Source: Methylobacterium nonmethylotrophicum (GTDB lineage Bacteria; Pseudomonadota; Alphaproteobacteria; Rhizobiales; Beijerinckiaceae). From it: a stretch of DNA of 64,000 nt. A program made the translations under genes and the position numbers. The DNA is taken from NCBI RefSeq assembly GCF_004745635.1, contig NZ_SRLB01000008.1:186001-250000 (forward strand), given 5' to 3'. The notes beneath the pieces are model-generated. The model had not been told where the DNA came from, did not search any database, and saw nothing but the letters and a program-made list of their open reading frames with translations. Shown in pieces: positions 1 to 64,000 of the stretch. Each line of letters opens with the position of its first letter. Position 1 is the stretch's first letter.

Positions 1-423
1 CTGGCCGGCCTGCGTCTGAGCGCTCCGGCCCTCTGGCACAGCCTGCCGGACGAGGCGCGCGCGCGGCTGCTGCGCCATGGCCGGCCGATTTGGGAGCGGA
101 TCCTCGGCGGCGGGGCATCGCGGCCGGCGGCGCTCCACGGCGCGCCGAGGCCGCGTCCGCTCCTGCGCGACCTCGTCGTGCGCGGGCTGCTGTTACCGTG
201 TGCAACCGGTCTCACCGTCGCGCCCGGGGCACGGGACCGGCTGTTCGCGGCGCATCCGGCGGCCCTGATGCCCTATGCGGCGCCGCGGCTCCTCGATCTC
301 GATGCCGCCTGCGCCTGGCTCGCAGGGCGTGTCGCCGAGGGCGCCGCCGCGCCTTACGTCGCGTCGGCCGAGGCACGGGAGGCCCCGGCCCAAGGGGGCG
401 CGGCGCTCAGATGTGGTAGGTGA
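1..423 (+). CDS. C-terminal fragment of an unidentified protein
   Basis: An open frame runs from the first base to a TGA at 421-423, giving the last 140 residues of a protein whose start lies outside the window. The fragment is rich in Ala, Arg and Leu, with two Leu-rich helical-looking stretches and no motif I recognise. The segment LWHSLPDEARARLLRHGRP loosely recalls the C-terminal part of FAD/NAD(P)-binding proteins, but I cannot support that call. It converges on the Rrf2 gene and their ends overlap by 17 bases. Codon use is normal for the window, so it is probably a real gene end. Function unknown. Confidence 0.5.
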   Translation: MAGLRLSAPALWHSLPDEARARLLRHGRPIWERILGGGASRPAALHGAPRPRPLLRDLVVRGLLLPCATGLTVAPGARDRLFAAHPAALMPYAAPRLLDLDAACAWLAGRVAEGAAAPYVASAEAREAPAQGGAALRCGR

Positions 424-859
424 GGCTCGCTTCCGCCTCCGCCTGCGGCATCGCCCGCATCTGCGCCAGGGTCAGGTTGTCGAGGATCCCCGCGATGCTG
501 TTGCGCACCGCCAGCATGGCGAGGCGCACCGCGCAGGCCCCCTCGTCGGCGCAGTCCTCGCAGGGCCGATAGGCGGTGCGGCTGGCGCAGGGAAGCGGCG
601 CCAGCGGGCCGTCGAGCGCCCGCACGACGTGGCCGATGCGAATCTCCTCGGCCGGGCGCGCCAGGGCGTAGCCGCCGCCCGGCCCCTTCTTGCTGTGGAC
701 GAAGCCGGCATTGCGCAGGTCGCCCAGGATCGCGTCCAGGAACTTCTTCGGGATGCGATGCGCCTCGGCGATCTCGGCGACGCCGATGCGGGCGCCCGGG
801 GGCAGCCCGGCGAGGTGGACCATCGCCTTGAGGCCGTACTTGCCCTTGTTGGTCAGCAT
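407..859 (-). CDS. Rrf2 family transcriptional regulator
   Basis: This 150-residue protein has the Rrf2 layout: an N-terminal winged helix starting MLTNKGKYGLKAM, the wing segment KKGPGGGYALARP at about 58-70, and a cysteine cluster at C91, C100, C103 and C109. Rrf2 proteins such as IscR, RirA, NsrR and CymR use such cysteines to hold a 2Fe-2S or 4Fe-4S cluster, or sense through a partner. The C-x8-C-x2-C-x5-C spacing matches neither the canonical IscR nor NsrR pattern that I know, so the signal cannot be named. The ATG at 857-859 was chosen over longer frames because it begins exactly at the conserved family start. It is transcribed away from the histidine kinase genes and may control itself from the 860-1451 region. 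Confidence 0.88.
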   Translation of the reverse strand: MLTNKGKYGLKAMVHLAGLPPGARIGVAEIAEAHRIPKKFLDAILGDLRNAGFVHSKKGPGGGYALARPAEEIRIGHVVRALDGPLAPLPCASRTAYRPCEDCADEGACAVRLAMLAVRNSIAGILDNLTLAQMRAMPQAEAEASLTYHI

Positions 860-1451
860 CGTCGTCCTGCGTGAAGCGCGTGCGGCGGAGAGGGCGGGTG
901 AGGGGGGTCGGCGCGAGCGCCGTCGCGGGGAGGCGGTGCCGGAGAGATGGGGATTTGTCGACCGGGGCGGTAGACTTCCTCCGGGCCGATCCCGCGACGG
1001 CAGGCCTGAGCGCGCGGCCCGTCCTCCCCTCCCGCACACCCGAAGGCCATGGTCGAGCGCCTGTTCCGGCGCCTCATCCAGGCCGCCCCCGTCATGCCGG
1101 CGGTGGCGGTGCTGGTCTTTCGCCGTCGTCGTTTGGCCTGCATCAGCCGGCGCAACCAAGAGAGGGGCGCTCCCGGTCGACGTGCCGCGCCGACCGCCGC
1201 GCGCAATAGACCGATCGGCTTAGTTCTTACGTCTCGACCAAGGCTTCGAAGGTGCCCTCACCACGCTCAACTTTTTGATTATCATACGTTTAACTGTGAT
1301 CTGAATAGTCTAGATTCAACCAGATGTGCCCCCAATCGATATAGATCGCTAAGGTTGTATCTGCGATACCATTTTTCGGGTACGCAAATCATAGAAGCCA
1401 ATGCGGCCCGCTGTTGAGGCCTTAAAACTTGCTTGATCGCCGAGTTCGTAC
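860..1451. other. Divergent intergenic region with AT-rich right half
   Basis: This 592-base gap separates the divergent Rrf2 regulator and the first hybrid kinase. No frame here looks like a gene. Roughly 1240-1440 is clearly AT-richer than the surroundings, with runs of T and TTAA-type steps, as expected of a promoter zone. It contains the 10-mer ATAGTCTAGA at 1305-1314, which recurs at 29280. Promoter elements are inferred from composition only. Confidence 0.4.
1305..1314. promoter_or_regulatory. ATAGTCTAGA motif, copy 1
   Basis: The 10-mer ATAGTCTAGA contains the rare tetramer CTAG and lies 138 bases before the first hybrid kinase. The same 10-mer occurs at 29280-29289, and a close relative (GTCTAGA after GAGGA) at 53524-53537. 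All three are intergenic. It could be part of a promoter -10 region or an operator. Role inferred only. Confidence 0.25.
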
Positions 1452-4400
1452 ATGTCTGTCCTGCGCGGGCGCCCGCTGTCCCACTACATCGCCAGCTTGA
1501 TGCTCGCCGTGCTCGTCCCCGCCGTCGCGATAACGCTGCTACTCGGGCAGCGCCTGATCACGGCCGAGCAGGCTCGCCTCCAGGACGCCACCGCCGCCTC
1601 CAACGCCGACGCCGTCGAGCGGATCGACCGCTTCCTCGCCGGTCAGATCGCGATGCTGCGCGCCCTCGCGAGTTCGCCCGTGTTCGAGACGAAGGACTTC
1701 GCGCGCTTCGACCAGCAGGCCCGCGAGCTCGCAAGCCTGGAAGGGACGCACATCATCCTGCGGGATCGTTCGGGGCAGGAGATCGTGACCACCCGGGCAC
1801 CCCTCGGCGCATCCCAACCGCGCCTCGCTCGCGAGGATGCGGACCATTCCTTCGCGGTGCAGGGCCCGGCCGTGTCGAACCTGCTCCTCGACGCCGTCAC
1901 CGGACGACACGCGGTGCGCGTCGGCGTCCCGGTGATCCGATCCGGCGAAACCGTCTACGTTCTGCTCTCCCATATACCGGCCGCGCATCTCGGCGGCCTG
2001 CTCGCGCAGGCGGGGATCGCGCAGCCCTCCTTCGGCTCCCTCGTCGATCGAGACGGGATGATCATCGGCCGTTCCGCCGACACGGACGCCGTCGCCGGCA
2101 AGCGCCTGCCCGGCTTCGACGAGATCGCGGAGCGCGACCGCGGCGTCTGGATCGGGGAGAACATCGCGGGCGTGCCCGTCGTCGCCACCTTCCGACGCTC
2201 GACGCTGTCGGGCTGGATCGTCGGCGTCGGGATCGAGCGCACCGCCCTGGAAGCCCCCCTGAGGGCCTCCCTCTGGGTGCTGATCCCGGTCGTTCTCGGT
2301 CTCATCATCCTGGCCCTCGCGGTCTCGACCTTCGTCAGCCGGACGATCGTGATGGCTCATCACGGCCTCGTCGGCCACGCCCGGGCGCTCGGGGACGGGC
2401 GCGTCCTCGATCCGCTCCTCACCCCGATCCGCGAGACGAGCGAGGTCGGCGCCGAACTCGCGACGGCTTCACGCAAGATCCGCGGGCAGGCCGAGGCGCT
2501 GCTCGGCGTCCAGCAGGTCCTCGAAGAGCGCGTCGCGGAACGCACCCGGGAGGCGCAGGCGCGGCAGGCGCTCCTGACCGCGACGCTCGATGCCATCGAC
2601 CACGGCCTGATCGCGTTCGAGCCCGACGGCCGACTCGCGGTCGCGAACCGGCGAGCCGCCGAGCTTCTCGGGCTCGACCCGGGCTTCCTCACCGGCCGGC
2701 TGACCTGCGACGCGTTCCAGCAGGCCCTCGTCGCCAACGGCGAGTTCTCCGGCGTCAGCCCGGTCATGCTGGCATCCATGGGCCTGACCGATGCTCCGCC
2801 GGCGGGAGCGCTCTACGAACGCACCCGCCCGAACGGCACCGTGCTGGAAGTGCGCACGGCCGTCCTGCCGGATGGCAGCGTGGTTCGCACCTACTCCGAC
2901 ATCACCCTTCGCCGGCGGGCCGAGGAGAGCATGGCCGAGGCCGCACGGCTCGCCGAGGTCGCCCGCCGGGAGGCCGAGGCCGCCAGCGCGGCGAAATCGG
3001 ACTTCCTCGCGACGATGTCGCACGAGATCCGCACGCCGCTGACCGGCATTCTCGGCTACGCCGACCTCCTCCTCCGGCAACCCGGACTGCCTCCGGCCGC
3101 GCATCGATCCGTCGAGCGCATCCGCGGGGCCGGAACCGCCCTGGTCACGATCGTCAATGACATCCTGGACTATTCCAGCATCCAGTCCCGGCACGTCGCC
3201 CTCAACCCGGAGCCGTTCTCCCCGCGCGCGCTCATCGAGGAGGCGGTCGCGATCGTCCGGCCGAATGCCGACAAGAAGATGCTGAGCCTCACCTGCCACG
3301 TCGAGCAGGACGTCCCGGGGACCCTCCTCGGCGATCCAGGGCGCATCCGCCAGATCGTCCTGAATCTGCTCGCGAACGCGGTGAAGTTCACGAGCGAGGG
3401 CGGTGTCACGGTGACGGTGCTGTGCCACCGTGCGATCGATGCCGGAGCGCCGCACCGGTTGCAGGTTGCCGTGCAGGACACCGGCATCGGCATCCCGCCG
3501 GAGAAGCGCGATCGCCTGTTCCGGCACTTCAGCCAGATCGACGGCTCGACGCAGCGGGACTTCGGCGGCACCGGGCTCGGGCTGGCGATCAGCAGAAGGC
3601 TGGTCGAGGTCATGGACGGCAAGATCGGGGTCGCCAGCACCCCGGGCCGGGGTTCGACCTTCTTCTTCAGCATCCCTCTGCCGGAAGCGATCGAGGCGGC
3701 GGAGGCCGTGCCCGTTCGTGCCGAGATGGCGCCGCCGCTCACCCGCACCGTCCGTATCCTCCTCGCCGAGGACGACCCGATCAACCAGGAGATCGCCCTC
3801 GGCCTGCTCGACGGCTGGGGCTACACCATCGAGGTCGCGAATGACGGCGCCGAGGCCGTGGAAGCGGTGAGGACCAGGCACTACGATCTCGTGCTCATGG
3901 ACATCCAGATGCCGCGGATGGACGGGATCACCGCGATGCGGACCATCCGCGACCTCGACGAGCCGTGCAGGGACGTGCCGATCCTCGCCGTGACGGCCAA
4001 TGTGCTGCCCCAGCAGGTCGCCCAGTTCCGTCAGGCGGGTGCGACCGGCCATATCGGCAAGCCGTTCAAGCAGCAGGAACTGGTCGCCGCCATCGAGCGG
4101 TTGATCTCGCTCAAGGATCCGGATCCGGGCGGGGACGAGACCGGGCCCCCGGACCAGAACGCCCTGCTCGACGCGCAGGCCTATCACGACGCCTTGGAGC
4201 AGTTCGGCACGCAGACCATGCACCGGCTGCTCGCGGATCTCGCCGAGGAGATGCAGTCCCGCTTCACCGCACGGACGAGCGCGAGCGGGCGCGAGGCGCT
4301 CGCACGTGACGCCCACGGGATGTGCTCGGTCGCCGGGACGCTCGGATTCAGGGCCTTCTCGGCCGCCTGCCGGGATTTGGAGCGGGCATGCCGGAGCCAC

Positions 4401-4484
4401 GGTGACGTCGACCTCCGGCTTCGTCGCCTCGACGTGACGCGTGAGGCGACGCTCAGCCGGATCGCCGATCTGCGGACGGCCTAA
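1452..4484 (+). CDS. Membrane hybrid histidine kinase (PAS-HisKA-HATPase-REC-HPt)
   Basis: A 1010-residue sensor kinase with a whole phosphorelay in one chain. It has a TM helix at about 15-32, a periplasmic Cache-like sensor at about 35-265, a second TM at about 274-296, and a coiled linker. A PAS-like domain follows at about 372-485. HisKA has the phospho-acceptor His524 in [13 protein letters not shown]. HATPase_c has the N box at Asn642 and DTGIG at 676-680, REC has Asp817 in VLMDIQMPRMDG, and the C-terminal HPt has His955. It should autophosphorylate and relay His-Asp-His to a separate regulator. The ligand is unknown. The next gene is a paralogue of the same design, suggesting tandem duplication and divergence. 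The ATG at 1452 has only a weak ribosome site. No full-length response regulator with an output domain is adjacent. Confidence 0.9.
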   Translation: MSVLRGRPLSHYIASLMLAVLVPAVAITLLLGQRLITAEQARLQDATAASNADAVERIDRFLAGQIAMLRALASSPVFETKDFARFDQQARELASLEGTHIILRDRSGQEIVTTRAPLGASQPRLAREDADHSFAVQGPAVSNLLLDAVTGRHAVRVGVPVIRSGETVYVLLSHIPAAHLGGLLAQAGIAQPSFGSLVDRDGMIIGRSADTDAVAGKRLPGFDEIAERDRGVWIGENIAGVPVVATFRRSTLSGWIVGVGIERTALEAPLRASLWVLIPVVLGLIILALAVSTFVSRTIVMAHHGLVGHARALGDGRVLDPLLTPIRETSEVGAELATASRKIRGQAEALLGVQQVLEERVAERTREAQARQALLTATLDAIDHGLIAFEPDGRLAVANRRAAELLGLDPGFLTGRLTCDAFQQALVANGEFSGVSPVMLASMGLTDAPPAGALYERTRPNGTVLEVRTAVLPDGSVVRTYSDITLRRRAEESMAEAARLAEVARREAEAASAAKSDFLATMSHEIRTPLTGILGYADLLLRQPGLPPAAHRSVERIRGAGTALVTIVNDILDYSSIQSRHVALNPEPFSPRALIEEAVAIVRPNADKKMLSLTCHVEQDVPGTLLGDPGRIRQIVLNLLANAVKFTSEGGVTVTVLCHRAIDAGAPHRLQVAVQDTGIGIPPEKRDRLFRHFSQIDGSTQRDFGGTGLGLAISRRLVEVMDGKIGVASTPGRGSTFFFSIPLPEAIEAAEAVPVRAEMAPPLTRTVRILLAEDDPINQEIALGLLDGWGYTIEVANDGAEAVEAVRTRHYDLVLMDIQMPRMDGITAMRTIRDLDEPCRDVPILAVTANVLPQQVAQFRQAGATGHIGKPFKQQELVAAIERLISLKDPDPGGDETGPPDQNALLDAQAYHDALEQFGTQTMHRLLADLAEEMQSRFTARTSASGREALARDAHGMCSVAGTLGFRAFSAACRDLERACRSHGDVDLRLRRLDVTREATLSRIADLRTA

Positions 4485-4638
4485 CGGTGATACGCGATGC
4501 CGGCCAGTCTGGATCAGGCGGTGGATTAAGGCATAACAAATAGGTCGGACGCAATCGATTCGTGAAATAACCTATTGCAGCTTACACAGCCGACTCGCCC
4601 GCTCGGTTGAGCCGCCTACGTCACGAGGATGCGGGACC

Positions 4639-7600
4639 ATGCCGCCGTTGAATGCCGCTCGCGCGTCGCGAGGTCGACGTCCGTCGAGCCCGGCGATGAT
4701 CGCCTACCTCGCCGCCATCCTGATCGTCTGCCTGGGGGGGTGGCAACTCCTTCGCGGACGGGAGGCCGCCTTGGTCGACGCCCGGGGTGACGTGCGCAAC
4801 CTCGCGCGCTCCCTGGCCCAGCACGCCACCCGCAGTGCCGAGGCCGTCGACATCGTTCTCAGCGGCATCGTCGACCGGGTCGAGCATGGCGCCCTGCGCG
4901 ATCCGAATCAGTTCAGGACGTTCCTGGAGAAGCGCGTCAAGGCGGTCACCCAGGTTCGCAACCTCGCCGTTCTGGACGAGCGCGGCGACTGGATCATCGA
5001 CTCGGTGCCCGGTGCGCATCCCCCGCTGAACTCCGCCGATCGGGACTACTTCCTGTGGCATCGCGAGCGCCCGGATCCCGGCATGCACCTGGGTGAGATG
5101 ATCCTCAGTCGCGCGACCGGGAAGTGGTTGATCCCGCTGACGCGCCGATGGAACAAGCCGGACGGGAGCTTCGGCGGCCTCGTCGCGGCGGCTCTCGATC
5201 CCGCCTACTTCCAGAGCTTCTACGACGAGCTGGGCGTGGGGCAGCAGGGATCGATCGCGCTGATCAGCGACCGCGCGCGGCTGCTGGTGCGCCACCCCTA
5301 CGATCCGGGAATGGTGAACCTCGACGTGTCCCGGGGGCCGCTGTTCCGCGACCTCCTCCCGCGCTCGCCGGTCGGGACCGCCTCGTCCGTCCAGGCCCTG
5401 GACGGCAACGAGCTGATCGTCGCCTACGAGCGCCTCCGCGACTTCCCCTTCGTGGTGTGGGTCGGACGAAGCGTGCCCGAGACCCTTGCGGCGTGGCGCC
5501 GCGAAGTGCTCGTCGTCGGCGGCGTGATCGCGTCGGCCGCGGTCCTGCTCGCTCTGCTGGGGCTGCACCTCGACCGGCGCCAGCGGCGGGTTCACGCGGC
5601 CGAGGCGCTGATCCGCGAGAGCGAGGCGCGCTACCGCCTGCTCGCCGACAACGCCTCCGACGTCATCATGATCAAGGACGTCCGCCGCGGCGGCTTGCGC
5701 TCCTACGTCTCGCCCGCAATCCGTGCGGTCCTGGGCTACGACCCGGAGGAGTTCGCCGCCCTGCCGCCCCGCGACCTGATCCACCCGGACGATGCCGGGC
5801 GCGTGCTCGCCCTGGAGGCCGGCATCGACGCCGATCACCCGGTCGCCACGAGCGTCCACCGCCTCAGGCACAAGGACGGCCGCTGGCTCTGGGTCGAGGT
5901 CGCCTTCACCTGGATGCGGCAGGACGACGGCGAGCCCAGGCTGCTGGGCACGATCCGCGACGTGAGCGAGCGCGTGGCGGCCGAGGAGGCGATCCGCGCC
6001 AGTCAGCGCGATTACCGGCTCTTGGCCGAGACCACGACCGACGTGATCACCCGTCTCGACCTGGAGTTCCGGCGAACCTACGTCTCGCCCGCCTGCCGGA
6101 CCGTGCTGGGCTACGAGCCCGAGGAGCTGCTCGGCTGCCAGCCCTCCGCCGCCATCCACCCCGACGACGCGCCCGCCGTGCGCGAGGCCGCGGGTCGGCT
6201 GACCGGGGGCCAGGTGCCGCAGGGGCGGATCGTCACCACCTACCGCACGCGCCACAAGGCCGGACACTGGATCTGGATCGAGGCCGGGATGAGCCTCGCC
6301 CGCGACGCGGAGGACCAGCCGGCCGCGATCGTCTGCTCGCTGCGCGACGTCACCGCCCGCAGGCAGGCGGAGGCGGCGCTCGCGCGCCTGCGCGAGGAAG
6401 CGGAGGCGGCCAGGGCGGAGGCCGAGAAGGCCAGCCTCGCCAAGAGCGAGTTCCTGGCCGCCATGAGCCACGAGATCCGCACCCCGCTCCATGGCGTCAT
6501 CGGCTACGCGGACCTGCTGGTCCGTGATGGCGGCCTCGCGCCCGTCCAGCGTCGTCAGGCGCAATGCATCCAGACCGCCGGGAAGACCCTCCTGACGATC
6601 GTCAACGACGTGCTGGACTTCGCGAAGATCGAGGCGGGGCAGATTGATCTCGATCCCCAGCCCTTCGCCATGCGGGCGATGCTCGAGGACGCCGTCTCGA
6701 TCCTGCGCGAGCCCGCGGACCGGAAAGGGGTGACGCTCCACGTCGAGATCGACCCGGCCCTGCCGCCGCACCTGATCGGCGATCAGGATCGCGTGAGGCA
6801 GATCGTCCTCAACCTCCTGTCGAACGCCATCAAGTTCACCGCGAGGGGAACCGTCACGCTCCGCCTGCGCTGTGACCCGGTGGACGATCCCACCGCGCCG
6901 TGCCGCTTCCTCGTCGCGGTGGCCGATACCGGCATCGGCATCCCGCGGGAGCACCTCGGGCGCCTGTTCCAGCGCTTCGCTCAGGCCGATGCCTCGGTGC
7001 AGCGCCGGTTCGGCGGCACGGGCCTGGGCCTGGCGATCTCGAAGACGCTCGTCGAGAGGATGGGCGGCGAGATCGGGGTCGAGAGCGAAGCAGGCGCCGG
7101 CTCGACCTTCTGGTTCCGTCTCGCGCTGATGCCCGCCACGGCGCCGGCGGCCGGCACGGTCGCCGAGGTTGCGGCCGCCGCGCGGAGCGGACGCCCGGCA
7201 CGCATCCTCCTGGCCGAGGACGGCGAGATCAACCAGGACATCGCACGCGTGGTGCTCGAAAGTGCCGGCCACGCCGTCACCATCGTGAGTGACGGCGTGG
7301 CGGCGATCGAGGCGGTGAAGGGGAGCGACTTCGACCTCGTGCTGATGGACGTTCAGATGGCGCCGGGCATGGATGGCCTGACGGCGACCCGGCACATCCG
7401 CAGCCTCGACCATCCCGCCCGTGATCTTCCGATCGTCGCGATGACGGCGAACGTTCTTCCCGCCCAACTGGCGGAATGCCGTCTGGCGGGCATGAACGAC
7501 CATGTCGGGAAGCCGTTCCATCTCGACGAACTTCTCGGCGCCGTCGCGCGCTGGACCAGCGCCGATGACCGCCCCGCCGCTCCCTCCCTCCAGGCCGAGC

Positions 7601-7926
7601 CGCCCGCGGCGGTGTTCGACCCGCAGACCTTCGACGCGCTGGCGCAGATCCTTGGCCAGGACAGGATGCGCCGGATCCTCTCGGGCCTGGCCGAGGAACT
7701 CCGCGCCCGGTTTCCGGTGGACAGCCCGCGGGAGCGGCTGGTGCGCGAGGCGCACGCCACGGTGTCGGCCGCCGGAGCGCTGGGCTTCCCGGCCCTGACC
7801 CGGGCCTGTCGGGAGATCGAGGAGACCTGCGGCGCGGAGGGCGATCTCGGCCCGCTCATCCGACGGGTGGGAGAAGCCCGCGACGCCGCCCTCGAGGAGA
7901 TCAGGCGGTTGCAGACCGCCGCCTGA
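4639..7926 (+). CDS. Membrane hybrid histidine kinase (Cache-PAS-PAS-HisKA-HATPase-REC-HPt)
   Basis: This 1095-residue paralogue of the preceding kinase starts 154 bases after it. A TM helix at about 20-37 and another at about 289-309 bracket a dCache-type periplasmic sensor. Two PAS domains follow at about 328-450 and 455-578, each with the xHxDGxWxWVE-like PAC end. HisKA has His611 in [13 protein letters not shown], HATPase has Asn729 and DTGIG at 763-767, REC has Asp904 and the HPt has His1039. REC carries one extra residue after the phospho-site ([11 protein letters not shown] against the usual DxQMPxMDG). The extra PAS suggests a second, cytoplasmic signal. ATG 4639 is used, though Met20 immediately before the TM helix is a plausible shorter start. 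Confidence 0.9.
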
Positions 7927-8120
7927 CGAGGGATCGGACAGAGAGGCCCGGACTGGGATCGCGCCGCCATCAGCGCAGTCTCAATCTGCTCGGCCTCCCC
8001 GGAACCGACCCGCGGTCGATGTCGCCGACGCCGCAGCGCTGATCCCAACTCCGCGACGTGAAGCAAAGCCTCTCCGAACGGCCGACGCAATCCATCGAAT
8101 CTTCAGCCGGGAACAAAATC

Positions 8121-8537
8121 ATGCGCATCCGCGATCAACTTGTGCTCGTGGTCGAGGACGAAATATTGGTTGCAGAGTTTCTCTTTGACATCATCAGGGA
8201 GGAGGGAGGAATTCCGATCGGTCCGGCCTCCACGAATTCTGCCGCGCTTCGTTACATCGAGGATAACAACGCAAACATTGCGATACTGGATGTCAATTTA
8301 CGTGATGGTGAATCGATCGCAGTCGCGCAGGCGCTGCATGGTCGTGACATCCCCTTCGTCATCTACACCGGAGGTGGATTGCCGAAGCGTCTTCGACCTG
8401 CATTTGGCAATGCCACGATCATCAACAAGCCTGTTCGATCCAAGGTCATCATCGACGCCCTCGTTGCCGCGATCGACATGAGCGAACCGTTGCACCCTTC
8501 TCCGTCCGGCTCACCCGGCATCAACGATTTTGGTTGA
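8121..8537 (+). CDS. Single-domain response regulator
   Basis: A 138-residue protein that is only a CheY-like receiver domain: acidic pair Glu12/Asp13 in VVEDE, phospho-acceptor Asp57 in AILDVNL, and the switch Lys103 in INKPV. There is no output domain. It lies 194 bases after two hybrid kinases that end in HPt domains, so it is a natural acceptor in that relay. That link is inference. The start was moved to ATG 8121 (MRIRDQLVLVV), just before the first beta strand, because the 21 upstream residues look unstructured. The gene is visibly poorer in G+C than its neighbours, with codons such as AAC/AAT, ATA and TTA. This suggests a different origin or relaxed codon selection. Confidence 0.85.
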   Translation: MRIRDQLVLVVEDEILVAEFLFDIIREEGGIPIGPASTNSAALRYIEDNNANIAILDVNLRDGESIAVAQALHGRDIPFVIYTGGGLPKRLRPAFGNATIINKPVRSKVIIDALVAAIDMSEPLHPSPSGSPGINDFG

Positions 8538-8852
8538 GGTCGAGCGGCCCGTCGCGAGCGCGAACGGGTCCCGTTCACGGATCGTCCGCTCCAGGGGACC
8601 CGCTTGCCGCTCCGCCGCCGGAGCCGGCCCAGGATCCGGCATGCCCTCGCCCGCAGGCGGAGGCGACAGGCCCGCGGCGACCTCAGGGGCCGGTATGTCG
8701 AGGCCAGCCCGATCGTGCCGGCCGTCTCCGAGACGTCGCCGGCGGCGAGGTCGATGCTGTTGAACGGGCGCCCAACCGGGCGTTCCGGACCGCGACCGTC
8801 GGGATCGGACCGCCTCGGCGGGCCGGGGTCGTCCGACCGGGCGGACGCCGCA
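8538..8852. other. Convergent intergenic region, no gene seen
   Basis: This 315-base gap lies between the response regulator and the convergent propeller gene. A short GAACGGG-T-CCCGTTC palindrome sits at 8562-8576 with no loop or T-run, so I do not call it a terminator. Open frames crossing the region belong to other-frame shadows of the propeller gene. Nothing else is supported. Confidence 0.4.
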
Positions 8853-10508
8853 TCAGACCTGGCGCCGGGCGAGTCCCGGCGGCAGGAAGCGCGGGATCCG
8901 GGCCGAGCCGTCGATGAACTCGAACCCGCCGGCGCAGTTGAGCGAGTGGATCCGGGTGCCGGGCCAGAGCGGCCCGGAGGTGATCCGCGCGTGAAGGCTC
9001 TGGGCGAAGCCGTCCTCGTCCAGCCGGTCGATGCGCATCAGGCCGAGCGCCCGCCCGTAGCCGTCGGCGCAATCCTGGACCGGGCGGATCGCCTGGCCGT
9101 TCCGGACCACGATGCGGCCGGCCGGCCGGGCCGTCGCGGCGTCGATCAGCACAGGGTTGGCCCTGTGCGCGGTCCAGGGCCCGCGGAAATCCGGTGCGCT
9201 CCAGAGATGGAGCGCGTCCGAGTACGAGCCCCGCCCGAGCGGTTCCGAGGCCGGTGCTCCGCGGACCGTGGCGAACATCCACCAGCGCCCGCCATGCTCG
9301 AACAGGGTCGGATCGCTCGCCGCGACGCCGGAGACCAGCCGCGCCTCCCGGACCCAGCCGCCCGGGAAGGCGGTCGCCCGGTAGAGATCGATCGACCCTG
9401 CGGCGCAGGATTCCGGGATCATCCAGACCGCGCCGTCCCGCTCGAAGACGAACGGGTAGGACAGGTGATGCTCCGTCTCCAGGACCGGCGCCGGGATGCC
9501 GGCCGGTCCTTCGGCGTCGAACGGCACCGCCGAGATCACGCCCTTGCCGGTCGCGTGGGGAAACTCCTCGACGAACAGCCAGCAGCGCCCGTCGTGGAGG
9601 ATCGGGAAGGGATCGGCGTAGAAGCGCCGGCCGTCGTCCGGCAGTTCCTGCCAGCCGGTCTCGGGATGCGCCCGGAGGTCGACGAGATCCGGCCCGTCGA
9701 GCCGGCGCCAGCCGATCCGCCAGTGCGGCGAGCGATAGCCCAGCCGGTAGAGGCGCTGGAAGACGGCCCGCGCCGCGATGCGCAGGGTCCGGCGCGCGAG
9801 CTCCGTCGCCGTCAGCGCGACCGGGGGCAGCCCGACCTGCGGGGCCGCGGCGGCATCGGGATCCGCGAGCGGGGCCGCCCCGCCCGCGAAGCCCGCCTCG
9901 ATCATCGTCGCCGTCCGGACGAGCGCGTCGTCCAGCATGGTCAGCATCACCCCGCGCACCTCCGTGCCCAGGCGCGCCGCACAGAGCGTGCGGCCGCCCT
10001 CGACGAGGCTCGCGACGGGGACCCGCTTCGCGAGCAGGGCGCCGAACAGGGCCGCCTCCCCGGGCAGGCCGTCATAGTGGAGGCGACGGACCGGGACGCC
10101 GGCGCGCTCCGGGACGTCGCCCACGAGGTCGATCACGAGGTCCGGCAGGTCTCCGGCCGGCAGGTCTCCGGCCGGCCTGGGCCAGGCCGCGGCGGCCGCC
10201 GGGTCGAGCCGGGAGGCCGGGCCGTCGCGCGGGACGCCGTAGGCGAGGGATTCGATCCGGAACAGCGCCTCCGCGTAGGCGGGCGCGTCATCGGGGCCCG
10301 GCCGGTCCTCGACCTCGATCGAGAGGCCGGGCCGCGCGGCGAGGCGCGCGATCAGTGCCGCGTGCCACCGGCGCGGTCGGCGCCCGTCGATCCGCAGGCG
10401 CACGCGCAGGGCCCCCGCCGTCCTTGCCGCCGCGCAGCCGGCCGCACGCCCCGCCGGGCGCGCCCGCGTCGAGCCGGCATCCACTTCGATGAGGAGCGCT
10501 TCAGCCAC
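8853..10508 (-). CDS. GINT1-N / GH43-like propeller protein of polysaccharide locus
   Basis: This 551-residue protein has two parts. The first 230 or so residues look like an alpha/beta formyltransferase-like or glycosyltransferase-like fold with weak motifs. The C-terminal half, from about residue 255, has WRIGWRRL, FYADPFPI, WLFVEEF, SYPFVFE, WMIPES, DPTLFEH and WWMFAT, each beginning a propeller blade. This pattern is seen in five-bladed GH43-like domains and in the N-terminal domain of plant glucosamine inositolphosphorylceramide transferase. Bacterial members sit in exopolysaccharide loci, as here, but their activity is not established to my knowledge. The start is GTG. Residues near 119-128 contain a duplicated AGDLP from a 15-bp tandem repeat. 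It is divergent from the chain-length gene. Confidence 0.6.
   Translation of the reverse strand: MAEALLIEVDAGSTRARPAGRAAGCAAARTAGALRVRLRIDGRRPRRWHAALIARLAARPGLSIEVEDRPGPDDAPAYAEALFRIESLAYGVPRDGPASRLDPAAAAAWPRPAGDLPAGDLPDLVIDLVGDVPERAGVPVRRLHYDGLPGEAALFGALLAKRVPVASLVEGGRTLCAARLGTEVRGVMLTMLDDALVRTATMIEAGFAGGAAPLADPDAAAAPQVGLPPVALTATELARRTLRIAARAVFQRLYRLGYRSPHWRIGWRRLDGPDLVDLRAHPETGWQELPDDGRRFYADPFPILHDGRCWLFVEEFPHATGKGVISAVPFDAEGPAGIPAPVLETEHHLSYPFVFERDGAVWMIPESCAAGSIDLYRATAFPGGWVREARLVSGVAASDPTLFEHGGRWWMFATVRGAPASEPLGRGSYSDALHLWSAPDFRGPWTAHRANPVLIDAATARPAGRIVVRNGQAIRPVQDCADGYGRALGLMRIDRLDEDGFAQSLHARITSGPLWPGTRIHSLNCAGGFEFIDGSARIPRFLPPGLARRQV
10142..10171. repeat. 15-bp perfect tandem duplication inside propeller gene
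   Basis: The unit ccggcaggtctccgg is present twice in a row and followed by a further ccgg. It keeps the frame and adds one AGDLP pentapeptide. It looks like a slippage product in a linker between the two halves of the protein. Confidence 0.85.
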
Positions 10509-10837
10509 GGTGCAATCCCTGCCTGCGGGAAGGGGGCGCGGCCGCCGCGCGGCCCGATCGATGCCGGCCCGTGACGATCCGGGCCGCCCACCGACCCCGC
10601 CGATCTCATCCGAGCACGGTTAACGCAAGGTTGATCGGTGCGACATCCGTTCCGGGTGCCGGAGGTGCGCACCGATCGCCGCGGATGGAAGAGAACGGTT
10701 AATCCTGCGCAGGTAAACATCTCCGGAACGCCGCTCCGCTCCGGCCGGCTCCGCGCGGTCGCGTGCCTCAGAGTTTTCTTCGTGTTCTTGCAGCGGTTTT
10801 GCAGCCGGGATCGGGCAGAGGCCGACGGAGCGCCGTT
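10509..10837. other. Divergent promoter region of exopolysaccharide genes
   Basis: This 329-base gap separates the divergent propeller gene and the GumC-like gene. It contains two direct copies of CGGTTAA (10617-10623 and 10696-10702), 79 bases apart, and an AT-richer stretch near 10775-10810. It is the likely promoter zone for both directions. No gene is seen in it. Confidence 0.35.
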
Positions 10838-12961
10838 TTGAACCAGCAATGGCCGAGTCTGAGACAGCTTGAGCCCGGTTCGGAACCGCCGAGCCGCGCC
10901 CCCGCCGTGCCGCCCCCGCGGGGCCAGGCCGCCAAGGAGACCATCGTCGACCTCGGCGACATCTGGCGCATCATCGTGCGCCGGCGCGCGATCGTGCTCG
11001 GCACCACTACCCTCTGCGCCCTTGCGGCTCTCGTGTACGGCGTCCTCGCCGCGCCCCTCTACTCGGCGACGTCCCAGATCCTGATCGATCCGCGCGACCG
11101 GCAGGTCGTCAACCGCGACCTCAACGCGAGCGCGGTGGCTCCGGACGGCGGCATCACCATCGTCGAGAGTCAGGTCAAGGTCATCGAGTCCGACACCGTG
11201 CTCCTGCGCGCCATCGCGGCGGAGGGCCTCGAGACCGATCCCGAATTCGGCGCCGCCCCGACCGGGCTGGTCCAGCGGCTCCGGGAGTCGCTGCTCGGAT
11301 CGACCGAGAGCGTCGGCGATCCCAGGACGGCGGCCCTGCGCAAGCTCCGGCGCCGGCTCGCCGTGAAGCGCGCCGACAAGGTCTTCGTCGTCGACATCAT
11401 CGTCACGGTCTCCGACCCCGGGAAGGCGGCCCGCATCGTCAACGCCATCGCCCGGGCCTATCTCGCCGACCAGGCCGAAGCCCGCGCGGACGCGGCCAGG
11501 CGCGCCTCCGGCGAGCTGAACGGCCGCCTCGACAGCCTGCGGACGGACCTCAACGCCGCGGAGAACCGGCTGGAGACCTTCAAGGCGAAGCACGGGCTCA
11601 TCGCCTCGAGCGGCGTGCTCGTCAGCGAGCAGCAGCTGACCGATAGCAATTCGCGCCTCTCGGCGGCGCGCAACCGGGTCGCGGAGGCGAAGAGCAAGCT
11701 CCAGGACCTCCGCACCGCCCGCGGCGGTGCCGTCGACCCCGGCGCCCTGCCGGAGGCGATTCAGTCCCAGACGATCGATCGCCTGCGCGGGCAGTACGCC
11801 GAGCTGATCGGCAAGGAGGGCGAGCTGCGCATGCAGCTCGGGCCCCGCCATCCCGCCATCCAGGCCGTGCGCACCCAGAAGGCGGACGTGAAGAGGCTGA
11901 TCGACGCCGAGCTCGACCGCATCGTCCGGGCGTCCGAGGTCGAGTATCAGCGCGCGCTTGCCGCCGCGCGCCTGCTCTCGGAGAACCTCGACGCGCTGCG
12001 GGCGGAATCGGTGCGGACCAACCGCGACACGGTGCAGCTGCGCGAGCTCGAGAGCGCCGTCGCCGCGAGCCGCTCGGTCTACGACGCGTTCCTGGTCCGC
12101 TCCCGCGAGATCGCGGAGCAGGCCAACATCGACCCGACCAACGCGCGGGTCATCAGCTGGGGCCAGCCTCCCGACGAGCGTAGCTGGCCCCTGCGCGGCC
12201 TCATCTTCGTCGCCGGCCTCGCGGCCGGGCTGGGGCTCGGCATCGGCCTCGCGATGGTGCGCGAGTACGTCCGTCCCGCCCTGCTCTCCGCCGGGCAGAT
12301 GGAGCGGCTGATCGGGGCGCCGGTTCTGGCCGTGTTCCCGCCCGCGCTCACCCTGCGCAACACCCCGCGCGCGGCCCGCGAGGCGGTCTTCGCCCTCGAC
12401 GGCCTGACCGGCTTCCCGGACGCGCGGCCACGGTCGCGGCGCGGGCTCAGCGTCGTCCTGACCGGGGCCGAGGCCGATGCGGACGCGCGCAAGGCGCTGA
12501 CCGAGATGCTCGCCGACGCCGCCACGGCCCGCGGCGACCGGGTGCTCGTCGTGGAGACCGCCCTCACGGCGAGCGAGGTCGGCGCGGGCTGCCTCCTCGA
12601 GGTCCTGCGCGGCGAGGCGAGCGTCCAGGCCGCCGTCACGACCGACCCCGAGACCGGCACCCGCCGGCTCCGCGTCGGCACCGGCCAGAAACCCGTGCGC
12701 GACGCCTTCGCCCGGGAGAACGTCGAGGCCTTCCTCGACGATGTCTGCGACCGGTTCGATCTCGTGCTCGTGGACGGCGGCGACATCGCGCGCTCCCTGC
12801 AGATCGCCCACTTCGTCGCTCAGGCGGAGCGCGTCCTCGTCGTGGCCCGCGCCGGGCTGTCCCTGCAATCCGAGGTCGGCGCCATCGCCAGGGTCGTCGC
12901 CGCGACGAGGCAGCGCATCTTCGGCGGCCTCCTCGTCGATGACCGGGCGAGCGGGCGATGA
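10838..12961 (+). CDS. Wzz/GumC-type polysaccharide chain-length protein with degenerate BY-kinase domain
   Basis: A 707-residue inner-membrane polysaccharide co-polymerase. There is a proline-rich N-terminus, a Wzz domain with the first TM helix (about residues 45-70), and a long periplasmic coiled-coil region. A second TM follows, near VISWGQPPDERSWPLRGLIF. The C-terminal 180 residues have the BY-kinase fold outline and a Walker-B-like DLVLVDGG. The Walker A GxxxxGK[ST] is missing (TGAEADADARKALTEM in its place) and there is no terminal tyrosine cluster, so kinase activity is unlikely. The TTG at 10838 was chosen because GGAG lies seven bases upstream; a GTG at 10763 would lengthen the protein by 25 residues. 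It overlaps the polymerase gene by ATGA, indicating coupled translation. Confidence 0.85.
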   Translation: MNQQWPSLRQLEPGSEPPSRAPAVPPPRGQAAKETIVDLGDIWRIIVRRRAIVLGTTTLCALAALVYGVLAAPLYSATSQILIDPRDRQVVNRDLNASAVAPDGGITIVESQVKVIESDTVLLRAIAAEGLETDPEFGAAPTGLVQRLRESLLGSTESVGDPRTAALRKLRRRLAVKRADKVFVVDIIVTVSDPGKAARIVNAIARAYLADQAEARADAARRASGELNGRLDSLRTDLNAAENRLETFKAKHGLIASSGVLVSEQQLTDSNSRLSAARNRVAEAKSKLQDLRTARGGAVDPGALPEAIQSQTIDRLRGQYAELIGKEGELRMQLGPRHPAIQAVRTQKADVKRLIDAELDRIVRASEVEYQRALAAARLLSENLDALRAESVRTNRDTVQLRELESAVAASRSVYDAFLVRSREIAEQANIDPTNARVISWGQPPDERSWPLRGLIFVAGLAAGLGLGIGLAMVREYVRPALLSAGQMERLIGAPVLAVFPPALTLRNTPRAAREAVFALDGLTGFPDARPRSRRGLSVVLTGAEADADARKALTEMLADAATARGDRVLVVETALTASEVGAGCLLEVLRGEASVQAAVTTDPETGTRRLRVGTGQKPVRDAFARENVEAFLDDVCDRFDLVLVDGGDIARSLQIAHFVAQAERVLVVARAGLSLQSEVGAIARVVAATRQRIFGGLLVDDRASGR

Positions 12962-14256
12962 GCCGGGGCTGGAGCGGTGCCGCGGTCCCGGCCGCCCCGC
13001 GGCGGCTCGGCCTGCGCGCACCGCCCTCGGCCGCGCTGGTCCTGCTCACGCTCCTCGTATTCGGCGTGTCGGGCGGGATGCTCTGGGTCGTCGGCATCAA
13101 CTACGACGGTCTGACCGGCTCCGCCGCGCAGAAGATCCATCCGGCGACCTATCTCGCGCTGCTGCTGCTCGGCTGGTCGCTGGTGCATGCGGGCAATCCG
13201 GTCGCCAACCTGAGGACGGCCGTCGAGCGCAGGCCCGCGAGCGTCCTGCTCGGGATCGCCGGCGTCGGCCTCGCGCTCCAGATCAGCCTGCGCGGCGGAG
13301 CCGGCATCGCGGGCGCCGTCGATACCTTCCTGCTCCCCGCCCTCGTCTGCCTCCTGCTGCTCGACTGCGACGCGCCGACCCTGCGCCGCCTGGAGCGGAC
13401 CGTTCACGCCGTCATGACGGCCAACGGTCTCCTCGGCCTCTTCGAGTTCGTCTCCGGCCGCCAGGTTTTTCCCTACCGCCTGGACGGGATGCTGCTCGAA
13501 TACGACACCCGCGCGATGTCCCTGCAGGGGCATCCGCTGCCCAACGCGACCCTGACGGCCTGCTACGTGATCGCGCTCTGCGCGGGCGCGGGCAGCCTGT
13601 CGGCGGCCGCGCGCCTCGCCGTGATCGGCCTCCAGCTCGCCGCGCTCGTCACCTTCGGCGGACGCTCCGGCATCGTGATCACCCTGGTGCTCGGCGGCGG
13701 GCTCGGCCTCCTCGCGCTCGCGCGCATGGTCCGGCGCGGGCGGATCCCGCTTCTGGGCGTCGCCGGGGCGGCCTTCGCGCTCCCCCTCCTCGCCCTCGCC
13801 CTGGCCGCGCTCGCGGGTTCCGGCTTCTTCGACGCGCTGCTCGCGCGCTTCGCCAATGACGGCGGCAGCGCCAATGCGCGGGTCGTGGTCCTCGACCTGT
13901 TCGCGGCGCTGTCCCCGCGCGAGTTCGTCTTCGGACCCGATGCGGGCGTGATCGACACCCTGCGCCGCATGAACGGGCTGCAGATGGGCCTCGAGAACCC
14001 GATCGTGCGCATCCTGCTCTACCAGGGCGCGGCGATGACCGGCCTGCTCACGGTGGCCTTCGCGCTGTTCCTCTGGGAGGTCGGCCGCCGCTGCCGGCCC
14101 GGCATCGCGATGCCGATGGTCGCCTTCGTGGTGCTGGTGAACACCTACGAGAGCCTCGGCGGCAAGACGACGATCCTCGCCAAGTTCGTGATCCTGCTGA
14201 TCGCGCTGTACCGGTGGCCCGACCCGGAGGACGGACCGGGCGGCCACGGCCTCTGA
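12958..14256 (+). CDS. VpsF-like / O-antigen polymerase-type membrane protein
   Basis: This 432-residue protein is almost entirely hydrophobic, with about ten predicted TM helices. It has the arrangement expected of Wzy-type polymerases: a TM bundle, then a larger periplasmic loop (about residues 290-345, with RxxG-like FGPDAGVIDTLRRMNG and ENPIVRILLYQG), then further helices. Such proteins join lipid-linked repeat units on the outer face of the inner membrane. The resemblance is closest to the VpsF family of exopolysaccharide loci. Its ATG overlaps the stop of the chain-length gene, so the two are one translational unit, consistent with polymerase and chain-length regulator working together. 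Polymerase is preferred over ligase because of this neighbour. Confidence 0.75.
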   Translation: MSRGWSGAAVPAAPRRLGLRAPPSAALVLLTLLVFGVSGGMLWVVGINYDGLTGSAAQKIHPATYLALLLLGWSLVHAGNPVANLRTAVERRPASVLLGIAGVGLALQISLRGGAGIAGAVDTFLLPALVCLLLLDCDAPTLRRLERTVHAVMTANGLLGLFEFVSGRQVFPYRLDGMLLEYDTRAMSLQGHPLPNATLTACYVIALCAGAGSLSAAARLAVIGLQLAALVTFGGRSGIVITLVLGGGLGLLALARMVRRGRIPLLGVAGAAFALPLLALALAALAGSGFFDALLARFANDGGSANARVVVLDLFAALSPREFVFGPDAGVIDTLRRMNGLQMGLENPIVRILLYQGAAMTGLLTVAFALFLWEVGRRCRPGIAMPMVAFVVLVNTYESLGGKTTILAKFVILLIALYRWPDPEDGPGGHGL

Positions 14257-14273
14257 ACCGCTCGGCCCGCCGG

Positions 14274-15548
14274 TCAGGGCCGGGATCGCGCGCCGGGCGC
14301 GGGCAGGCCCAGCGCGGCCAGGAGGTCGGCGTCGAGCACCCGCGTCTCGTCGTCGCGCACGAGCCCCATGCCGTCGAAGAGGTTCCAGAACGCCCAGCCG
14401 AAGCCGAGCGCCTCAGCGCTCGCGCGCACGTCGGCGACGTAGCGGGCGCGGTCGGGGGCGGACGCGGCGAGGTAGCGCGCGTCGGTGCGCAGGGCCCCGA
14501 ACTCCCCGAGCAGGATCTCCTGCGGGGCGATGCCCTGCCGGGAGGCCCAGCCCGCGACCGCCCCGAGATGGCGGTCGACGAAGCCCCGATCGGGCCGGGC
14601 CGCGAAATACTCGGCCATCTTCGCCTCGGTCACCCGGTAGGCCGCCTCCCGCTCGGCCGGTGCCCTCGGGTCGTCGGCGCGCATCCGGGCGCGCACGGCG
14701 GACAGCGTCGCATCGCGGGTTCCGGCCGAGGCCGGCCACGGCACCCCGTTGAGGGCGCGGTAGACCGGCTCCCGCATCCACGGGGCGCCCTGATGCGTGA
14801 ACAGGTAGGGCTCGTAGAAGTGGAACGTGTAGAGCAGCGGCCGGCAGGCGCGCAGGGGAGCCGGGTCGAGCGCCGCCAGACCCGCGACCATGCTGCCGCA
14901 GGCGCCCGTGGCCACGAGCGTGAGCCGCGGCGCGGCGGCCCGCGCGGCGGTGAGGAGAGAGACCTGCACGCCGGCCCAGGATGCGGCGGAGCAGGCCTGC
15001 GGCGGCTCGTTGACCGGCTCGAAGGCGATCGTGTCGGGCGGGTGCCGGGCGAGCATCCGGGCGAGGTCGGCCACCAGGGCGCGGTAGGGCGGCAGCAGCG
15101 GGGCGTCCGGGCCGCCGTAGAGGCGCGGCGGGTTGAAGTGGTGCGTCGCCGCGTTCCCGTGGAGGTTGACCACGATCTTCAGCCGGGCGGCCAGCACCGC
15201 CGCGACGGCGGCGTCCAGCTCGGCGAGAAGGGCGGTTCTGCGCCCGTCCGCGAAGGCGAGGAACGGGCCCGGATCGACGGGCAGGCGCACGAAGTCGAAG
15301 CCCGCCCGCGCCAGGCCGCGCAGGTCGGCCGCCGTCGGCACCGGCCGCTCGCTCTGGAAGGCGGGCCAGCCGTAATCCGTCCGCGGCGGCGGGTATTCCC
15401 GGGTCAGGGAGAACCAGGGCCACAGGTTGACGCCGCGCCGGACGACGATCGGCCCGCCCGCCCCCGGGGGCCCGGCTGCCGCGCGGCGCGGCGGCAGGGC
15501 GGCCGCCAGGAGCGCGGCGGTCACGCGGCGGCGGTCGAGCGCCGGCAT
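14274..15548 (-). CDS. Secreted glycoside hydrolase family 5 (cellulase-like)
   Basis: A 424-residue protein with a Tat- or Sec-like signal (DRRRVTAALLAAAL, processing near residue 25) and a GH5 TIM barrel. Visible motifs are RRGVNLWPWF at the barrel entrance, FVRLPVDP, VVNLHGNA, the acid/base PVNEPP, YTFHFYEPY, and the nucleophile Glu in LLGEFGAL, then WAFWNLFD. GH5 enzymes hydrolyse beta-1,4-linked glucans or mannans. Within an exopolysaccharide locus the likely role is trimming or release of the polymer made by the neighbouring genes, or clearing misplaced chains. Substrate is inferred from context. It lies 18 bases from the convergent polymerase gene and 11 bases after the upstream glycosyltransferase, so it is co-transcribed with the latter. 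Confidence 0.85.
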   Translation of the reverse strand: MPALDRRRVTAALLAAALPPRRAAAGPPGAGGPIVVRRGVNLWPWFSLTREYPPPRTDYGWPAFQSERPVPTAADLRGLARAGFDFVRLPVDPGPFLAFADGRRTALLAELDAAVAAVLAARLKIVVNLHGNAATHHFNPPRLYGGPDAPLLPPYRALVADLARMLARHPPDTIAFEPVNEPPQACSAASWAGVQVSLLTAARAAAPRLTLVATGACGSMVAGLAALDPAPLRACRPLLYTFHFYEPYLFTHQGAPWMREPVYRALNGVPWPASAGTRDATLSAVRARMRADDPRAPAEREAAYRVTEAKMAEYFAARPDRGFVDRHLGAVAGWASRQGIAPQEILLGEFGALRTDARYLAASAPDRARYVADVRASAEALGFGWAFWNLFDGMGLVRDDETRVLDADLLAALGLPAPGARSRP

Positions 15549-15558
15549 GACCCGCGGC

Positions 15559-16752
15559 TCAGAGCGACCGGGTCGGGACGCCGACGGCCGGCCCGGCCTC
15601 CGGTTTCGTCTCGAGCGCGGGGGCGCGTTCGCGGCCGGCCGTTCCGACCTTGAGGATCATCGTCTCGTAGGCCTCGAGGATGTCCGTCCAGTCGAAGCGC
15701 TGCGCCTGCAGCCGCGCACCCTGCCGGCAGCGTTCCGCCAGCGCCGCGTCCGTCAGGATCCGCGTCATCAGCCGGTCGCACTCATCGGCATCCCGGAAAT
15801 AGCTCTGCGCCTCGCCCGCGGTGATGCGGTTGTAGGGATTGTCGTGGGCGATGATCGGGCTGCCGGCCCAGAGCGCCTCGACCAGGGACGGGTTGGTGCC
15901 GCCGACGGTGTGCCCGTGCAGATAGGCGCCCGCATGGTAGCGGAGCGCGCCGACGACCTGCGCGTCGTAGATGGCTCCCGGGAACATCACCTCGTCGCTC
16001 GCCGCGGCGCGGATGCGTGCGTGATAGGCGTTGCCGGGGCGCAGCTCGCCCAGCACGATCAGCTTGGCGCCGCGCCTGCGGCGCGAGAAGGCCTCGACGA
16101 TCGTCAGGATGTTGTTGTCCGGCTCGATGCGGCAGATCGACACCATGTAGCGGCCGGGCTCCACCCCGAACGCCGCCAGGGGCGCGGACGGTGCGTCGCG
16201 GACCGGCTCGCCGCCGTAGGGGATCGTGGTGATCGCCCTGCGCGGCCGGCGCGTGGCGACGTGGTCGGCGATGACCGGGTGGTCCGCGACGAGCCGGTGC
16301 GACGACCAGGCGGCGATCCATTCGTTGACCCAGAACCAGGCCTTGACCGGGAACGACCATTTCGGCCGGCGCCATTCGATGCCGTCCATGTTCGTCACGA
16401 TCTTGCGCCCGGCGAGGCGCAGCAGGGGGAGGAACACGGCGCCGTTGTATCCGAGCACGAGGCACACGGCTCGGCGCGTCGCGGCATGCCGGACGCAGTG
16501 GAAGTCGAAATCCAGGGTCGCGCGCGGTCCCGTCGAGGCGACCTGCACGCGGATGAGCTCGATGCCGCACCAGGTCTCGCTCCGGAACCGTTCCCCGACC
16601 TCGCCGACCTCGTCCTGGCAGTAGACCCCGACGGACCAGCCGCGGCCGGCCAGGAACAGGGCGAGACGCTCGGCGAAGGTCTCAAACCCCCCGTGCTCCG
16701 CGGGTATTCCGCGCGTGCCCAGGATGAGGAGAGAGGGGGCTTGAGGCGTCAT
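15559..16752 (-). CDS. Glycosyltransferase with DUF1972 N-terminal domain
   Basis: A 397-residue GT-B enzyme. The N-terminal half has the DUF1972 signature LILGTRGIPAEHGGFETFAERLA, followed by GYNGAVFLPLLR and TNMDGIEWRRPKW. The C-terminal half is a GT4-like domain with RIEPDNNILTIVEAFSR and the sugar-nucleotide Glu region GTNPSLVEALWAG. Relatives transfer rhamnose or similar sugars to lipid-linked intermediates of capsular or exopolysaccharides. The exact sugar is not readable. ATG 16752 was chosen at the family start (MTPQAPSLL); an upstream in-frame ATG adds 33 unrelated residues. It is divergent from the next glycosyltransferase across about 180 bases that should hold both promoters. Confidence 0.85.
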   Translation of the reverse strand: MTPQAPSLLILGTRGIPAEHGGFETFAERLALFLAGRGWSVGVYCQDEVGEVGERFRSETWCGIELIRVQVASTGPRATLDFDFHCVRHAATRRAVCLVLGYNGAVFLPLLRLAGRKIVTNMDGIEWRRPKWSFPVKAWFWVNEWIAAWSSHRLVADHPVIADHVATRRPRRAITTIPYGGEPVRDAPSAPLAAFGVEPGRYMVSICRIEPDNNILTIVEAFSRRRRGAKLIVLGELRPGNAYHARIRAAASDEVMFPGAIYDAQVVGALRYHAGAYLHGHTVGGTNPSLVEALWAGSPIIAHDNPYNRITAGEAQSYFRDADECDRLMTRILTDAALAERCRQGARLQAQRFDWTDILEAYETMILKVGTAGRERAPALETKPEAGPAVGVPTRSL

Positions 16753-16934
16753 GTCCCGGATCCGATAGGGGCTGGAGCTGGCGCGAAGCGAGATCACCGC
16801 GAGGGCGGGTAGACGCCTGCCGTTGATCAGGCTAACACTTGCTTGGCGCAAGGGAAGTTGCGCGCAAAGATTTTCCCGCTGGAAACCGCGGTCATTTCTC
16901 GTTATTGTTAACGTCGTCGGAGGCAGACGAGTCC

Positions 16935-18083
16935 GTGCGGTTCACATGCGTTCACCAGGGTTACGAACTCTACGGATCGGACCGGAGCTTCGTCGAGACG
17001 GTGCGGGTCATCCGTGCGGCCTGGCCGCAGGCGGTGATCGACGTGGTGCTGCCGCGGCACGGTCCGATCGTGGCCGCGCTGGAGCCCCTGGCGACCCGCA
17101 TCCTCGTCGAGCCTCTCTGGATCCTGCGCCGGCGTGACCTTCCCGGCCTCCTGACCGTCGGTCTGCTGAGACTGCCCCTGGCACTCGGGCGCGCGCTCGT
17201 GCGGATCGCCCGCAGCGACCTCGTCTACGTGAACACCACCGTCGTCGCCGACTACCTGCTGGCGGCGCGGCTCTTCCGCCGCCGCTGCGTGGTTCACGTC
17301 CACGAGATCCCCGAGGGCGTCGTCCGCCGGGTGCTGCGGATGCTGCTCGGCTGGAGCGGCTGCGCGCGGATCTACAACTCGCAGGCGACGCGGCGCGCCT
17401 TCGCGGGCGAGGCAGCCGCGGGCCGCGTGGTCTATAACGGCATCGCCGATCCCGGTTCTCCGAAGGGCACGACCTATCGCGGCGACCGGCCCCTGCGCCT
17501 GCTGATGCTCGGCCGGATCAGCCGCATCAAGGGCCAGGACGTCCTCGTCGAGGCGGTGGCCCGCCTGCCGGACGACCTGCGCGGCCGGATCGCCGTGCGC
17601 ATCGTCGGCAGCGCCTTCGAGGATGCGGAGCGCGAACGGGCGCTCGCCGCGCGCGTGGCGGAGCCGGACCTGCGCGATTGCGTGACGCTCCTGCCGTTCG
17701 CCCCCGATCCGTCCGAGCATTTCCGCTGGGCCGACCTCGTCGCCGTCCCGTCGTGCCTGCCGGAATCCCTCGGCCGCGTGGCGATCGAGGCGATGGCCCA
17801 CGGCATCCCGCCGGTCGTCTCGGAGATCGGCGGCCTGCCGGAGGTGGTGGCGGACGGCCGGACCGGCTGGCTCGTGCCGCCGGGCGATGCGGCGGCCCTG
17901 TCGCGGCGCCTCGCGGACCTGGTGCGGCGGCCGGAGGACTGGGCCGGCTTTCCCGAGGCGGCGCGGGCGCGCTACCTCGCGGTCTTCGCCGAACGCGCCT
18001 CCGCCGAGGGCATGATCGCCTGCTTCCGCTCCGTGCTGGAGCGGCGCGCGGGCAGGCTCCCGGCCGAACCGCGCACCGAGTGA
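16935..18083 (+). CDS. Glycosyltransferase family 4
   Basis: A 382-residue GT-B glycosyltransferase. The N-terminal acceptor domain begins FTCVHQGYELYGSDRSF and contains YVNTTVVADYLLAARL and VHVHEIPEG. The C-terminal donor domain has LLMLGRISRIKGQDVLVEAV, then the E-x7-E type region ESLGRVAIEAMAHGIPPVVSEIGGLPEVV and GWLVPPGD. It should add one sugar to the lipid-linked repeat unit at the cytoplasmic membrane. The start is GTG 16935, because GGAGG lies 11 bases upstream and the translation begins at the conserved acceptor domain. The longer ATG frame at 16839 would overlap the promoter zone of the divergent gene. Confidence 0.87.
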   Translation: MRFTCVHQGYELYGSDRSFVETVRVIRAAWPQAVIDVVLPRHGPIVAALEPLATRILVEPLWILRRRDLPGLLTVGLLRLPLALGRALVRIARSDLVYVNTTVVADYLLAARLFRRRCVVHVHEIPEGVVRRVLRMLLGWSGCARIYNSQATRRAFAGEAAAGRVVYNGIADPGSPKGTTYRGDRPLRLLMLGRISRIKGQDVLVEAVARLPDDLRGRIAVRIVGSAFEDAERERALAARVAEPDLRDCVTLLPFAPDPSEHFRWADLVAVPSCLPESLGRVAIEAMAHGIPPVVSEIGGLPEVVADGRTGWLVPPGDAAALSRRLADLVRRPEDWAGFPEAARARYLAVFAERASAEGMIACFRSVLERRAGRLPAEPRTE

Positions 18084-18240
18084 GCGGCCGGGTACCGCGC
18101 CGACCCCCTCGACCAGGCCGGCGGCAGGTTGCCGAGGCGGCGGAGCGGGGATCGCCGCCGGGGCCCGGCCGTCGTCCCTTCCTTGCGGCCATCTCCGGAC
18201 CGGCGGGACCGAACGCGGCGCGCTGGACTCGGCATCTCCA

Positions 18241-19650
18241 TCATCGGGCTTCCGCAGGGGAGACGGCGGCGCGGATCTGCGGCGCGACCGCGTCCTCGCG
18301 GGGCGCCTGGACCTCCGCCATCGCGGCGGCCGTCGCGAGGACGCGCCTGTCGGCGTTGCGCGCGAAGCGCCGGAAGGCCAGGGCGGACCAGATCACGGTC
18401 GCGGCCTCGGAGGCCGCGAGGCCGATCAGCGCCCAGGGCGCCGGCAGGACGAGCAGGAGCGGGACCATGATCGCGAAGCCGAGGAGCGCCGCCACGATGG
18501 CGCCGCTGGCGATCGTCCGGAAGCCCGCCGAGGCCTCCAGATAGGCGCGCGGGATCGCGTAGAGCAGCGACACGCTCACGACGGTCCAGACCCCGAACCC
18601 GATCCAGTTCATCGGCTCGTGGTTGAAGCGGCCCTTGAACAGGTACTGCTCGATCAGCGGCAGAAGGACCCACATCGCGGTGCCGTAGACGAGGCAGGCG
18701 AGCGCGATCACCGCCGTCGAGCGCACGACGATCAGCGTCGCGGGCCGCGTGCGCCCCTCCGCGAGCAGGGCGGTGATCTCGGCCATCACCATGTTGGTGA
18801 GCGCGTTGGTGGGGATCCGCAGCGGCGCGAACAGGACGAGCGTGGCGGCGATCGGCGCGTAGCTCTCGGGCCCGACCAGGGTGGCGAAGGCGAGCGTCAT
18901 GCCCTGGCCCTGAACCGTGATGCTGGTGACGCCGGTGAGCGACCACAGCAGGGTCCGCCACAGCGCGAGGTAGCGCCGCCAGAGCGAGCGGCGCAGCGTG
19001 AACCGCAGCGGCTTGCGCAGGGCCAGGTAGGAGACCGCGATGCCGCAGCCATGCGCGAAGGCGACCGACAGGAAGGCGTGCTCGAGGACGATCTCGTCGC
19101 TGCCGTGCAGGGTCGCCACCGCGAGGGCGAGCCCGAGGCCGGCATAGACCGTGTCGCTGAGGCCCGCGATGCGCGGAGCCTTGCGGGCGAGGAGCACGAT
19201 GCGCAGGTGGCTGCGGAACGCGTAAAGCGCGATGAAGGCGCCGGCGGCGAGGGCGCCCACCCCCATGATCGGGACGAGCACGGCGGCGGCGAGCCCGCCC
19301 ATCGCCGCGGCGACGAGCAGGGCGCCGGACCCGAACACCACGTCGTAGCCGCGCTCGGACGGGCGCCCGAGGCTGCGCGACAGGAACAGGGTGGCCGGCA
19401 CCGAGACCAGGGCGCGGATATAGGCGACCCCGACGGCCCCGCACGTGAACACGATCGCGAACAGCCCGTAATCGTGCTGGGTCAGGGTGCGCACGAGCAC
19501 GACGTTCAGCACGAAGTGGAACAGGCTCTGGATGAGCTCGCCCGACAGGACCACCGCGAAGCGGCGTCCGAACCCGCCGCGCCCGCCGGTGAGGGCTGCC
19601 GCTGTCCGGGAGAGCCGGCTCGAACTCAGGAAACTCGGCATCGCGGTCAT
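18241..19650 (-). CDS. Wzx-like polysaccharide flippase
   Basis: A 469-residue integral membrane protein with about 12-14 hydrophobic segments. The N-terminus has the typical oligosaccharide-flippase pattern: VVLSGELIQSLFHFVLNVVL, then VRTLTQHDYGLFAIVF, and a central VGPESYAPIAATLVLFAPLR. Members of the MOP/Wzx superfamily move undecaprenyl-linked repeat units across the inner membrane. It faces the GT4 gene (convergent) and supplies the third core component of a Wzx/Wzy-dependent pathway here, alongside the polymerase and chain-length protein. ATG 19650 has AAGGA upstream. The C-terminal 35 residues are cytoplasmic and charged. Confidence 0.85.
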   Translation of the reverse strand: MTAMPSFLSSSRLSRTAAALTGGRGGFGRRFAVVLSGELIQSLFHFVLNVVLVRTLTQHDYGLFAIVFTCGAVGVAYIRALVSVPATLFLSRSLGRPSERGYDVVFGSGALLVAAAMGGLAAAVLVPIMGVGALAAGAFIALYAFRSHLRIVLLARKAPRIAGLSDTVYAGLGLALAVATLHGSDEIVLEHAFLSVAFAHGCGIAVSYLALRKPLRFTLRRSLWRRYLALWRTLLWSLTGVTSITVQGQGMTLAFATLVGPESYAPIAATLVLFAPLRIPTNALTNMVMAEITALLAEGRTRPATLIVVRSTAVIALACLVYGTAMWVLLPLIEQYLFKGRFNHEPMNWIGFGVWTVVSVSLLYAIPRAYLEASAGFRTIASGAIVAALLGFAIMVPLLLVLPAPWALIGLAASEAATVIWSALAFRRFARNADRRVLATAAAMAEVQAPREDAVAPQIRAAVSPAEAR

Positions 19651-19893
19651 GAGGCCATCCTTGAGAAGCCCCTCTCCTCATCACGAAACATTTTACGAAC
19701 CTGCCTTAAAGGTCGCTCAAGATCATCCTCGATCCGGGTCGCTCCGGACCGGGACGAACCTGCCGGGCCCCGTTTCCTTCGCGGCTGCAAGTCCGGGGCC
19801 CGGGGCGCAGGGGCGGGTTCGTGCCGATCCGGGACGCTGGCCCGTGGCCGTCGCGAGGGTGGGTGTTTCGGTCCGGGACCGTCGGGAGCGCAC

Positions 19894-20790
19894 ATGACGA
19901 CCACCTCCGCCACGTTGTCCGGCGCCCAGGCCTCCCCGCCCGCCCCGCCCCGGAGCGTCGCCGTGCGCTGCCGGCGGATCGAGCCGGGGGACGACGCGCC
20001 CCTCGCGGCCCTGCTCGCGCAGGGCTTTCCGGCCCGGGGCCTCGCCGCCTGGCGCGGGACGCTCGCGCGCCTCCGGGCCTGGACGGAGGCGGAGGCGCTG
20101 CCCGGATTCGGCTTCGTGCTGGAGGAGGAGGGCCGCCTCGTCGGCTGCCTGCTCACGCTCTACGCGGCCGGCGGCGGGCGCTGCAACATGTCGAGCTGGT
20201 ACGTCGCGGAAGGCTACCGGCGCTACGGCTCGATGCTCGTGAACCTCGCCCTGCGGGATCGCTCGGTGACCTACCTGAACGTCACCTCGGAGCGGCACAC
20301 CCGCCCGATCATCGAGGCGCAGGGCTTCCGCCGCTTCGCCGACGGCGTGGTGCTCGCGGCCCCGCTCCTGGCGGTCGCGGGTCTCGCGCGCGCGCGGGTC
20401 TCGCGGCACTTGCCCGCGGAGGCCGCGGCGGATCCGGCCGAGCAGCGGCTCGTCGCCGACCACGCCCGGCTCGGCTGCATCACCTTCTGGTGCCTCGCGC
20501 AGGGCCGGGCCTTCCCCTTCGTCGCCGTGCGCCGGCAGGTGCGGGGCGCCCTGCCGATCGCCCAGATCGTCTATTGCGCCGCGGAGACGGACTGGCGGCT
20601 CGTGTCGCACGCGGTCGGCCGGGCGCTCGCCCGGCACGGCCTGTTCCTGATGCTCGTCGATGCGCGGGGCCCGCTTCCCGGGCTGCCCGGCCGCTTCCTT
20701 CGCGGCCGCATGCCGAAATACGCCCGCGGCTCCGCGCCGCCCCATTGCGGCGACCTCGCCTACACGGAGATCGCCCTGATCGGCACCTGA
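19894..20790 (+). CDS. GNAT-family N-acyltransferase-like protein
   Basis: A 298-residue protein whose first half resembles a GNAT acyltransferase: VRCRRIEPGDDAPLAALLAQGF, then FGFVLEEEGRLVGCLLTLY, WYVAEGYRRYGSMLV and YLNVTSERHTRPIIEAQGFRRF. The acetyl-CoA loop (Q/RxxGxG/A) is represented only by EGYRRYGS, so CoA binding is not certain. The second half (about 160-298) has no motif I know. It is divergent from the flippase across 243 bases. A role in acylating a sugar of the exopolysaccharide, or a peptide or amine substrate, is inference from position. ATG 19894 was chosen over a very long upstream frame that only shadows the flippase. Confidence 0.65.
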   Translation: MTTTSATLSGAQASPPAPPRSVAVRCRRIEPGDDAPLAALLAQGFPARGLAAWRGTLARLRAWTEAEALPGFGFVLEEEGRLVGCLLTLYAAGGGRCNMSSWYVAEGYRRYGSMLVNLALRDRSVTYLNVTSERHTRPIIEAQGFRRFADGVVLAAPLLAVAGLARARVSRHLPAEAAADPAEQRLVADHARLGCITFWCLAQGRAFPFVAVRRQVRGALPIAQIVYCAAETDWRLVSHAVGRALARHGLFLMLVDARGPLPGLPGRFLRGRMPKYARGSAPPHCGDLAYTEIALIGT

Positions 20791-20815
20791 GGCGACCGCC
20801 GCGGCGGGGCAGGCC

Positions 20816-22618
20816 TCACAGCCGGATCCCGCCTCGGGTCACGGCCGTGAAGAGATCCCGATCGAGGCGCCGGTAGCCCGCCTTCAGGTCGATGTAGAGC
20901 GGGTCGTCGATCCGATCGGGGTCGAAGCCCTCGGCGGCGAGCGCGGCCTTGCGCTGCTTGAACGTCTCGGTGTGGACGAAGCCCGGCGCGATCCGCAGGA
21001 AGACCGGGCGGGCATAGGCCGGCAGCAGCGCGGCGAGCTGCAGATGGAGGGCGGCCGGGTCGAAATCGGGCGTCACCGTGAGGGCGGCCATGCCGGCCCG
21101 GCCCTCGGTGCCCGGCACCGCCACGCCATAGACGATCGCCTCGCTGACGCCCGCGCAACGCCCGAGCGCCTCGGCGACCTCGGTGGTCGCGACGTTCTCG
21201 CCCTTCCAGCGGAAGGTGTCGCCGATCCGGTCCACGAAGTAGAAGAAGCCCTGGGCGTCACGCCGCATCAGGTCGCCGGTCCGCATCCAGGCGTCCCCTG
21301 GCCGCAGGACGTCGCGGACGATCTTGCGGTCGCTCTCCTGGGCGCTCGTATAGCCCTCGAAGCTGTGCTCGGCCCGCGACGACGAGAGCCGGCCCAGCAG
21401 CTCGCCCGTCTCGTCCGGTTCCGCCGGGACGCAGTGCCCGGATGCATCGCGCAGGGGCTGCCCGGTCTCGACATCGTGGCGCACGATCAGGGCGGGCGAC
21501 CGCCGCGCCATGAAGGGCGGCACCCGGCCGACCGCGCCGACCCGGCCCTCGACGTTGTAGAGCGACACCGTGCCCTCGGTGGCGGCGTAGAATTCGAGCA
21601 CCCGCGGGATCGCGAACCGCGCCTGGAAGCGCTCCCAGACCTCCGGCCGCATGCCGTTGCCCGTGCACAGGCGCAGGCGGTGCCGGGTCTCGGCGGGATC
21701 GGGGGCCGCCGCGGCGAGGTAGCGGCAGAGCTCGCCGATATACTGGAACAGCGTCGCGCCGGTCTCGGCCACGTCGGCCCAGAACCGGCTCGCGGAGAAC
21801 TTCTCCCGGATCACCACGCTGCCGCCGCCGATCAGGACGCTGCCCGGGGCCACCACGCCCCCGACGCTGTGGTAGAGCGGCAGGCAATCGTACATCCGGT
21901 CTTCCGGCGTGGGATCGATCAGCCCGGCGAACCAGTGGGTCCAGCTCATGACCCGGTGGTGGCTGACCCGCGCGGCCTTCGGCAGGCCGGTGGTGCCGGA
22001 GGTGTAGATCAGGAGCGCCTCGTCCCGCAGGCCCACCGCGGGTCCCTCGCCGTCGCGCAAGGGGTCCCCCGCGTGGGGCGCCGCCGCCTCGGCGAGGCGG
22101 ACGGCCTCGCCGGCCGGCTCCGGTGTGCACCCGTCGCCTTGCCAGACGAGCGCCGGCGTCTCGGCGAGATGCGGCCAGGCGCTCGCCACCGCGTCCGCGA
22201 GCCCGGTCTCCGCGATGAGCACGCGCGGGCCCGCGACCGCGATGCAATGCGCCAGGCCCTGCGCCAGCAGGCTCGTGTTCAGCAGGGCCACCCGCACGCC
22301 GACGCGGGTGAGGCCGAGCCAGATCGCGAGATAGTCCGGCCGGTTGCGCATGAGGAGCGCGACGGTCTCCCCCTTGCCGAGGCCGCGGGCGGACGCCCAG
22401 CGGGCATAGCGGTTCTGGCGCGCGGCGAGGTCGGCGAAGCTCAGGGTCTCGTCCGTGCCGATCAGCGCCGGCGCCGGGCCGTACTGCGCGGCGAGCTCGT
22501 CGATGACGCAGGGAAAGATCCGCGCCGGCTGCGCGTCGATCCGGGCGGTGCGCTCCAGTGCCGCGATCCAGCCGCTGATCGATGCGGATCGGGTGCGCGG
22601 GTCGGGCGATGCGGCCAT
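20816..22618 (-). CDS. FATP-type long-chain acyl-CoA synthetase
   Basis: A 600-residue ANL-superfamily ligase. Key motifs are the P-loop YTSGTTGLPKAARVSHHRV, the FATP-like YIGELCRYL, the A5 region EFYAATEGTVSLYNVEG, and the D-x6-G-D motif AWMRTGDLMRRDAQGFFYFVDR. The hinge is followed by FRWKGENVATTEVAEAL, and the C-terminal end is FKQRK. It should activate fatty or other carboxylic acids to acyl-CoA through an acyl-AMP. The VERG-free FATP layout (GDTFRWKGENVATTEV) separates it from FadD. It starts 43 bases after the MetA-like gene on the same strand and could be the third gene of that operon, though its chemistry does not belong to methionine synthesis. ATG 22618 has CGGAG upstream. Confidence 0.9.
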   Translation of the reverse strand: MAASPDPRTRSASISGWIAALERTARIDAQPARIFPCVIDELAAQYGPAPALIGTDETLSFADLAARQNRYARWASARGLGKGETVALLMRNRPDYLAIWLGLTRVGVRVALLNTSLLAQGLAHCIAVAGPRVLIAETGLADAVASAWPHLAETPALVWQGDGCTPEPAGEAVRLAEAAAPHAGDPLRDGEGPAVGLRDEALLIYTSGTTGLPKAARVSHHRVMSWTHWFAGLIDPTPEDRMYDCLPLYHSVGGVVAPGSVLIGGGSVVIREKFSASRFWADVAETGATLFQYIGELCRYLAAAAPDPAETRHRLRLCTGNGMRPEVWERFQARFAIPRVLEFYAATEGTVSLYNVEGRVGAVGRVPPFMARRSPALIVRHDVETGQPLRDASGHCVPAEPDETGELLGRLSSSRAEHSFEGYTSAQESDRKIVRDVLRPGDAWMRTGDLMRRDAQGFFYFVDRIGDTFRWKGENVATTEVAEALGRCAGVSEAIVYGVAVPGTEGRAGMAALTVTPDFDPAALHLQLAALLPAYARPVFLRIAPGFVHTETFKQRKAALAAEGFDPDRIDDPLYIDLKAGYRRLDRDLFTAVTRGGIRL

Positions 22619-22661
22619 GGGGGTGCTCCGGGAGGGGTGTCCGCGGGCGGTCGGCCCGCGC

Positions 22662-23663
22662 TCAGCGGGCGGCCTGCCGGGCGAGGCACCGGCGGTCGGC
22701 GACGCAGGCGAGCCAGTTGGCGAAGAGCCGGCGCGCCGCGGGCTGCCAGGCCGCCGGCCTGAGCGGCGCGGCGTCGAGCCCGGGAACGCCGCAGACCTGC
22801 GCGAACTCGCGCCAGGACCGGGCCTTGGCGGCGAAGTCCGCCAGACGGGCCTCGCCCGCGGCCGTGTAGTAGTGGCGGGGCAGGCCGGGACAGGTCGCGG
22901 CCGTCCCGTCGAGGAAGCGCCCGAGGTCGCGGCGGTACTCGCGGGCGAGGCTGTCGGGCTCGTATTCCGGATGGCCCTGCAGGAAGACCAGGAGGCTGCG
23001 CCCCTCGCGCACGAACAGGTCGACCCCGACCTCGGCCGAGCGCCGCAGGACCGTGTAGCCGCAGGCGGTCAGATCGTCCTCGGCCAGGTCGTTCCAGCGG
23101 GAATGGGGCACCGGGACCGTGTCCGGCTCGCCGGCCAGCAGAGGATGCGGGGCGGTGCGGTCGCAGGCGAACACGCCCGAATGCTTGCGCGTCAGCGGCT
23201 GCCGCCGGATGCCGTCGCGGTGCAGGACGGCGGCGTGCGAGGCGAGGCAGGAGAACAGGGTCGAGACGGTGCTCTCCGCCGCCCAGTCGATCACCGCGGC
23301 GAGGGGAGCGAAGAACGGCTCGTCCTCGAGCCGGGCCTGGCGCGGCTCGCAGCCGGTCACCACGAGGGCATCGAGCCCCGCCTCCGCCAGCGCCTCGTGC
23401 GGGGCGTAGTGCGCGGCGATGCGGGCCGCGACGGCCGGCGCGCGCGGCGTCGCCAGGAACGCGAACCGCGCGAGGGCGGCGTCCGGGCCGAGGAGCTGCC
23501 GGAACTGCGCCTCGGTGCGGATGAAGGCCGCGTCCGGCATGTTGTTGAGCAGCCCGACCCGCAGGGGCGGCGCGGCGTCCTCCCGCGACGGCGGGCGCGG
23601 GACCACCGACCAACCCGGCATCTCGAGGGCGGACATGTGCGGCGATGGCCCGTGCTCCAGCAT
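22662..23663 (-). CDS. MetA-like homoserine O-acyltransferase (glutamine-amidotransferase fold)
   Basis: A 333-residue protein of the MetA family. It begins VGLLNNMPDAAFIRTEAQF, the family hallmark. The catalytic triad is readable: Cys139 in LFSCLASHA, and His231 and Glu233 in GHPEYE, close to Cys142/His235/Glu237 of E. coli MetA. It should acylate homoserine (succinyl- or acetyl-CoA donor; the choice cannot be read safely) as the first committed step of methionine synthesis. The O-acylhomoserine sulfhydrylase gene lies directly upstream on the same strand, 131 bases away, giving a compact direct-sulfhydrylation route. ATG 23663 is preceded by GGGAGAG. Confidence 0.82.
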   Translation of the reverse strand: MLEHGPSPHMSALEMPGWSVVPRPPSREDAAPPLRVGLLNNMPDAAFIRTEAQFRQLLGPDAALARFAFLATPRAPAVAARIAAHYAPHEALAEAGLDALVVTGCEPRQARLEDEPFFAPLAAVIDWAAESTVSTLFSCLASHAAVLHRDGIRRQPLTRKHSGVFACDRTAPHPLLAGEPDTVPVPHSRWNDLAEDDLTACGYTVLRRSAEVGVDLFVREGRSLLVFLQGHPEYEPDSLAREYRRDLGRFLDGTAATCPGLPRHYYTAAGEARLADFAAKARSWREFAQVCGVPGLDAAPLRPAAWQPAARRLFANWLACVADRRCLARQAAR

Positions 23664-23794
23664 CGGAACGTCTCTCCCGGAACTGTGCGGAGAGGGCGCT
23701 CCGCTCGCGATCCTCAGGTCCTTCCAAGGGGCGCGGCCCGGGGCCCCCCTCGCGGGACGCGCCGAACCGGCATCGCCGGGCGCCGTGCCGGCGC

Positions 23795-25087
23795 TCAGGC
23801 GGCCCGCATCAGCGAGCCGGCCGCGTGCAGCGCCTGTTCGAGATCCTCGGTGATGTCGTCGACGTGCTCGATGCCGACGCTGAGGCGGATCATCTCGGGA
23901 TAGACCCCGGCCTTGCGCTGCTCCTCGGGAGTCATCTGCCGGTGGGTGGTCGAGGCCGGATGGCAGGCGAGCGACTTCGCGTCGCCGATATTGACCAGCC
24001 GCTTCACGAGCTTCAGGGCGTCGTAGAACGACTTGCCGGCCGTGAAGCCGCCGTGCACGCCGAAGGTCAGGAGCGAGGAGCCCTGGCCGCCGAGGTATTT
24101 CTGCGCCATCGCGTGGTGCTCGTTCTCCGGAAAGCCCGCGTAGTTGACCCAGGCGACGGCCGGATGCGCCCGCAGGAAGGCGGCGACCTTGGCGGCGTTG
24201 GCGACGTGGCGCTCCACCCGCAGGGCCACCGTCTCGATGCCCTGCAGCAGCAGGAAGGCGCTCATCGCGGGCAGCACGGCGCCGGTTGTGCGCTGATAGA
24301 CGCTGCGGGCCCGCGCCGCGAAGGCGCCGGCGCCGAAATGCTCCGCGTAGACGAGCCCGTGATAGGAGACGTCCGGCGTCGAGAACATCGGGAAGCGCCG
24401 GGGCTCCGCGGCCCAGTCGAACCGGCCGGAATCGACGATCACGCCGCCGAGCGTGGTCCCGTGACCGCCCATGAACTTGGTGAGCGAGGCGATGACGATG
24501 TCCGCCCCGTGCTCGATCGGCCGCAGCAGTATCGGTGTCGCCACGGTGTTGTCGACGATCAGCGGGACGCCGCGGGCATGTGCGACGTCCGCGAGGGCGG
24601 CGATGTCGCAGATGTTGCCCGCCGGGTTGCCGATGGACTCGCAATAGACCGCCCTGGTCTCGTCGTCGATCAGCCGCGCGATGTCGGCCGGGGCGTCGCT
24701 GTCCGCGAAGCGCGTCGTGATGCCCTGGCGCGGCAGCACGTGCGCCAGCAGGGTGTGCGTGGTTCCGTAGAGCTGGGGCACCGCGACGATGTTGCCGCCG
24801 TGGTCGGCGAGCGTCGCGATCGCGTAGTGGAGGGCCGCCTGCCCGCTGGCGACGGCGAGCGCCGCATGGCCGCGCTCGAGGTCGGCGACCCGACGCTCCA
24901 GCACCGCCACGGTCGGGTTGGCGATCCGGCTGTAGCGGAAGCCCTCTTCCTCGAGGTTGAAGAGGGCGGCGCCGTGGTCGGCACTGTCGAAGGCGTAGGC
25001 GACGCTCTGGTAGATCGGGACCGCCACCGCATGGGTTGCCGGATCATGCTCGAAGCCGGCGTGAACGGCGATCGTTTCGCTGCGCAT
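23795..25087 (-). CDS. metY: O-acylhomoserine sulfhydrylase (MetY/MetZ type)
   Basis: A 430-residue PLP enzyme of the Cys/Met-metabolism family. It starts TIAVHAGFEHD and has YSRIANPTVAVLERRVA, the cofactor-phosphate segment ASGQAALHYAI, YCESIGNPAGN, VDNTVATP, the PLP-lysine SLTKFMGGHGTTLGG, and the C-terminal HPASTTHRQM and RLSVGIEH. It condenses sulfide with O-acetyl- or O-succinylhomoserine to give homocysteine. The length and the YxxE..HHxxA segment fit the O-acetylhomoserine type. It is first in an apparent metY-metA-like operon. The 186-base leader has a nested hairpin but no SAM-II or S-box element that I can recognise. Confidence 0.92.
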   Translation of the reverse strand: MRSETIAVHAGFEHDPATHAVAVPIYQSVAYAFDSADHGAALFNLEEEGFRYSRIANPTVAVLERRVADLERGHAALAVASGQAALHYAIATLADHGGNIVAVPQLYGTTHTLLAHVLPRQGITTRFADSDAPADIARLIDDETRAVYCESIGNPAGNICDIAALADVAHARGVPLIVDNTVATPILLRPIEHGADIVIASLTKFMGGHGTTLGGVIVDSGRFDWAAEPRRFPMFSTPDVSYHGLVYAEHFGAGAFAARARSVYQRTTGAVLPAMSAFLLLQGIETVALRVERHVANAAKVAAFLRAHPAVAWVNYAGFPENEHHAMAQKYLGGQGSSLLTFGVHGGFTAGKSFYDALKLVKRLVNIGDAKSLACHPASTTHRQMTPEEQRKAGVYPEMIRLSVGIEHVDDITEDLEQALHAAGSLMRAA

Positions 25088-25561
25088 GTGGAGGGTCCCG
25101 TATCGAGAGGCAGACCGTGTCGGCCCGGTGGCAAGGCTCGAGCCAGACCTTGATGTGCCGCTCCTGCACAGACGGTTGACGAATGGGGTGAAGAATTTTC
25201 CATTCACGGTGCGGCTCGACGACTTGTCGCGGCACCACCCGGAATCGGGCCTTCCGCTAGGTGCGCCGAGCACTTGGGGCCGCCGATGATCCGACGGCGC
25301 CGACGCCGGACGGCCGGTTCCGGCGGCGCGGCGCAGCGCGGCGGCGACTGTCCCGAGATGGGGCGACTGTGCCGAAACATGACGCTCGGTGAGGGATGGC
25401 CCTGTTCATCGGCAATGTCTGTCAGACCTCAAGCGGGTCTTGTTAAGAATAAGAGCGCAATCCTCTTGCTCCACGGCAGGTTTGGTGAGTTCCTGGGGCT
25501 CCACTCGATCCTGAACTGACTCTGCGGCTCAGGATCCGCACGCCATCAGGGGAACGCGTCC
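25088..25561. other. Divergent leader region, metY / cupin
   Basis: This 474-base gap lies between metY and the divergent cupin gene. Next to metY it can fold a hairpin (25208-25236), and an AT-rich segment lies around 25185-25200. The right half has a CAGGGGA ribosome-site-like stretch just before the cupin start and otherwise nothing recognisable. Short frames in it have atypical, Arg-rich composition and are not called. Confidence 0.4.
25208..25236 (-). promoter_or_regulatory. Nested hairpin in metY leader
   Basis: Read on the metY strand, GGTGC pairs with GCACC around an inner CGAC-AA-GTCG stem, about 120 bases before the metY start. It could be part of a leader RNA. It does not match SAM-I, SAM-II or SAH riboswitch cores as I know them, so the regulatory role is speculative. 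Confidence 0.2.
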
Positions 25562-26038
25562 GTGTCTGCCAATGCCTCCACCAAGCCGATGATCGCGTCG
25601 CTGACCTCGGTCGAGCTGAGCCCGGCCCCGATCGAGCCGAGCTGGATCCGCGACGGCAACCCGGTCGCGCGGAACGCGACCCTGTCCCGGAGCGCGGACG
25701 GGCTTGCCAGCACGCTGGTCTGGGACTGCACGGCGGGCAAGTTCGACTGGATCTACGACATCGACGAAACGATCTACTTCCTCGAAGGGTCGGCCACGAT
25801 CTCCGACGGCCATTCCCCCGCCAGGACGTTCGGGCCGGGCGATGTGCTGTTCCTGCCGCGCGGCGCGGTCTGCCACTGGCACGTCGAGACCTATGTCCGG
25901 AAGGTCGCGTTCTGCCGGCGGACGCAGCCCTGGGCCATCGGCTTCATGATGCGGGCCATCGGGAAGATCGGCCGCATGCTGACGCGCGGCGGCTCCAAGC
26001 GGAGCGGCGGCTTCCAGGTCGGGCCCGAGCCGGCCTGA
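25562..26038 (+). CDS. Cupin-domain protein (DUF861-like)
   Basis: A 158-residue single-domain cupin. The barrel runs from about residue 45 to 120: TLVWDCTAGKFDWIYDIDETIYFLEGSATISD, then FGPGDVLFLPRGAVCHWHVET. It has the Glu of motif 1 (DETIYFLEG) and the His pair CHWHVE of motif 2, similar to DUF861/(S)-ureidoglycine-type cupins. A metal site is possible but only partly conserved. The start is GTG 25562 behind AGGGGAA. It is followed 61 bases later by a class IV aminotransferase on the same strand, so both may be one transcript. The substrate is unknown. Confidence 0.75.
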   Translation: MSANASTKPMIASLTSVELSPAPIEPSWIRDGNPVARNATLSRSADGLASTLVWDCTAGKFDWIYDIDETIYFLEGSATISDGHSPARTFGPGDVLFLPRGAVCHWHVETYVRKVAFCRRTQPWAIGFMMRAIGKIGRMLTRGGSKRSGGFQVGPEPA

Positions 26039-26099
26039 CCGGCGCCCTGCGACCGTCGTTCCGGCGGGCTGCGAGACAACAGGCCGATCGAGGTGTGCC

Positions 26100-26981
26100 A
26101 TGGCTGTGACCGATCCCGATACCTGGACGTTCTTCGAGGAGGCCTGGCACCCGGGGAACGTGCGCCTGATGGGCCCGCGCACCCACGGTGCCTGGCTCGG
26201 ATCGACGGTCTTCGACGGCGCGCGCGCCTTCGAGGGCGTGACGCCCGACCTCGACCTGCACCTCGCGCGGGTCAACCGCTCGGCCGAGGCGCTGGGGCTG
26301 TCGCCGAAGGTCGACGTCGCGCGCTGGGAGGCGCTGGTGCGCGAGGGGCTCGCTCGGTTCGCGCCCGACGCGGAGCTCTACATCCGCCCGATGTACTGGG
26401 CCGAGGACGGGTTCGCGGGGGGCGTCCGCTTCGATCCGGATTCCACCAACTGGTGCCTCTGCCTCTATCGCGCACCGATGCCCGAGCCCACCGGCGTGCA
26501 GGCGACGCTCTCGCCCTTCCGGCGGCCGACGATGGAGACGGCCCCCGTCGATGCCAAGGCGGGCTGCCTCTACCCGAACGGCGCCCGCGCCCTCTCCGAG
26601 GCCTTCGCGCGCGGCTACGGCAATTGCCTGATGCGCGACGCGCTCGGCAACGTCGCCGAGTTCGCCAACGCCAACGCCTTCCTGGCCAAGGACGGGGTGG
26701 TCCACACCCCCGTCCCGAACGGCGCGTTCCTGGCCGGCATCACCCGGGCGCGGGTCATCGGCCTGCTCCGGGACGCCGGTGTGACGGTCGTGGAGCGGAC
26801 GCTCACCTACGCGGACTTCCTGGGCGCCGACGAGGTGTTCACCGCGGGCAACTTCGCCAAGGTCGCGCCGGTCGTCGCGCTCGACGAGGTCGCCTTCGAG
26901 GCGGGTCCGATCTTCCGCCTCGCCCGCCGGCTCTACTGGGATTTCGCGCACGACCGGCGCACGCGAAACCTCGCGGCCTGA
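26100..26981 (+). CDS. Class IV PLP aminotransferase (branched-chain aminotransferase family)
   Basis: A 293-residue fold-type IV aminotransferase. Visible are GSTVFDGARAFEG (substrate loop), LYIRPMYW, the PLP lysine Lys153 in VDAKAGCLYPNGARAL, NVAEFANANAFLAKDG, the ITRARVIGLLRD phosphate region, and EVFTAGNFAKVAPV. These are the BCAT/D-amino-acid aminotransferase hallmarks. The residues around Lys153 (DAKAGCLYPN) depart from the standard IlvE TSGNY segment, so it is probably a paralogue with its own substrate rather than housekeeping IlvE. It converges on the ThDP enzyme across a strong hairpin. Confidence 0.85.
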   Translation: MAVTDPDTWTFFEEAWHPGNVRLMGPRTHGAWLGSTVFDGARAFEGVTPDLDLHLARVNRSAEALGLSPKVDVARWEALVREGLARFAPDAELYIRPMYWAEDGFAGGVRFDPDSTNWCLCLYRAPMPEPTGVQATLSPFRRPTMETAPVDAKAGCLYPNGARALSEAFARGYGNCLMRDALGNVAEFANANAFLAKDGVVHTPVPNGAFLAGITRARVIGLLRDAGVTVVERTLTYADFLGADEVFTAGNFAKVAPVVALDEVAFEAGPIFRLARRLYWDFAHDRRTRNLAA

Positions 26982-27016
26982 TACGATGTCCGCTTGATTC
27001 CTCCAGATAAAGATGG

Positions 27017-27065
27017 AGCGCGGGATCCCCTTGCCCGGCGATGCCGGGCAAGGGGATCCCGCGCT
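27017..27065. terminator. Perfect 23-bp inverted repeat between convergent genes
   Basis: Bases 27017-27039 and 27043-27065 are perfect reverse complements around a three-base loop GAT. AT-rich sequence follows on the right (ATATTTCTAT) and precedes on the left (AGATAAAGAT). It lies between two convergent genes and should act as a bidirectional terminator. The arm is much longer than a usual intrinsic terminator, so a repeat-element origin is possible. Confidence 0.85.
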
Positions 27066-27229
27066 ATATTTCTATGAGAATAGATTAAGCGGAGATCGGA
27101 TGACGCATTGCCCGCGCCACGGACGGACGACGCGCGGCCCGGCACCGCGTCGTCCGTCCGGATCTTCGCGGTGTCGCGCGTTCCCGTCGGGAGCCCGGCG
27201 ACCCGTCTTTTCCGGGATCCGCTCGAGCC

Positions 27230-28924
27230 CTACCGGGCAGCCAGGGCCTTGTCCCGGATCGCCGTGAGGCTCTGCCCCGGCGCGATGGCATCGACGCTCA
27301 TCGTGAGATGGACGATCGCCGGCTTGCCGGAGGCGCGCGCGGCCTCGAAGGCCGCCGGGAAGTCCTCGGTGCGCTCCACGGTGATGCCGAAGCCGCCGAA
27401 GGCCCGGGCGTAGGCCGCGAAGTCCGGGTTGACGAGATCGGTCGCGCAGACGCGGCCGGGGAAGTCGCGCTCCTGGTGCATCCGGATCGTGCCGTAGCTG
27501 GCATTGTCGCAGACGATGCAGACGATCGGCAGCCCGTACTGGACGGCCGTGGCGAATTCCTGCCCGTTCATGAGGAAGTCGCCGTCGCCCGCGAGGGCGA
27601 CCACGACGCGGTCGGGATGGAGCCGCTTCATCGCCACCGCCGCGGGCACGCCGTAGCCCATCGAGCCCGAGGTCGGGGCGAGATGCGTGGCGAGCTGCCG
27701 GAAGCGGTAGAAGCGGTGGATCCAGGCGGCGTAGTTGCCCGCCCCGTTGCAGAGGATCGCGTCCGCGGGCAGCGTCTCGCGCAGGGCGACCATCACGGCG
27801 CCGAGATTGACGGGGCCGGGCTGCGGGGTCGCGCGCTCGCTCCAGTCGAGATACTCCGCATGGGCGGCACGGGTCTCCTGCCCCCACCGGATCGTCGCGG
27901 GTGCCGGAAGCCGCTCCAGCGCCTCGGCCATCCGGGTCGGCGCGGCGTTGATCGCCAGGTGCGGGACGTAGACCCGGCCGAGTTCCTCCGGGCCGGGATG
28001 GATGTGGACGAGGCGGGTGCGCGGGCTCGGGATGTCGAGGAGGGCGTAGCCCTGGCTCGGAACCTCGCCGAGGCGGCCGCCGAGGACGATCAGGAGGTCG
28101 GCCGCCCTGGCCCGGGCGACGAGCCTCGGGTTGGCCGCGAGCCCGAGATCGCCCGCATAGGCCGGGTGCAGCGGGTCGAACAGCGGCAGGCGCCGGTAGC
28201 TCGTGGCCACCGGCAGGTCGAAACGCTCCGCGAAGCGGTGGATGGCCGCGCGCGCCTCCTCGCTCCAGCGACTGCCGCCGAGCACCAGCAGCGGGCGCTC
28301 GGCCTCCGCGAGCAGGTGGGCGAGCCGCTCCATCTCCTCCGCGCCCGGCGCCGCCTCGACCGGCGTCCAGGGGGCGGCGGGCGGTGCCGTCACGGTCTCC
28401 TTCAGCATGTCCTTGGGCAGCGCCACCACCACCGGGCCGGGCCTGCCGGAGGTGGCGGTGTGGAAGGCGCGCGAGACGTACTCGGTCACCCGCGACCCCT
28501 GGTCGATCTCGGTCGCCCATTTCGAGATCGGACCGAAGGCGGCCCGGTAATCGATCTCCTGCCACGCCTCGCGGTCGCGCAGCGCGCGCTCGATCTGGCC
28601 GACGAACAGGATCATCGGCGTCGAGTCCTGCTGGGCGATATGGATGCCCGCCGACGCGTTCGTCGCACCCGGGCCCCGTGTGACGAAGCAGATGCCGGGC
28701 CGCCCGGTCGCCTTGCCGTGCGCCTCCGCCATCATCGCCGCGCCGCCTTCCTGGCGGCAGACGGTGATCGCGATCCCGGACCCGTGCAGGGCGTCGAGGA
28801 CGGGCAGGAAGCTCTCGCCCGGCACGGTGAAGACGTGGCGGACGCCGTTCGCCACGAGTTGTGCCACGAGCGCCTCCGCCGCGCTGGAGGCGGTGCGGGC
28901 GGCGTCTGCAGGAGCTTTGGTCAT
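27230..28924 (-). CDS. Thiamine diphosphate enzyme, acetolactate synthase large-subunit-like
   Basis: A 564-residue ThDP-dependent enzyme with the three-domain POX/AHAS layout. The PYR domain has the activating Glu59 in CRQEGGAAMMAEAHGK. A central domain contains LGGRLGEVPSQGY. The PP domain has the ThDP-Mg motif GDGDFLMNGQEF with Asn at the end of CIVCDNASYG. Family members decarboxylate 2-oxo acids or form acetolactate. It lacks the usual AHAS neighbour (no small subunit gene nearby), and the FAD-loop residues are not clear. It may therefore be an IlvB-like paralogue, sulfoacetaldehyde/benzoylformate-type or oxalyl-type enzyme. It is convergent with an aminotransferase, a common pairing for 2-oxo acid chemistry. 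ATG 28924. Confidence 0.82.
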   Translation of the reverse strand: MTKAPADAARTASSAAEALVAQLVANGVRHVFTVPGESFLPVLDALHGSGIAITVCRQEGGAAMMAEAHGKATGRPGICFVTRGPGATNASAGIHIAQQDSTPMILFVGQIERALRDREAWQEIDYRAAFGPISKWATEIDQGSRVTEYVSRAFHTATSGRPGPVVVALPKDMLKETVTAPPAAPWTPVEAAPGAEEMERLAHLLAEAERPLLVLGGSRWSEEARAAIHRFAERFDLPVATSYRRLPLFDPLHPAYAGDLGLAANPRLVARARAADLLIVLGGRLGEVPSQGYALLDIPSPRTRLVHIHPGPEELGRVYVPHLAINAAPTRMAEALERLPAPATIRWGQETRAAHAEYLDWSERATPQPGPVNLGAVMVALRETLPADAILCNGAGNYAAWIHRFYRFRQLATHLAPTSGSMGYGVPAAVAMKRLHPDRVVVALAGDGDFLMNGQEFATAVQYGLPIVCIVCDNASYGTIRMHQERDFPGRVCATDLVNPDFAAYARAFGGFGITVERTEDFPAAFEAARASGKPAIVHLTMSVDAIAPGQSLTAIRDKALAAR

Positions 28925-29662
28925 GGGCGGGAGTCCGGGATGTCGCGGGCGGGAGGGCGAGCCGGGCGCTGTCGCCGTTGAGCGGAACGCCGGATCGCGC
29001 GGAAGAGCGCGTGTCGGCGCAGGTCTCAGGACGATCGGCGGACAGGGCCTGACGAAGGCGTCCTCGAGGCCCGGCGCCTCGCGGTGCCAGCCGTTCTCGG
29101 ATCGCGTATCGTGCCCTGTCCGGCCGGTTCAGCGGTCGAGGGGCGTGCAGGCGGTCAGGATGCGCGCGGCCCTCGCGAAACGGACTTGTTCCTGTCGATG
29201 TCGGGGGCGCACCGGTCCGTGAGCCGAAGCACGGGGCCGGATGACAGCGCGCATCATGGGCTCGTGTTCAAGCAAGAGGATAGTCTAGACTCGGTGCGTT
29301 GATTTTCTTGTCTTGACGGAGGGATCATCCGTTCCGAGATCTCTCCACGGTCGGCAAGAGCCATGAATCCGCACGCGTGACCTGTCCGGCCCTGCGCATG
29401 ACGAGGCGCGACGCAAATTCTCGTCCGGTCGGCGGGGACCGAGCGAACGGCACGCCGGGCCGACCGCATGCGGGACGAGGCGCGGGTGAACGCGCTCGAA
29501 GACCTCGCGCGTTTCGGCACCCCTCCCGCCCGGTTCAGGCTGCCGCCAGAGCGCTGCGCCCGGCTCGCACCCATCCGGCAGGCCGGAACCGGTGGTCCGC
29601 GCGTGTCCGGGCCGGCGTCTCCCGGAGGATCTGCCGGCCGGCTCGATCAGGCGGCCCGATCC
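28925..29662. other. 738-base region without supported gene
   Basis: The gap lies between the start of the ThDP gene and the end of the carrier-protein gene. Frames of about 100 codons exist on both strands, but all are Arg/Ser/Pro-rich shadows with no ribosome site or motif. The stretch 29260-29310 is AT-richer and holds the palindromic AGTCTAGACT. Promoters for the ThDP gene are expected near 28930-29000. Confidence 0.45.
29280..29289. promoter_or_regulatory. ATAGTCTAGA motif, copy 2
   Basis: Identical to the 10-mer at 1305-1314. Here it is extended on the left to GAGGATAGTCTAGA (29276-29289), shared except for two bases with 53524-53537, and includes the perfect palindrome AGTCTAGACT. A regulatory role is inferred from recurrence in intergenic DNA only. 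Confidence 0.25.
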
Positions 29663-29953
29663 TCAGTTCTTCAGCGCGAGGACCATGATGGCGATGGACT
29701 GGACCGACCGAAAATTCTGCGGATTGATCTGGGTTGATGGGATCATCACGTCAAACTCGACCTCAAGGGAAATCATGAGATTGACGAGATCGAGCGAGGA
29801 CAGCCCGATATCGAGCAGAGCGTCATCCGGCTCGAAGGCGAGATCGCGCGACTGATCCGCCAGGATGCCCTTCGCGAGGCTCATGGTCCGATGGGTGATG
29901 TCCACGAGAGCGCTGGTGTGGCTCTGAGGAAATGTTTCAGCAAGATTAATCAT
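29663..29953 (-). CDS. Discrete acyl/peptidyl carrier protein (CP1)
   Basis: A 96-residue carrier protein. The phosphopantetheine site is Ser53 in LLDIGLSSLDLVNLM, followed by helix III ISLEVEFDVMIP and a helix IV segment NFRSVQSIAIMVL, the standard four-helix ACP/PCP outline. It is encoded divergently from an acyl-CoA dehydrogenase homologue and an amino acid:carrier-protein ligase. This is the same kind of neighbourhood in which class II synthetase-like ligases charge a dedicated carrier protein. The start is ATG 29953; an upstream in-frame ATG would add 59 residues with no CP homology, and the ribosome site is weak. G+C is lower than in neighbouring genes. It is not the fatty-acid AcpP, whose motif is DSLD. 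Confidence 0.85.
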   Translation of the reverse strand: MINLAETFPQSHTSALVDITHRTMSLAKGILADQSRDLAFEPDDALLDIGLSSLDLVNLMISLEVEFDVMIPSTQINPQNFRSVQSIAIMVLALKN

Positions 29954-30199
29954 AGCTGGCCCGGGACGATTCAAACATGGGCTTGGATCTACATCAAATA
30001 CCGGCGGTTTGGCGAGGCGCTCGCTGCGCACTTCCGAATTTAGGGTTAATTCCGTCAAGTGCGCGATACGCAGTCTCCACGTATACCAATAACCCTGCCT
30101 TAAGGCGAAGAAGGTCATATGAAGCGCCACGGGCCGTTGGACGGCTGTGACGACTTACGGGGCGGCCCGGCGCCGCGATAGAGCGTTGCGGGAGCAGGC
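29954..30199. promoter_or_regulatory. Divergent promoter region of carrier-protein/ligase cluster
   Basis: These 246 bases are markedly AT-richer than the genes on both sides (for example around 29990-30110) and include the 10-bp palindrome GCCTTAAGGC at 30097-30106. They must hold the start signals for CP1 on one strand and the six-gene ligase operon on the other. Shared control of both arms is likely but inferred. Confidence 0.4.
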
Positions 30200-31402
30200 A
30201 TGACCAATCAACACAGCGCAGCCTCGACGTCCTGCGGCGCGGGCGCGGCCGGGCTGAAGGAGCGAACCGACGCCGTCGCCGCGACGGCGGCCCTGCACGC
30301 CGAGGCCGTCGATGCCGATGCCCGGTTCCCGGCCGAGGCGTGTGACGCGCTGCGGACGAACCGCCTGTTCGGCGCGGCCATCCCGATCGAGCTGGGGGGC
30401 GAGGGCGCATCGGTACGGATGCTGGCCGACATCTGCTACGCGCTCGGCCGTGCCTGCTCCTCGACCGCGATGATCTTCGCGATGCACCAGACCAAGGTGG
30501 CCTGCCTCGTCCGGCACGGTCGGGGCACGCCCTGGCTGGAGACGCTCATGCGGCGGATCGCCGACGAGCAGCTGCTCCTGGCCTCCTCGACGACCGAGGG
30601 CAACGGCGGCGGCAATGTCCGCGCCTCCGCCGCGGCGATCGAGCGCGAGGCCGGCCTGATCCGCCTCGATCGCGCCGCGACCGTGATCTCCTACGGCGCG
30701 CAGGCCGACGGCATCGTCACGGTGGCCCGGCGCTCGGCCGAGGCCGCGCCCTCCGACCAGGTGCTCTGCGCCTTCCTGAAGGAGGACTACACCCTCGAGC
30801 CTCTCGCCGGCTGGGAGACGCTCGGGATGCGCGGCACCTGCAGCAGCGGCTTCCGCCTGCTCGCGCGGGGCTGCGAGGCGCAGGTGCTCGAGACGCGCTA
30901 CGCCGACATCCACGGCCGCACCATGACGCCGGTCTCCCACATCCTGTGGTCGAGCGCCTGGGCCGGCATCGCCGCGCGGGCGATCGAGAAGGCGCAGGCC
31001 TTCACCCGCACGGCGATGCGCGGGGCCGGCGGCGCGGCGCCTCCCGGCGCGATCCACTACGCCCGGGCGGTCTCGAACCTCAAGCAGGCCCGCGCCCTGA
31101 TCGAGCAGGCGATCGAGCGCTTCGAGGCGGCGGCCGACGACCCGGCGATGCTCGCGAGCCTCGATTTCCAGACGGCGATCACGATGCTCAAGGTCGACGT
31201 CTCGGACCTCGCGGTGTCCGCCGTGATGGCCGCCCTGCGCACCAACGGGCTGGCCGGCTACCGCCAGGACGGCCCGTTCAGCATCGGGCGCGACCTGCGC
31301 GATGTCCTGTCCGCGCCGCTCATGATCCACAACGACCGCATCGTCGCGAACCTCGCGACATCCACCCTCATGGCCCCCGTGGCCGCCACCATCAGCGCGT
31401 AG
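30200..31402 (+). CDS. Acyl-CoA dehydrogenase homologue of carrier-protein cluster
   Basis: A 400-residue flavoprotein of the acyl-CoA dehydrogenase superfamily. The N-terminal helical domain has RLFGAAIPIELGGEGASVRMLADI. The flavin/substrate segment has ASSTTEGNGGGN, the beta domain has LAGWETLGMRGTCSSGF, and the C-terminal helical domain has the typical RAVSNLKQARALIEQAIE and a terminal GRDLRDVLSAPLMIHNDRI. Related enzymes in pyrrole pathways oxidise an aminoacyl group while it is thioester-bound to a carrier protein. The next gene is an amino acid:carrier-protein ligase and CP1 is divergent from this gene. It is therefore reasonable, though unproven, that it dehydrogenates an aminoacyl-CP. 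ATG 30200 follows GGGAG. It is the first gene of a six-gene operon. Confidence 0.87.
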   Translation: MTNQHSAASTSCGAGAAGLKERTDAVAATAALHAEAVDADARFPAEACDALRTNRLFGAAIPIELGGEGASVRMLADICYALGRACSSTAMIFAMHQTKVACLVRHGRGTPWLETLMRRIADEQLLLASSTTEGNGGGNVRASAAAIEREAGLIRLDRAATVISYGAQADGIVTVARRSAEAAPSDQVLCAFLKEDYTLEPLAGWETLGMRGTCSSGFRLLARGCEAQVLETRYADIHGRTMTPVSHILWSSAWAGIAARAIEKAQAFTRTAMRGAGGAAPPGAIHYARAVSNLKQARALIEQAIERFEAAADDPAMLASLDFQTAITMLKVDVSDLAVSAVMAALRTNGLAGYRQDGPFSIGRDLRDVLSAPLMIHNDRIVANLATSTLMAPVAATISA

Positions 31403-31422
31403 CCGAGTCCGAGGATCCGACC

Positions 31423-32355
31423 ATGAACATGCAGGTCGTCAACCTACCCTCCCAGCCGAAGGGGACGGATCCCCTGGATGCCCTGTTCGACGCGATGTTC
31501 CGCCCGATGGCGGCGCAGGGCGTCTACGCGCGCACCGGCGCCTACGAGGCGGTGGTGGAGGGGCTCGCGGCGCTGATCTCCCGCTTGCGCGAGGACGGGA
31601 CCGAGGTGTTCCGCTTCCCGCCGGTGATGAGCCGGGCGCATCTCGAGCGGCACGGCTACCTCAACAGCTTCCCGAACCTTTTGGGCTGCGTCTCCTGCCT
31701 CGAAGGCACCGATGCGCAGATCATGGCGATGGCCGCCCGGCAGGCGACGGGCGGCGACTGGACGGAGGGCCTGCGCACCGCCGACCTCGTGCTCACCCCG
31801 GCGGCCTGCTACCCCGTCTATCCGATCGCGGCGGCGCGGGGCCCGGTGCCGGAGGCCGGCTACCGCTTCGACGTGGCCTGCGACTGCTTCCGCCGCGAGC
31901 CCTCCCAGCATCTCGACCGGCTGCAATCCTTCCGGATGCGGGAATACGTCACCATCGGCACGCCCGAGCAGGTCGCCGCCTTCCGCGAGCGCTGGATCGG
32001 GCGCGCCACCGCGCTCGCCGACACCCTCGGCCTCCCCTACCGGGTCGAGCAGGCGAGCGACCCCTTCTTCGGCCGCGTCGGCCAGGTCATGGCCATGGCG
32101 CAGCTCCAGCAGGCCCTGAAGTTCGAGCTGCTCGTCCCCCTGCGCGGCGAGGGCTCGGGCACGGCCTGCATGAGCTTCAACTATCACCGCGAGCATTTCG
32201 GCACGACCTGGGACCTGCGCTGCGCGGACGGGGAGTTCGCCCATACCGGCTGCGTCGCCTTCGGCATGGACCGCCTGGCCGTGGCCCTGTTCGCGACCCA
32301 CGGCCCCGAGACGGCGGACTGGCCCGGCTCGGTCCGCGCCGCCCTCTCGCTCTGA
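31423..32355 (+). CDS. Amino acid:[carrier protein] ligase (truncated class II aaRS homologue)
   Basis: A 310-residue protein that is the catalytic core of an atypical seryl-tRNA synthetase without a tRNA-binding domain. Motif 2 is DCFRREPSQHLDRLQSFRMREY (about 154-175) and motif 3 is GMDRLAVALF (281-290). Candidate zinc ligands are Cys129, Glu174 and Cys277. As I recall, Bradyrhizobium Bll0957 uses Cys131, Glu176 and Cys279, which gives the same 45- and 103-residue spacings. Such enzymes form aminoacyl-AMP from Gly, Ala or a similar amino acid and load it on the phosphopantetheine of a small carrier protein; they do not charge tRNA. CP1 or CP2 in this cluster should be the acceptor. ATG 31423 lies 20 bases after the dehydrogenase stop. 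Confidence 0.9.
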   Translation: MNMQVVNLPSQPKGTDPLDALFDAMFRPMAAQGVYARTGAYEAVVEGLAALISRLREDGTEVFRFPPVMSRAHLERHGYLNSFPNLLGCVSCLEGTDAQIMAMAARQATGGDWTEGLRTADLVLTPAACYPVYPIAAARGPVPEAGYRFDVACDCFRREPSQHLDRLQSFRMREYVTIGTPEQVAAFRERWIGRATALADTLGLPYRVEQASDPFFGRVGQVMAMAQLQQALKFELLVPLRGEGSGTACMSFNYHREHFGTTWDLRCADGEFAHTGCVAFGMDRLAVALFATHGPETADWPGSVRAALSL

Positions 32356-32437
32356 GCCCCTCTCCCTCCGAGCCTCTGCGCACCCTCCGGCCGGAGGGCG
32401 CGTTCCCGACCAGCCCGCAGAAGGCGAGACCCGCGCG

Positions 32438-33415
32438 ATGTCCCTCGACCCGCATGTCAGGCGCTTCCTCGACATGATGGCGATCGGCGCGCCCGGCGAC
32501 CCGGCGCACGTCGCCGGGCGCCGGGAGAGCCTGCGCGCGCTGGCGGGGCTCGCGGCGAGCCCGGCCGTCGCGACCGGCATCCGCTCGCTCAGCCTGCCGC
32601 TTCCCGCCGGCCCGCGCCCGGCGCGCCTCTACACGCCGCTGGACGCGCCCGAGCGTGGCCCCGGCCTCGTCTACTTCCACGGCGGCGGCCTCGTCGCCGG
32701 CGATCTCGAAACCCACGACGCGGTGTGCCGGCGCCTCGCCGTCGCGGCCGGCTGCCGGATCGTGGCGGTCGATTACCGGCTCGCCCCCGAGCATCCCTTC
32801 CCGGCCGCGATCGAGGACGCCGTGGCGGCGTTCCTGGAGGTGACGGCCCGCGCCGGGGAACTCGGGATCGCGCGCGGCCGGCTCGCCGTCGGCGGCGACT
32901 CGGCCGGCGGCGGGCTCGCAGCCAGGGTCTGCCACGAGCTGCGCGGGATGGGGCCGGCGATCGCCGCCCAGCTCCTGATCTGCCCGGTGCTCGACCTGCG
33001 CTGCGACACGGCCTCTCACCGGGACTTCGCCCAGGGCTACTTCCTCGACGCCAGGACCATCGCCGCCGACATCGCGGCCTGCGGCGTGGCGGGGCTCGTC
33101 GACAGCCCCCGCGTCTCGCCCCTGCGCGAGCCCGACCTCGCCGGCCTGCCGCCGGCCCGGATCCACACGGCCGCCTTCGACATGGTCCGCGACGACGGCG
33201 CCGCCTATGCCCGCCGCCTCGAACGGGCCGGCGTTCCGGTGGAATATGCGTGCCACGAGGGCATGATCCACTTCTTCTACGCGCTCGGCCGCCTCGTCCC
33301 GCGCTCCCAGTCGATCCTCGCGGAGATCGGCGCCGGGTTCGGAGCCCTGCTGCGCGGCGAGCCCGTTCCCGCCCCGAATTCCATTCCCCAGCCGCTTCCA
33401 CGGAGAGCGTCATGA
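32438..33415 (+). CDS. Alpha/beta hydrolase, HSL / lipase family IV
   Basis: A 325-residue hydrolase. The oxyanion motif is HGGG (81-84 in VYFHGGGLVAGD), the nucleophile is Ser155 in VGGDSAGGGLAA, and the late His is in CHEGMIHFFYALG, with an acidic partner in the PARIHTAAFDMVRDDG region. These define the hormone-sensitive-lipase-like esterases. It has no signal peptide and overlaps the next gene (CP2) by four bases (ATGA), so it is translated with the carrier protein. In this context it could release a product from a carrier thioester, or hydrolyse an ester in the final product. Both are inferences. ATG 32438 begins directly at the family-like N-terminal helix. Confidence 0.87.
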   Translation: MSLDPHVRRFLDMMAIGAPGDPAHVAGRRESLRALAGLAASPAVATGIRSLSLPLPAGPRPARLYTPLDAPERGPGLVYFHGGGLVAGDLETHDAVCRRLAVAAGCRIVAVDYRLAPEHPFPAAIEDAVAAFLEVTARAGELGIARGRLAVGGDSAGGGLAARVCHELRGMGPAIAAQLLICPVLDLRCDTASHRDFAQGYFLDARTIAADIAACGVAGLVDSPRVSPLREPDLAGLPPARIHTAAFDMVRDDGAAYARRLERAGVPVEYACHEGMIHFFYALGRLVPRSQSILAEIGAGFGALLRGEPVPAPNSIPQPLPRRAS

Positions 33416-33669
33416 GCCTGCGTCCGACCCTGATCGCCGAGATCGAGTCCATCACCCGCGACAACGACAAGCGGATGCCGCCGCTGACCGACGACCTCGT
33501 GCTGCTCGACACCGAGTTCGACTCGCTCTGCTTCGCGCTCCTCGTCGCACGCATGGAGGACCAGACCGGGATCGACCCGTTCAGCGACCTGGAGGTCGCT
33601 GACCTCCCGGTCACCCTCGGCGACCTCGTCGCGCTCTACGAGCGCGCCGCCCGCCCCGTCGCGGCCTGA
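33412..33669 (+). CDS. Second discrete carrier protein (CP2)
   Basis: An 85-residue acidic protein with the carrier fold outline. The phosphopantetheine serine is Ser38 in LLDTEFDSLCFALLVARMEDQTG, then the helix III segment FSDLEVADLPVTLGDLVALYE. The usual LGxDS is replaced by TEFDS. It is shorter than CP1 and shares little sequence with it, so the two probably serve different ligases. Its ATG overlaps the hydrolase stop, and it sits five bases before an ANL adenylating enzyme, its most likely loading partner. It was recognised by the Asp-Ser-Leu motif and length. There is no condensation, ketosynthase or thioesterase domain in the cluster. Confidence 0.82.
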   Translation: MSLRPTLIAEIESITRDNDKRMPPLTDDLVLLDTEFDSLCFALLVARMEDQTGIDPFSDLEVADLPVTLGDLVALYERAARPVAA

Positions 33670-33674
33670 CCGCG

Positions 33675-35042
33675 ATGTTCCTTCGCGACGGATTGAGGCG
33701 CGAGGCCGGGCGCTCCGACCTGTTCCTCTCGGACCGGTCGGAGCGCAGGGACCGGGCCGCCATCCGGGAGGCGGCATGCCGGGCCGACCTCGCCGGGCTG
33801 ATCGCCGGACGTTCGGTCATGGTCGCCACGGCCGGTCAGATGCCGGCCGCGCTCGCGATGCTCGGGCTCGACGGGCTCGCGCGCCGGATGGTCCTGGTCC
33901 CGCCGGGCCTGACCGACGATCAGGTCGCCCGGATCGCCGCCGACGCGGAGATCGATCTCTGCGTCGCCGACGACGACGCGCCGGTCCCGCCGGCGCTCGC
34001 CGGGCTGCCGCGCCTCGCGCCGGCCGAGGCGGCGAGCGCCGGCGAGGCGCCCGCGCCGCAGCCGACCGAGTGGGTGCTCACCACCTCCGGCACGACCGGG
34101 GCGCCCAAGCTCGTCGCCCACACCCTCGACGGGCTCGCCGGCGGGATCAACACCTCGGCGACCCCGGAACCCGGCACGGTCTGGAGCACCTTCTACGACA
34201 TCCGGCGCTACGGCGGCCTCCAGGTCTTCCTGCGTGCGGTGTTCGGGCCGTCCTCGCTCGTCCTGTCGGACCCGGCCGAGCCGATGCGCGACTACCTGCT
34301 GCGCGCCGCCGCGGCGGGCGTGACCCATATCCTCGGGACGCCCTCGCATTGGCGGCTCGCGCTGATGAACGCCGCCCTCACGGATCTCGCGCCGCGCTAC
34401 GTGCGGCTCTCCGGCGAGATCGCCGACCAGGCGATCCTCGACCTGCTCCGGGCCACCTTCCCGCAGGCCCGGATCGCCCACGCCTACGCCTCGTCCGAGG
34501 GCGGCGTCGGCTTCACGGTCGAGGACGGCCGTGCGGGCTTCCCGGCGAGCCTCGTCGGCAGCCGGTCCGGCATCGAGATCGTGGTGCGCGACGACGCGCT
34601 GCTCGTGCGCTCGAAGCGCACGGGCCGGCGCTATCTCGGTGCGCAGGCCGAGCCGCTCACCGACGCGGAGGGCTTCGTCGATACCGGAGACCTCGTGGAG
34701 CTGCGCGGCGAGCGCTACCACTTCCTCGGCCGGCGCTCGGGCGTGATCAATGTCGGCGGCATCAAGGTGCAGCCGGAGGAGGTCGAGAGCGTCGTCAACA
34801 GCCATCCGCTGGTCTCGATGTCCCGGGTCCGGCCCCGGCCGAACCCGATCCTCGGTGCGGTGGTCGAGGCCGAGATCGTCCTCGTCGAGGGTGCGGATGC
34901 GTCCGACGCGGCGGCGCTGAAGCGTGCGATCATCGCCCATTGCCGCCCGCACCTGCCCAAGCACAAGGTGCCGGCGAGCGTGCGCTTCGTGCCCGACCTG
35001 CCGCTCTCCACGGGCGGCAAGCTCCTGAGGAGAGCCCCGTGA
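33675..35042 (+). CDS. ANL-superfamily adenylating ligase (acyl- or aminoacyl-activating)
   Basis: A 455-residue adenylate-forming enzyme, shorter than CoA ligases because the N-terminal subdomain is reduced. Motifs: P-loop TTSGTTGAPK (136-145), ILGTPSHWRLAL, the A5-like HAYASSEGGVGFTVEDG, the A7 region GFVDTGDLVELRGERYHFLGRRSG, the hinge INVGGIKVQPEEVE, and the C-terminal catalytic Lys in LSTGGKLLRR. It activates a carboxylic acid as AMP ester. With CP2 immediately upstream the acceptor is likely CP2 rather than CoA. The aromatic or acyl substrate cannot be read. Its stop overlaps the SDR start (GTGA). Confidence 0.87.
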   Translation: MFLRDGLRREAGRSDLFLSDRSERRDRAAIREAACRADLAGLIAGRSVMVATAGQMPAALAMLGLDGLARRMVLVPPGLTDDQVARIAADAEIDLCVADDDAPVPPALAGLPRLAPAEAASAGEAPAPQPTEWVLTTSGTTGAPKLVAHTLDGLAGGINTSATPEPGTVWSTFYDIRRYGGLQVFLRAVFGPSSLVLSDPAEPMRDYLLRAAAAGVTHILGTPSHWRLALMNAALTDLAPRYVRLSGEIADQAILDLLRATFPQARIAHAYASSEGGVGFTVEDGRAGFPASLVGSRSGIEIVVRDDALLVRSKRTGRRYLGAQAEPLTDAEGFVDTGDLVELRGERYHFLGRRSGVINVGGIKVQPEEVESVVNSHPLVSMSRVRPRPNPILGAVVEAEIVLVEGADASDAAALKRAIIAHCRPHLPKHKVPASVRFVPDLPLSTGGKLLRRAP

Positions 35043-35773
35043 ACGCGCGCCGCACCATCGTCGTCACCGGCGGGACCCGCGGGCTCGGCCTCGCGATCGC
35101 CACCACGCTGGCCGCCGAGGGCTTCCGTGCGGTCGCCGTGGCCCGCCGCCCCTCGGAGGCCTTTGAGGCCGCCGCCGCGGCGGCGGGGCCGGAGGCCATG
35201 CATTTCGTCGCCTGCGATCTCGGCGAGACCGAGGCGCTCCAGCCCCTCGTCCGCACGATCCGCGCCGAGCACGGACCCATCTACGGTCTCGTCAACAACG
35301 CCGCGATCGGCACGCCCGGCCTCCTCGCGACGATGCCCGAGCGCGAGGTCGCCGACCTCGTGCGCCTCAACACCCTCGCCCCGATCCTGCTGACGAAATA
35401 CGCCGTGCGCGGGATGATGGCGGCCGGGGCGGGGCGCGTCGTCAACGTCAGCTCGATCATCGCCTTCACCGGCTACAACGCCCTTTCGGTCTACGCGGCC
35501 ACCAAGGCCTCGATGATCGGCTTCACGCGCTCGCTCTCGCGGGAGGTCGGCCGCCTCGGCGTGACGGTCAACGCGGTGGCGCCGGGCTTCGTCGAGACCG
35601 CGATGACGGAGGGCATGGACGAGCTCGACCGCAGCCGCATCGCCAAGCGCAGCGCGCTCCAGCGCCTACCCGAGCCGCAGGACGTGGCGGACGCCGTCGC
35701 CTACCTGGTCTCGGACAAGGCCCGCAACGTCACGGGCACGGTCCTCACCGTGGATGCCGGCAGCACGGCCTGA
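35039..35773 (+). CDS. SDR-family oxidoreductase (FabG-like)
   Basis: A 244-residue classical short-chain dehydrogenase: cofactor loop TGGTRGLG, VNNAAIGTPG, catalytic Ser in NVSSIIAF, Tyr and Lys in VYAATKASMIGF, and VNAVAPGFVETAMTEGM. The closing GTVLTVDAGSTA is as in 3-oxoacyl-ACP reductases. An Arg near VAVARR suggests NADP(H). The GTG start at 35039 overlaps the ANL ligase stop, so it is translationally coupled and is the last gene of the operon. It probably reduces or oxidises a carbonyl/hydroxyl of the carrier-bound intermediate. The substrate is inferred from the operon only. Confidence 0.9.
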   Translation: MNARRTIVVTGGTRGLGLAIATTLAAEGFRAVAVARRPSEAFEAAAAAAGPEAMHFVACDLGETEALQPLVRTIRAEHGPIYGLVNNAAIGTPGLLATMPEREVADLVRLNTLAPILLTKYAVRGMMAAGAGRVVNVSSIIAFTGYNALSVYAATKASMIGFTRSLSREVGRLGVTVNAVAPGFVETAMTEGMDELDRSRIAKRSALQRLPEPQDVADAVAYLVSDKARNVTGTVLTVDAGSTA

Positions 35774-36433
35774 CCTGCCTGCCGACCCCGCGTGCGCGAA
35801 AGGCCGCGCCCTTCCGGGCGTTGCGACCAGCGAGGAGAACCGCACGCTCGCCCGGCTGGGACGGGTCCGAGGCGAGGCACCCGGCCGGTGAGCGGGGCGG
35901 AACTCCGCGATATCCAGGTGCACCGACTCGGGCGTGCAGAAGAGCCATCCGACATACGAAGCTCCGGGAACGATGTCCCGGATCCGGGAGCCTCACTCCG
36001 GAACCGGGCGAGGGGGACCGGAAGGGCAGCCGCTGCGGCACGATCGCGGTCGATCTCGACCGGCACGGCGTGATCGGCCTGCTCCCGGATCGCACATCGA
36101 CGAAGAGGCGCGCCGTCGTCATGCCGGCGGCGAGCCGTCGCTCGGGGTCGCCCGCGCCATGGGTCGGCCCGGACGATGCAGGGGCCGGCAGCCCTCAGGC
36201 ACGCCACCGACCGGCGATCCGGGCGGCGCGACCGGGGCGTCGACCATCGGAGGTTTCGTCGTCCTCGACAGCCCGGCCGCACCTGTCCGCCCCGCTGACG
36301 CGGCGCTACACCGTCTTGTCGAACCTTTCGTCAAGCGGGGCAATCGGACATTAATTCCAGCTCTCTACCGTCGCCGCAGGCAATCGAACCATCGGCCGGT
36401 GCCCCTCTTGACGGACGGGGAGCAGAGACTGAC
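35774..36433. other. 660-base region without supported gene
   Basis: The gap lies between the SDR end and the oxidase start. Several 60-190-codon frames cross it on both strands but show Arg/Pro/Ser-rich shadow composition and no motifs, so none is called. The last 90 bases before 36434 become AT-richer (near 36345-36365, ATTAATTCC), fitting a promoter for the oxidase. Confidence 0.45.
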
Positions 36434-39379
36434 ATGCGCACTTTCCTTACGATATCCGCCTTGCTCGCGCCGATGGTGACCGCGCTCCTGGGGACGCCGG
36501 CGCTCGCGCAATCGGCGCTTCCGGGTCCGGGCGGGGGCACGCTGAAAGCTGCCCATTCCGGCCTGTGCCTGGCGGTCGCGGCGGGGAACCGGGCCGACGG
36601 CGCCGCCGTCACCCAGCAGCCCTGCACCGGCGGCGACGAGCAGATCTGGGACACCAAGCCCCAGCGCTCCGGCGTCGCCTACGTCAACCGGATGAGCGGC
36701 AAGTGCCTCAACGTCTCGGGGCTGACCAACGCGCTGACGCAGGCCGGCACGCAGGTGTTCCAGTGGACCTGCGCGGGCGCCGCCAACGACACCTGGACCG
36801 CCCAGGCCCAGACCTGGGGAAGCGGCTACCGGCTGGTGGCCGAGGTCTCGGGGATGTGCCTGAACGTCAGCGGGGCCTTCACGAGCGTGGGCGCAGGCAC
36901 GATCCAGTGGCCCTGCGTCGGCGCGGCCAACGAGACCTTCACCTCCACCGCGGCCGGGCGGGCGGCTGCGCCGCAATCGGCGCTTCCGGGTCCGGGCGGG
37001 GGCACGCTGAAGGCCGCCCATTCCGGCCTGTGCCTGGCGGTCGCGGCGGGGAACCGGGCCGACGGCGCCGCCATCACCCAGCAGCCCTGCACCGGCGGCG
37101 ACGAGCAGATCTGGGACACCAAGCCCCAGCGCTCCGGCGTCGCCTACGTCAACCGGATGAGCGGCAAGTGCCTCAACGTCTCGGGGCTGACCAACGCGCT
37201 GACGCAGGCCGGCACGCAGGTGTTCCAGTGGACCTGCGCGGGCGCCGCCAACGACACCTGGACCGCCCAGGCCCAGACCTGGGGAAGCGGCTACCGGCTG
37301 GTGGCCGAGGTCTCGGGGATGTGCCTGAACGTCAACGGGGCCTTCACGAGCGTGGGCGCAGGCACGATCCAGTGGCCCTGCGTCGGCGCGGTCAACGAGA
37401 CCTTCAGTTCCGCCCCCGCCGCGGGGATGGGAAGCACCACCGGGCCGGGAACCGGAACGGTGGGTGGCAGCGGGTCGGGAACTGGTGGCGGTTCGACTGG
37501 TGGAGGCGGCGGAGGGACCGTTCCGCCAGGCGACGCCCCGCCGGCCACCACAGGCCTGATTGTCGCAAAGCACTCGGCGATGTGTGTCGAGAATCCGGGC
37601 GCCCAGACAGCCGCCGGGGTCGGGATCGATCAATGGCCCTGCGAGCCCGGCGCCACGCACATGGACTGGACCTTCGTGCCGGCCAGCACCGGCTACCAAA
37701 TCAGGAACGCCAAGTCCGGCCTGTGCCTCACCGTCACGAACGGTGCCACGAACAACGGCGCGGGAACTTCGCAGCAATCCTGTGACGCATCGACGACCGG
37801 GGGCCTCTGGACCCTGCGCAAAGTCGGCGGCTTCTACGAAATCGTGGCCGTCCACTCGGGCCGTTGCCTCACCGTCAGTTCCGCGTCCCGCGACAACAAT
37901 GCGGCGGTGATCCAATGGGACTGCACGCTCCAGGACAACACGGTCTTCGCCCTCGTCCCCCCGGCGCCCCCATCCGCCTGGACGCCCCTGACGACGCTGG
38001 GCCTCGTTCCGGTCTCGGCGACCGTGATGCCGTCCGGGAAGGTCATGCTCTGGGCCGCCGAATCCAGGACGTCCTTCGGTTCCGGCAACGGGACGTGGAT
38101 CACCGTCTACGACCCCGGCACCGGCACCTCGAACGACACCTACGTCTCGAACACGAACCACGACATGTTCTGCGTCGGGACCAACCTTCTGCCCGACGGA
38201 CGGATGATGATCACCGGCGGCATCACCGCCGGCGGGACCTCGCTCTACAATCCCGACACCAACCAGTGGAGCACGGGACCGACCCTCACCATCCCCCGGG
38301 GCTACAATGCCAACGTGACCCTCTCGACCGGCGAGACCATGACCTATGGCGGTTCCTGGTCGGGCAATATCGGCGGCAAGAGCGCCGAGGTGTGGTCGGC
38401 CGCGGCGAGGAGCTGGCGCGTCCTCACGAACGTCTCCGGCGACGCGGCCGCCGAGCCCGGTGTCGACCTGTACAGGGCCGACAACCACTTCTGGCTGTTC
38501 GGCGTGTCGAACGGATACGTGTTCCACGCCGGGCCGAGCCGCGAGATGCACTGGATCGGCACTGGCGGCACCGGCTCCTTCGCGAGCGCGGGCAACCGGG
38601 CGGACGACGCTTTCTCGATCAACGGCACCGCGACGATGTTCGACGTGAACCGGATCTTCAAGGCCGGCGGCGCTCCCCAGTACCAGTACCAGCCGGCGAA
38701 CGGGGCCACCTACACGATCGACATCGGCCGCGGCCCGGGCTCGACGCCGACCGTCGCAGCCGCCGCGCCGCTCCAATTCGCCCGGGCGTTCCACAACAGC
38801 GTCGTCTTGCCGAGCGGCGACGTGATCGTGGTGGGCGGCCAGACCGTGCCGATCCCGTTCACAGATTCCACTCCGATCTACTATCCCGAGCTGTGGTCGC
38901 CGACGAAGAACACCGTGGTGCGCCTCGCACCGATCAGCGTGCCGCGGACCTACCACAGCATCGCGCTGCTCCTGCCCGACGGGCGGGTGCTCTCGGCGGG
39001 CGGCGGCCTGTGCAACTGCAGCGCGGATCACCCCAACCTGCAGATCCTGACGCCGCCTTATCTCTACGGCGCCAACGGACAACTCGCCAGCCGACCGGCC
39101 ATCACGGCCGCGCCGACTGCCGCTGCCCTCGGAAGCACGATAAAGGCGACGACGGACCGGGCGGTCAGGAGTTTCGCCCTGGTCCGCCTGGGAAGCACCA
39201 CGCACACCGTGAACAACGATCAGCGGCGCGTGCCCCTGACGATTTCCGGCTCGAACGGGACGCAGTACATCCTGGCCCTGCCCTCCGATCCGGGCATCGT
39301 GACACCCGGCAACTGGATGCTCTTCGCCCTTGACGCAGGTGGTGTCCCGAGCATCGCGAAGATCATGCGGATCCGTTGA
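36434..39379 (+). CDS. Secreted galactose-oxidase-like copper radical oxidase (AA5) with ricin-type lectin domains
   Basis: A 981-residue exported protein. A signal peptide is cut near ALAQ-SAL (residue 26). Lectin region: two almost identical ricin-B-like modules (27-171 and 182-326), a Gly/Ser/Thr-rich linker (332-370), and a third, divergent module (373-508). A kelch-propeller oxidase domain follows at 515-981. All galactose-oxidase active-site residues are readable: Cys580 and Tyr624 (cross-link pair, 44 apart as in Cys228-Tyr272 of the Fusarium enzyme), stacking Trp642, Tyr840-His841, and His924. It should oxidise a primary alcohol, of a sugar or other, to aldehyde with O2, giving H2O2. 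The lectins would tether it to a glycan. Substrate unknown. It is an isolated transcription unit. Confidence 0.9.
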   Translation: MRTFLTISALLAPMVTALLGTPALAQSALPGPGGGTLKAAHSGLCLAVAAGNRADGAAVTQQPCTGGDEQIWDTKPQRSGVAYVNRMSGKCLNVSGLTNALTQAGTQVFQWTCAGAANDTWTAQAQTWGSGYRLVAEVSGMCLNVSGAFTSVGAGTIQWPCVGAANETFTSTAAGRAAAPQSALPGPGGGTLKAAHSGLCLAVAAGNRADGAAITQQPCTGGDEQIWDTKPQRSGVAYVNRMSGKCLNVSGLTNALTQAGTQVFQWTCAGAANDTWTAQAQTWGSGYRLVAEVSGMCLNVNGAFTSVGAGTIQWPCVGAVNETFSSAPAAGMGSTTGPGTGTVGGSGSGTGGGSTGGGGGGTVPPGDAPPATTGLIVAKHSAMCVENPGAQTAAGVGIDQWPCEPGATHMDWTFVPASTGYQIRNAKSGLCLTVTNGATNNGAGTSQQSCDASTTGGLWTLRKVGGFYEIVAVHSGRCLTVSSASRDNNAAVIQWDCTLQDNTVFALVPPAPPSAWTPLTTLGLVPVSATVMPSGKVMLWAAESRTSFGSGNGTWITVYDPGTGTSNDTYVSNTNHDMFCVGTNLLPDGRMMITGGITAGGTSLYNPDTNQWSTGPTLTIPRGYNANVTLSTGETMTYGGSWSGNIGGKSAEVWSAAARSWRVLTNVSGDAAAEPGVDLYRADNHFWLFGVSNGYVFHAGPSREMHWIGTGGTGSFASAGNRADDAFSINGTATMFDVNRIFKAGGAPQYQYQPANGATYTIDIGRGPGSTPTVAAAAPLQFARAFHNSVVLPSGDVIVVGGQTVPIPFTDSTPIYYPELWSPTKNTVVRLAPISVPRTYHSIALLLPDGRVLSAGGGLCNCSADHPNLQILTPPYLYGANGQLASRPAITAAPTAAALGSTIKATTDRAVRSFALVRLGSTTHTVNNDQRRVPLTISGSNGTQYILALPSDPGIVTPGNWMLFALDAGGVPSIAKIMRIR
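36509..37406. repeat. Tandem duplication of a 433-bp lectin module
   Basis: Bases 36509-36941 and 36974-37406 are almost identical, 465 bases (155 codons) apart and in frame. At protein level I see only a handful of differences, for example Val60/Ile215, Ser146/Asn301, Ala165/Val320 and Thr170/Ser325. The duplication is recent or maintained by gene conversion. Confidence 0.95.
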
Positions 39380-39499
39380 AGCTTCCGGGCCGTGAGTTTC
39401 GCTCCGACCCATGCGAGCGAAACGCTATGGCGTTCGAGTAAGTCGTACATGAGGGGTTTAACAGGCTCCGTCCAGGGTCATATCTTAAGGAAGCACACG

Positions 39500-39763
39500 A
39501 TGAAGACGAGAATTATCGCCTCAGCGACGGCATTATTCTTATTTGTATCGGGGAATATGGTCGCCAGTGCGCAAGGGGCCCAGTCCTCGACGTCGGGCAA
39601 CAGCGGACAGGCTCAGGTTGACGGCACGGGTTCCTGCACGATTATCTCGCGGGGCAATCAACAGAAGACGTGCATGAACCGCGTTCCGCAGGCCTCCTGC
39701 GCCGCGAACGCGCGCGAGCAAAGGACGACGTTCGATTGGAAGGCCGGGATTGAATGCCCTTGA
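39500..39763 (+). CDS. Small secreted Cys-containing protein, hypothetical
   Basis: An 87-residue protein with a clear signal peptide (MKTRIIASATALFLFVSG, cut near ASA-QGA) leaving a mature part of about 62 residues. The mature part is rich in Ser, Gln, Gly and Asn, with four cysteines (in GSCTI, KTCMN, ASCAAN and the C-terminal ECP) that could form two disulfides. ATG 39500 follows TAAGGAAG, a good ribosome site; the longer upstream frame is not needed. It lies 120 bases after the oxidase gene on the same strand but has its own AT-rich leader. No family recognised. Confidence 0.7.
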   Translation: MKTRIIASATALFLFVSGNMVASAQGAQSSTSGNSGQAQVDGTGSCTIISRGNQQKTCMNRVPQASCAANAREQRTTFDWKAGIECP

Positions 39764-39803
39764 AGGCACCATTGCGCGCCCATCCGGCCGTTTATCTGGT
39801 TGC

Positions 39804-39880
39804 CAGAGCCTGTTCGATCCGACACCTCCCGATGAGGTTGAGGGTGGGATAATTTTGGAAGGTACGTCAAACAGGCTCTG
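39804..39880. repeat. 77-bp inverted-repeat element
   Basis: CAGAGCCTGTTCGA (39804-39817) and the reverse complement of 39867-39880 match at 13 of 14 positions. The interior is AT-richer than the surroundings. The ends resemble those of the 43156-43376 element and of IS-type terminal repeats. It could be a small MITE or the end of a decayed insertion sequence, since transposase-like sequence starts just beyond it. Confidence 0.6.
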
Positions 39881-39919
39881 AGGCTTTCGTCCTGGGTCGG
39901 GCGGCAGAGGATTGGTCGC

Positions 39920-40085
39920 CGACGCGAGCATGATGGCGCGCTTCGTCCTCGGCGGCAGCGATGGTGCCGACCGGCGCGGGCAGGCGGCGGTGATCGGACC
40001 AGTCGACCCACTCCAGGGTGGCATACTCGACCGCCTCGAAGGCGCGCTGCGGCCCGCGCCGATGGATCACCCCAGGCCGGTCCGG
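39920..40085 (-). pseudogene. Remnant of IS3-family transposase OrfB (C-terminus)
   Basis: On the minus strand the frame reads VIHRRGPQRAFEAVEY followed by ATLEWVDWSDHRRLPAPVG, then AEDEARHHA. This closely follows the end of IS3-family OrfB (VIHRRGPWRSLEAVE..ATLEWVDWFN.RRL..P.G..PAEAE..YY). Only about 50 residues remain. The catalytic DDE core is absent, and the frame upstream is unrelated, Arg-rich sequence. It marks a past insertion between the oxidase region and the 40224-43090 operon. Confidence 0.75.
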
Positions 40086-40223
40086 GGCAAGCCCCCCGCC
40101 TTGAACGGACCGTCGATCGTCACGACGCCGGTGCCGGCGACGCATTCGCGGTGGTCCGGGCCGGGCTGAACGACGGGTTCGGCGCCGCCATGTCCAGGGC
40201 CCGGACGGCCGGTCCCGCACGCC

Positions 40224-41336
40224 TCACGCGATGGTTCGGATCGCGGCCGGCAGGGCCGCGATCGTCGCGCGGGTCATGGCGGCGCAATCCGCATCGCCCC
40301 CGACCTCCATCGGCGTCGTGCCGGAGGACAGCGTCACCGCGATGGCCGCCTCGATCAGCCGGGCCCGCACCTCCAGCTCCGGCGCGGCGTGCCGCTCGGC
40401 GAGCCAGTCGAGCATCATCGCGGCGGACAGGAACATCGCGCAGGGATTGGCCTTGCCCTGGCCGGCGATGTCGGGCGCGGTGCCGTGGGCGGGCTGGAAC
40501 AGGGCGTGGCGGTCGCCGATATCGGCCGAGGGCGCCATCCCCATCCCGCCGACGAGGCCGGCCGCCAGGTCCGACAGGATGTCGCCGAACATGTTCTCGG
40601 TCACCATCACGTCGAGGGCCCAGGGCTTCTTGACCATCGTGAGCGCCATGGCGTCGACATAGGCGTGATCGGCCGCGATCTCGGGGTAGGCGGCCGCGAC
40701 CTCGTCGAACACCTTCCGGAAGAAGGCCATCGAGGTGAACACGTTCGCCTTGTCGATGCAGGTCACCCGGGCCGAACCGCGCCGCGCCCGGCGCCGCTCC
40801 GCCAGCCCGAACGCGAAGGCGCTGGCGCGGGCCGTGCCGGCCCGGGTGATCCGCATCGTGTCGCAGGATTCCCGGTCCTCGATCACCTGGCCCCGGCCGC
40901 GGGCGTAGAACAGCCCCTCCGTCTGCTCGCGGACGAGCACGAAGTCGATGCCGCGGGCGCGCTCGTCGGCGAGGATCCTGGGCAGGCCCGGAAACCAGCG
41001 GATCGGGCGCACGCCGGCATAGAGGTCGAATTCCATCCGCAGGTCGAGCTGCGGGATGATCTCGGTGCCGTCCGGAAACCGCACGTCGGGCCAGCCCATG
41101 GCGCCGAACAGGATCGCGTCGGCGTTCCGGCACGCCGCGACGGTCGCCGCCGGCAGCGCGTCGCCGCTCTCGAGGTAGTACTGGGCGCCGGCCGGGTGCG
41201 GGGTCAGCGCGAGGGCCGGCCCGCCGGAGACCGCCTCGGCCGCCGCCAGCAGCGCGAGGCAGGCCGCCATCACCTCGCGGCCGATGCCGTCGCCCGGCAG
41301 GACCGCGACGCTCAGCGAAGTCGTGATGCCGGCCAT
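40224..41336 (-). CDS. Isocitrate/isopropylmalate dehydrogenase family protein
   Basis: A 370-residue beta-decarboxylating dehydrogenase. N-terminal VAVLPGDGIGREV; LFGAMGWPDVRFPDGTE; the substrate arginines in LDLRMEFDLYAGVRPIRW and LVREQTEGLFYARG; Tyr/Lys-type region CIDKANVF; the metal-binding aspartates in YVDAMALTMV and MFGDILSDLAAGLVGGMGMAPSADIG; and AHGTAPDIAGQGKANP. It oxidises and usually decarboxylates a 2-hydroxy acid with NAD. The sequence LFGAMGWPDVR differs from LeuB and Icd and recalls tartrate/3-alkylmalate-type members. It is the third gene of an operon with an MBL-fold lactonase-like enzyme and a HIBADH-family enzyme, suggesting catabolism of a hydroxy acid. The true substrate is open. 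Confidence 0.85.
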   Translation of the reverse strand: MAGITTSLSVAVLPGDGIGREVMAACLALLAAAEAVSGGPALALTPHPAGAQYYLESGDALPAATVAACRNADAILFGAMGWPDVRFPDGTEIIPQLDLRMEFDLYAGVRPIRWFPGLPRILADERARGIDFVLVREQTEGLFYARGRGQVIEDRESCDTMRITRAGTARASAFAFGLAERRRARRGSARVTCIDKANVFTSMAFFRKVFDEVAAAYPEIAADHAYVDAMALTMVKKPWALDVMVTENMFGDILSDLAAGLVGGMGMAPSADIGDRHALFQPAHGTAPDIAGQGKANPCAMFLSAAMMLDWLAERHAAPELEVRARLIEAAIAVTLSSGTTPMEVGGDADCAAMTRATIAALPAAIRTIA

Positions 41337-41373
41337 GCGGGCCTCCCGTCGGTTCGGGTGAGGGAGCCGCCCG

Positions 41374-42189
41374 TCACGCGGCCGGACCGTGCGGCGGGAG
41401 ATGGAGCAGCACCGCCTCGACCTCCGCCGCAGGATGGCGCGGGTAGCGGGCCATGACGAGCGGGTCGTGACCCGGGACGATCCGCTCGGGATCGCCGGCG
41501 AGCCGCGCGAGCGTGCGCCAGCTCTCCATCATCGCCGCCACGTCGACCACGATCGGGAAGGGGTTCTGCTGGGCGAGGTTGGCGTAGAAATGCGCCGCGT
41601 CCGACGCGAGGACGACCGGGCCGCGGGCGGTCTCGACCCGCACGCATTGCAGCCCCCTCGTGTGTCCCGGCACCGCATGGACCGTCACGCCCGGCGCGAT
41701 CGCGGCCGTGCCGTCCACGAAGGCGACCCGGCCCTCGTAGACGCGCCGCACCATCGTGCAGACGTCCTCCACCGAGAAGGCGCCGCGCAGTCGCGCGTGG
41801 CACATGCAGCGCCCCGTCGCGTAGGCCATCTCGGAATCCTGGAGATGGAAGGTCGCGTCCGGGAACGCCGCCAGGTTGCCGGCGTGGTCGTAATGCAGGT
41901 GCGTGATGATCACGTCGCGGACCGCCGCCGGATCGATTCCGATGAGCCGCAGGCCCTCGACGGGGTGGCGCACCATGGTCCGGCCGTAAGCCTCGCAGGC
42001 CGGCCGGTCGAAGCCGGTATCGACCACGATCACCCGGGTCGCGTCGCGGATCACCCAGACGAAGTAGTCGATCGGCATCGGCGCGTCGTGCGGGTCGCCG
42101 GTCTCCGGCGCGTAGAGGAGGTTCGCCGAGGCCGGGCGGTCGTGCGTCGCGTAGCGCAGCGCGATGATCTCGTAGGCCGGTGCGTCCAT
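41374..42189 (-). CDS. Metallo-beta-lactamase-fold hydrolase, N-acyl-homoserine-lactonase family
   Basis: A 271-residue MBL-fold enzyme: metal motif THLHYDHAG, a later His in VPGHTRGLQ, Asp in VLASDAAHFYANL, and the final His in VPGHDPLVM. The N-terminus MDAPAYEIIALRYATHDRP and the overall length fit the AHL-lactonase/AiiA-like family. It may hydrolyse a lactone or thioester. In an operon of hydroxy-acid dehydrogenases, a catabolic lactone is as likely as a quorum signal. It starts 4 bases after the HIBADH stop and ends 37 bases before the next gene, so the three are surely co-transcribed. Confidence 0.87.
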   Translation of the reverse strand: MDAPAYEIIALRYATHDRPASANLLYAPETGDPHDAPMPIDYFVWVIRDATRVIVVDTGFDRPACEAYGRTMVRHPVEGLRLIGIDPAAVRDVIITHLHYDHAGNLAAFPDATFHLQDSEMAYATGRCMCHARLRGAFSVEDVCTMVRRVYEGRVAFVDGTAAIAPGVTVHAVPGHTRGLQCVRVETARGPVVLASDAAHFYANLAQQNPFPIVVDVAAMMESWRTLARLAGDPERIVPGHDPLVMARYPRHPAAEVEAVLLHLPPHGPAA

Positions 42190-42193
42190 CGCC

Positions 42194-43090
42194 TCACGCG
42201 CCTTGCCGGTTTGCCAGGAACGCGTCGATCGCGGTGTGGTCCGCCTCGGTCCCGAGTTCCTCGAGGGCCTCCTGCCACAGGGCGGCGACGGCGTGCGACA
42301 GGGGCGCCGGGACGCCCTCGTGGCGGGCCAGCTCGTCGGCCGTGCGCAGGTCCTTGGCCATCAGCGCCAGGGAGAAGCCCGACGCGTAGGTCTTCGGGAT
42401 CACGAAGGGCTTCAGCTTGACCTCAGTCGAGTTGTTGCGGCCGGTGGAGACGTTGAGGATGTCGGTCATCAGCGCGGGATCGAGGCCGAAGCGGGCGCCG
42501 ATCCGCAGCGCCTCGCAGGCGGCGGTGAGGCCTGCGGCCGAGACGTAGTTGTTCAGCGCCTTCATGGCGTGGCCGGAGCCGACCGGCCCGGTCTCGAAGA
42601 TCGCGGTGCCCATGCGCGCGAGGAGCGGCCGGACCGACGCGGCCGCCGCCTCGTCCCCGCCGACCATGATGGCGAGCGTGCCGTTGACGGCACGCTTCAC
42701 CCCGCCCGAGACCGGCGCGTCGATGAGCACGATGCCGGCCTGCGCGAGTTCGCCGGCGAGGTCGCGGGTGCCGACCGGCGCCGACGAGCTCATGTCGATC
42801 ACGATCGCGCCCGGGGCGAGGCAGCCTGCGACGCCCTCGGGGCCCGCGAGCACGGCGCGCACCGCCTTGCCGTCCGGCAGCATCGTCACGGCGACGTTCG
42901 CCTGCTCCGCCGCGTCCCGCGCCGAGGCCGCCGCCCTGCCGCCGGCCGCCGCGAAGGCAGCGGCGGCGGCCGGGGAGGGATCGAATCCGACGACCGTGAA
43001 GCCTCCCGCGACGAGCCGGCTCGCCATCGGCAGCCCCATCTTGCCCAGCCCCAGGAATGCGATGCGGGCGGATGACGGATCGATGCTCAT
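42194..43090 (-). CDS. 3-hydroxyisobutyrate dehydrogenase family (beta-hydroxyacid dehydrogenase)
   Basis: A 298-residue NAD(P)-dependent beta-hydroxyacid dehydrogenase: Rossmann motif FLGLGKMGLPMASRLV, IDMSSSAPVGTRDL, the substrate loop DAPVSGGVKRAVNGTLAIMVGG, the catalytic Lys in GSGHAMKALNNYVSAA, and KDLRTADELA near the C-terminus. Members act on 3-hydroxyisobutyrate, tartronate semialdehyde, 6-phosphogluconate-like or related acids. It is the first gene of the operon with the lactonase-like and isopropylmalate-DH-like genes. ATG 43090. A structured repeat element lies directly upstream. Confidence 0.9.
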   Translation of the reverse strand: MSIDPSSARIAFLGLGKMGLPMASRLVAGGFTVVGFDPSPAAAAAFAAAGGRAAASARDAAEQANVAVTMLPDGKAVRAVLAGPEGVAGCLAPGAIVIDMSSSAPVGTRDLAGELAQAGIVLIDAPVSGGVKRAVNGTLAIMVGGDEAAAASVRPLLARMGTAIFETGPVGSGHAMKALNNYVSAAGLTAACEALRIGARFGLDPALMTDILNVSTGRNNSTEVKLKPFVIPKTYASGFSLALMAKDLRTADELARHEGVPAPLSHAVAALWQEALEELGTEADHTAIDAFLANRQGA

Positions 43091-43409
43091 GAGGTCGTGT
43101 CGCTCCCTTCCTTCGACGCCGGACGGTTCTCCGGCGCATCGGTCTCACCATCACGCCTGAGAGCTTGTTTGCCTCGAGGGGCCATTATCGTCAGCGTCTC
43201 TTTGACCCGACCTGCGCCCTCATCCTGAGGCGCCCCCCGCAGTGGGCCTCGAAGGAAGGCTCCAGAAGGCTCAGGTCTATCTGGAGCCCTCCCTCGAGGC
43301 TGCTGCAAGCAGCAGCACCTCAGGATGAGGGCGCGGGTTGGACAAGCACGTAAGCCAAGCCAAACAGTCTCTGAGGCGATGCCCTCAGCCGCCCTCGTGC
43401 GCGGCATGC
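43091..43409. other. Intergenic region occupied by palindromic repeat element
   Basis: Most of this 319-base gap between the HIBADH-family and CMD-family genes is the repeat element at 43156-43376. Outside it, only about 65 bases of leader remain before the HIBADH start. No gene is seen. Confidence 0.6.
43156..43376. repeat. 221-bp multi-hairpin intergenic repeat element
   Basis: The ends (43156-43174 and the reverse complement of 43358-43376) match at 15 of 19 bases. Inside, GCGCCCTCATCCTGAGG (43214-43230) pairs perfectly with 43318-43334. GGCTCCAGA (43258-43266) pairs with 43280-43288, and CTGCTGC-AA-GCAGCAG forms a tight hairpin at 43300-43315. The CTCATCCTGAGG core is a common palindromic repeat in Rhizobiales genomes. 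It probably spreads as a non-autonomous element and would be strongly folded if transcribed. Confidence 0.8.
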
Positions 43410-43805
43410 TTACGTCTTGTCGGGAACGGCGCCCTCGGCCTTCAGGACTTCGTGCGCGGCCTTGAACGCGTCGAGGCCGGCCGGGATCCCGCAATACACG
43501 GTGGCGTGCAGCAGGATCTCCTTGATCTCGTCGACGCTGACGCCGTTGGCGAGCGCGCCCTTGACGTGGAGCTTGAGTTCCGCCGGCTTCGACAGGGCGG
43601 TCAGCATCGCCAGGTTGAGCATCGAGCGCGTCTTGCGGTCGAGCCCCTCGCGCGTCCAGGCGTAGCCCCAGCACCATTCCGTGGTGATGCGCTGGAACGC
43701 CATCATGAAGTCGTCGGCCTTGGCGAGGCTGCCGTCGACGTAGTCCGCGCCGAGCACCGCCCGGCGGACCTCGAGACCCTTCTCGAACTGCTCGCTCTCC
43801 GCCAT
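43410..43805 (-). CDS. Carboxymuconolactone decarboxylase family protein (PcaC-like)
   Basis: A 131-residue all-alpha protein. It begins MAESEQFEKGLEVRRAVLG and has FQRITTEWCWGYAWTREGLDRKTRSMLNLAMLTAL, ELKLHVKGALANGVSVDEIKEILLHATVYCGIPAGLDAF. This is close to gamma-carboxymuconolactone decarboxylase, which works in the beta-ketoadipate pathway. The usual CMD/AhpD Cys-x-x-Cys is absent, consistent with a decarboxylase rather than a peroxidase. None of the other pca genes are in this window. It may serve the adjacent operon in the same direction or act alone. ATG 43805 with GGAGGGGA-like upstream sequence. Confidence 0.85.
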   Translation of the reverse strand: MAESEQFEKGLEVRRAVLGADYVDGSLAKADDFMMAFQRITTEWCWGYAWTREGLDRKTRSMLNLAMLTALSKPAELKLHVKGALANGVSVDEIKEILLHATVYCGIPAGLDAFKAAHEVLKAEGAVPDKT

Positions 43806-44048
43806 CGTCCCCTCCCTGACCCGTCTGTTTCCCGTCACGCTAGCAGGCCCTCCGGCGGAGATCGACCGGGGCGCGGGGCGAAACGGCCGCAGGTCCGGAC
43901 AGTTCTGCGCGTGGCGCAGAGCCGAAAGAGGGCGGCGCTTCGCGCGACGCAGGCCGGATGGTCGTGCGGGGCCGACGGACGGCCAGCTTGCGTGAGCGCC
44001 CGCAGCACGGCCATAAGTCCCGGCATGGACGCCCGGGAGGCCATCCGC

Positions 44049-44676
44049 ATGAGCGCGCCGCAGCACGGGCTGGTCCGGCTCCTGGCCGCCGACGCGTTCT
44101 TCGCCCAGCTGGGCGAGGACGCCATCGCGGCCATCGCCGGCCTGTGCCGGACGCGCAGCCTCGCGCGGCACGAGACCCTGTTTCAGAAGGGCGACCCGGG
44201 CGACGCCCTCTGCGCGGTCCGCCGCGGCCGGATCCGCATCGCCACCGGCACCGATCACGGGCGGCCCGTGACGCTCAGCCTCCTCGGGCCGGGCGATGCC
44301 GTCATCGCGCGGCGGGATTTCCTCGGGCTGCTGGCCCGCGCCGCCGCGATGGCGGCCCGGATCGTCGGGCTCCTCTGCGAGCGGCTTCGCTGGATGAGCG
44401 AGCGCAGGGAGGAGGCGACGCCGCTGCCGCGCGACCCCCGGCCGGCGCGGCGCCTGGTCATGGTGTCGGAGGATCACGGCGCCGAGATCCCGGTGACGCG
44501 GGCCGAGCTCGCGGCCTTCATGGGCGCGGCGCGGGAGCCGCGTCGTTCAGGGGTGGCGCCGCTCCGGCATCATCGATCTCGGCCGCTCGCGCGTGACCGT
44601 CGAGGCCACCGGGCGGCTCGCCGCGCCCGGCGAGCGGTCGCGGCTCCGAGACGGCAGGAAGGATACCAATCCATGA
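44049..44676 (+). pseudogene. Crp/Fnr-family regulator, broken by deletion and frameshift
   Basis: The frame from ATG 44049 (or 44025) reads like a cyclic-nucleotide regulator: LARHETLFQKGDPGDALCAVRRGRIRI, VTLSLLGPGD, then directly RRDFLGLLAR and LCERLRWMSERREEAT. The segment of about 25 residues normally between these (FGEIALLDG.PRTA, the phosphate-binding cassette) is missing. After FMGAARE the frame changes: the expected WRRSGIIDLGRSRVTVEATGRL continues in another frame from about 44550 to the TGA at 44674-44676. A shortfall of about 8 bases removes the SVNR recognition-helix core. Both ligand pocket and DNA-reading helix are lost, so it is almost certainly non-functional. Its old stop overlaps the FecR start (ATGA). 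Confidence 0.8.
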
Positions 44677-45194
44677 GACATCTCCTGCACGCGGCGGCCG
44701 CCCTCGCCGTCATCCTCGCCGCGGGTGCCGCCTCGGCCCAGACCGGCTGTCGCGAGGAGACGCGGTTCGATCCGCCCCTGCGCGTCCTGCGCTGCACCGA
44801 CGGGCTCGTGCTCGAGACCGAGCAGGGCAGCGGGCTGCGGCCGATCGACCGCGACGGCGACGGGCACCTGGAGGGGGCCGAGATCGGCGGCCGCGCCGTC
44901 CTCGTCACCCTGCCGCCGAGCGCGCGCGTCCGCCGGGACGGCTTCCAGATCCTGACGCCGCACGCGATCGCCTCGGTGCGCGGCACCGTCTACGCCGTCG
45001 ACGTGACCGGCGCCAGAACCTCGGTCTTCGTGCGGCAGGGGCGCGTCGCGGTCGCGCGGCGGGGTGCACCGGAGGCCTCGGTCACGCTCGGGCCGGGGGA
45101 GGGCGTCGACGTCGATGCCGAGCAGGCGCCGCTCGCGGTGCGGCGCTGGCCGCAGGAGCGCGTCAGGGCGCTGCTCGAACGGCTCGGGCGCTGA
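44673..45194 (+). CDS. Secreted FecR-domain protein
   Basis: A 173-residue exported protein with a signal peptide (MRHLLHAAAALAVILAAGAASA). A FecR-like domain follows with GRAVLVTLPPSARVRRDGFQILTPHAIASVRGTVYAVDV, the typical TP.A..VRGT.....V core, and SVFVRQGRVAVA. It lacks the N-terminal anti-sigma region, so it is a stand-alone periplasmic FecR module. It directly precedes a CHASE2-cyclase (13-base gap), a common pairing in which the FecR protein is thought to act with the periplasmic CHASE2 sensor. ATG 44673 follows AGGAAGG. A long upstream open frame in phase with it exists only because the broken Crp gene reads through. Confidence 0.85.
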   Translation: MRHLLHAAAALAVILAAGAASAQTGCREETRFDPPLRVLRCTDGLVLETEQGSGLRPIDRDGDGHLEGAEIGGRAVLVTLPPSARVRRDGFQILTPHAIASVRGTVYAVDVTGARTSVFVRQGRVAVARRGAPEASVTLGPGEGVDVDAEQAPLAVRRWPQERVRALLERLGR

Positions 45195-45207
45195 CGGGCG
45201 CGCTCCG

Positions 45208-47076
45208 ATGCCGGTTGCCGAACCGGGCGCGCGCCGTCGCCGGATCGACCGACGCTTCGCGCTCCTTGCGCTTGCCGCCGTCCTCGGCTGGAGCGGCTGG
45301 CTCGCGCAGCGGCACGTCGCCGGGCGCGCGACGCTCCTCGACCGCGCCGAATCGGCCCTCACGGACCTGCGCCTGCGGCTCGCCGGACCGCGCCCGCCGC
45401 CCGCCGGCCTCGTCATCGTCGCCATCGACGACGAGACCGTGCGGCGCGAGGGCGGGTTTCCGGTCGCCCGCGCGACGATGGCGCGGCTGATCGAGGGGAT
45501 CGCGGCCGCGCGGCCGCGCACCCTCGCGATCGACGTCCTGTTCCTGGAGGCCGGCCGCCAGCCGGAGGCGGACCGCGCGCTTCATGCCGCCCTCGCCAGG
45601 GCGCCCACGGTCCTGGCCGCGGCGGCCGTCTTCGAGGACGGCGCGAGCGAGGCCGGCATCCCGGTCGCCGCCGCCCTGCACCGGCCGGCCCCGGAGATCG
45701 GCGCCGCCACGGCGTCGGGCCTCGTCAACGTGTCGGAGGATGCCGCCGGCGTCCCGCGGCACCTGCCCCTCGTCGTGAGGACGGGCGAGGCGGTCGCCGC
45801 GCATTTCGTGCTGCGGGCGGCGTCCCTGGCGGCCCGGACCGATCCGGTGGTCGGCGAGGGCGCGGTGCGGATCGGGGCCACGACCGTCCCGCTCGACCTC
45901 GGCCGTCACCTGCCGCTGCGCCCCTACGGCCCGCGGCGCACGATCCCGACGCTGAGCGCCGCAGCCCTCCTCGACGGGACGGTCCCGGCCTCCGCCCTGG
46001 CCGATCGGGTCGTGGTGGTCGGCGCCACTGCGCTCGGCGGCAGCGACACCTTCGCGACGGCCTTCGACCCGGTCCTGCCGGGCGTCGAGCTCCTGGCGAC
46101 CGGCATCGCCCACCTGATGACCGGCGGCGGGCTCGTGCGCGACGCGGGCGTGCGGCGGCTCGATGCCGCCGCGTCCGTCCTGCTGGCCGCCGCCGCCGCG
46201 CTCCTGATCGCGCTCGCCCCGCCCGGTCCGGCCATCGTCCTGGCGCTCCTCCTCCTGGCGGGCTGGCTGGCCGCCGGTGCGGTCGCCTTCGCGGGGGGCA
46301 CGTGGTGGAGCGCCGCCCTGCCGCTCGCCGCGGCCGGGCTCCCGGTGCTGCCGCTCGCCGCCGCACGGCAGGCCCTCGACCGGCGCCGGGCCGCGGCGCT
46401 GGCGCGGTCGGAGGAGGCCCTGCGCCGGCTGCAGCCCGCCGCCCTCGCGGACCGCCTCGCCTGGGACCCGGCCTACCTGGCCGAGCCGGTCGCGCGCGAC
46501 ATCCCGGTCCTGTTCATCGACCTCACCGGGTTCACCCGCCAGAGCGAGCGCCTCGGCCCGGTCCGCACCCGCGCGGTCCTCAAGGCGTTTCACGATCTCG
46601 TCGACGCCACCGCCTCCGGGCAAGGGGGCCTCGTCGTCAACTTCATGGGCGACGGCGCGATGGTGGTGTTCGGCGCGCTCGATCCCGACCCCGCCGTCGG
46701 CGCCCGCGCCGTGGCGGCGGCCGAGGACCTGATCGCCCGCACGGCGGAGTGGATCGCGCGCGAGCCCGAGCTCGCCGGCGCTGGGCGCGCGCTCGACGTG
46801 CGGATCGGCGCGCATCACGGGCCGGTGATCCTCTCGCGCCTGGGCAGCGACACCAACCAGCACATCACGGCGACGGGTGACACGGTCAACGTCGCGAGCC
46901 GCCTGCTCGCGGTCGCCTCGGAGGCGAAGGCCCGCCTCGCCGTCAGCGCCGACCTGCTGGCGGCGGCCGGCATCGCGGCGCCGGGCGAGCACTTCGACGA
47001 GCGGCGCGTCACGGCCATCCGCGGCCGCGCGCAGACCCTCGAGGTGTGGCTGGGGCGCGGCCGGCTGGCGTCATGA
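45208..47076 (+). CDS. CHASE2-domain adenylyl/guanylyl cyclase
   Basis: A 622-residue membrane class III cyclase. N-terminal TM (about 14-32), a periplasmic CHASE2 domain (about 45-290; VIVAIDDETVRREGGFPVARATMARLIEG, IDVLFLE), three TM helices (about 312-390), and a cytoplasmic cyclase domain (about 425-615). Metal aspartates are in LFIDLTGFTRQSE and FMGDGAMVVFG, and the transition-state Asn/Arg pair is in TGDTVNVASRLL. It should make cAMP or cGMP on an envelope signal. The substrate-selecting Lys/Asp pair could not be fixed by eye. ATG 45208 is preferred over an in-frame start at 45064 that would overlap fecR. The neighbouring Crp-type receiver gene is broken, so its output must go elsewhere. 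Confidence 0.9.
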   Translation: MPVAEPGARRRRIDRRFALLALAAVLGWSGWLAQRHVAGRATLLDRAESALTDLRLRLAGPRPPPAGLVIVAIDDETVRREGGFPVARATMARLIEGIAAARPRTLAIDVLFLEAGRQPEADRALHAALARAPTVLAAAAVFEDGASEAGIPVAAALHRPAPEIGAATASGLVNVSEDAAGVPRHLPLVVRTGEAVAAHFVLRAASLAARTDPVVGEGAVRIGATTVPLDLGRHLPLRPYGPRRTIPTLSAAALLDGTVPASALADRVVVVGATALGGSDTFATAFDPVLPGVELLATGIAHLMTGGGLVRDAGVRRLDAAASVLLAAAAALLIALAPPGPAIVLALLLLAGWLAAGAVAFAGGTWWSAALPLAAAGLPVLPLAAARQALDRRRAAALARSEEALRRLQPAALADRLAWDPAYLAEPVARDIPVLFIDLTGFTRQSERLGPVRTRAVLKAFHDLVDATASGQGGLVVNFMGDGAMVVFGALDPDPAVGARAVAAAEDLIARTAEWIAREPELAGAGRALDVRIGAHHGPVILSRLGSDTNQHITATGDTVNVASRLLAVASEAKARLAVSADLLAAAGIAAPGEHFDERRVTAIRGRAQTLEVWLGRGRLAS

Positions 47077-47218
47077 GCGCATGGACCAGGCCCCAGGGCT
47101 TGTCGCCGCGCAGGCTCCGGATCTCCCGGAGAGGCGGGCCCGGGCAAGTGTGACCCGGATCACGGTTCCCGGCCGCGATCGGGGCCAGGGTGGCGTCACC
47201 CCAACAGGGAGACACACC

Positions 47219-47560
47219 ATGACGACGACCTCGATGAAGATGCTCTCGATGAAGATGCTCCTGGCGGCCGGCCTCGCCGTGGCGGCGCTGGCGGGCGGCA
47301 GCGCGACCGCGGAGGCCCGCGGCTTCGGGCACGGCGGCTTCCGCCATCACGGCGGGTTCGGCCACCATGGCGGCTTCGGGTACCGCGGCGGCTTCGGCCG
47401 GTTCGGCCATGACGGGCGCTTCCACCGCCGCGGCTACCGCCATCGCTTCGGCAATCTGGGCTTCGGCGGCCTGGGTTACGGCGTCCTGAGCGCCGATTAT
47501 GACGAATGCCGCCTGGTCTTCAGCCCGGTGCTCGGCCGGTACGCCCGCCTCTGCGGCTGA
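47219..47560 (+). CDS. Small secreted Gly/His-rich protein
   Basis: A 113-residue protein. Signal peptide (MKMLLAAGLAVAALAGGSATAEA), then a low-complexity region of HHGGFG-type repeats (about 35-75; HGGFRHHGGFGHHGGFGYRG), and a short C-terminal domain ending DYDECRLVFSPVLGRYARLCG with two cysteines. His/Gly repeats suggest metal binding or a structural envelope role; this is inference. ATG 47219 follows CAGGGAGA. A duplicated MKMLSMKML near the start means initiation could also be at the second or third Met. Many alphaproteobacteria carry similar short proteins; no function is known to me. Confidence 0.72.
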   Translation: MTTTSMKMLSMKMLLAAGLAVAALAGGSATAEARGFGHGGFRHHGGFGHHGGFGYRGGFGRFGHDGRFHRRGYRHRFGNLGFGGLGYGVLSADYDECRLVFSPVLGRYARLCG

Positions 47561-47567
47561 CCGCCTC

Positions 47568-47633
47568 CGCCGCGCCGGACCCGAGGCTGTCCGGCGCGGC
47601 GTGACCCCGGGAGCGGCCGGCCCTGGCCGCTCC
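47568..47633. terminator. Two tandem hairpins between convergent genes
   Basis: CGCCGCGCCGGAC (47568-47580) pairs perfectly with 47589-47601 across an 8-base loop. GGAGCGGCC (47610-47618) pairs with 47625-47633 across 6 bases. They sit between the convergent Gly/His-rich and GlxA-type genes and probably end transcription from both sides. There is no T-run. Confidence 0.65.
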
Positions 47634-47647
47634 GGCCTGCCGCCCAG

Positions 47648-48586
47648 TCAGGCGCCGCGCGCGGTACGGCGCAGGGCCTGGGGCGGCTGGCCGAAGACGC
47701 GCAGGAAGGCGCGGCGCATCCGTTCGGGATCGCCGAAGCCGACCGACAGCGCGATCCCCTCGATCGGCTCGCCGGAGGATTGAACCCGCTCCCGGGCGGC
47801 CTCGAGGCGCAGCCGCTCCACGGCCTTCGAGGGGGTCGTGCCGGTCTCGGCCACGAAGGCGCGGGTGAAGTGCCGCGCGCTCATGCCGGCGCGGGCGGAG
47901 AGGTCCTCGACCGTGAGGGGCAGGTGCAGGTGCTCGCGGATCCACGACAGGAGCGCCGCGAAGCGGCCGCTCGGGGATTTGAGCTCGAGGAGCGACGAGA
48001 ACTGCGACTGCCCGCCGCTGCGGCGATGATAGAGCACGAGCTGCCGGGCGGTGTCCTGGGCGATCACCTCGCCGCAATCCTCGGCGACCATCGCCAGGGC
48101 GAGGTCGATCCCGGCCGAGATGCCGGCGGAGGTCCAGATGAGGCCGTCGCGGGTGAAGATCTGGTCCGGCCGCATCCGCACCCCGGGGTAGCGGGCGATG
48201 AAATCGGTCGTGCGGGACCAGTGGGTGGTGGCGCGCCGCCCCTCGAGCAGCCCGGCCTCCGCCAGGATGTAGGCGCCGCTGCAGACGCTGGCGACCCGGG
48301 CGCCGCTTGCCGCCAGCGTGCGGACGAAGGCGAGCACCGCCGGGCACCGCGCCGCCTGCGCGACCCCCTCGCCGCCCGCCACGATCACGGTCGACAGGAG
48401 GTCGACCGAGGGCAGGCCTGAGGCCAGCATCTCGGCGCCCGAGGAGCTGCGCACCGGACCTGCCCGCCCCGCCAGGACGCAGGACCCCGGCAGGGCCGGA
48501 ACGTGCCGCCGGGCGATCTCGAACACCGAGATCGGGCCGGCGACGTCCAGGAGCTGGAAGTCCGGGAAGATCAGGAAGCCGATCAT
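47648..48586 (-). CDS. GlxA-family AraC-type regulator with DJ-1/PfpI domain
   Basis: A 312-residue regulator. The N-terminal DJ-1/PfpI-like domain (1-185) has MIGFLIFPDFQLLDVAGPISVFEIA and the nucleophile-elbow-like VASVCSGAYILAEAGLLEGRRATTHW. The C-terminal AraC domain (about 210-310) has two helix-turn-helix units: LTVEDLSARAGMSARHFTRAF and PIEGIALSVGFGDPERMRRAFLRVFG. Such GlxA proteins activate or repress neighbouring enzymes. It is divergent, 102 bases from an isonitrile-hydratase-like gene, its likely target. ATG 48586 fits the domain start; a longer frame to 48637 adds 17 residues inside the promoter region. Confidence 0.9.
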   Translation of the reverse strand: MIGFLIFPDFQLLDVAGPISVFEIARRHVPALPGSCVLAGRAGPVRSSSGAEMLASGLPSVDLLSTVIVAGGEGVAQAARCPAVLAFVRTLAASGARVASVCSGAYILAEAGLLEGRRATTHWSRTTDFIARYPGVRMRPDQIFTRDGLIWTSAGISAGIDLALAMVAEDCGEVIAQDTARQLVLYHRRSGGQSQFSSLLELKSPSGRFAALLSWIREHLHLPLTVEDLSARAGMSARHFTRAFVAETGTTPSKAVERLRLEAARERVQSSGEPIEGIALSVGFGDPERMRRAFLRVFGQPPQALRRTARGA

Positions 48587-48688
48587 CGCGTGTCCGGGAA
48601 CGAGGGAACTTCGCCATTCCGGCCGGAATGGCACCATGCCACCCTGCTCGGGTCAAGCCGATCGATGCGATCGATCAGGCAGATCAGC

Positions 48689-49387
48689 ATGGAGAGGATC
48701 GTGGCGCCCCCGCTTCAGATCGGCCTTCTCGTCTTCCCGGATGTCACCCAGCTCGACATGACCGGTCCGGTCCAGGTGTTCTCCAGCGTGCCGGGCGCCC
48801 GGGTGCACCTCATCTGGAAGCGCATCGAGCCGGTGCCGAGCGACGGGCCGATCGTGCTGACGCCGACGACGACGTTCGCCGACTGCCCGCCGCTCGACGT
48901 GCTCTGCGTGCCCGGCGGCTACGGCACCGATCCGCTCCTGGCGGATCGGGAGGTGCTGGACTTCCTGCGCAAACAAGCGGCCGTCGCCCGCTACGTCACC
49001 TCCGTCTGCACCGGCTCGCTCGTGCTCGGCGCCGCCGGGCTGCTGCGGGGCTACCGCGCGGCGACGCACTGGAGCGCCCGGGAGGCGCTGTCCCTGTTCG
49101 GCGCCACCGTCTCGACCGAGCGGGTCTGCATCGACCGCAACCGCGTCACCGGCGGCGGCGTGACGGCGGGCATCGACTTCGCGCTGACCCTCGTCGCCCT
49201 GATGATCGACCGGCCCACCGCCGAGGCGATCCAGCTGCGCCTCGAATACAACCCGGCGCCGCCGTTCGAGGCCGGCTCGCCGGACACGGCGCCGGAAGCG
49301 GTGCTGGCCGCCATGGAGGAGCGGATCGCGCCCGCCCGCGCGCGCCGGCTCGAGGCGGTCCGGCGGGCGGCCGCCCTGTCCGCGTGA
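48689..49387 (+). CDS. DJ-1/PfpI family protein, isonitrile hydratase-like
   Basis: A 232-residue DJ-1/PfpI-fold enzyme: IGLLVFPDVTQLDMTGPVQVF, VLCVPGGYGTD, the nucleophilic Cys in TSVCTGSLVLGAAGLLRGYRAATHW, and VTGGGVTAGIDFALTLVA. This is the layout of isonitrile hydratase (InhA), which converts isonitriles to N-substituted formamides through the cysteine. ThiJ-type amidases of other function are possible. It is divergently transcribed from the GlxA-type regulator, whose N-terminal half is homologous to it, so the pair probably arose from one ancestor. ATG 48689; GGAGAGG lies just inside the gene and the upstream ribosome site is weak. Confidence 0.85.
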   Translation: MERIVAPPLQIGLLVFPDVTQLDMTGPVQVFSSVPGARVHLIWKRIEPVPSDGPIVLTPTTTFADCPPLDVLCVPGGYGTDPLLADREVLDFLRKQAAVARYVTSVCTGSLVLGAAGLLRGYRAATHWSAREALSLFGATVSTERVCIDRNRVTGGGVTAGIDFALTLVALMIDRPTAEAIQLRLEYNPAPPFEAGSPDTAPEAVLAAMEERIAPARARRLEAVRRAAALSA

Positions 49388-49452
49388 CGAAGGCACCCCG
49401 TCCCGCCGCGGGGCACGGCCCCGTGGCGCAAACCCGTCGACCGGAGACCCGA

Positions 49453-50715
49453 ATGACCTTGCGCCGACGCCTCCCCACGCGAAAGACCAGGAGGGCCCGC
49501 GCCCTCGCGGCCGCCCTCGCGCTCCTGGCCGGGCTGCCGGCGGCGTCCGCCGCGGCCGACCTGTCGGGGGGCGTCGTCCGGATCGGCATCGTCAACGACC
49601 AGGTCGGGCCGCTCTCCGACCTCGCCGGGATGGGCTCCGTCGCGGCGGCGCGCCTGGCAATGGAGGAGTTTCGACGGCTCGCGCCGGAGGTGAAGGTCGA
49701 GATCGTCTTCGCCGATCACCAGAACAAGCCCGATCTCGGCTCGCAGATCGTGCGCCGCTGGTTCGACGTGGAGGGGGTCGACGTCGTCGCGGATGTCGGC
49801 AACTCGGCGGTCGCGCTCGCGGTGCAGGCCGTCGCCCGCGACCGCAACAAGCTCGTGCTCTATTCTGCGGTCGCCACGACCGAGATCAGCGGGGCGCAAT
49901 GCGCCGAGACCGGGCTGACCTGGCTGCACGATTCCTACAACCTGGTCGCCGGCCCGATCCGGCGCCTCGTCGCGCAGGGGCAGGACACCTGGTTCTTCGT
50001 CGCCTCCGACTACGCCTTCGGCCGCAACATGGTCGCCGAATCGCAGCGCGTCCTCGCGGCGGCCGGGGGACGCTCGGTCGGGGCGGTCTTCCACCCGCTC
50101 GGGACGAGCGATTACGGCGCCTACCTGCTCCAGGCGCAGGGCTCGGGCGCCAAGGTCGTCGCCTTCGCCAATGCCGGCGCCCAGCTCGTCACCACGATGA
50201 AGCAGTGGCACGAATTCGGCATGAACCAGGCGGGACAGACACCGGTGGCGCAGCTGATGTTCCTCACCGACGTCCACAGCATGGGGCCGGCGGTCGCCCG
50301 GGGGATCACCACCCTCACGGCCTGGTACTGGGACCGGACCGACGAGACCCGGGCCTTCGCGAAGCGGTTCCACGCGCGCCACGGGGCGATGCCGACGGCC
50401 CCGCAGGCCGCCGTCTATTCCGCGGTGCTCCACTACCTCAAGGCGGTGGCGGCGGCCGGCACCGACGCGACCGGCCCGGTCCTCGCCGCGATGCGGGCGA
50501 CGCCGGTCGACGACGCCTATGCGCGCGGCGCCACCCTGAGGGCCGACGGCAAGCTGATCCACGACTTCTACCTGGTGCGGGTGAAGGACCCGGCCGAGGT
50601 GAAGGGCCCGTGGCAGTATTACGACGTGGTCGAGACGGTCCCGGCCGCCGACGCCTACCAGCCCCTCGCGGCGAGCGAGTGCCCGCTCGCCCACGGGCCC
50701 TCGGCCCGGCGCTGA
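49453..50715 (+). CDS. ABC transporter substrate-binding protein, branched-chain amino acid/amide type
   Basis: A 420-residue periplasmic binding protein (Peripla_BP_6 type). It has a long, Arg-rich signal peptide ending ASAAA-DLSGG near 36, then VRIGIVNDQVGPLSDLAGMGSVAAARLAME, GVDVVADVGNSAVALAVQAVARDRNKL, YAFGRNMVAES and a C-terminal RADGKLIHDFYLVRVKDP. These resemble receptors for branched-chain amino acids, amides or urea. No ABC permease or ATPase gene is nearby. It is followed 68 bases later by a D-aminoacylase-like amidohydrolase, suggesting uptake of an N-acyl-D-amino acid or similar amide. This is inferred. ATG 49453 follows GGAGA. Confidence 0.88.
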   Translation: MTLRRRLPTRKTRRARALAAALALLAGLPAASAAADLSGGVVRIGIVNDQVGPLSDLAGMGSVAAARLAMEEFRRLAPEVKVEIVFADHQNKPDLGSQIVRRWFDVEGVDVVADVGNSAVALAVQAVARDRNKLVLYSAVATTEISGAQCAETGLTWLHDSYNLVAGPIRRLVAQGQDTWFFVASDYAFGRNMVAESQRVLAAAGGRSVGAVFHPLGTSDYGAYLLQAQGSGAKVVAFANAGAQLVTTMKQWHEFGMNQAGQTPVAQLMFLTDVHSMGPAVARGITTLTAWYWDRTDETRAFAKRFHARHGAMPTAPQAAVYSAVLHYLKAVAAAGTDATGPVLAAMRATPVDDAYARGATLRADGKLIHDFYLVRVKDPAEVKGPWQYYDVVETVPAADAYQPLAASECPLAHGPSARR

Positions 50716-50783
50716 CGCGCGGGTGACGACCCGCGCGGGCGGCGATACATCTCGGATCCCGGACCTCGCGTGGCGGTGAGCGC

Positions 50784-52271
50784 ATGCATGACCTTGTTCT
50801 GAGCGGTGGCCGGGTCGTCGATCCGGAGAGCGGGTTCGACGGGATCGCCGACCTCGCCCTCGCCGACGGCAAGATCGCCGGGATCGGCCGCGACCTCGGC
50901 CCGGCGCGGCGGGTGCTGCCGGTGGACGGGCTCGTGGTGGCGCCGGGCTTCATCGACCTCCACGCCCACGGCCAATGCGTCGCGGCCGACCGGATGCAGG
51001 CCTTCGACGGGGTGACGACCTCGCTCGAGCTCGAGCTGGGGGTGTGGCCGGTGGCGCGCTGGTACGACGAGCAGGCCCATGCGGGCCGCGTGCTCCATTA
51101 CGGCGCCGCGACCGGCTGGGTCTTCGCCCGCATCGCCGCGATGACCGCGCAGCAGACCGAATCGAGCATCGCCGGCATGGGGCGCGCCATGCAGGACCGG
51201 CGCTGGGCCGACCACGCCGCGAGCGCGGCGGAGACCGCCGACATCGTCGCGCGGGTGCGCGCCGGCCTCGACCAGGGCGGCCTCGGCATCGGCTTTCCCA
51301 ACGCCTACGCGCCGGGGGCCGGGGTGAAGGAGCTGTCGGAACTGTGCAGCCTCGCGGCGCGCGTCGGCACGCCGACCTTCACCCACGTCGCCTACATGTC
51401 GAACATCGATCCCTTGAGCTCGGTCGAGGCCTATACCCGGCTGATCGGCCTTGCCGGCTCGACCGGCGCCCACATGCATATCTGCCACTTCAACTCGACG
51501 AGCCTGCAGGACGTCGAGCGCTCGGCCGAGCTCGTGCGCAATGCGCAGGCGCAGGGGCTCAAGGTGACGGTCGAGGCCTATCCGTACGGGACGGGCTCGA
51601 CGGTGGTCGGCGCGGTGTTCTTCGCCGATCCGGCCTTTCCCGAGCGCACCGGCGGCGGCTACGCCTCGGTCGAGACGCTGGCGACCGGCCACCGCTTCGC
51701 CGACCGGGACGAGATCCTGGCCGCGCAAGAAGACGATCCGGGCGCCCTCGTGCTCTGGCACTTCCTCGACACGGCGGCGAACGAGCGCCACCGCGCGCTC
51801 CTCGACGTCTCGGTGCTGTTTCCGGGCGGCGCCATCGCCTCCGACGCGGTGCCCTGGCTGATGCCGGACGGCACGACCTATGCGGGCGACGCCTGGCCGC
51901 TGCCGGACGAGGCGGTCTCGCATCCGCGCTCGAGCGGCACCTTCACCCGCTTCCTGCGCGAATGGGTGCGGGAGCGGCAGGCCGTGTCGCTGATCGAGGG
52001 CCTGGCCAAGTGCACGCTGATCCCGGCGCAACTGCTCGAGGCGAGCACGCCGGCGATGCGGGAGAAGGGCCGGCTGAAGGCCGGCTGCGACGCCGACATC
52101 GTCTGCTTCGACCTCGCGACCCTGACCGACCGGGCCGATTTCCGCCACCCGAACCGCCCGTCCGAGGGCGTGCGCCACCTGCTCGTCGGCGGCGAGGCGG
52201 TGATCGCGGACGGCGCGCTGGTGCGCGAGGCCCGGCCGGGCCGCCCGGTCCGGCGGCCGGTCGCCGCGTGA
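50784..52271 (+). CDS. D-aminoacylase-like amidohydrolase
   Basis: A 495-residue amidohydrolase of the N-acyl-D-amino-acid deacylase group. It has VLSGGRVVDPESG at the start, the metal motif FIDLHAHGQ, GVTTSLELELG, GLGIGFPNAYAPGAG, the His pairs FTHVAYM and HICHFNS, an Asp in IASDAVPW, HPRSSGTFTRFLREW, and the C-terminal KGRLKAGCDADIVCFD. The HAHG motif (not HxH with carboxylated Lys of dihydroorotase) fits mono- or binuclear zinc D-aminoacylases. It likely hydrolyses an N-acyl-D-amino acid; the exact substrate is open. Its stop codon overlaps the start of the CobW-type GTPase (GTGA), so the two are coupled. Confidence 0.87.
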   Translation: MHDLVLSGGRVVDPESGFDGIADLALADGKIAGIGRDLGPARRVLPVDGLVVAPGFIDLHAHGQCVAADRMQAFDGVTTSLELELGVWPVARWYDEQAHAGRVLHYGAATGWVFARIAAMTAQQTESSIAGMGRAMQDRRWADHAASAAETADIVARVRAGLDQGGLGIGFPNAYAPGAGVKELSELCSLAARVGTPTFTHVAYMSNIDPLSSVEAYTRLIGLAGSTGAHMHICHFNSTSLQDVERSAELVRNAQAQGLKVTVEAYPYGTGSTVVGAVFFADPAFPERTGGGYASVETLATGHRFADRDEILAAQEDDPGALVLWHFLDTAANERHRALLDVSVLFPGGAIASDAVPWLMPDGTTYAGDAWPLPDEAVSHPRSSGTFTRFLREWVRERQAVSLIEGLAKCTLIPAQLLEASTPAMREKGRLKAGCDADIVCFDLATLTDRADFRHPNRPSEGVRHLLVGGEAVIADGALVREARPGRPVRRPVAA

Positions 52272-53221
52272 GCGTCCCGGTCGTCCTCGTCGCGGGCTTC
52301 CTCGGGGCCGGCAAGACCACCCTGGTCAACGCGCTCCTGCGCGACCCCGGGGGCCGGCGGATCGCCGCCCTCGTCAACGATTTCGGGGCGATCGACGTCG
52401 ATGCGGACCTGCTGGGTCTCTCGAACGACGGCGTCGTCAGCCTGCGCAACGGCTGCATCTGCTGCAGCCTGCAGGGCGATCTGATGCGGAGTCTGACGCG
52501 CCTGCTCCGCCGGGACCCGGCGCCGGACGCGATCGTGATCGAGACCAGCGGCGCGGCGGACCCGGCCGAGATCGTGCGCCAGCTCCTCGACCCGGTCATC
52601 TTCGCGGCGACCCCGCTGGAGACCGTCGTCACGGTGGTGGATGCGCGCCACCTCGCCGACCGGCCGGACCTGTTCGAGGATGGCCTGTGGCGCGCGCAGG
52701 TCGCGGGCGGCGACCTGTGCGTTCTGGCGAAGACCGACCTCGTCGACGCATCCGACCTCGCGCGCGTCCGCGCAGACCTCGCCCGCCACAAGCCGCCGCG
52801 CCTCACCTTCGACGCGCCGGCGCTCCCCGCGGCCGACCTGCTGTTCTCCGGCGAGGGCCGGCCACCGGAGGGCCGCGCCCCCGCCCGCCTCCCGCGCCTC
52901 GCCGCGGCGGCGGACCTGTTCGAGAGCGTGAGCTTCACGGCGCAGCGGCCCCTGTCGCTCCCGCGCTTCCAGGCGGCGGTCGGCCGGCTCGCGCCCCGCC
53001 TCCTGCGCGCCAAGGGCTTCGTCACCTTCGACCATCAGCCCGACCGGCCGATGCTGTTTCAGCTCGTCGGCACCCGCGCGACGCTCGTGCCGACAGCGGT
53101 GACCGGGGACCTCGCGGCCCGCCTCGTGCTGATCGCTCGGGCCGGGGACCTCGACCGCGACCGGGCGGCCGCGTGGCTCGACGCGGCGGTCGGTCCGGGG
53201 GACGAAGCCCGGTCGGGGTGA
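52268..53221 (+). CDS. CobW/COG0523-type GTPase (G3E family metallochaperone)
   Basis: A 317-residue G3E GTPase: Walker A GFLGAGKTTLVNALL, Walker B-like VIETSGAADPAEIV, the metal-binding CxCC in LRNGCICCSLQGDLMRSL, and the base-recognition AKTDLVD. A C-terminal CobW_C-like domain is at about 215-300. These proteins deliver Zn, Co or other metals to client enzymes. The GTG start at 52268 overlaps the stop of the D-aminoacylase-like gene by GTGA. Coupled translation makes that metallo-amidohydrolase the most likely client. This is an inference worth testing. Confidence 0.9.
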   Translation: MSVPVVLVAGFLGAGKTTLVNALLRDPGGRRIAALVNDFGAIDVDADLLGLSNDGVVSLRNGCICCSLQGDLMRSLTRLLRRDPAPDAIVIETSGAADPAEIVRQLLDPVIFAATPLETVVTVVDARHLADRPDLFEDGLWRAQVAGGDLCVLAKTDLVDASDLARVRADLARHKPPRLTFDAPALPAADLLFSGEGRPPEGRAPARLPRLAAAADLFESVSFTAQRPLSLPRFQAAVGRLAPRLLRAKGFVTFDHQPDRPMLFQLVGTRATLVPTAVTGDLAARLVLIARAGDLDRDRAAAWLDAAVGPGDEARSG

Positions 53222-53732
53222 TCGTCCGCTGGGCTGCCGAGGGTGGGAACCGGATGTTGGCCTGATGCCCGGAAGCGGACCTTCCGCTCGGCGCCCATTG
53301 CTGCCGTCCAGCCGATCCAGACGGCTTCCCCGAACCGGCCCTTCGCCGGGTGGGTGCTATGGAGCGGCCCGCGCGAGATGTGACGTCTTGATTTGACGCC
53401 TCGGTGATCCGCACGGCCCGGCAGGCCCCTCGTCTCACGGCGGAAGAGCCCGTCGCCCGGCGCCGTGCCCGGGGCAGACGCGATTTGCGCGGCAATTGTC
53501 CGCTTGGATCAAGTCAAAAGAACGAGGACCGTCTAGAGTACGAATTTCCGTCAGCTCTGGGCGGACCAAGAAGACAGAGTCGAGCAGTTCATGGACACGC
53601 GGCAGCGGGGTGATCCTTGCCCTCCTTCTCGGGACATTCGGATGAGAGGCGCAGGGGAATTCGAACGTCCGTACCGCTCAGGGCACCGTCACGACCACTG
53701 ACGCGCAGATCGATCGCATGGAGCAGGACTCG
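53222..53732. other. 511-base region without supported gene
   Basis: The gap lies between the CobW-type GTPase and the TAXI receptor. The only short frames are Arg/Pro-rich shadows. The part 53470-53580 is less G+C rich, contains GAGGACCGTCTAGA at 53524-53537, and is the likely promoter for the receptor. Confidence 0.4.
53524..53537. promoter_or_regulatory. GAGGA-NN-GTCTAGA motif, relative of the ATAGTCTAGA sites
   Basis: GAGGACCGTCTAGA matches 29276-29289 in 12 of 14 positions and lies about 195 bases before the TAXI receptor. The role is inferred from recurrence only. Confidence 0.25.
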
Positions 53733-55145
53733 ATGACGACGTCAGACACGACGCCCATCGATCCCGGTCCCGAGACGGAGGGTCGGGAGCGGCCCGCCCT
53801 TCGCGTGCCGCGCCGCCGACGCTGGGGTCGTCTCGTCGCCGTCATCGCGGGTCTGGTCCTCGTCGCAGCCGGGTTCGGGCTGGCTCACCTCTGGTCGCCG
53901 CACGCCAACCTGCGCATCACCACGGGTCCGCCAGGAAGCACAGCGCAGCGCTTCATTTCGGCCTTCGCGTCCGTCGCGAAAACCCAGCATCCGCGCATCA
54001 ACCTGGACCTCGTGCAGGTCGACGACCTGGCGGCGAGCGCCAAGGCCCTGGAAGACGGCCGCACGGACCTCGCCATCGTGCGCAGCGACGTGGCACCACC
54101 CGCCAACGGCCAGACCATCGTCATCCTGCGCCGGGACGTCGTCGCCTTCGTCCTCCCGCCCAAGAGTCACGTTGGTTCGATCGCGAACCTGGCCGGCAAG
54201 ACCGTCGGGATCCCAGCCGGGCGGCTGCAGGCCTACAATGCCCAGATCCTCGACACGGTGCTGGGCTACTTCGACGTGCCCGCGAAGGACGTCGGCAGGG
54301 TCTTCCTGTCCGTCGGCGAACTGGGGGAGGCTGCCCAGCAGAAGAAGGTGGCTGCCGTCCTCGCCGTCGGTCCCATGGCGCCCGGGGAGGTCGTCGACGT
54401 CGTTGCCGCCATCGCCCGCGCGACGAAGGGAACCCCTGGGATCCTCGGGCTCGACGAAGCGGAGGCCATCGGCAAGCGCTTTCCCGGCTTCGAGCCGATC
54501 GACGTGCCCACCGGCGCGTTCCGGGCAAGGCCCGCCACACCGAGCGACACCGTGACGACGCTCGCGGTCACCTATCGGTTTGCCGCGCCGGAATTGATGC
54601 CGAACGTGGTCGCGGCCGCCATTGCCCGCTCGATCCTGACGACGAAGGCCAGGTTCATAGCGCTGACGCCGCTGGCCAACCAGATCGAGGCGCCCGACCC
54701 GGACGCCAAAGGGCCGCTGCTGCCGGTGCACCCCGGTGTTGCGAACTACCTGACCAACGGAGATCAGAGCTTCTTCGACCAGTTCCAGCAGTACTTCTAC
54801 GTCGGTGGCCTCGCCCTCAGCATCGCCGGCACGCTGTTTGCCGCCGCGACGACCTACTGGAGCCGGCGTCGGTCGGAGGCGGATTGGCGGCCGATCACGC
54901 GGCTGGTCGAGATCGCGGAAGCGGCGCCTCGCGCGGACGCGTCAGAGCTCGCCGCCCTGGACGAGGAGTTCCACCGGCTCGTCTCGTCCGTGCTGGGCAA
55001 ATCGCCGGGAGGCGGCGACACGGATCGGATGTCGGCCTTCTCGACGGCCCTGACGCATGCGCGGCACGCCCTCGACCATCGACGGGCGAGCCTCGCACCG
55101 GAGCCGGGCGTTCGGCCCGCCACGACGCTCGTCGCGGCGCAGTGA
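53733..55145 (+). CDS. Membrane-anchored TAXI-family TRAP solute receptor
   Basis: A 470-residue protein. An uncleaved-looking N-terminal TM (VAVIAGLVLVAAGFGLAHLW, about residues 36-55) is followed by a TAXI-type binding domain (LRITTGPPGSTAQRFISAFASV, TDLAIVRSDVAPP, NLAGKTVGIPAGRLQAYNAQILD). A second TM (about 345-365, YVGGLALSIAGTLFAAATTYW) and a cytoplasmic helical tail of about 100 residues complete it. TAXI receptors normally pass ligand to a TRAP permease, but no permease is encoded here. The C-terminal TM and tail are typical of the anchored subgroup whose role is unclear; sensing rather than transport is possible. The start at 53733 has AGGA upstream; ATG 53718 is an alternative. Confidence 0.85.
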   Translation: MTTSDTTPIDPGPETEGRERPALRVPRRRRWGRLVAVIAGLVLVAAGFGLAHLWSPHANLRITTGPPGSTAQRFISAFASVAKTQHPRINLDLVQVDDLAASAKALEDGRTDLAIVRSDVAPPANGQTIVILRRDVVAFVLPPKSHVGSIANLAGKTVGIPAGRLQAYNAQILDTVLGYFDVPAKDVGRVFLSVGELGEAAQQKKVAAVLAVGPMAPGEVVDVVAAIARATKGTPGILGLDEAEAIGKRFPGFEPIDVPTGAFRARPATPSDTVTTLAVTYRFAAPELMPNVVAAAIARSILTTKARFIALTPLANQIEAPDPDAKGPLLPVHPGVANYLTNGDQSFFDQFQQYFYVGGLALSIAGTLFAAATTYWSRRRSEADWRPITRLVEIAEAAPRADASELAALDEEFHRLVSSVLGKSPGGGDTDRMSAFSTALTHARHALDHRRASLAPEPGVRPATTLVAAQ

Positions 55146-55282
55146 GCGCCACCGGCCTCGGCTGGCTCACCGCGTCGCGTCCGTCCCTGTTCCGATCCGA
55201 GCCGCAGCGCGATCGGCACCGGATCGGTCGAGCGACGCGGCGACCGTCCTCACGGGGCGACGAACGGAGACCGGGTCGGAGC

Positions 55283-55879
55283 TTACGGCTCACCGCCATC
55301 CGGGACTGCGCTGCCGGGCCTCAGCATGATCCGCCGCAACCTGCTGCGGCCGAGCACCCGACCGAGTTCGCGGTACGCGAAGTAGGGCGTCAGCGCCACC
55401 AGCAGGATCCAGGCGAGCGAGGCCAGGCCGAGCGGGCCTCCGGCAATCTCGGGGAGGACCTGGTCCACCGCCTTCCCATGCCACATTCCCTCCAGCACCG
55501 CCTCCAGCACGTAGGCCGCGACCAGCACGACGGTGAAGGCCGAGGCACGATAGAGGATCACCGTGACGAGCCGCCCCGCCTCCAACCGTCGCCCGATGCG
55601 GCGGGAGCCGACGCCGGCCGCCTCGGCCAGCAACATGATCTTGGCGAACAAGAGCGCGTTGATCAGGCCGAGAACGTAGAAGTGGCGGCTCGATTCGTGC
55701 AGAACATCGTGATCGACGCGGGCGTAGATGTTGAGGCTGAAGACAATCAGCGTTCCCAAGACCACGATGAGGTAGAGAGCAAACCAGAGATAGCGCTCGG
55801 CCTCGTCAATGGCCCGCCGAGCCCATGACGGCCCGGGGATTGCTGCGGCGGGATCTTTGATGCCTGCTGCGGGTGCCAT
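55283..55879 (-). CDS. Integral membrane protein, hypothetical
   Basis: A 198-residue protein with four hydrophobic segments: YLWFALYLIVVLGTLIVFSL, FYVLGLINALLFAKIMLLAE, LYRASAFTVVLVAAYVLEAV and LASLAWILLVALTPYFAYREL, followed by a basic C-terminus. I know no function for it. ATG 55879 (MAPAAGIKD) was chosen over a start at 55978 that adds 33 Arg-rich residues. It converges on the TAXI receptor gene. Confidence 0.75.
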   Translation of the reverse strand: MAPAAGIKDPAAAIPGPSWARRAIDEAERYLWFALYLIVVLGTLIVFSLNIYARVDHDVLHESSRHFYVLGLINALLFAKIMLLAEAAGVGSRRIGRRLEAGRLVTVILYRASAFTVVLVAAYVLEAVLEGMWHGKAVDQVLPEIAGGPLGLASLAWILLVALTPYFAYRELGRVLGRSRLRRIMLRPGSAVPDGGEP

Positions 55880-56056
55880 CTGGGCTTCCGTTCGATTCGC
55901 CGAGGGCTGCACGGATCGCGTCCTGCGGTCTGGCAGGAGCGAGCGCAGCGCGAATGCCGGAGCCCTCGTGGATCTCACGTCAGCTTCGGCGTCTCCCGCT
56001 GACAGCGCGTCCGCTCCGGCCTGTGACTCCAGATCTCCCGTGTGCGGCGTCAGCTG

Positions 56057-56446
56057 TCACTCGGTGGGACAACGCTGATAGCTCCGAAGGCTTTGGAAAT
56101 CCGACCCTAGCGAGACCATGCCGTTCTCCTCCGAGATGAGGATCAGGTTCGCAATCGATGGCTGCGGCTGTTCGCCGGTCGCGCATCGCATGTGCGCGGA
56201 GTAGATTGAGCCAGTCCGTCCGGCGGTTTCACCGACCCAGTCGATCGTGCATCGCGCGTCGGCGCGGGTGTAGGCCGACGCGGTGATCGAGAGGGGTGGC
56301 TGATCGCCATTCGTGCATGACTGCCCGGCCGCGATCCACGCGCCCCGGAACGCCTCCGGGACAGCCTTCAGGCGCTTGATATCCGCCGTCGCAGCGTGGG
56401 GGGCGACGAGGATGACGACGATTACGGCCATGCGGGTGAAACGCAT
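56057..56446 (-). CDS. Small secreted protein, hypothetical
   Basis: A 129-residue protein with a signal peptide (MRFTRMAVIVVILVAPHAATA-DIK). The mature domain begins RLKAVPEAFRGAWIA and contains four cysteines (QSCTNG, ARCTID, MRCATG, QRCPTE), probably two disulfides, and repeated short strands. The pattern F.G.W......C recalls small lipocalin-like or SH3-like exported proteins, but no family is certain. ATG 56446 has a perfect AGGAGGT ribosome site, which fixes the start. It is 66 bases downstream of nothing on its strand except the DUF1254 gene, which it does not overlap. Confidence 0.75.
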   Translation of the reverse strand: MRFTRMAVIVVILVAPHAATADIKRLKAVPEAFRGAWIAAGQSCTNGDQPPLSITASAYTRADARCTIDWVGETAGRTGSIYSAHMRCATGEQPQPSIANLILISEENGMVSLGSDFQSLRSYQRCPTE

Positions 56447-56512
56447 GCCTACCTCCTGTCTCTCCACGGCGTGCAGACCATCCGGCCCGACCCGGATCCC
56501 TGGCAGGGGGGG

Positions 56513-57961
56513 TCAGAGCGTGGCGCTCGTAATGCGGGTGACCGGCGGCGGCGACCACGATCCGTTGAGCACGGCGTCCTTCGGCCAGTAGGTCCGCAGC
56601 ATCAGGGCGAACGGCCCTCCCGGGGCCGGCAGCCAGTTCGACTCCCGCTGCGCGCCGGGACTCGCGGTCTGGATGAAGAGATCAATCGACCCGTCCGGAT
56701 TGGCCTCGAGGTCGTTGCGCGGACTGACCGAGTACCGGTTGATCGGGTTGTCGACAAAGAAATAGTCGGCGTCGTACATCGTCAGCGACCAGAAGCCGTC
56801 GACGGGCGGCAGCTCGCCCGCAGGGAACCGCATCACGTACTTGGACGCGCCGTTAAGCGTCCGGCCCGCGGCATCGACCGTGGTCAGGGGGTAGACCGCA
56901 TCCTGCGGCAGGTTACAGCCGAGCCCGACCGCGGTCACGAGTGCGCGCTGCAGGTAGTCCTTGCCGTAGTCCCCGCCATCCGTCGTGAAGGTCCAGCCGT
57001 TCACGCGCCGGCCCGTCGCCTTCAGGTGACCCATGATGCGGGAAATGGCCTCCCTCGGTGCCTGAGCGATGGCCGCCCGAACGGCGGGCGGCTGGGCTGC
57101 CGGATCGAAGGGCTGGCCGGGCACGATGCCGAGGGAGGCCATCTTGGCGACCGGAACACCGTCCGCGAGCGCCGGGGGGTTGTCCTTCATCAGCGCAGCC
57201 AGGAGATTGAAGTAGGTCGTCGCGTCCATGCGGTCGACCTGCTCGCGCACGGCCGTCTTCGTGTCGATGCCGGGATCGACCCGGCCCGCGGGCGGGGTGT
57301 AGGTCCGGCCGGCCGCGCTCGCCGGGACCAGCCGGTACTGGTCCTGGATGGCGTGCACCGCCCTGTAGTCCTCGGGCGTGCCCGTGCAGTAGGTCCGCCC
57401 GATGATCCAGATCAGGCTCGTCGGGGCCTGGATGAGCCTGGTGCCGGTGGGCACGCTGCCGCTCCAGCCGGGACCGGCGATGAAGTAGGTCTGCGGCCCC
57501 GTCCCGGTCGTGCGCTTGCCCGGCACGGCGAAGACGTTCGTCCAGGCGCTCAGCATCGGCATGAGGAAGTAGCGCCCGTCCTCGTCCGGGATGCTGAGGA
57601 GGTAGGGCTCCTTCCCGACGTCGAGGAAGGCGCTGGAATAGAGCGTGTCCGCGTTGGGCGCGGTGACGGCGCGGAATTTCGCGTCCGGGTAGGTCCGCAG
57701 GTTGGCGAACTGGCCCATCGGGGCGTTCTTGCCCTCGGGCGCGGCCACGTTGGTGAGGACGCGGCGGGTCATCTCCACGGTGACGAGGGGGTAGCCGTAG
57801 ATATAGGCCTCCACGGCCAGCTCCAGCGGATCGGCCACCGCGTGCGTGCCGATGAGCGGCGCGTCCTGGACCGTGCTCTGTGCCCTTGCGGCGGGCAGGC
57901 CCGCGCCGACGAAGGGAAGCGTTGCAGCGCCCGCGGCGAAGATGCGCCTGGTGACATCCAT
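56513..57961 (-). CDS. Exported DUF1254/DUF1214 protein
   Basis: A 482-residue protein with a Tat-like signal (DVTRRIFAAGAATLPFVGAG, cut near ARA-QST). The DUF1254 part (about 45-180) has EAYIYGYPLVTVEMTRRVL, NADTLYSSAFLDVGKEPYLLSIPDEDGRYFLMPMLSAWTNVF. The DUF1214 part (about 360-470) has YPLTTVDAAGRTLNGASKYVMRF, FWSLTMYDADYFFVDNPINRYSV and SNWLPAPGGPFALMLRTYWP. Family members are widespread periplasmic proteins of unknown activity. It has GGAGGCGGTC before ATG 57961. It could be co-transcribed with the small secreted protein downstream (66-base gap). Confidence 0.9.
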   Translation of the reverse strand: MDVTRRIFAAGAATLPFVGAGLPAARAQSTVQDAPLIGTHAVADPLELAVEAYIYGYPLVTVEMTRRVLTNVAAPEGKNAPMGQFANLRTYPDAKFRAVTAPNADTLYSSAFLDVGKEPYLLSIPDEDGRYFLMPMLSAWTNVFAVPGKRTTGTGPQTYFIAGPGWSGSVPTGTRLIQAPTSLIWIIGRTYCTGTPEDYRAVHAIQDQYRLVPASAAGRTYTPPAGRVDPGIDTKTAVREQVDRMDATTYFNLLAALMKDNPPALADGVPVAKMASLGIVPGQPFDPAAQPPAVRAAIAQAPREAISRIMGHLKATGRRVNGWTFTTDGGDYGKDYLQRALVTAVGLGCNLPQDAVYPLTTVDAAGRTLNGASKYVMRFPAGELPPVDGFWSLTMYDADYFFVDNPINRYSVSPRNDLEANPDGSIDLFIQTASPGAQRESNWLPAPGGPFALMLRTYWPKDAVLNGSWSPPPVTRITSATL

Positions 57962-58317
57962 GACCGCCTCCGGTGAAGGGCCCGCTCGAGCAGGCGGCTT
58001 CAGGACAATCCCCCTACGACGCGCCCCGGACGGAGCCTCCGCCCGTCGGTCCGGGTCCGATCGGACCGGCTTCACCGACCGTCGGCACGACGCGAACTCG
58101 CGACGCGAGCCGTATCGGATCGTCGCGTGCAGCAGCATACCGAGGCCGCACCAGGCAGCTTGACCGAACGGGACAGCTTTCCGGTTTCGCCGCTTGCCCT
58201 TACCCTCTCGCCCTCGCCCTGCCCGGGAGCATCGTCGCCTGTCGCCCCCCGGCGCGTGGACGAGAGGCACCTCGCCAAGCCCTCACGCCGACGGGGCTCA
58301 CTCCGCGTCCCCACGGG
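57962..58317. other. 356-base region without supported gene
   Basis: Upstream of the DUF1254/1214 gene and downstream of the small hydrophilic gene. No frame has coding character. It should hold the DUF1254 gene promoter; no clear element was read. Confidence 0.4.
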
Positions 58318-58491
58318 TCAGGCCGGGTCGTTCTCCTTCGGGTCGAAGGGCTTGGCGCCCTCGTCGGCGGGCGATTGCGCGTCGGGGTCGAGGCGGCCGT
58401 CGACGAGGCGGTCGCCGGTCCTCGGCTCGGGGGCGTCCGCGCCGCGCCGGTTCTTCGGGTCGTCCTCGTTCCGGGGTGTCTCGTCGGGCAT
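58318..58491 (-). CDS. Small hydrophilic protein, hypothetical
   Basis: A 57-residue, highly charged, Pro/Asp/Arg-rich protein (MPDETPRNEDDPKNRRG... ending KENDPA), probably intrinsically disordered. It is preceded by GAGGAGGCACCC, a strong ribosome site at the right distance from ATG 58491, which supports expression. Such short acidic proteins are common in Methylobacterium-like genomes and have no known role. It is too short and biased to assign to a family. Confidence 0.6.
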   Translation of the reverse strand: MPDETPRNEDDPKNRRGADAPEPRTGDRLVDGRLDPDAQSPADEGAKPFDPKENDPA

Positions 58492-58643
58492 GGGTGCCTC
58501 CTCTCGGAGGCCGGCAGATAGGGCAGGCTCACCCCCGGGGCGACCTCTCGGGCCGCCGCATCCAAGCGATTGACCGGCGGCGAAGCCTGCCTCCCGACGG
58601 GCCGCCGGGCGTGGGGAACCGACACACGAGCGCTCCCCAAGCC

Positions 58644-59879
58644 TCAACGGCGGCCCGGGCTGAAGGGGGCGGCCGGCACGAACGGGGTCTCGCCCGACAT
58701 CGCCTCGGCGAGCAGGCGGCCGCTCGCGGGGCCGAGGGTGAAGCCCTGGTGGCCGTGGCCGAAATGGAACCACAGGCCGGGATGGCGCGGCGCGGCGCCG
58801 ATGACCGGCAGCAGGTCGGGCATGCAGGGGCGCGTGCCGGACCAGGGCGCGTTCTCGCGCGGGCCGTCGAGATCGACGAGGTCGCGGGCGGCGGCCTCGG
58901 CGCGGGCGAGCTGGACCGGGTCGATCGCCGCCTCGGGCCGGCTCAGCTCGGCGCCGGTGGTGATGCGCAGGCCCGCCGCCATCGGGGCCAGCACGGTGCC
59001 GTTCTGCGCGTCGAGCAGCGGCAGCGCCAGCGTGCGGCGGCTGCGCCAGTGCCGGTGATAGCCGCGCTTGCGCACCATCGCGACGCGGTAGCCGAACCGG
59101 CGCAGGAGGTCGGGCGACCACGGCCCGAGCGCCACCACCGCGGCCTCGGCTTCCACCGGCCCGTCCGCGGTCGCGACGCGCCAGCCCCGCCCGGACGGCG
59201 CGAGGCTGTCCGCCTCGCCCTGGCGCAGGGTGCCGCCGCGCCGGGTGAACAGAGCCGCGTAGGCCGCCACGAGCGCCCCCGGATCCCGGACCGACCACGG
59301 ATCCTCCCAGTGGATCGCCCCCGCGCCCGTCGCTTTCAGCGCCGGCTCCGCCGCGCCCAGCTCGGCCGGCGACAGGACCCGGGAGCGCACGCCGTAGCGC
59401 GCCCGCAGGCGCTCGGCCTCGGCCACGCCCGCGTCCATGGCGCGCGCCGCCCGGTGCAGGACGCGAAAGCCGCCCCGGCGGACGAGGTCGGCGGCGCCGG
59501 CCTCCTCGATCAGGCCTGCATGCTCGGGGGCCGCATGGGCGATGAGGCTCGCATAGGCGCGCGCGGCGGACTCGTGGCGGCGCGGGGCCGAGTGCCACCA
59601 GTAGCGCAGGAGCGCGCCGAGATGGCGGGGGAGGGCGCCGACCTCGTAATGGACGTCGTTGCTGCGGCCGGTGGCGATCGCGAACAGGCTCGCCCAGTCG
59701 CGCGGCATGGCATAGGGCTCGACCGCCTCGCTCTGGATGATGCCGGCATTGCCGTAGCTCGTCTCCCGCCCCGGCGCGCCCCGGTCGACGAGGATGACCG
59801 ACCAGCCGCGCTGCTGCAGGTGGAGGGCGGTGCCGACGCCGACCATGCCGGCGCCCAGAACGATCGCGCTGCGCAACAC
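58644..59879 (-). CDS. FAD-dependent oxidoreductase, D-amino acid dehydrogenase (DadA)-like
   Basis: A 411-residue DAO-superfamily flavoprotein. It starts VLRSAIVLGAGMVGVGTALHLQQRGWSVILVDRG (dinucleotide-binding fold) and has SYGNAGIIQSEAVEPYAMP, AVVALGPWSPDLLRRFGY, RKRGYHRHW, the C-terminal GTRPCMPDLLPVIGAA and FHFGHGHQGFTLGPASG. The GNAGII and GHGHQGFTLGPASG segments are typical of DadA. It should oxidise a D-amino acid (or related amine) to the 2-oxo acid and pass electrons to the respiratory chain. The GTG start at 59879 is preceded by CGGAGA; the frame continues upstream with non-homologous sequence. It lies 210 bases downstream of an ABC binding protein gene. Confidence 0.88.
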   Translation of the reverse strand: MLRSAIVLGAGMVGVGTALHLQQRGWSVILVDRGAPGRETSYGNAGIIQSEAVEPYAMPRDWASLFAIATGRSNDVHYEVGALPRHLGALLRYWWHSAPRRHESAARAYASLIAHAAPEHAGLIEEAGAADLVRRGGFRVLHRAARAMDAGVAEAERLRARYGVRSRVLSPAELGAAEPALKATGAGAIHWEDPWSVRDPGALVAAYAALFTRRGGTLRQGEADSLAPSGRGWRVATADGPVEAEAAVVALGPWSPDLLRRFGYRVAMVRKRGYHRHWRSRRTLALPLLDAQNGTVLAPMAAGLRITTGAELSRPEAAIDPVQLARAEAAARDLVDLDGPRENAPWSGTRPCMPDLLPVIGAAPRHPGLWFHFGHGHQGFTLGPASGRLLAEAMSGETPFVPAAPFSPGRR

Positions 59880-60089
59880 TCTCCGCCCCGGATTGGCGTG
59901 ATGGACCGGCCCGTCACCGCGGCGGAGGCCGGTCCCGACGATACGCGCCGGCCGCACGGGTGCAATGCCGCGAAACCGGCGATTCCCGCCATTCCGGCGG
60001 ATCATACGGCTTCCGCTCTATCTCTTCAGATCGAACGAGCGCGGGGTCCCCTCTCCATTTTTGTTCGAACGGACGAGGCGGAAACAGTA

Positions 60090-61337
60090 TCAGCCGTTCA
60101 TCGGCCACTTGAGCGCGGCGGCCGCAAAGGCGTCCGGAAACACGGTCACGAACCGGCCGTCGCGGTACTGGATCAGGACCGGATCGCACAGGGTGTTCTG
60201 GCCGTCGGCCCCGAAGGCGATGCCCCGCCACGGCATGATGGTCTGCCCCGCCGGGGTGTTGGTCGCCGCCAGCGCCTCGCGGATCTTCGCGCCGTCGAGG
60301 GAGCGCGCCCGGTTGATCGCGTCGGCGAGCACCAGCATCGCCTCGACGAGCCGCGCGGTGTTGTCGTTGAGGTCGCGCCCGGCGCGGGCCCGGTACATCT
60401 CGTTCACGACCCCGATGGACGGGCGCTTGGCGGCCAGGTCCAGGGCGAAGGAGGCGCGGCTGACGAGCCCGTCGAGCTTGTCGCCGACGCTCTCGAAGGT
60501 CGCCTTCTCGGCGAAGCCCGCGGCCTGGGCGATCATGGCGCGCGGCCGGTAGCCGAGCTCCGCCATGGTCTTGACCAAGAGGATCGCGTCGGTGGTGTAG
60601 CTCGACGGCAGGACGACGTCGGCGTCGGCGCTCTTGAGCTGCTGCACCTCGGCCGTCAGCGAGGGCGAGTTCGAGCGGTACTTCACGTCCGCCGCGATCC
60701 TGTAGCCGCGCTCGGTCGCCAGCTTGCGCTGCACGGTCGACGAATCGACGCCGAAGATCGTGTCCTCGTAGAACAGGGCCACGCTCTCGACCCTGGCGCC
60801 CTTCTTCCGCTCGGCGTCGAGGAGGTCGAAGATCGCGGCCGAGAACATCTCGTCATGGGCGGCCGGGCGAAAGAAATACCGGAGATTGCGCTTGTGCAGG
60901 CTCGGCGACGAGCTGTCGGCGGCCACGAACGGCACGCCGTAGCGCTCGCAGGTGACGCTCACGGTGGCGGCGACCGAGGAGTGGTAGGTGCCGACGATGC
61001 CCGCCACCTTGCTCTGCGTGATCAGGCGCTCGGCCTCCCCGCGGCCCTTCTGCGGGTCGGCCTGGTGGTCGGCCATCACCAGCCGGATCCTCGCGCCGCC
61101 GAGCCCGGAAAGGCCCGCCGCGCGGGCGCCCGGAAGGTCGAGGTCGTGGACGCCGTTGACGATCTCGATCGCCGTCTCGAGGGCGTGGCGCCCGTCGACC
61201 CCGACCTGCGCGTTGGCGCCCGACATCGGGTAGACGGCGCCGATCAGCACCTCCTCGGCCGCCCGCGCCGGACGGGCCTGCGCCAGCGCCGCGAGGGCGG
61301 CCGCGCCGCCGAGGAGGACGTCTCTGCGATGCATCAT
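60090..61337 (-). CDS. ABC transporter substrate-binding protein, branched-chain amino acid type
   Basis: A 415-residue periplasmic receptor with a Tat/Sec signal (HRRDVLLGGAAALAALAQARPARA-AEE). The Peripla_BP_6 domain begins VLIGAVYPMSGANAQVGVDGRHALETAIEIVNG and has IVGTYHSSVAATVSVTCERYGVPFVAADSSSP, YEDTIFGVDSSTVQRKLA and DADVVLPSSYTTDAILLVKTM. The ligand is probably an amino acid or aromatic/amide compound. No permease or ATPase gene is in the window. Downstream is a DadA-like gene and upstream an IclR regulator, all on one strand, so a D-amino acid or aryl-derived amine is a reasonable guess. ATG 61337 and the next ATG at 61334 are equivalent. Confidence 0.9.
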   Translation of the reverse strand: MMHRRDVLLGGAAALAALAQARPARAAEEVLIGAVYPMSGANAQVGVDGRHALETAIEIVNGVHDLDLPGARAAGLSGLGGARIRLVMADHQADPQKGRGEAERLITQSKVAGIVGTYHSSVAATVSVTCERYGVPFVAADSSSPSLHKRNLRYFFRPAAHDEMFSAAIFDLLDAERKKGARVESVALFYEDTIFGVDSSTVQRKLATERGYRIAADVKYRSNSPSLTAEVQQLKSADADVVLPSSYTTDAILLVKTMAELGYRPRAMIAQAAGFAEKATFESVGDKLDGLVSRASFALDLAAKRPSIGVVNEMYRARAGRDLNDNTARLVEAMLVLADAINRARSLDGAKIREALAATNTPAGQTIMPWRGIAFGADGQNTLCDPVLIQYRDGRFVTVFPDAFAAAALKWPMNG

Positions 61338-61522
61338 CTCGCTCTCTGACCGGTTCGCGGCGCACGCCCCCGGCAGGGTGGGCGTCCGGCGCGTGCGCTG
61401 CAAGGAGAGTGCCGCAGGCAAGGGCCGCCGAACCAGGAACGCGCGGCGAGGGACAGGTTCTGCTTGCCGGTTTCGGCTTGCCGGTGCCGGAAGGCCGCGA
61501 CGCGATCCGCCCCGTTCCGCCG

Positions 61523-62323
61523 TTACACCATCTGCGGCCCGAGGACCGCCGCGACGTCGCGCAGGACGGGCAGGAAGCTCTCCAGCATGCGGTCCACCGC
61601 GACCCGGTCGACATTCGCCCCGGCATTCAGGGCGCAGACGATCCGCCCGTCGTAGCGTCTCACCGGCACCGCCAGGGAGCGGTACCCGACCTCGGCCTCC
61701 TGGTCGACGAGGGAGTAGCCCTGCGCGCGGTCGCGGTGGATGGCGCTCCGCAAGGCGGCGCGGTCGACCAGGGTGTGCGGCGTCAGCGCCTCGGGCCGGA
61801 TGCGGTCCAGGAAGGCGGCGAGGTCGCCGTCCTCGAGGCCGCCGAGGAGCACCCGCCCCATCGAGCTGCAATAGGCCGGGATCCGGTAGCCGATATCCAC
61901 GCCCACGCCGAGCAGGCGGGTCGGCCCGGCGCGGGCGATGAACACGATGTCGTCCCCGTCCAGGATCGCGGCCGAGCAGGCCTCGTTGAGCTGCGCCGCC
62001 ACCCGCTCGACGGCCTGCTGCAGCGTCGCCGACAGGCTGTTGGACGCCAGATACGCGGTGGCGAGGGACAGGACCTTGGGGGTGAGCTGGAACAGCCGCC
62101 CGTCCGACCGGACGTAGCCAAGGCGGTCGAGGGTGTAGAGGGCCCGCCGGACCGTCGCCCGCGGCAGGTCGACCTCCCGGGCGACGTCGGCCAGCGTCAT
62201 CAGGCGGCGCTCGGCGCCGAAGGCCGCGATCACGCGCAAGCCCCGCGCCAGGGCCTCGGAGAAGTCCGGGCCGTGCTCGTCGACGAGGCGCTGGTCTGTC
62301 TCGGAACGTCTGACGCGCGGCAT
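61523..62323 (-). CDS. IclR-family transcriptional regulator (PcaR/PobR-like)
   Basis: A 266-residue IclR regulator. The winged helix is at about 20-85 (FSEALARGLRVIAAFGAERRLMTLADVAREVDLPRATVRRALYTLDRLGYVRSDGRLFQLTPKVLSL). The C-terminal effector domain has SAAILDGDDIVFIARAG, PAYCSSMGRVLLGGL, GYSLVDQEAEVGYRSLAVPVR and ALNAGANVDR. The FSEALARGL and LGYV start is characteristic of the PcaR/PobR/PcaU branch that senses aromatic acids. It is divergent, 273 bases from a Rieske oxygenase gene, its most likely target, and upstream of the binding protein and DadA-like genes. ATG 62323. Confidence 0.92.
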   Translation of the reverse strand: MPRVRRSETDQRLVDEHGPDFSEALARGLRVIAAFGAERRLMTLADVAREVDLPRATVRRALYTLDRLGYVRSDGRLFQLTPKVLSLATAYLASNSLSATLQQAVERVAAQLNEACSAAILDGDDIVFIARAGPTRLLGVGVDIGYRIPAYCSSMGRVLLGGLEDGDLAAFLDRIRPEALTPHTLVDRAALRSAIHRDRAQGYSLVDQEAEVGYRSLAVPVRRYDGRIVCALNAGANVDRVAVDRMLESFLPVLRDVAAVLGPQMV

Positions 62324-62596
62324 GGATCGGTCTCTGGTGCGGCACCCGGATGCATGAGCCGGCCCCCCTGTGCGTGGCCCCGCCCGGCCTGGCAAGAGCC
62401 CCGTCCGCGCTTGCCCACCGGGCCTGCGCCCTCGAGATCGGGGGCGAGGCGGCGCGATCCAGATGGCCGTGCGGCAGGCAGGCCTGCCCATCGTTCGTGC
62501 TTGCAACACCCCGAAACCGACTTACAATTGAACTTATGTTCGTTGAACGAACGAGCCCAGCCGGCGCGGGCAGCGGCTCGACGGGAGGCCACCGCC

Positions 62597-63967
62597 ATGA
62601 TGAGCCGTGAGCAGAACGACCACATCACCCGCAGCGGACCCGGGACGCCGCTCGGCACGCTGATGCGCCGTTACTGGCAGCCGGCCGCCCTCGTCGACGA
62701 GCTGCAGGGCGAGCGCCCGGTGGTGCCGGTGCGGCTCTTGGGCGAGAACTTCGTGCTGTTTCGCGACGAGGCCGGGCGCTACGGGCTCCTCGACCGCGAC
62801 TGCCCGCATCGCGGCGCCGACCTCGCCTTCGGCCGGCTCGAGCACGGGGGCCTGCGCTGTGCCTTCCACGGCTGGCTGTTCGACGTCGAGGGGCGCTGCC
62901 TCGAGACGCCCGCCGAGCCGGCGGGGAGCAAGCTCTGCCAGAACATCCGGCAGCGTGCCTATCCGGTGATCGCGCGCAGCGGCATCCTGTACGCGTATCT
63001 GGGCGAGGGCGAGCCGCCGGCCTTCCCCGAGCTCGACTGCTTCCTGGCACCCGACGCCTACACCTTCGCGTTCAAGGGCCTGTTCGAGTGCAACTGGCTC
63101 CAGGCGCTCGAGGTCGGGATCGACCCGGCCCACGCCTCGTTCCTGCACCGCTTCTTCGAGGACGAGGACACCTCCGCCTCCTACGGCAAGCAGTTCCGCG
63201 CGGCCTCGGCCGGCAGCGACCTGCCGATGACCAAGATCCTGCGCGAGTACGACCGGCCGATCATCAACGTCGAGCGCACGGAATACGGCATGCGGCTGAT
63301 CGCCCTGCGCGAGATCGACGAGGCGCGCACCCACGTGCGGGTGACGAACCAGGTGTTTCCGCACGCCTTCGTCATCCCGATGTCGGCCGACATGACCATC
63401 ACCCAGTGGCACGTGCCGGTCGACGACGAGCATTGCTACTGGTACGCGATCTTCACGAGCTACGCGGCACCCGTCGACAAGCAGCGGATGCGCGACCAGC
63501 GCCTGGAGCTCTACGAGCTGCCGGAGTACCGCTCGCGGAAGAACCGGACCAACGATTACGGCTTCGATCCGCACGAGCAGGCTCATTCGACCTATACGGG
63601 GATGGGGCTCGACATCAACGTCCACGACCAATGGGCGGTGGAATCGATGGGGCCGATCCAGGACCGCACGCGCGAGCATCTCGGGCAGTCCGACAAGGCC
63701 ATCATCCTCTACCGCCGGATCCTGCGCGAGCAGATCGAGAAGGCCGCGAGCGGCGACGCCCCGCTGATGGTCCTCGACGCGCGGCACGCAAAAAGCATCC
63801 AGGGACCCGCGACGATGGACGGGATCGGCCCGTCGAAGGGATGGGAGACCTACTGGATGGACGTGGACGTGCGCCGCCGCCGCGGGGCCCCGTGGATGCC
63901 CGCCCTGCCCGCCGACGCCGCCCCGGACGCCTCGCCCGACGCAGGCCGCCGGGACGCGGCCGAGTAG
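62597..63967 (+). CDS. Rieske non-heme iron oxygenase, alpha subunit (phthalate/vanillate-type)
   Basis: A 456-residue ring-hydroxylating oxygenase. The Rieske 2Fe-2S site is Cys69-Pro-His71 and Cys88-Ala-Phe-His91 in DCPHRGADLAFGRLEHGGLRCAFHGWLFD. The mononuclear iron site begins at LEVGIDPAHASFLHRFF. The long C-terminal part (KSIQGPATMDGIGPSKGWETYWMDVDVRRRR) matches the phthalate 4,5-dioxygenase-like group, which works as alpha oligomers with a separate reductase. No reductase gene is in the window. It hydroxylates or O-demethylates an aromatic substrate, unidentified. ATG 62597 follows GGGAGG. It is probably controlled by the divergent IclR regulator. The gene ends 33 bases before the window edge. 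Confidence 0.92.
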   Translation: MMSREQNDHITRSGPGTPLGTLMRRYWQPAALVDELQGERPVVPVRLLGENFVLFRDEAGRYGLLDRDCPHRGADLAFGRLEHGGLRCAFHGWLFDVEGRCLETPAEPAGSKLCQNIRQRAYPVIARSGILYAYLGEGEPPAFPELDCFLAPDAYTFAFKGLFECNWLQALEVGIDPAHASFLHRFFEDEDTSASYGKQFRAASAGSDLPMTKILREYDRPIINVERTEYGMRLIALREIDEARTHVRVTNQVFPHAFVIPMSADMTITQWHVPVDDEHCYWYAIFTSYAAPVDKQRMRDQRLELYELPEYRSRKNRTNDYGFDPHEQAHSTYTGMGLDINVHDQWAVESMGPIQDRTREHLGQSDKAIILYRRILREQIEKAASGDAPLMVLDARHAKSIQGPATMDGIGPSKGWETYWMDVDVRRRRGAPWMPALPADAAPDASPDAGRRDAAE

Positions 63968-64000
63968 GGCCAGGCGGCGATCGCCAGCTCATCCGGAGGA

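Follow-up and report, generated by a model that had tools for sequence, protein, structure and literature searches.

The genes at positions 29663 to 35773 of the window (the whole analyzed stretch of 64,000 nucleotides from Methylobacterium nonmethylotrophicum) appear to belong to a larger, reshuffled, and consistently co-inherited bacterial pathway of about 13 to 14 genes. The family identity and the co-inheritance of these genes are well established; that the clade of synthetase-like ligases that includes Bll0957 serves one shared pathway, comprising the first three steps proposed below, has an estimated probability of roughly 0.45. The gene set gives a likely home to these ligases, for which the role of amino acid attachment was called unknown in a 2022 review (PMC9437257).

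Gene content of the locus

The following 14 genes of the window were considered:
19894..20790, plus strand: tandem-GNAT acyltransferase, 298 aa (weak PF00583 match, 21.2 versus 20.7 bits)
20816..22618, minus strand: FATP-type long-chain acyl-CoA synthetase (NF006134, 744 bits versus a cut-off of 625)
22662..23663, minus strand: homoserine O-acyltransferase of the MetA/HTS family (NF003776, 392 bits versus a cut-off of 358)
23795..25087, minus strand: MetY-type O-acylhomoserine gamma-replacement enzyme (TIGR01326, 589 bits versus a cut-off of 495)
25562..26038, plus strand: small cupin (PF05899)
26100..26981, plus strand: class IV aminotransferase (NF009896, 466 bits versus a cut-off of 262)
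27230..28924, minus strand: ThDP-dependent enzyme of the acetolactate synthase superfamily (NF006052, 884 bits versus a cut-off of 539)
29663..29953, minus strand: aminoacyl carrier protein CP1, divergent from the operon (PF00550)
30200..31402, plus strand: ACAD-fold flavoprotein without the catalytic Glu (PF02771/PF00441)
31423..32355, plus strand: amino acid:[carrier protein] ligase of the Bll0957 clade, type A (NF005479, 461.5 bits versus a cut-off of 357)
32438..33415, plus strand: HSL-type alpha/beta hydrolase (PF07859, 226 bits)
33412..33669, plus strand: second carrier protein CP2 (D-S-L motif; without a Pfam or NCBIfam match)
33675..35042, plus strand: short ANL (AMP-forming) ligase (PF00501/PF13193)
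35039..35773, plus strand: FabG-like SDR reductase (TIGR01830, 199 bits, under the cut-off of 298)

The sequence-only reading had described the last seven of these genes as a compact pathway. All seven are present in the claimed order, as judged from their ORF positions, and their family assignments agree with Pfam and NCBIfam, except for that of CP2, which matched neither PF00550 at E ≤ 0.001 nor any NCBIfam model; the DSL attachment motif is found in all 24 sequences of the CP2 family, including the one from the window. The claim that the starts mostly overlap goes too far, as overlaps (4 nt each) occur at only two of the five junctions, HSL/CP2 and ANL/SDR, and the remaining junctions of the 30200-35773 operon are gaps of 20, 82, and 5 nt. 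Two carriers and two ligases do accompany each other, as claimed, without condensation or ketosynthase domains: none were found among the 14 genes with Pfam and NCBIfam profiles, which sets the locus apart from NRPS/PKS systems. The proposed seven-gene set stands but stops too early, since homologs of the seven upstream genes (19894-28924) recur alongside it; among those overlooked are the enzymes of homoserine O-acylation and gamma-replacement (MetA and MetY) and the FATP-type ligase, a companion of CP2-ANL-SDR. A downstream lectin/GlxA-like gene and an exopolysaccharide-type cluster (8853-19650) that adjoins these genes in the window were left out of the counted parts.

Co-inheritance of the gene set

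Gene neighborhoods were compared in 81 loci (the window and the best 80 of 589 relatives, mostly from Bradyrhizobium), which were read with a dedicated gene finder and author-set thresholds in flanks of up to 10 kb, shorter at contig ends. The ligase was found in all 81 of these loci, the ACAD homolog in 80, and CP1 in 79, with all three together in about 79, so their grouping is not due to chance. Among the other genes, GNAT is the most frequent (66 of the 81 loci), followed by ANL (27), the FATP-type ligase, CP2, and SDR (24 each), the HSL hydrolase (23), the aminotransferase (18), the ThDP enzyme (17), and the cupin (10); 43 of the 81 loci carry no more than one accessory gene nearby, and several genes are missing from the sampled regions of L035, L038, L048, and others. 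The CP1-ACAD-ligase core is kept and the remaining genes are shuffled in several genera, and the eleven accessory genes cluster in different orders across lineages, with the modules physically joined in many of them; most sampled Bradyrhizobium genomes keep the modules, yet split over separate loci. The neighborhood comparison indicates that CP2-ANL-SDR travels as a module of its own, which fits the earlier suggestion of an acid being handled on the second carrier by the ANL enzyme and the SDR, and the FATP-type ligase was found near ANL in 17 of the 20 ANL regions examined. None of the eleven accessory genes was detected, at the thresholds used, in 13 control loci with ligases of another type (type B; flanks of ∼2.6 to 10.5 kb per side), one of which (L115) contains an SDR at 77 bits, under the threshold. 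The regions around distant ANL matches in two genomes (L240 and L241 in G050 and G228) contained none of the 14 families, with few or no genes found there by the gene model.

The same association is seen genome-wide. In a sample of 398 genomes, 13 of which have a type-A ligase, strong matches to ANL (E ≤ 1e-100) and to GNAT (E ≤ 1e-79) come from the same 14 genomes, namely, all 13 with the type-A ligase and one other. The ANL gene was present in all 23 type-A genomes tested, 22 of which lacked it in the sampled ligase locus. MetY orthologs with at least 72% identity were found in 12 of 12 type-A genomes and in none of 11 others (best match, ≤54%), and MetA orthologs (E ≤ 1e-50) in 12 of 12 other type-A genomes versus 0 of 11 controls. 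These counts are not independent, as most of the type-A genomes sampled belong to Bradyrhizobium or Methylobacteriaceae. The co-conservation that the sequence-only reading had named among its own refutation tests held across the sampled loci and genomes. Housekeeping methionine synthesis was considered as the role of MetA and MetY and is weakened by these data, because the close MetY orthologs are confined to type-A genomes and other MetY copies (≤54%) exist in all 23 genomes tested; a housekeeping share is possible for MetA, which was the sole match of its kind in the window genome at E ≤ 0.001. The ThDP enzyme and the aminotransferase are the least pathway-specific of the genes, and they were rejected as pathway markers, since their relatives also turn up in genomes that lack the type-A ligase.

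It could also be envisaged that the same lineages happen to retain two or three independent pathways instead of a single one, as the modules lie apart from one another in most of the Bradyrhizobium sampled and one genome (G191) has ANL, CP2, SDR, FATP, and GNAT although its sole ligase is of type B and it has neither a MetA nor a MetY ortholog. Such independence is quite improbable in view of the physical joining of the modules in many lineages and of the agreement within genera: ANL and GNAT follow the ligase in genus g1 (4 of 4 genomes with the ligase versus 0 of 2 without it) and, among the genomes listed, in genus g7 (6 of 6 versus 0 of 3 ligase-free genomes). The latter genus is Bradyrhizobium, with at least nine genomes sampled, and its six ligase carriers all have ANL, GNAT, MetY, and MetA, so the product of the pathway could be sought there by gene deletion and metabolomics.

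The ligase, its carrier, and the flavoprotein

The assignment of the synthetase-like enzyme to the Bll0957-type amino acid:[carrier protein] ligases is borne out by its NF005479 score and by its similarity to the Bll0957 structure (PDB 3mey; E = 3e-137); its Pfam score falls slightly under the cut-off (27.7 versus 29.3 bits). The 310-aa protein has no tRNA-binding domain and covers only positions 302 to 503 of the 518-position serine-tRNA ligase models. A two-sided tree (100/100) places it in the type-A clade, which includes Bll0957; the Bradyrhizobium type-A ligase of locus L022 is nearly identical to Bll0957 (679 bits). CP1 matches chain C of 4h2s, “Aminoacyl carrier protein 1,” which was cocrystallized with Bll0957 (E = 7e-17), and retains the serine of the attachment motif in all 79 CP1 sequences. 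Since the clade holds Bll0957 and CP1 resembles the carrier crystallized with it, the ligase very probably charges CP1, and the amino acid is likely Gly or Ala by homology. Loading of a small amino acid onto a carrier has been reported for the orthologous pair (PMC5370406).

The sequence-only reading expected the ACAD homolog to oxidize its substrate as in pyrrole pathways. This expectation fares poorly, as the positions of the catalytic Glu are nonacidic in all 80 ACAD homologs: the residue taken to correspond to MCAD position 376 (by alignment to 7p98 and to the MCAD sequence) is Ile376 in every one of them, and position 246, presumably the equivalent of IVD position 254 (by hand alignment with the IVD sequence), is Ala in 72, Ser in 7, and Gly in 1. 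Pyrrole-type dehydrogenation is weakened both by the missing Glu and by the lack of a beta carbon to desaturate in glycine, one of the likely substrates. An ACAD fold without the catalytic Glu is what characterizes the N-oxygenases of the KijD3/ChmG type. Structural comparison is less discriminating. The top Foldseek ranks are a mix of DszC, TdsC, nitrososynthases, and ACADs, and nitrososynthases and ACADs have comparable profile scores; VIA-align places human SCAD first (Z = 38.2, rmsd of 3.4 over 366 residues), with many ACADs and one flavin monooxygenase, 5z8t (37.5), within 1 of its Z score and ColB1 (7xp7) at 37.0 (rmsd of 3.0 over 360 residues). The fold ranking thus gives no distinction between oxygenases and dehydrogenases.

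If the flavoprotein were instead a genuine dehydrogenase or oxidase, converting the CP1-bound amino acid to an imine or a dehydro-amino acid in the manner of the prolyl-PCP oxidases and of ColB1, a flavoprotein acting on cysteinyl-PCP, this would agree with the ACAD fold, the first rank of SCAD, and the proximity of ColB1. The catalytic base could then be, e.g., His247, which is invariant in the 80 homologs along with Asn378 and Arg380, or the acidic residue at position 379 (Asp in 79, Glu in 1), which lies three residues from 376 and could serve as an alternative catalytic base. A flavin reductase gene (PF01613), sought by similarity to one copy, was found in 2 of the 81 loci (L036 and L102), where it would suit an oxygenase; that no relative was found in the other 79 would suit a dehydrogenase. 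This assignment is nonetheless rather doubtful: both known catalytic-Glu positions are nonacidic throughout, C-C desaturation is impossible for glycine, and nitrososynthase scores stand beside those of ACADs. The missing dehydrogenase base and the likeness to nitrososynthases and DszC favor N-oxygenation over C-C desaturation, and there is about an even chance that the ACAD homolog would act by N-oxygenation rather than dehydrogenation.

Candidate pathway and its relation to known systems

In the pathway proposed here, the ligase would load CP1 with a small amino acid that it has activated (by homology, Gly or Ala; step 1), and the ACAD-fold flavoprotein would oxidize aminoacyl-CP1, perhaps at the nitrogen, as ChmG does with prolyl-ACP (step 2). 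Judging from the properties of their families, MetA would acylate homoserine and the MetY-type enzyme would swap the gamma-acyl group for a nucleophile, yielding a homoserine-derived amino acid (step 3). The ANL enzyme would load a second acid onto CP2, where the SDR would reduce or oxidize it (step 4); GNAT may then join or cap an amine using acyl-CoA from the FATP-type ligase, and the HSL hydrolase may release or trim the product (step 5), with the aminotransferase and the ThDP enzyme possibly supplying a building block. Steps 3 to 5 in this form are tentative. In its most specific and highly speculative version, the Bll0957-type ligases would tether glycine (or alanine) for an ACAD-fold oxygenase to oxidize its nitrogen, and the N-oxygenated unit would be joined via MetY-type gamma-replacement on acylated homoserine and acylation by GNAT, giving a hydroxamate or aminooxy amino acid that contains an N-O unit; if true, this would be a metallophore or antimetabolite of a new alphaproteobacterial class, with NRPS-free assembly. 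Two described products were considered and rejected: rhizobitoxine, suggested by the O-acylhomoserine chemistry, has rtx genes that are not known to match this set, and cispentacin is represented only by a weak match of CP1 to AmcB (32 bits versus a cut-off of 80).

Instead of a free small molecule, the product could be an acyl or aminoacyl substituent carried by an exopolysaccharide or another surface glycan. The exopolysaccharide-type cluster lies next to these genes in the window, its homologs adjoin in G271 (L034/L126/L235), G151 (L127/L247), and Bosea (L037), polysaccharide deacetylase-like genes are recurrent, and a type-B locus (L113) encodes DUF1839 and GH2-like proteins. A glycan is an unlikely destination, as no homologs of the cluster were found in any Bradyrhizobium, Rhodopseudomonas, or Caulobacter locus examined, and MetA and MetY would have no obvious role. 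A lipid product, with the FATP-type ligase and GNAT making an N-acyl amino acid and CP2-ANL-SDR making a hydroxy-acyl chain, would explain why FATP adjoins CP2-ANL-SDR in most Bradyrhizobium regions examined. The fold model of GNAT (pLDDT of 87) is a tandem GNAT and resembles others of this kind, including N-myristoyltransferases (Z of about 11, rmsd of about 5.5 over about 253 residues, 10% identity), but this likeness is weak and general, and Foldseek ranks various acetyltransferases first; a profile search of PDB sequences returned nothing up to an E value of 1. A lipid is accordingly also considered improbable.

Among the closest known systems are those of Bradyrhizobium, where the loci of the Bll0957 clade carry CP1-ACAD-ligase, like the window. 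Bradyrhizobium diazoefficiens has a homologous ligase and carrier (Bll0957 and aminoacyl carrier protein 1), and its gene bll0958 carries the annotation of an acyl-CoA dehydrogenase; both bll0957 and bll0958 are listed as raised in a phaR mutant (PMC10888616). No description of the wider gene set around this clade was found in the literature searched. The type-B loci (e.g., G000:C48 and L113) share the carrier, the ACAD homolog, and the ligase; in L113, however, genes for DUF1839 and GH2-like proteins come next, and gene lengths are alike in other type-B loci. The KijD3/DnmZ/RubN8 nitrososynthases and DszC/TdsC resemble the flavoprotein in Foldseek scores and, for the nitrososynthases, in profile scores, but their substrates are sugars or thiophenes rather than carrier-bound amino acids. 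In pyrrole pathways, the oxidases of prolyl carriers (RedW, PltE, and Bmp3) also have an ACAD fold that acts on an aminoacyl carrier, but the catalytic Glu that is absent from the window protein is described as conserved in proline oxidases and is essential in AnaB and Bmp3 (PMC10849742). The ChmGHIJF module of chalkophomycin, described there, likewise combines a carrier, a stand-alone ligase, a Glu-less ACAD-like flavoprotein, and an alpha/beta hydrolase: ChmG, with Met in place of Glu, N-oxygenates prolyl-ACP, and the hydrolase ChmF releases the product. It differs in its ligase, a proline adenylase that takes the place of the aaRS-like enzyme, in having a second ACAD (ChmH), and in feeding an NRPS, and the available text makes no mention of MetA/MetY, GNAT, or an SDR with a second carrier (PMC10849742). 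Next to ChmG, the ACAD homolog of the window may be one more stand-alone flavoenzyme acting as an oxygenase on an amino acid attached to a carrier.

Ligase, carrier protein and the seven-gene unit

The sequence-only reading had described seven open reading frames at 29663-35773, coding for a carrier protein (CP1), an acyl-CoA dehydrogenase (ACAD) homologue, an amino acid:carrier protein ligase, an HSL-type hydrolase, a second carrier (CP2), an ANL ligase and an SDR; all seven were located where it had placed them, and its family assignments agree with those obtained here. CP1 is divergent from the ACAD gene, with 246 nt separating the chosen starts. The remaining junctions are gaps of 20 nt (ACAD-ligase), 82 nt (ligase-HSL) and 5 nt (CP2-ANL) and 4-nt overlaps at HSL/CP2 and ANL/SDR. 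CP2 had no database match; the D-S-L motif is present in 24 of 24 sequences of its family. Elsewhere in the window, a large protein encoded at 36434-39379 combines ricin-type lectin repeats with a region resembling the radical copper oxidase GlxA (137 bits, under the 800-bit cut-off).

The ligase matches NF005479 with 461.5 bits (cut-off, 357), and its closest solved structure is Bll0957 (E, 3e-137); at E<=1e-6, CP1 has a single solved relative, the carrier from the Bll0957 co-crystal (4h2s; E, 7e-17). In a 34-row ligase tree, one branch with 100/100 support divides type A (21 rows, including the window and one B. diazoefficiens strain) from type B (13 rows, including G000:C48, the second ligase of the window's genome). 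Bll0957 itself was not among these rows; by sequence similarity it belongs to type A, because the type A ligase of a Bradyrhizobium locus (L022, genome G035) is near-identical to it residue by residue (679 bits), versus 351 bits for the type B ligase of the window's genome. That type B ligase lies in a region (L113, G000:C48:378000-396000) that has a separate CP and ACAD homologue; genes for a DUF1839 and a GH2-like protein come next. Published work describes Bll0957-type ligases as charging Gly or Ala (PMC5370406) and reports both bll0957 and bll0958 as raised in a phaR mutant (PMC10888616); the latter result is consistent with joint expression of the ligase and the ACAD homologue.

Co-inheritance across genomes

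The genes of the set are co-inherited, and their families are identified. The ligase cut-off was passed by 28 of 398 sampled genomes: 13 of type A (ligase identity to the window of 60% or more), 12 assigned to type B by the tree, and 3 unplaced (G043, G107 and G197). Matches to ANL at E<=1e-60 were found in 16 of the 398, namely, the 13 type A genomes, the type B genome G191, and G050 and G228 (37% identity for the last two); at E<=1e-100, the 13 and G191 were retained. GNAT, detected in 38/398 genomes at E<=1e-10, was found at E<=1e-79 in the same 14 genomes that carry the strong ANL. Fisher's test for 13/13 type A genomes versus 1/385 others gave 1.7e-23, with relatedness ignored; within genera, the counts were 4/4 versus 0/2 in g1 (P = 0.067) and, in Bradyrhizobium, 6/6 versus 0/3 ligase-free genomes among those listed (P = 0.012).

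Among 23 chosen genomes (12 of type A, 8 with other ligases above the cut-off, including the unplaced G043 and G107, and 3 without a ligase), a MetY orthologue (689 bits or more) was present in 12/12 type A genomes versus 0/11 others, whose best match had 454 bits. MetA at E<=1e-50 likewise gave 12/12 versus 0/11, with a weak match at 30% in three of the 11. These counts make MetA, MetY, ANL and GNAT markers of the pathway. The aminotransferase (63% identity or more) and ThDP relatives were found in 12/12 type A genomes, but relatives of the former (53-59%) also occur in 5 others and those of the latter in 8/11, so neither alone marks the pathway. The exception is G191, which combines ANL, CP2, SDR, FATP and GNAT with a type B ligase and lacks orthologues of both MetA and MetY.

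Arrangement of the genes

Neighbourhoods were compared, with a custom gene finder and family profiles, in the window and 80 type A loci (ligase identity to the window of 62% or more), the best 80 of 589 candidates from a scan of named genomes.

Genes found in the 81 type A loci; those from GNAT on are the eleven accessory genes
Ligase: 81/81
ACAD homologue: 80/81
CP1: 79/81
GNAT: 66/81
MetY: 30/81
ANL: 27/81
MetA: 25/81
SDR: 24/81
CP2: 24/81
FATP-type acyl-CoA ligase: 24/81
HSL: 23/81
Aminotransferase: 18/81
ThDP enzyme (acetolactate-synthase superfamily): 17/81
Cupin: 10/81

At least six accessory genes were present in 22/81 loci and at most one in 43/81. At the thresholds set, none was found in 13 type B loci, whose flanks were shorter overall; ACAD (13/13) and CP1 (12/13) were present there. 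Gene order varied strongly among Methylobacterium, Bosea, Rhodopseudomonas, Bradyrhizobium, Caulobacter, Methylocapsa and a MAG labelled Betaproteobacteria, so the association is more than shared synteny.

Most Bradyrhizobium loci carry CP1-ACAD-ligase-GNAT alone, and some (L079, L087, L090, L103 and others) have a compact cluster. In 23 type A genomes chosen from the 80 loci, ANL was present in all and lay outside the examined ligase locus in 22 (the exception being L079). The 20 ANL regions retrieved, usually ordered FATP-CP2-ANL-SDR, all contained SDR (in L184, a 54-bit fragment where the contig stops); CP2 was present in 18 of them and FATP in 17. Regions L243 to L245 hold a third module, MetY-MetA, with HSL-aminotransferase some 8 kb off.

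Several other genes adjoin the set. In the window this is an exopolysaccharide-type cluster (8853-19650; Wzz, cellulase-like and GT4 glycosyltransferases), and its homologues do so too in G271, G151 and Bosea sp. Leaf344. Polysaccharide-deacetylase-like genes adjoin the MetA or ThDP gene in nine loci (e.g., L243:7683-8357 and L110:15968-16699), and a tenth (L234) has one in the region of a GNAT gene. Beyond CP1 in Bradyrhizobium lie PF01008 and PF01048 proteins (45/81 loci each; e.g., L039:5818-7812), which look like methionine-salvage MtnA and MTA phosphorylase. A PF00282 PLP decarboxylase separates MetY/MetA from CP1/ACAD in two distant members (L071:6986-8422 and L101:7119-8603). Genes resembling CysD/CysN sulfate adenylyltransferase by eye, near ACAD-ligase-MetY-MetA in one Methylobacteriaceae-family genome (L123:4696-7513), hint at a sulfur nucleophile.

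Proposed pathway and the ACAD homologue

In the proposed pathway, the ligase would load CP1 with an amino acid, which the ACAD homologue would then oxidise; MetA and MetY would supply a homoserine-derived partner, ANL, with SDR, would place a second acid on CP2, FATP and GNAT could carry out acyl transfer, and HSL would release the product. A literature search, with subscription papers largely outside its scope, returned no paper recognisable as describing this gene set among the matches listed.

Dehydrogenases top the profile search of the ACAD homologue (7p98, 83 bits; 9w60, 70 bits), with the nitrososynthases KijD3, DnmZ and RubN8 just behind (63-66 bits), and human SCAD ranks first when its AlphaFold model (pLDDT, 85) is compared by VIA-align (Z, 38.2; rmsd, 3.4; 366 residues). 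Many ACADs and the flavin monooxygenase 5z8t fall within 1 of SCAD, followed by ColB1 (Z, 37.0; rmsd, 3.0; 360 residues), a flavoprotein whose substrate is an assembly-line-tethered cysteine; in Foldseek, DszC, TdsC, ACADs and nitrososynthases are intermixed at the top. Position 376, which we take from the profile alignment and the MCAD sequence to be the usual catalytic Glu site, is Ile in 80/80 sequences, and position 246, presumably the IVD Glu site as matched by hand, is Ala, Ser or Gly. His247, Asn378 and Arg380 are invariant, and position 379 is Asp in 79 sequences and Glu in 1; I376, H247 and N378-D379-R380 are common to the four type B ACADs in the alignment. Flavin reductase genes (PF01613) were found in loci L036 and L102. 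The missing Glu and the precedent of ChmG tentatively favour oxygenation of aminoacyl-CP1 as the predicted reaction, with dehydrogenation as a somewhat less probable alternative. ChmG is likewise an ACAD-like protein without the usual Glu (Met in ChmG, Ile in the window family); it N-oxygenates prolyl-ACP, and a hydrolase, ChmF, releases the product (PMC10849742).
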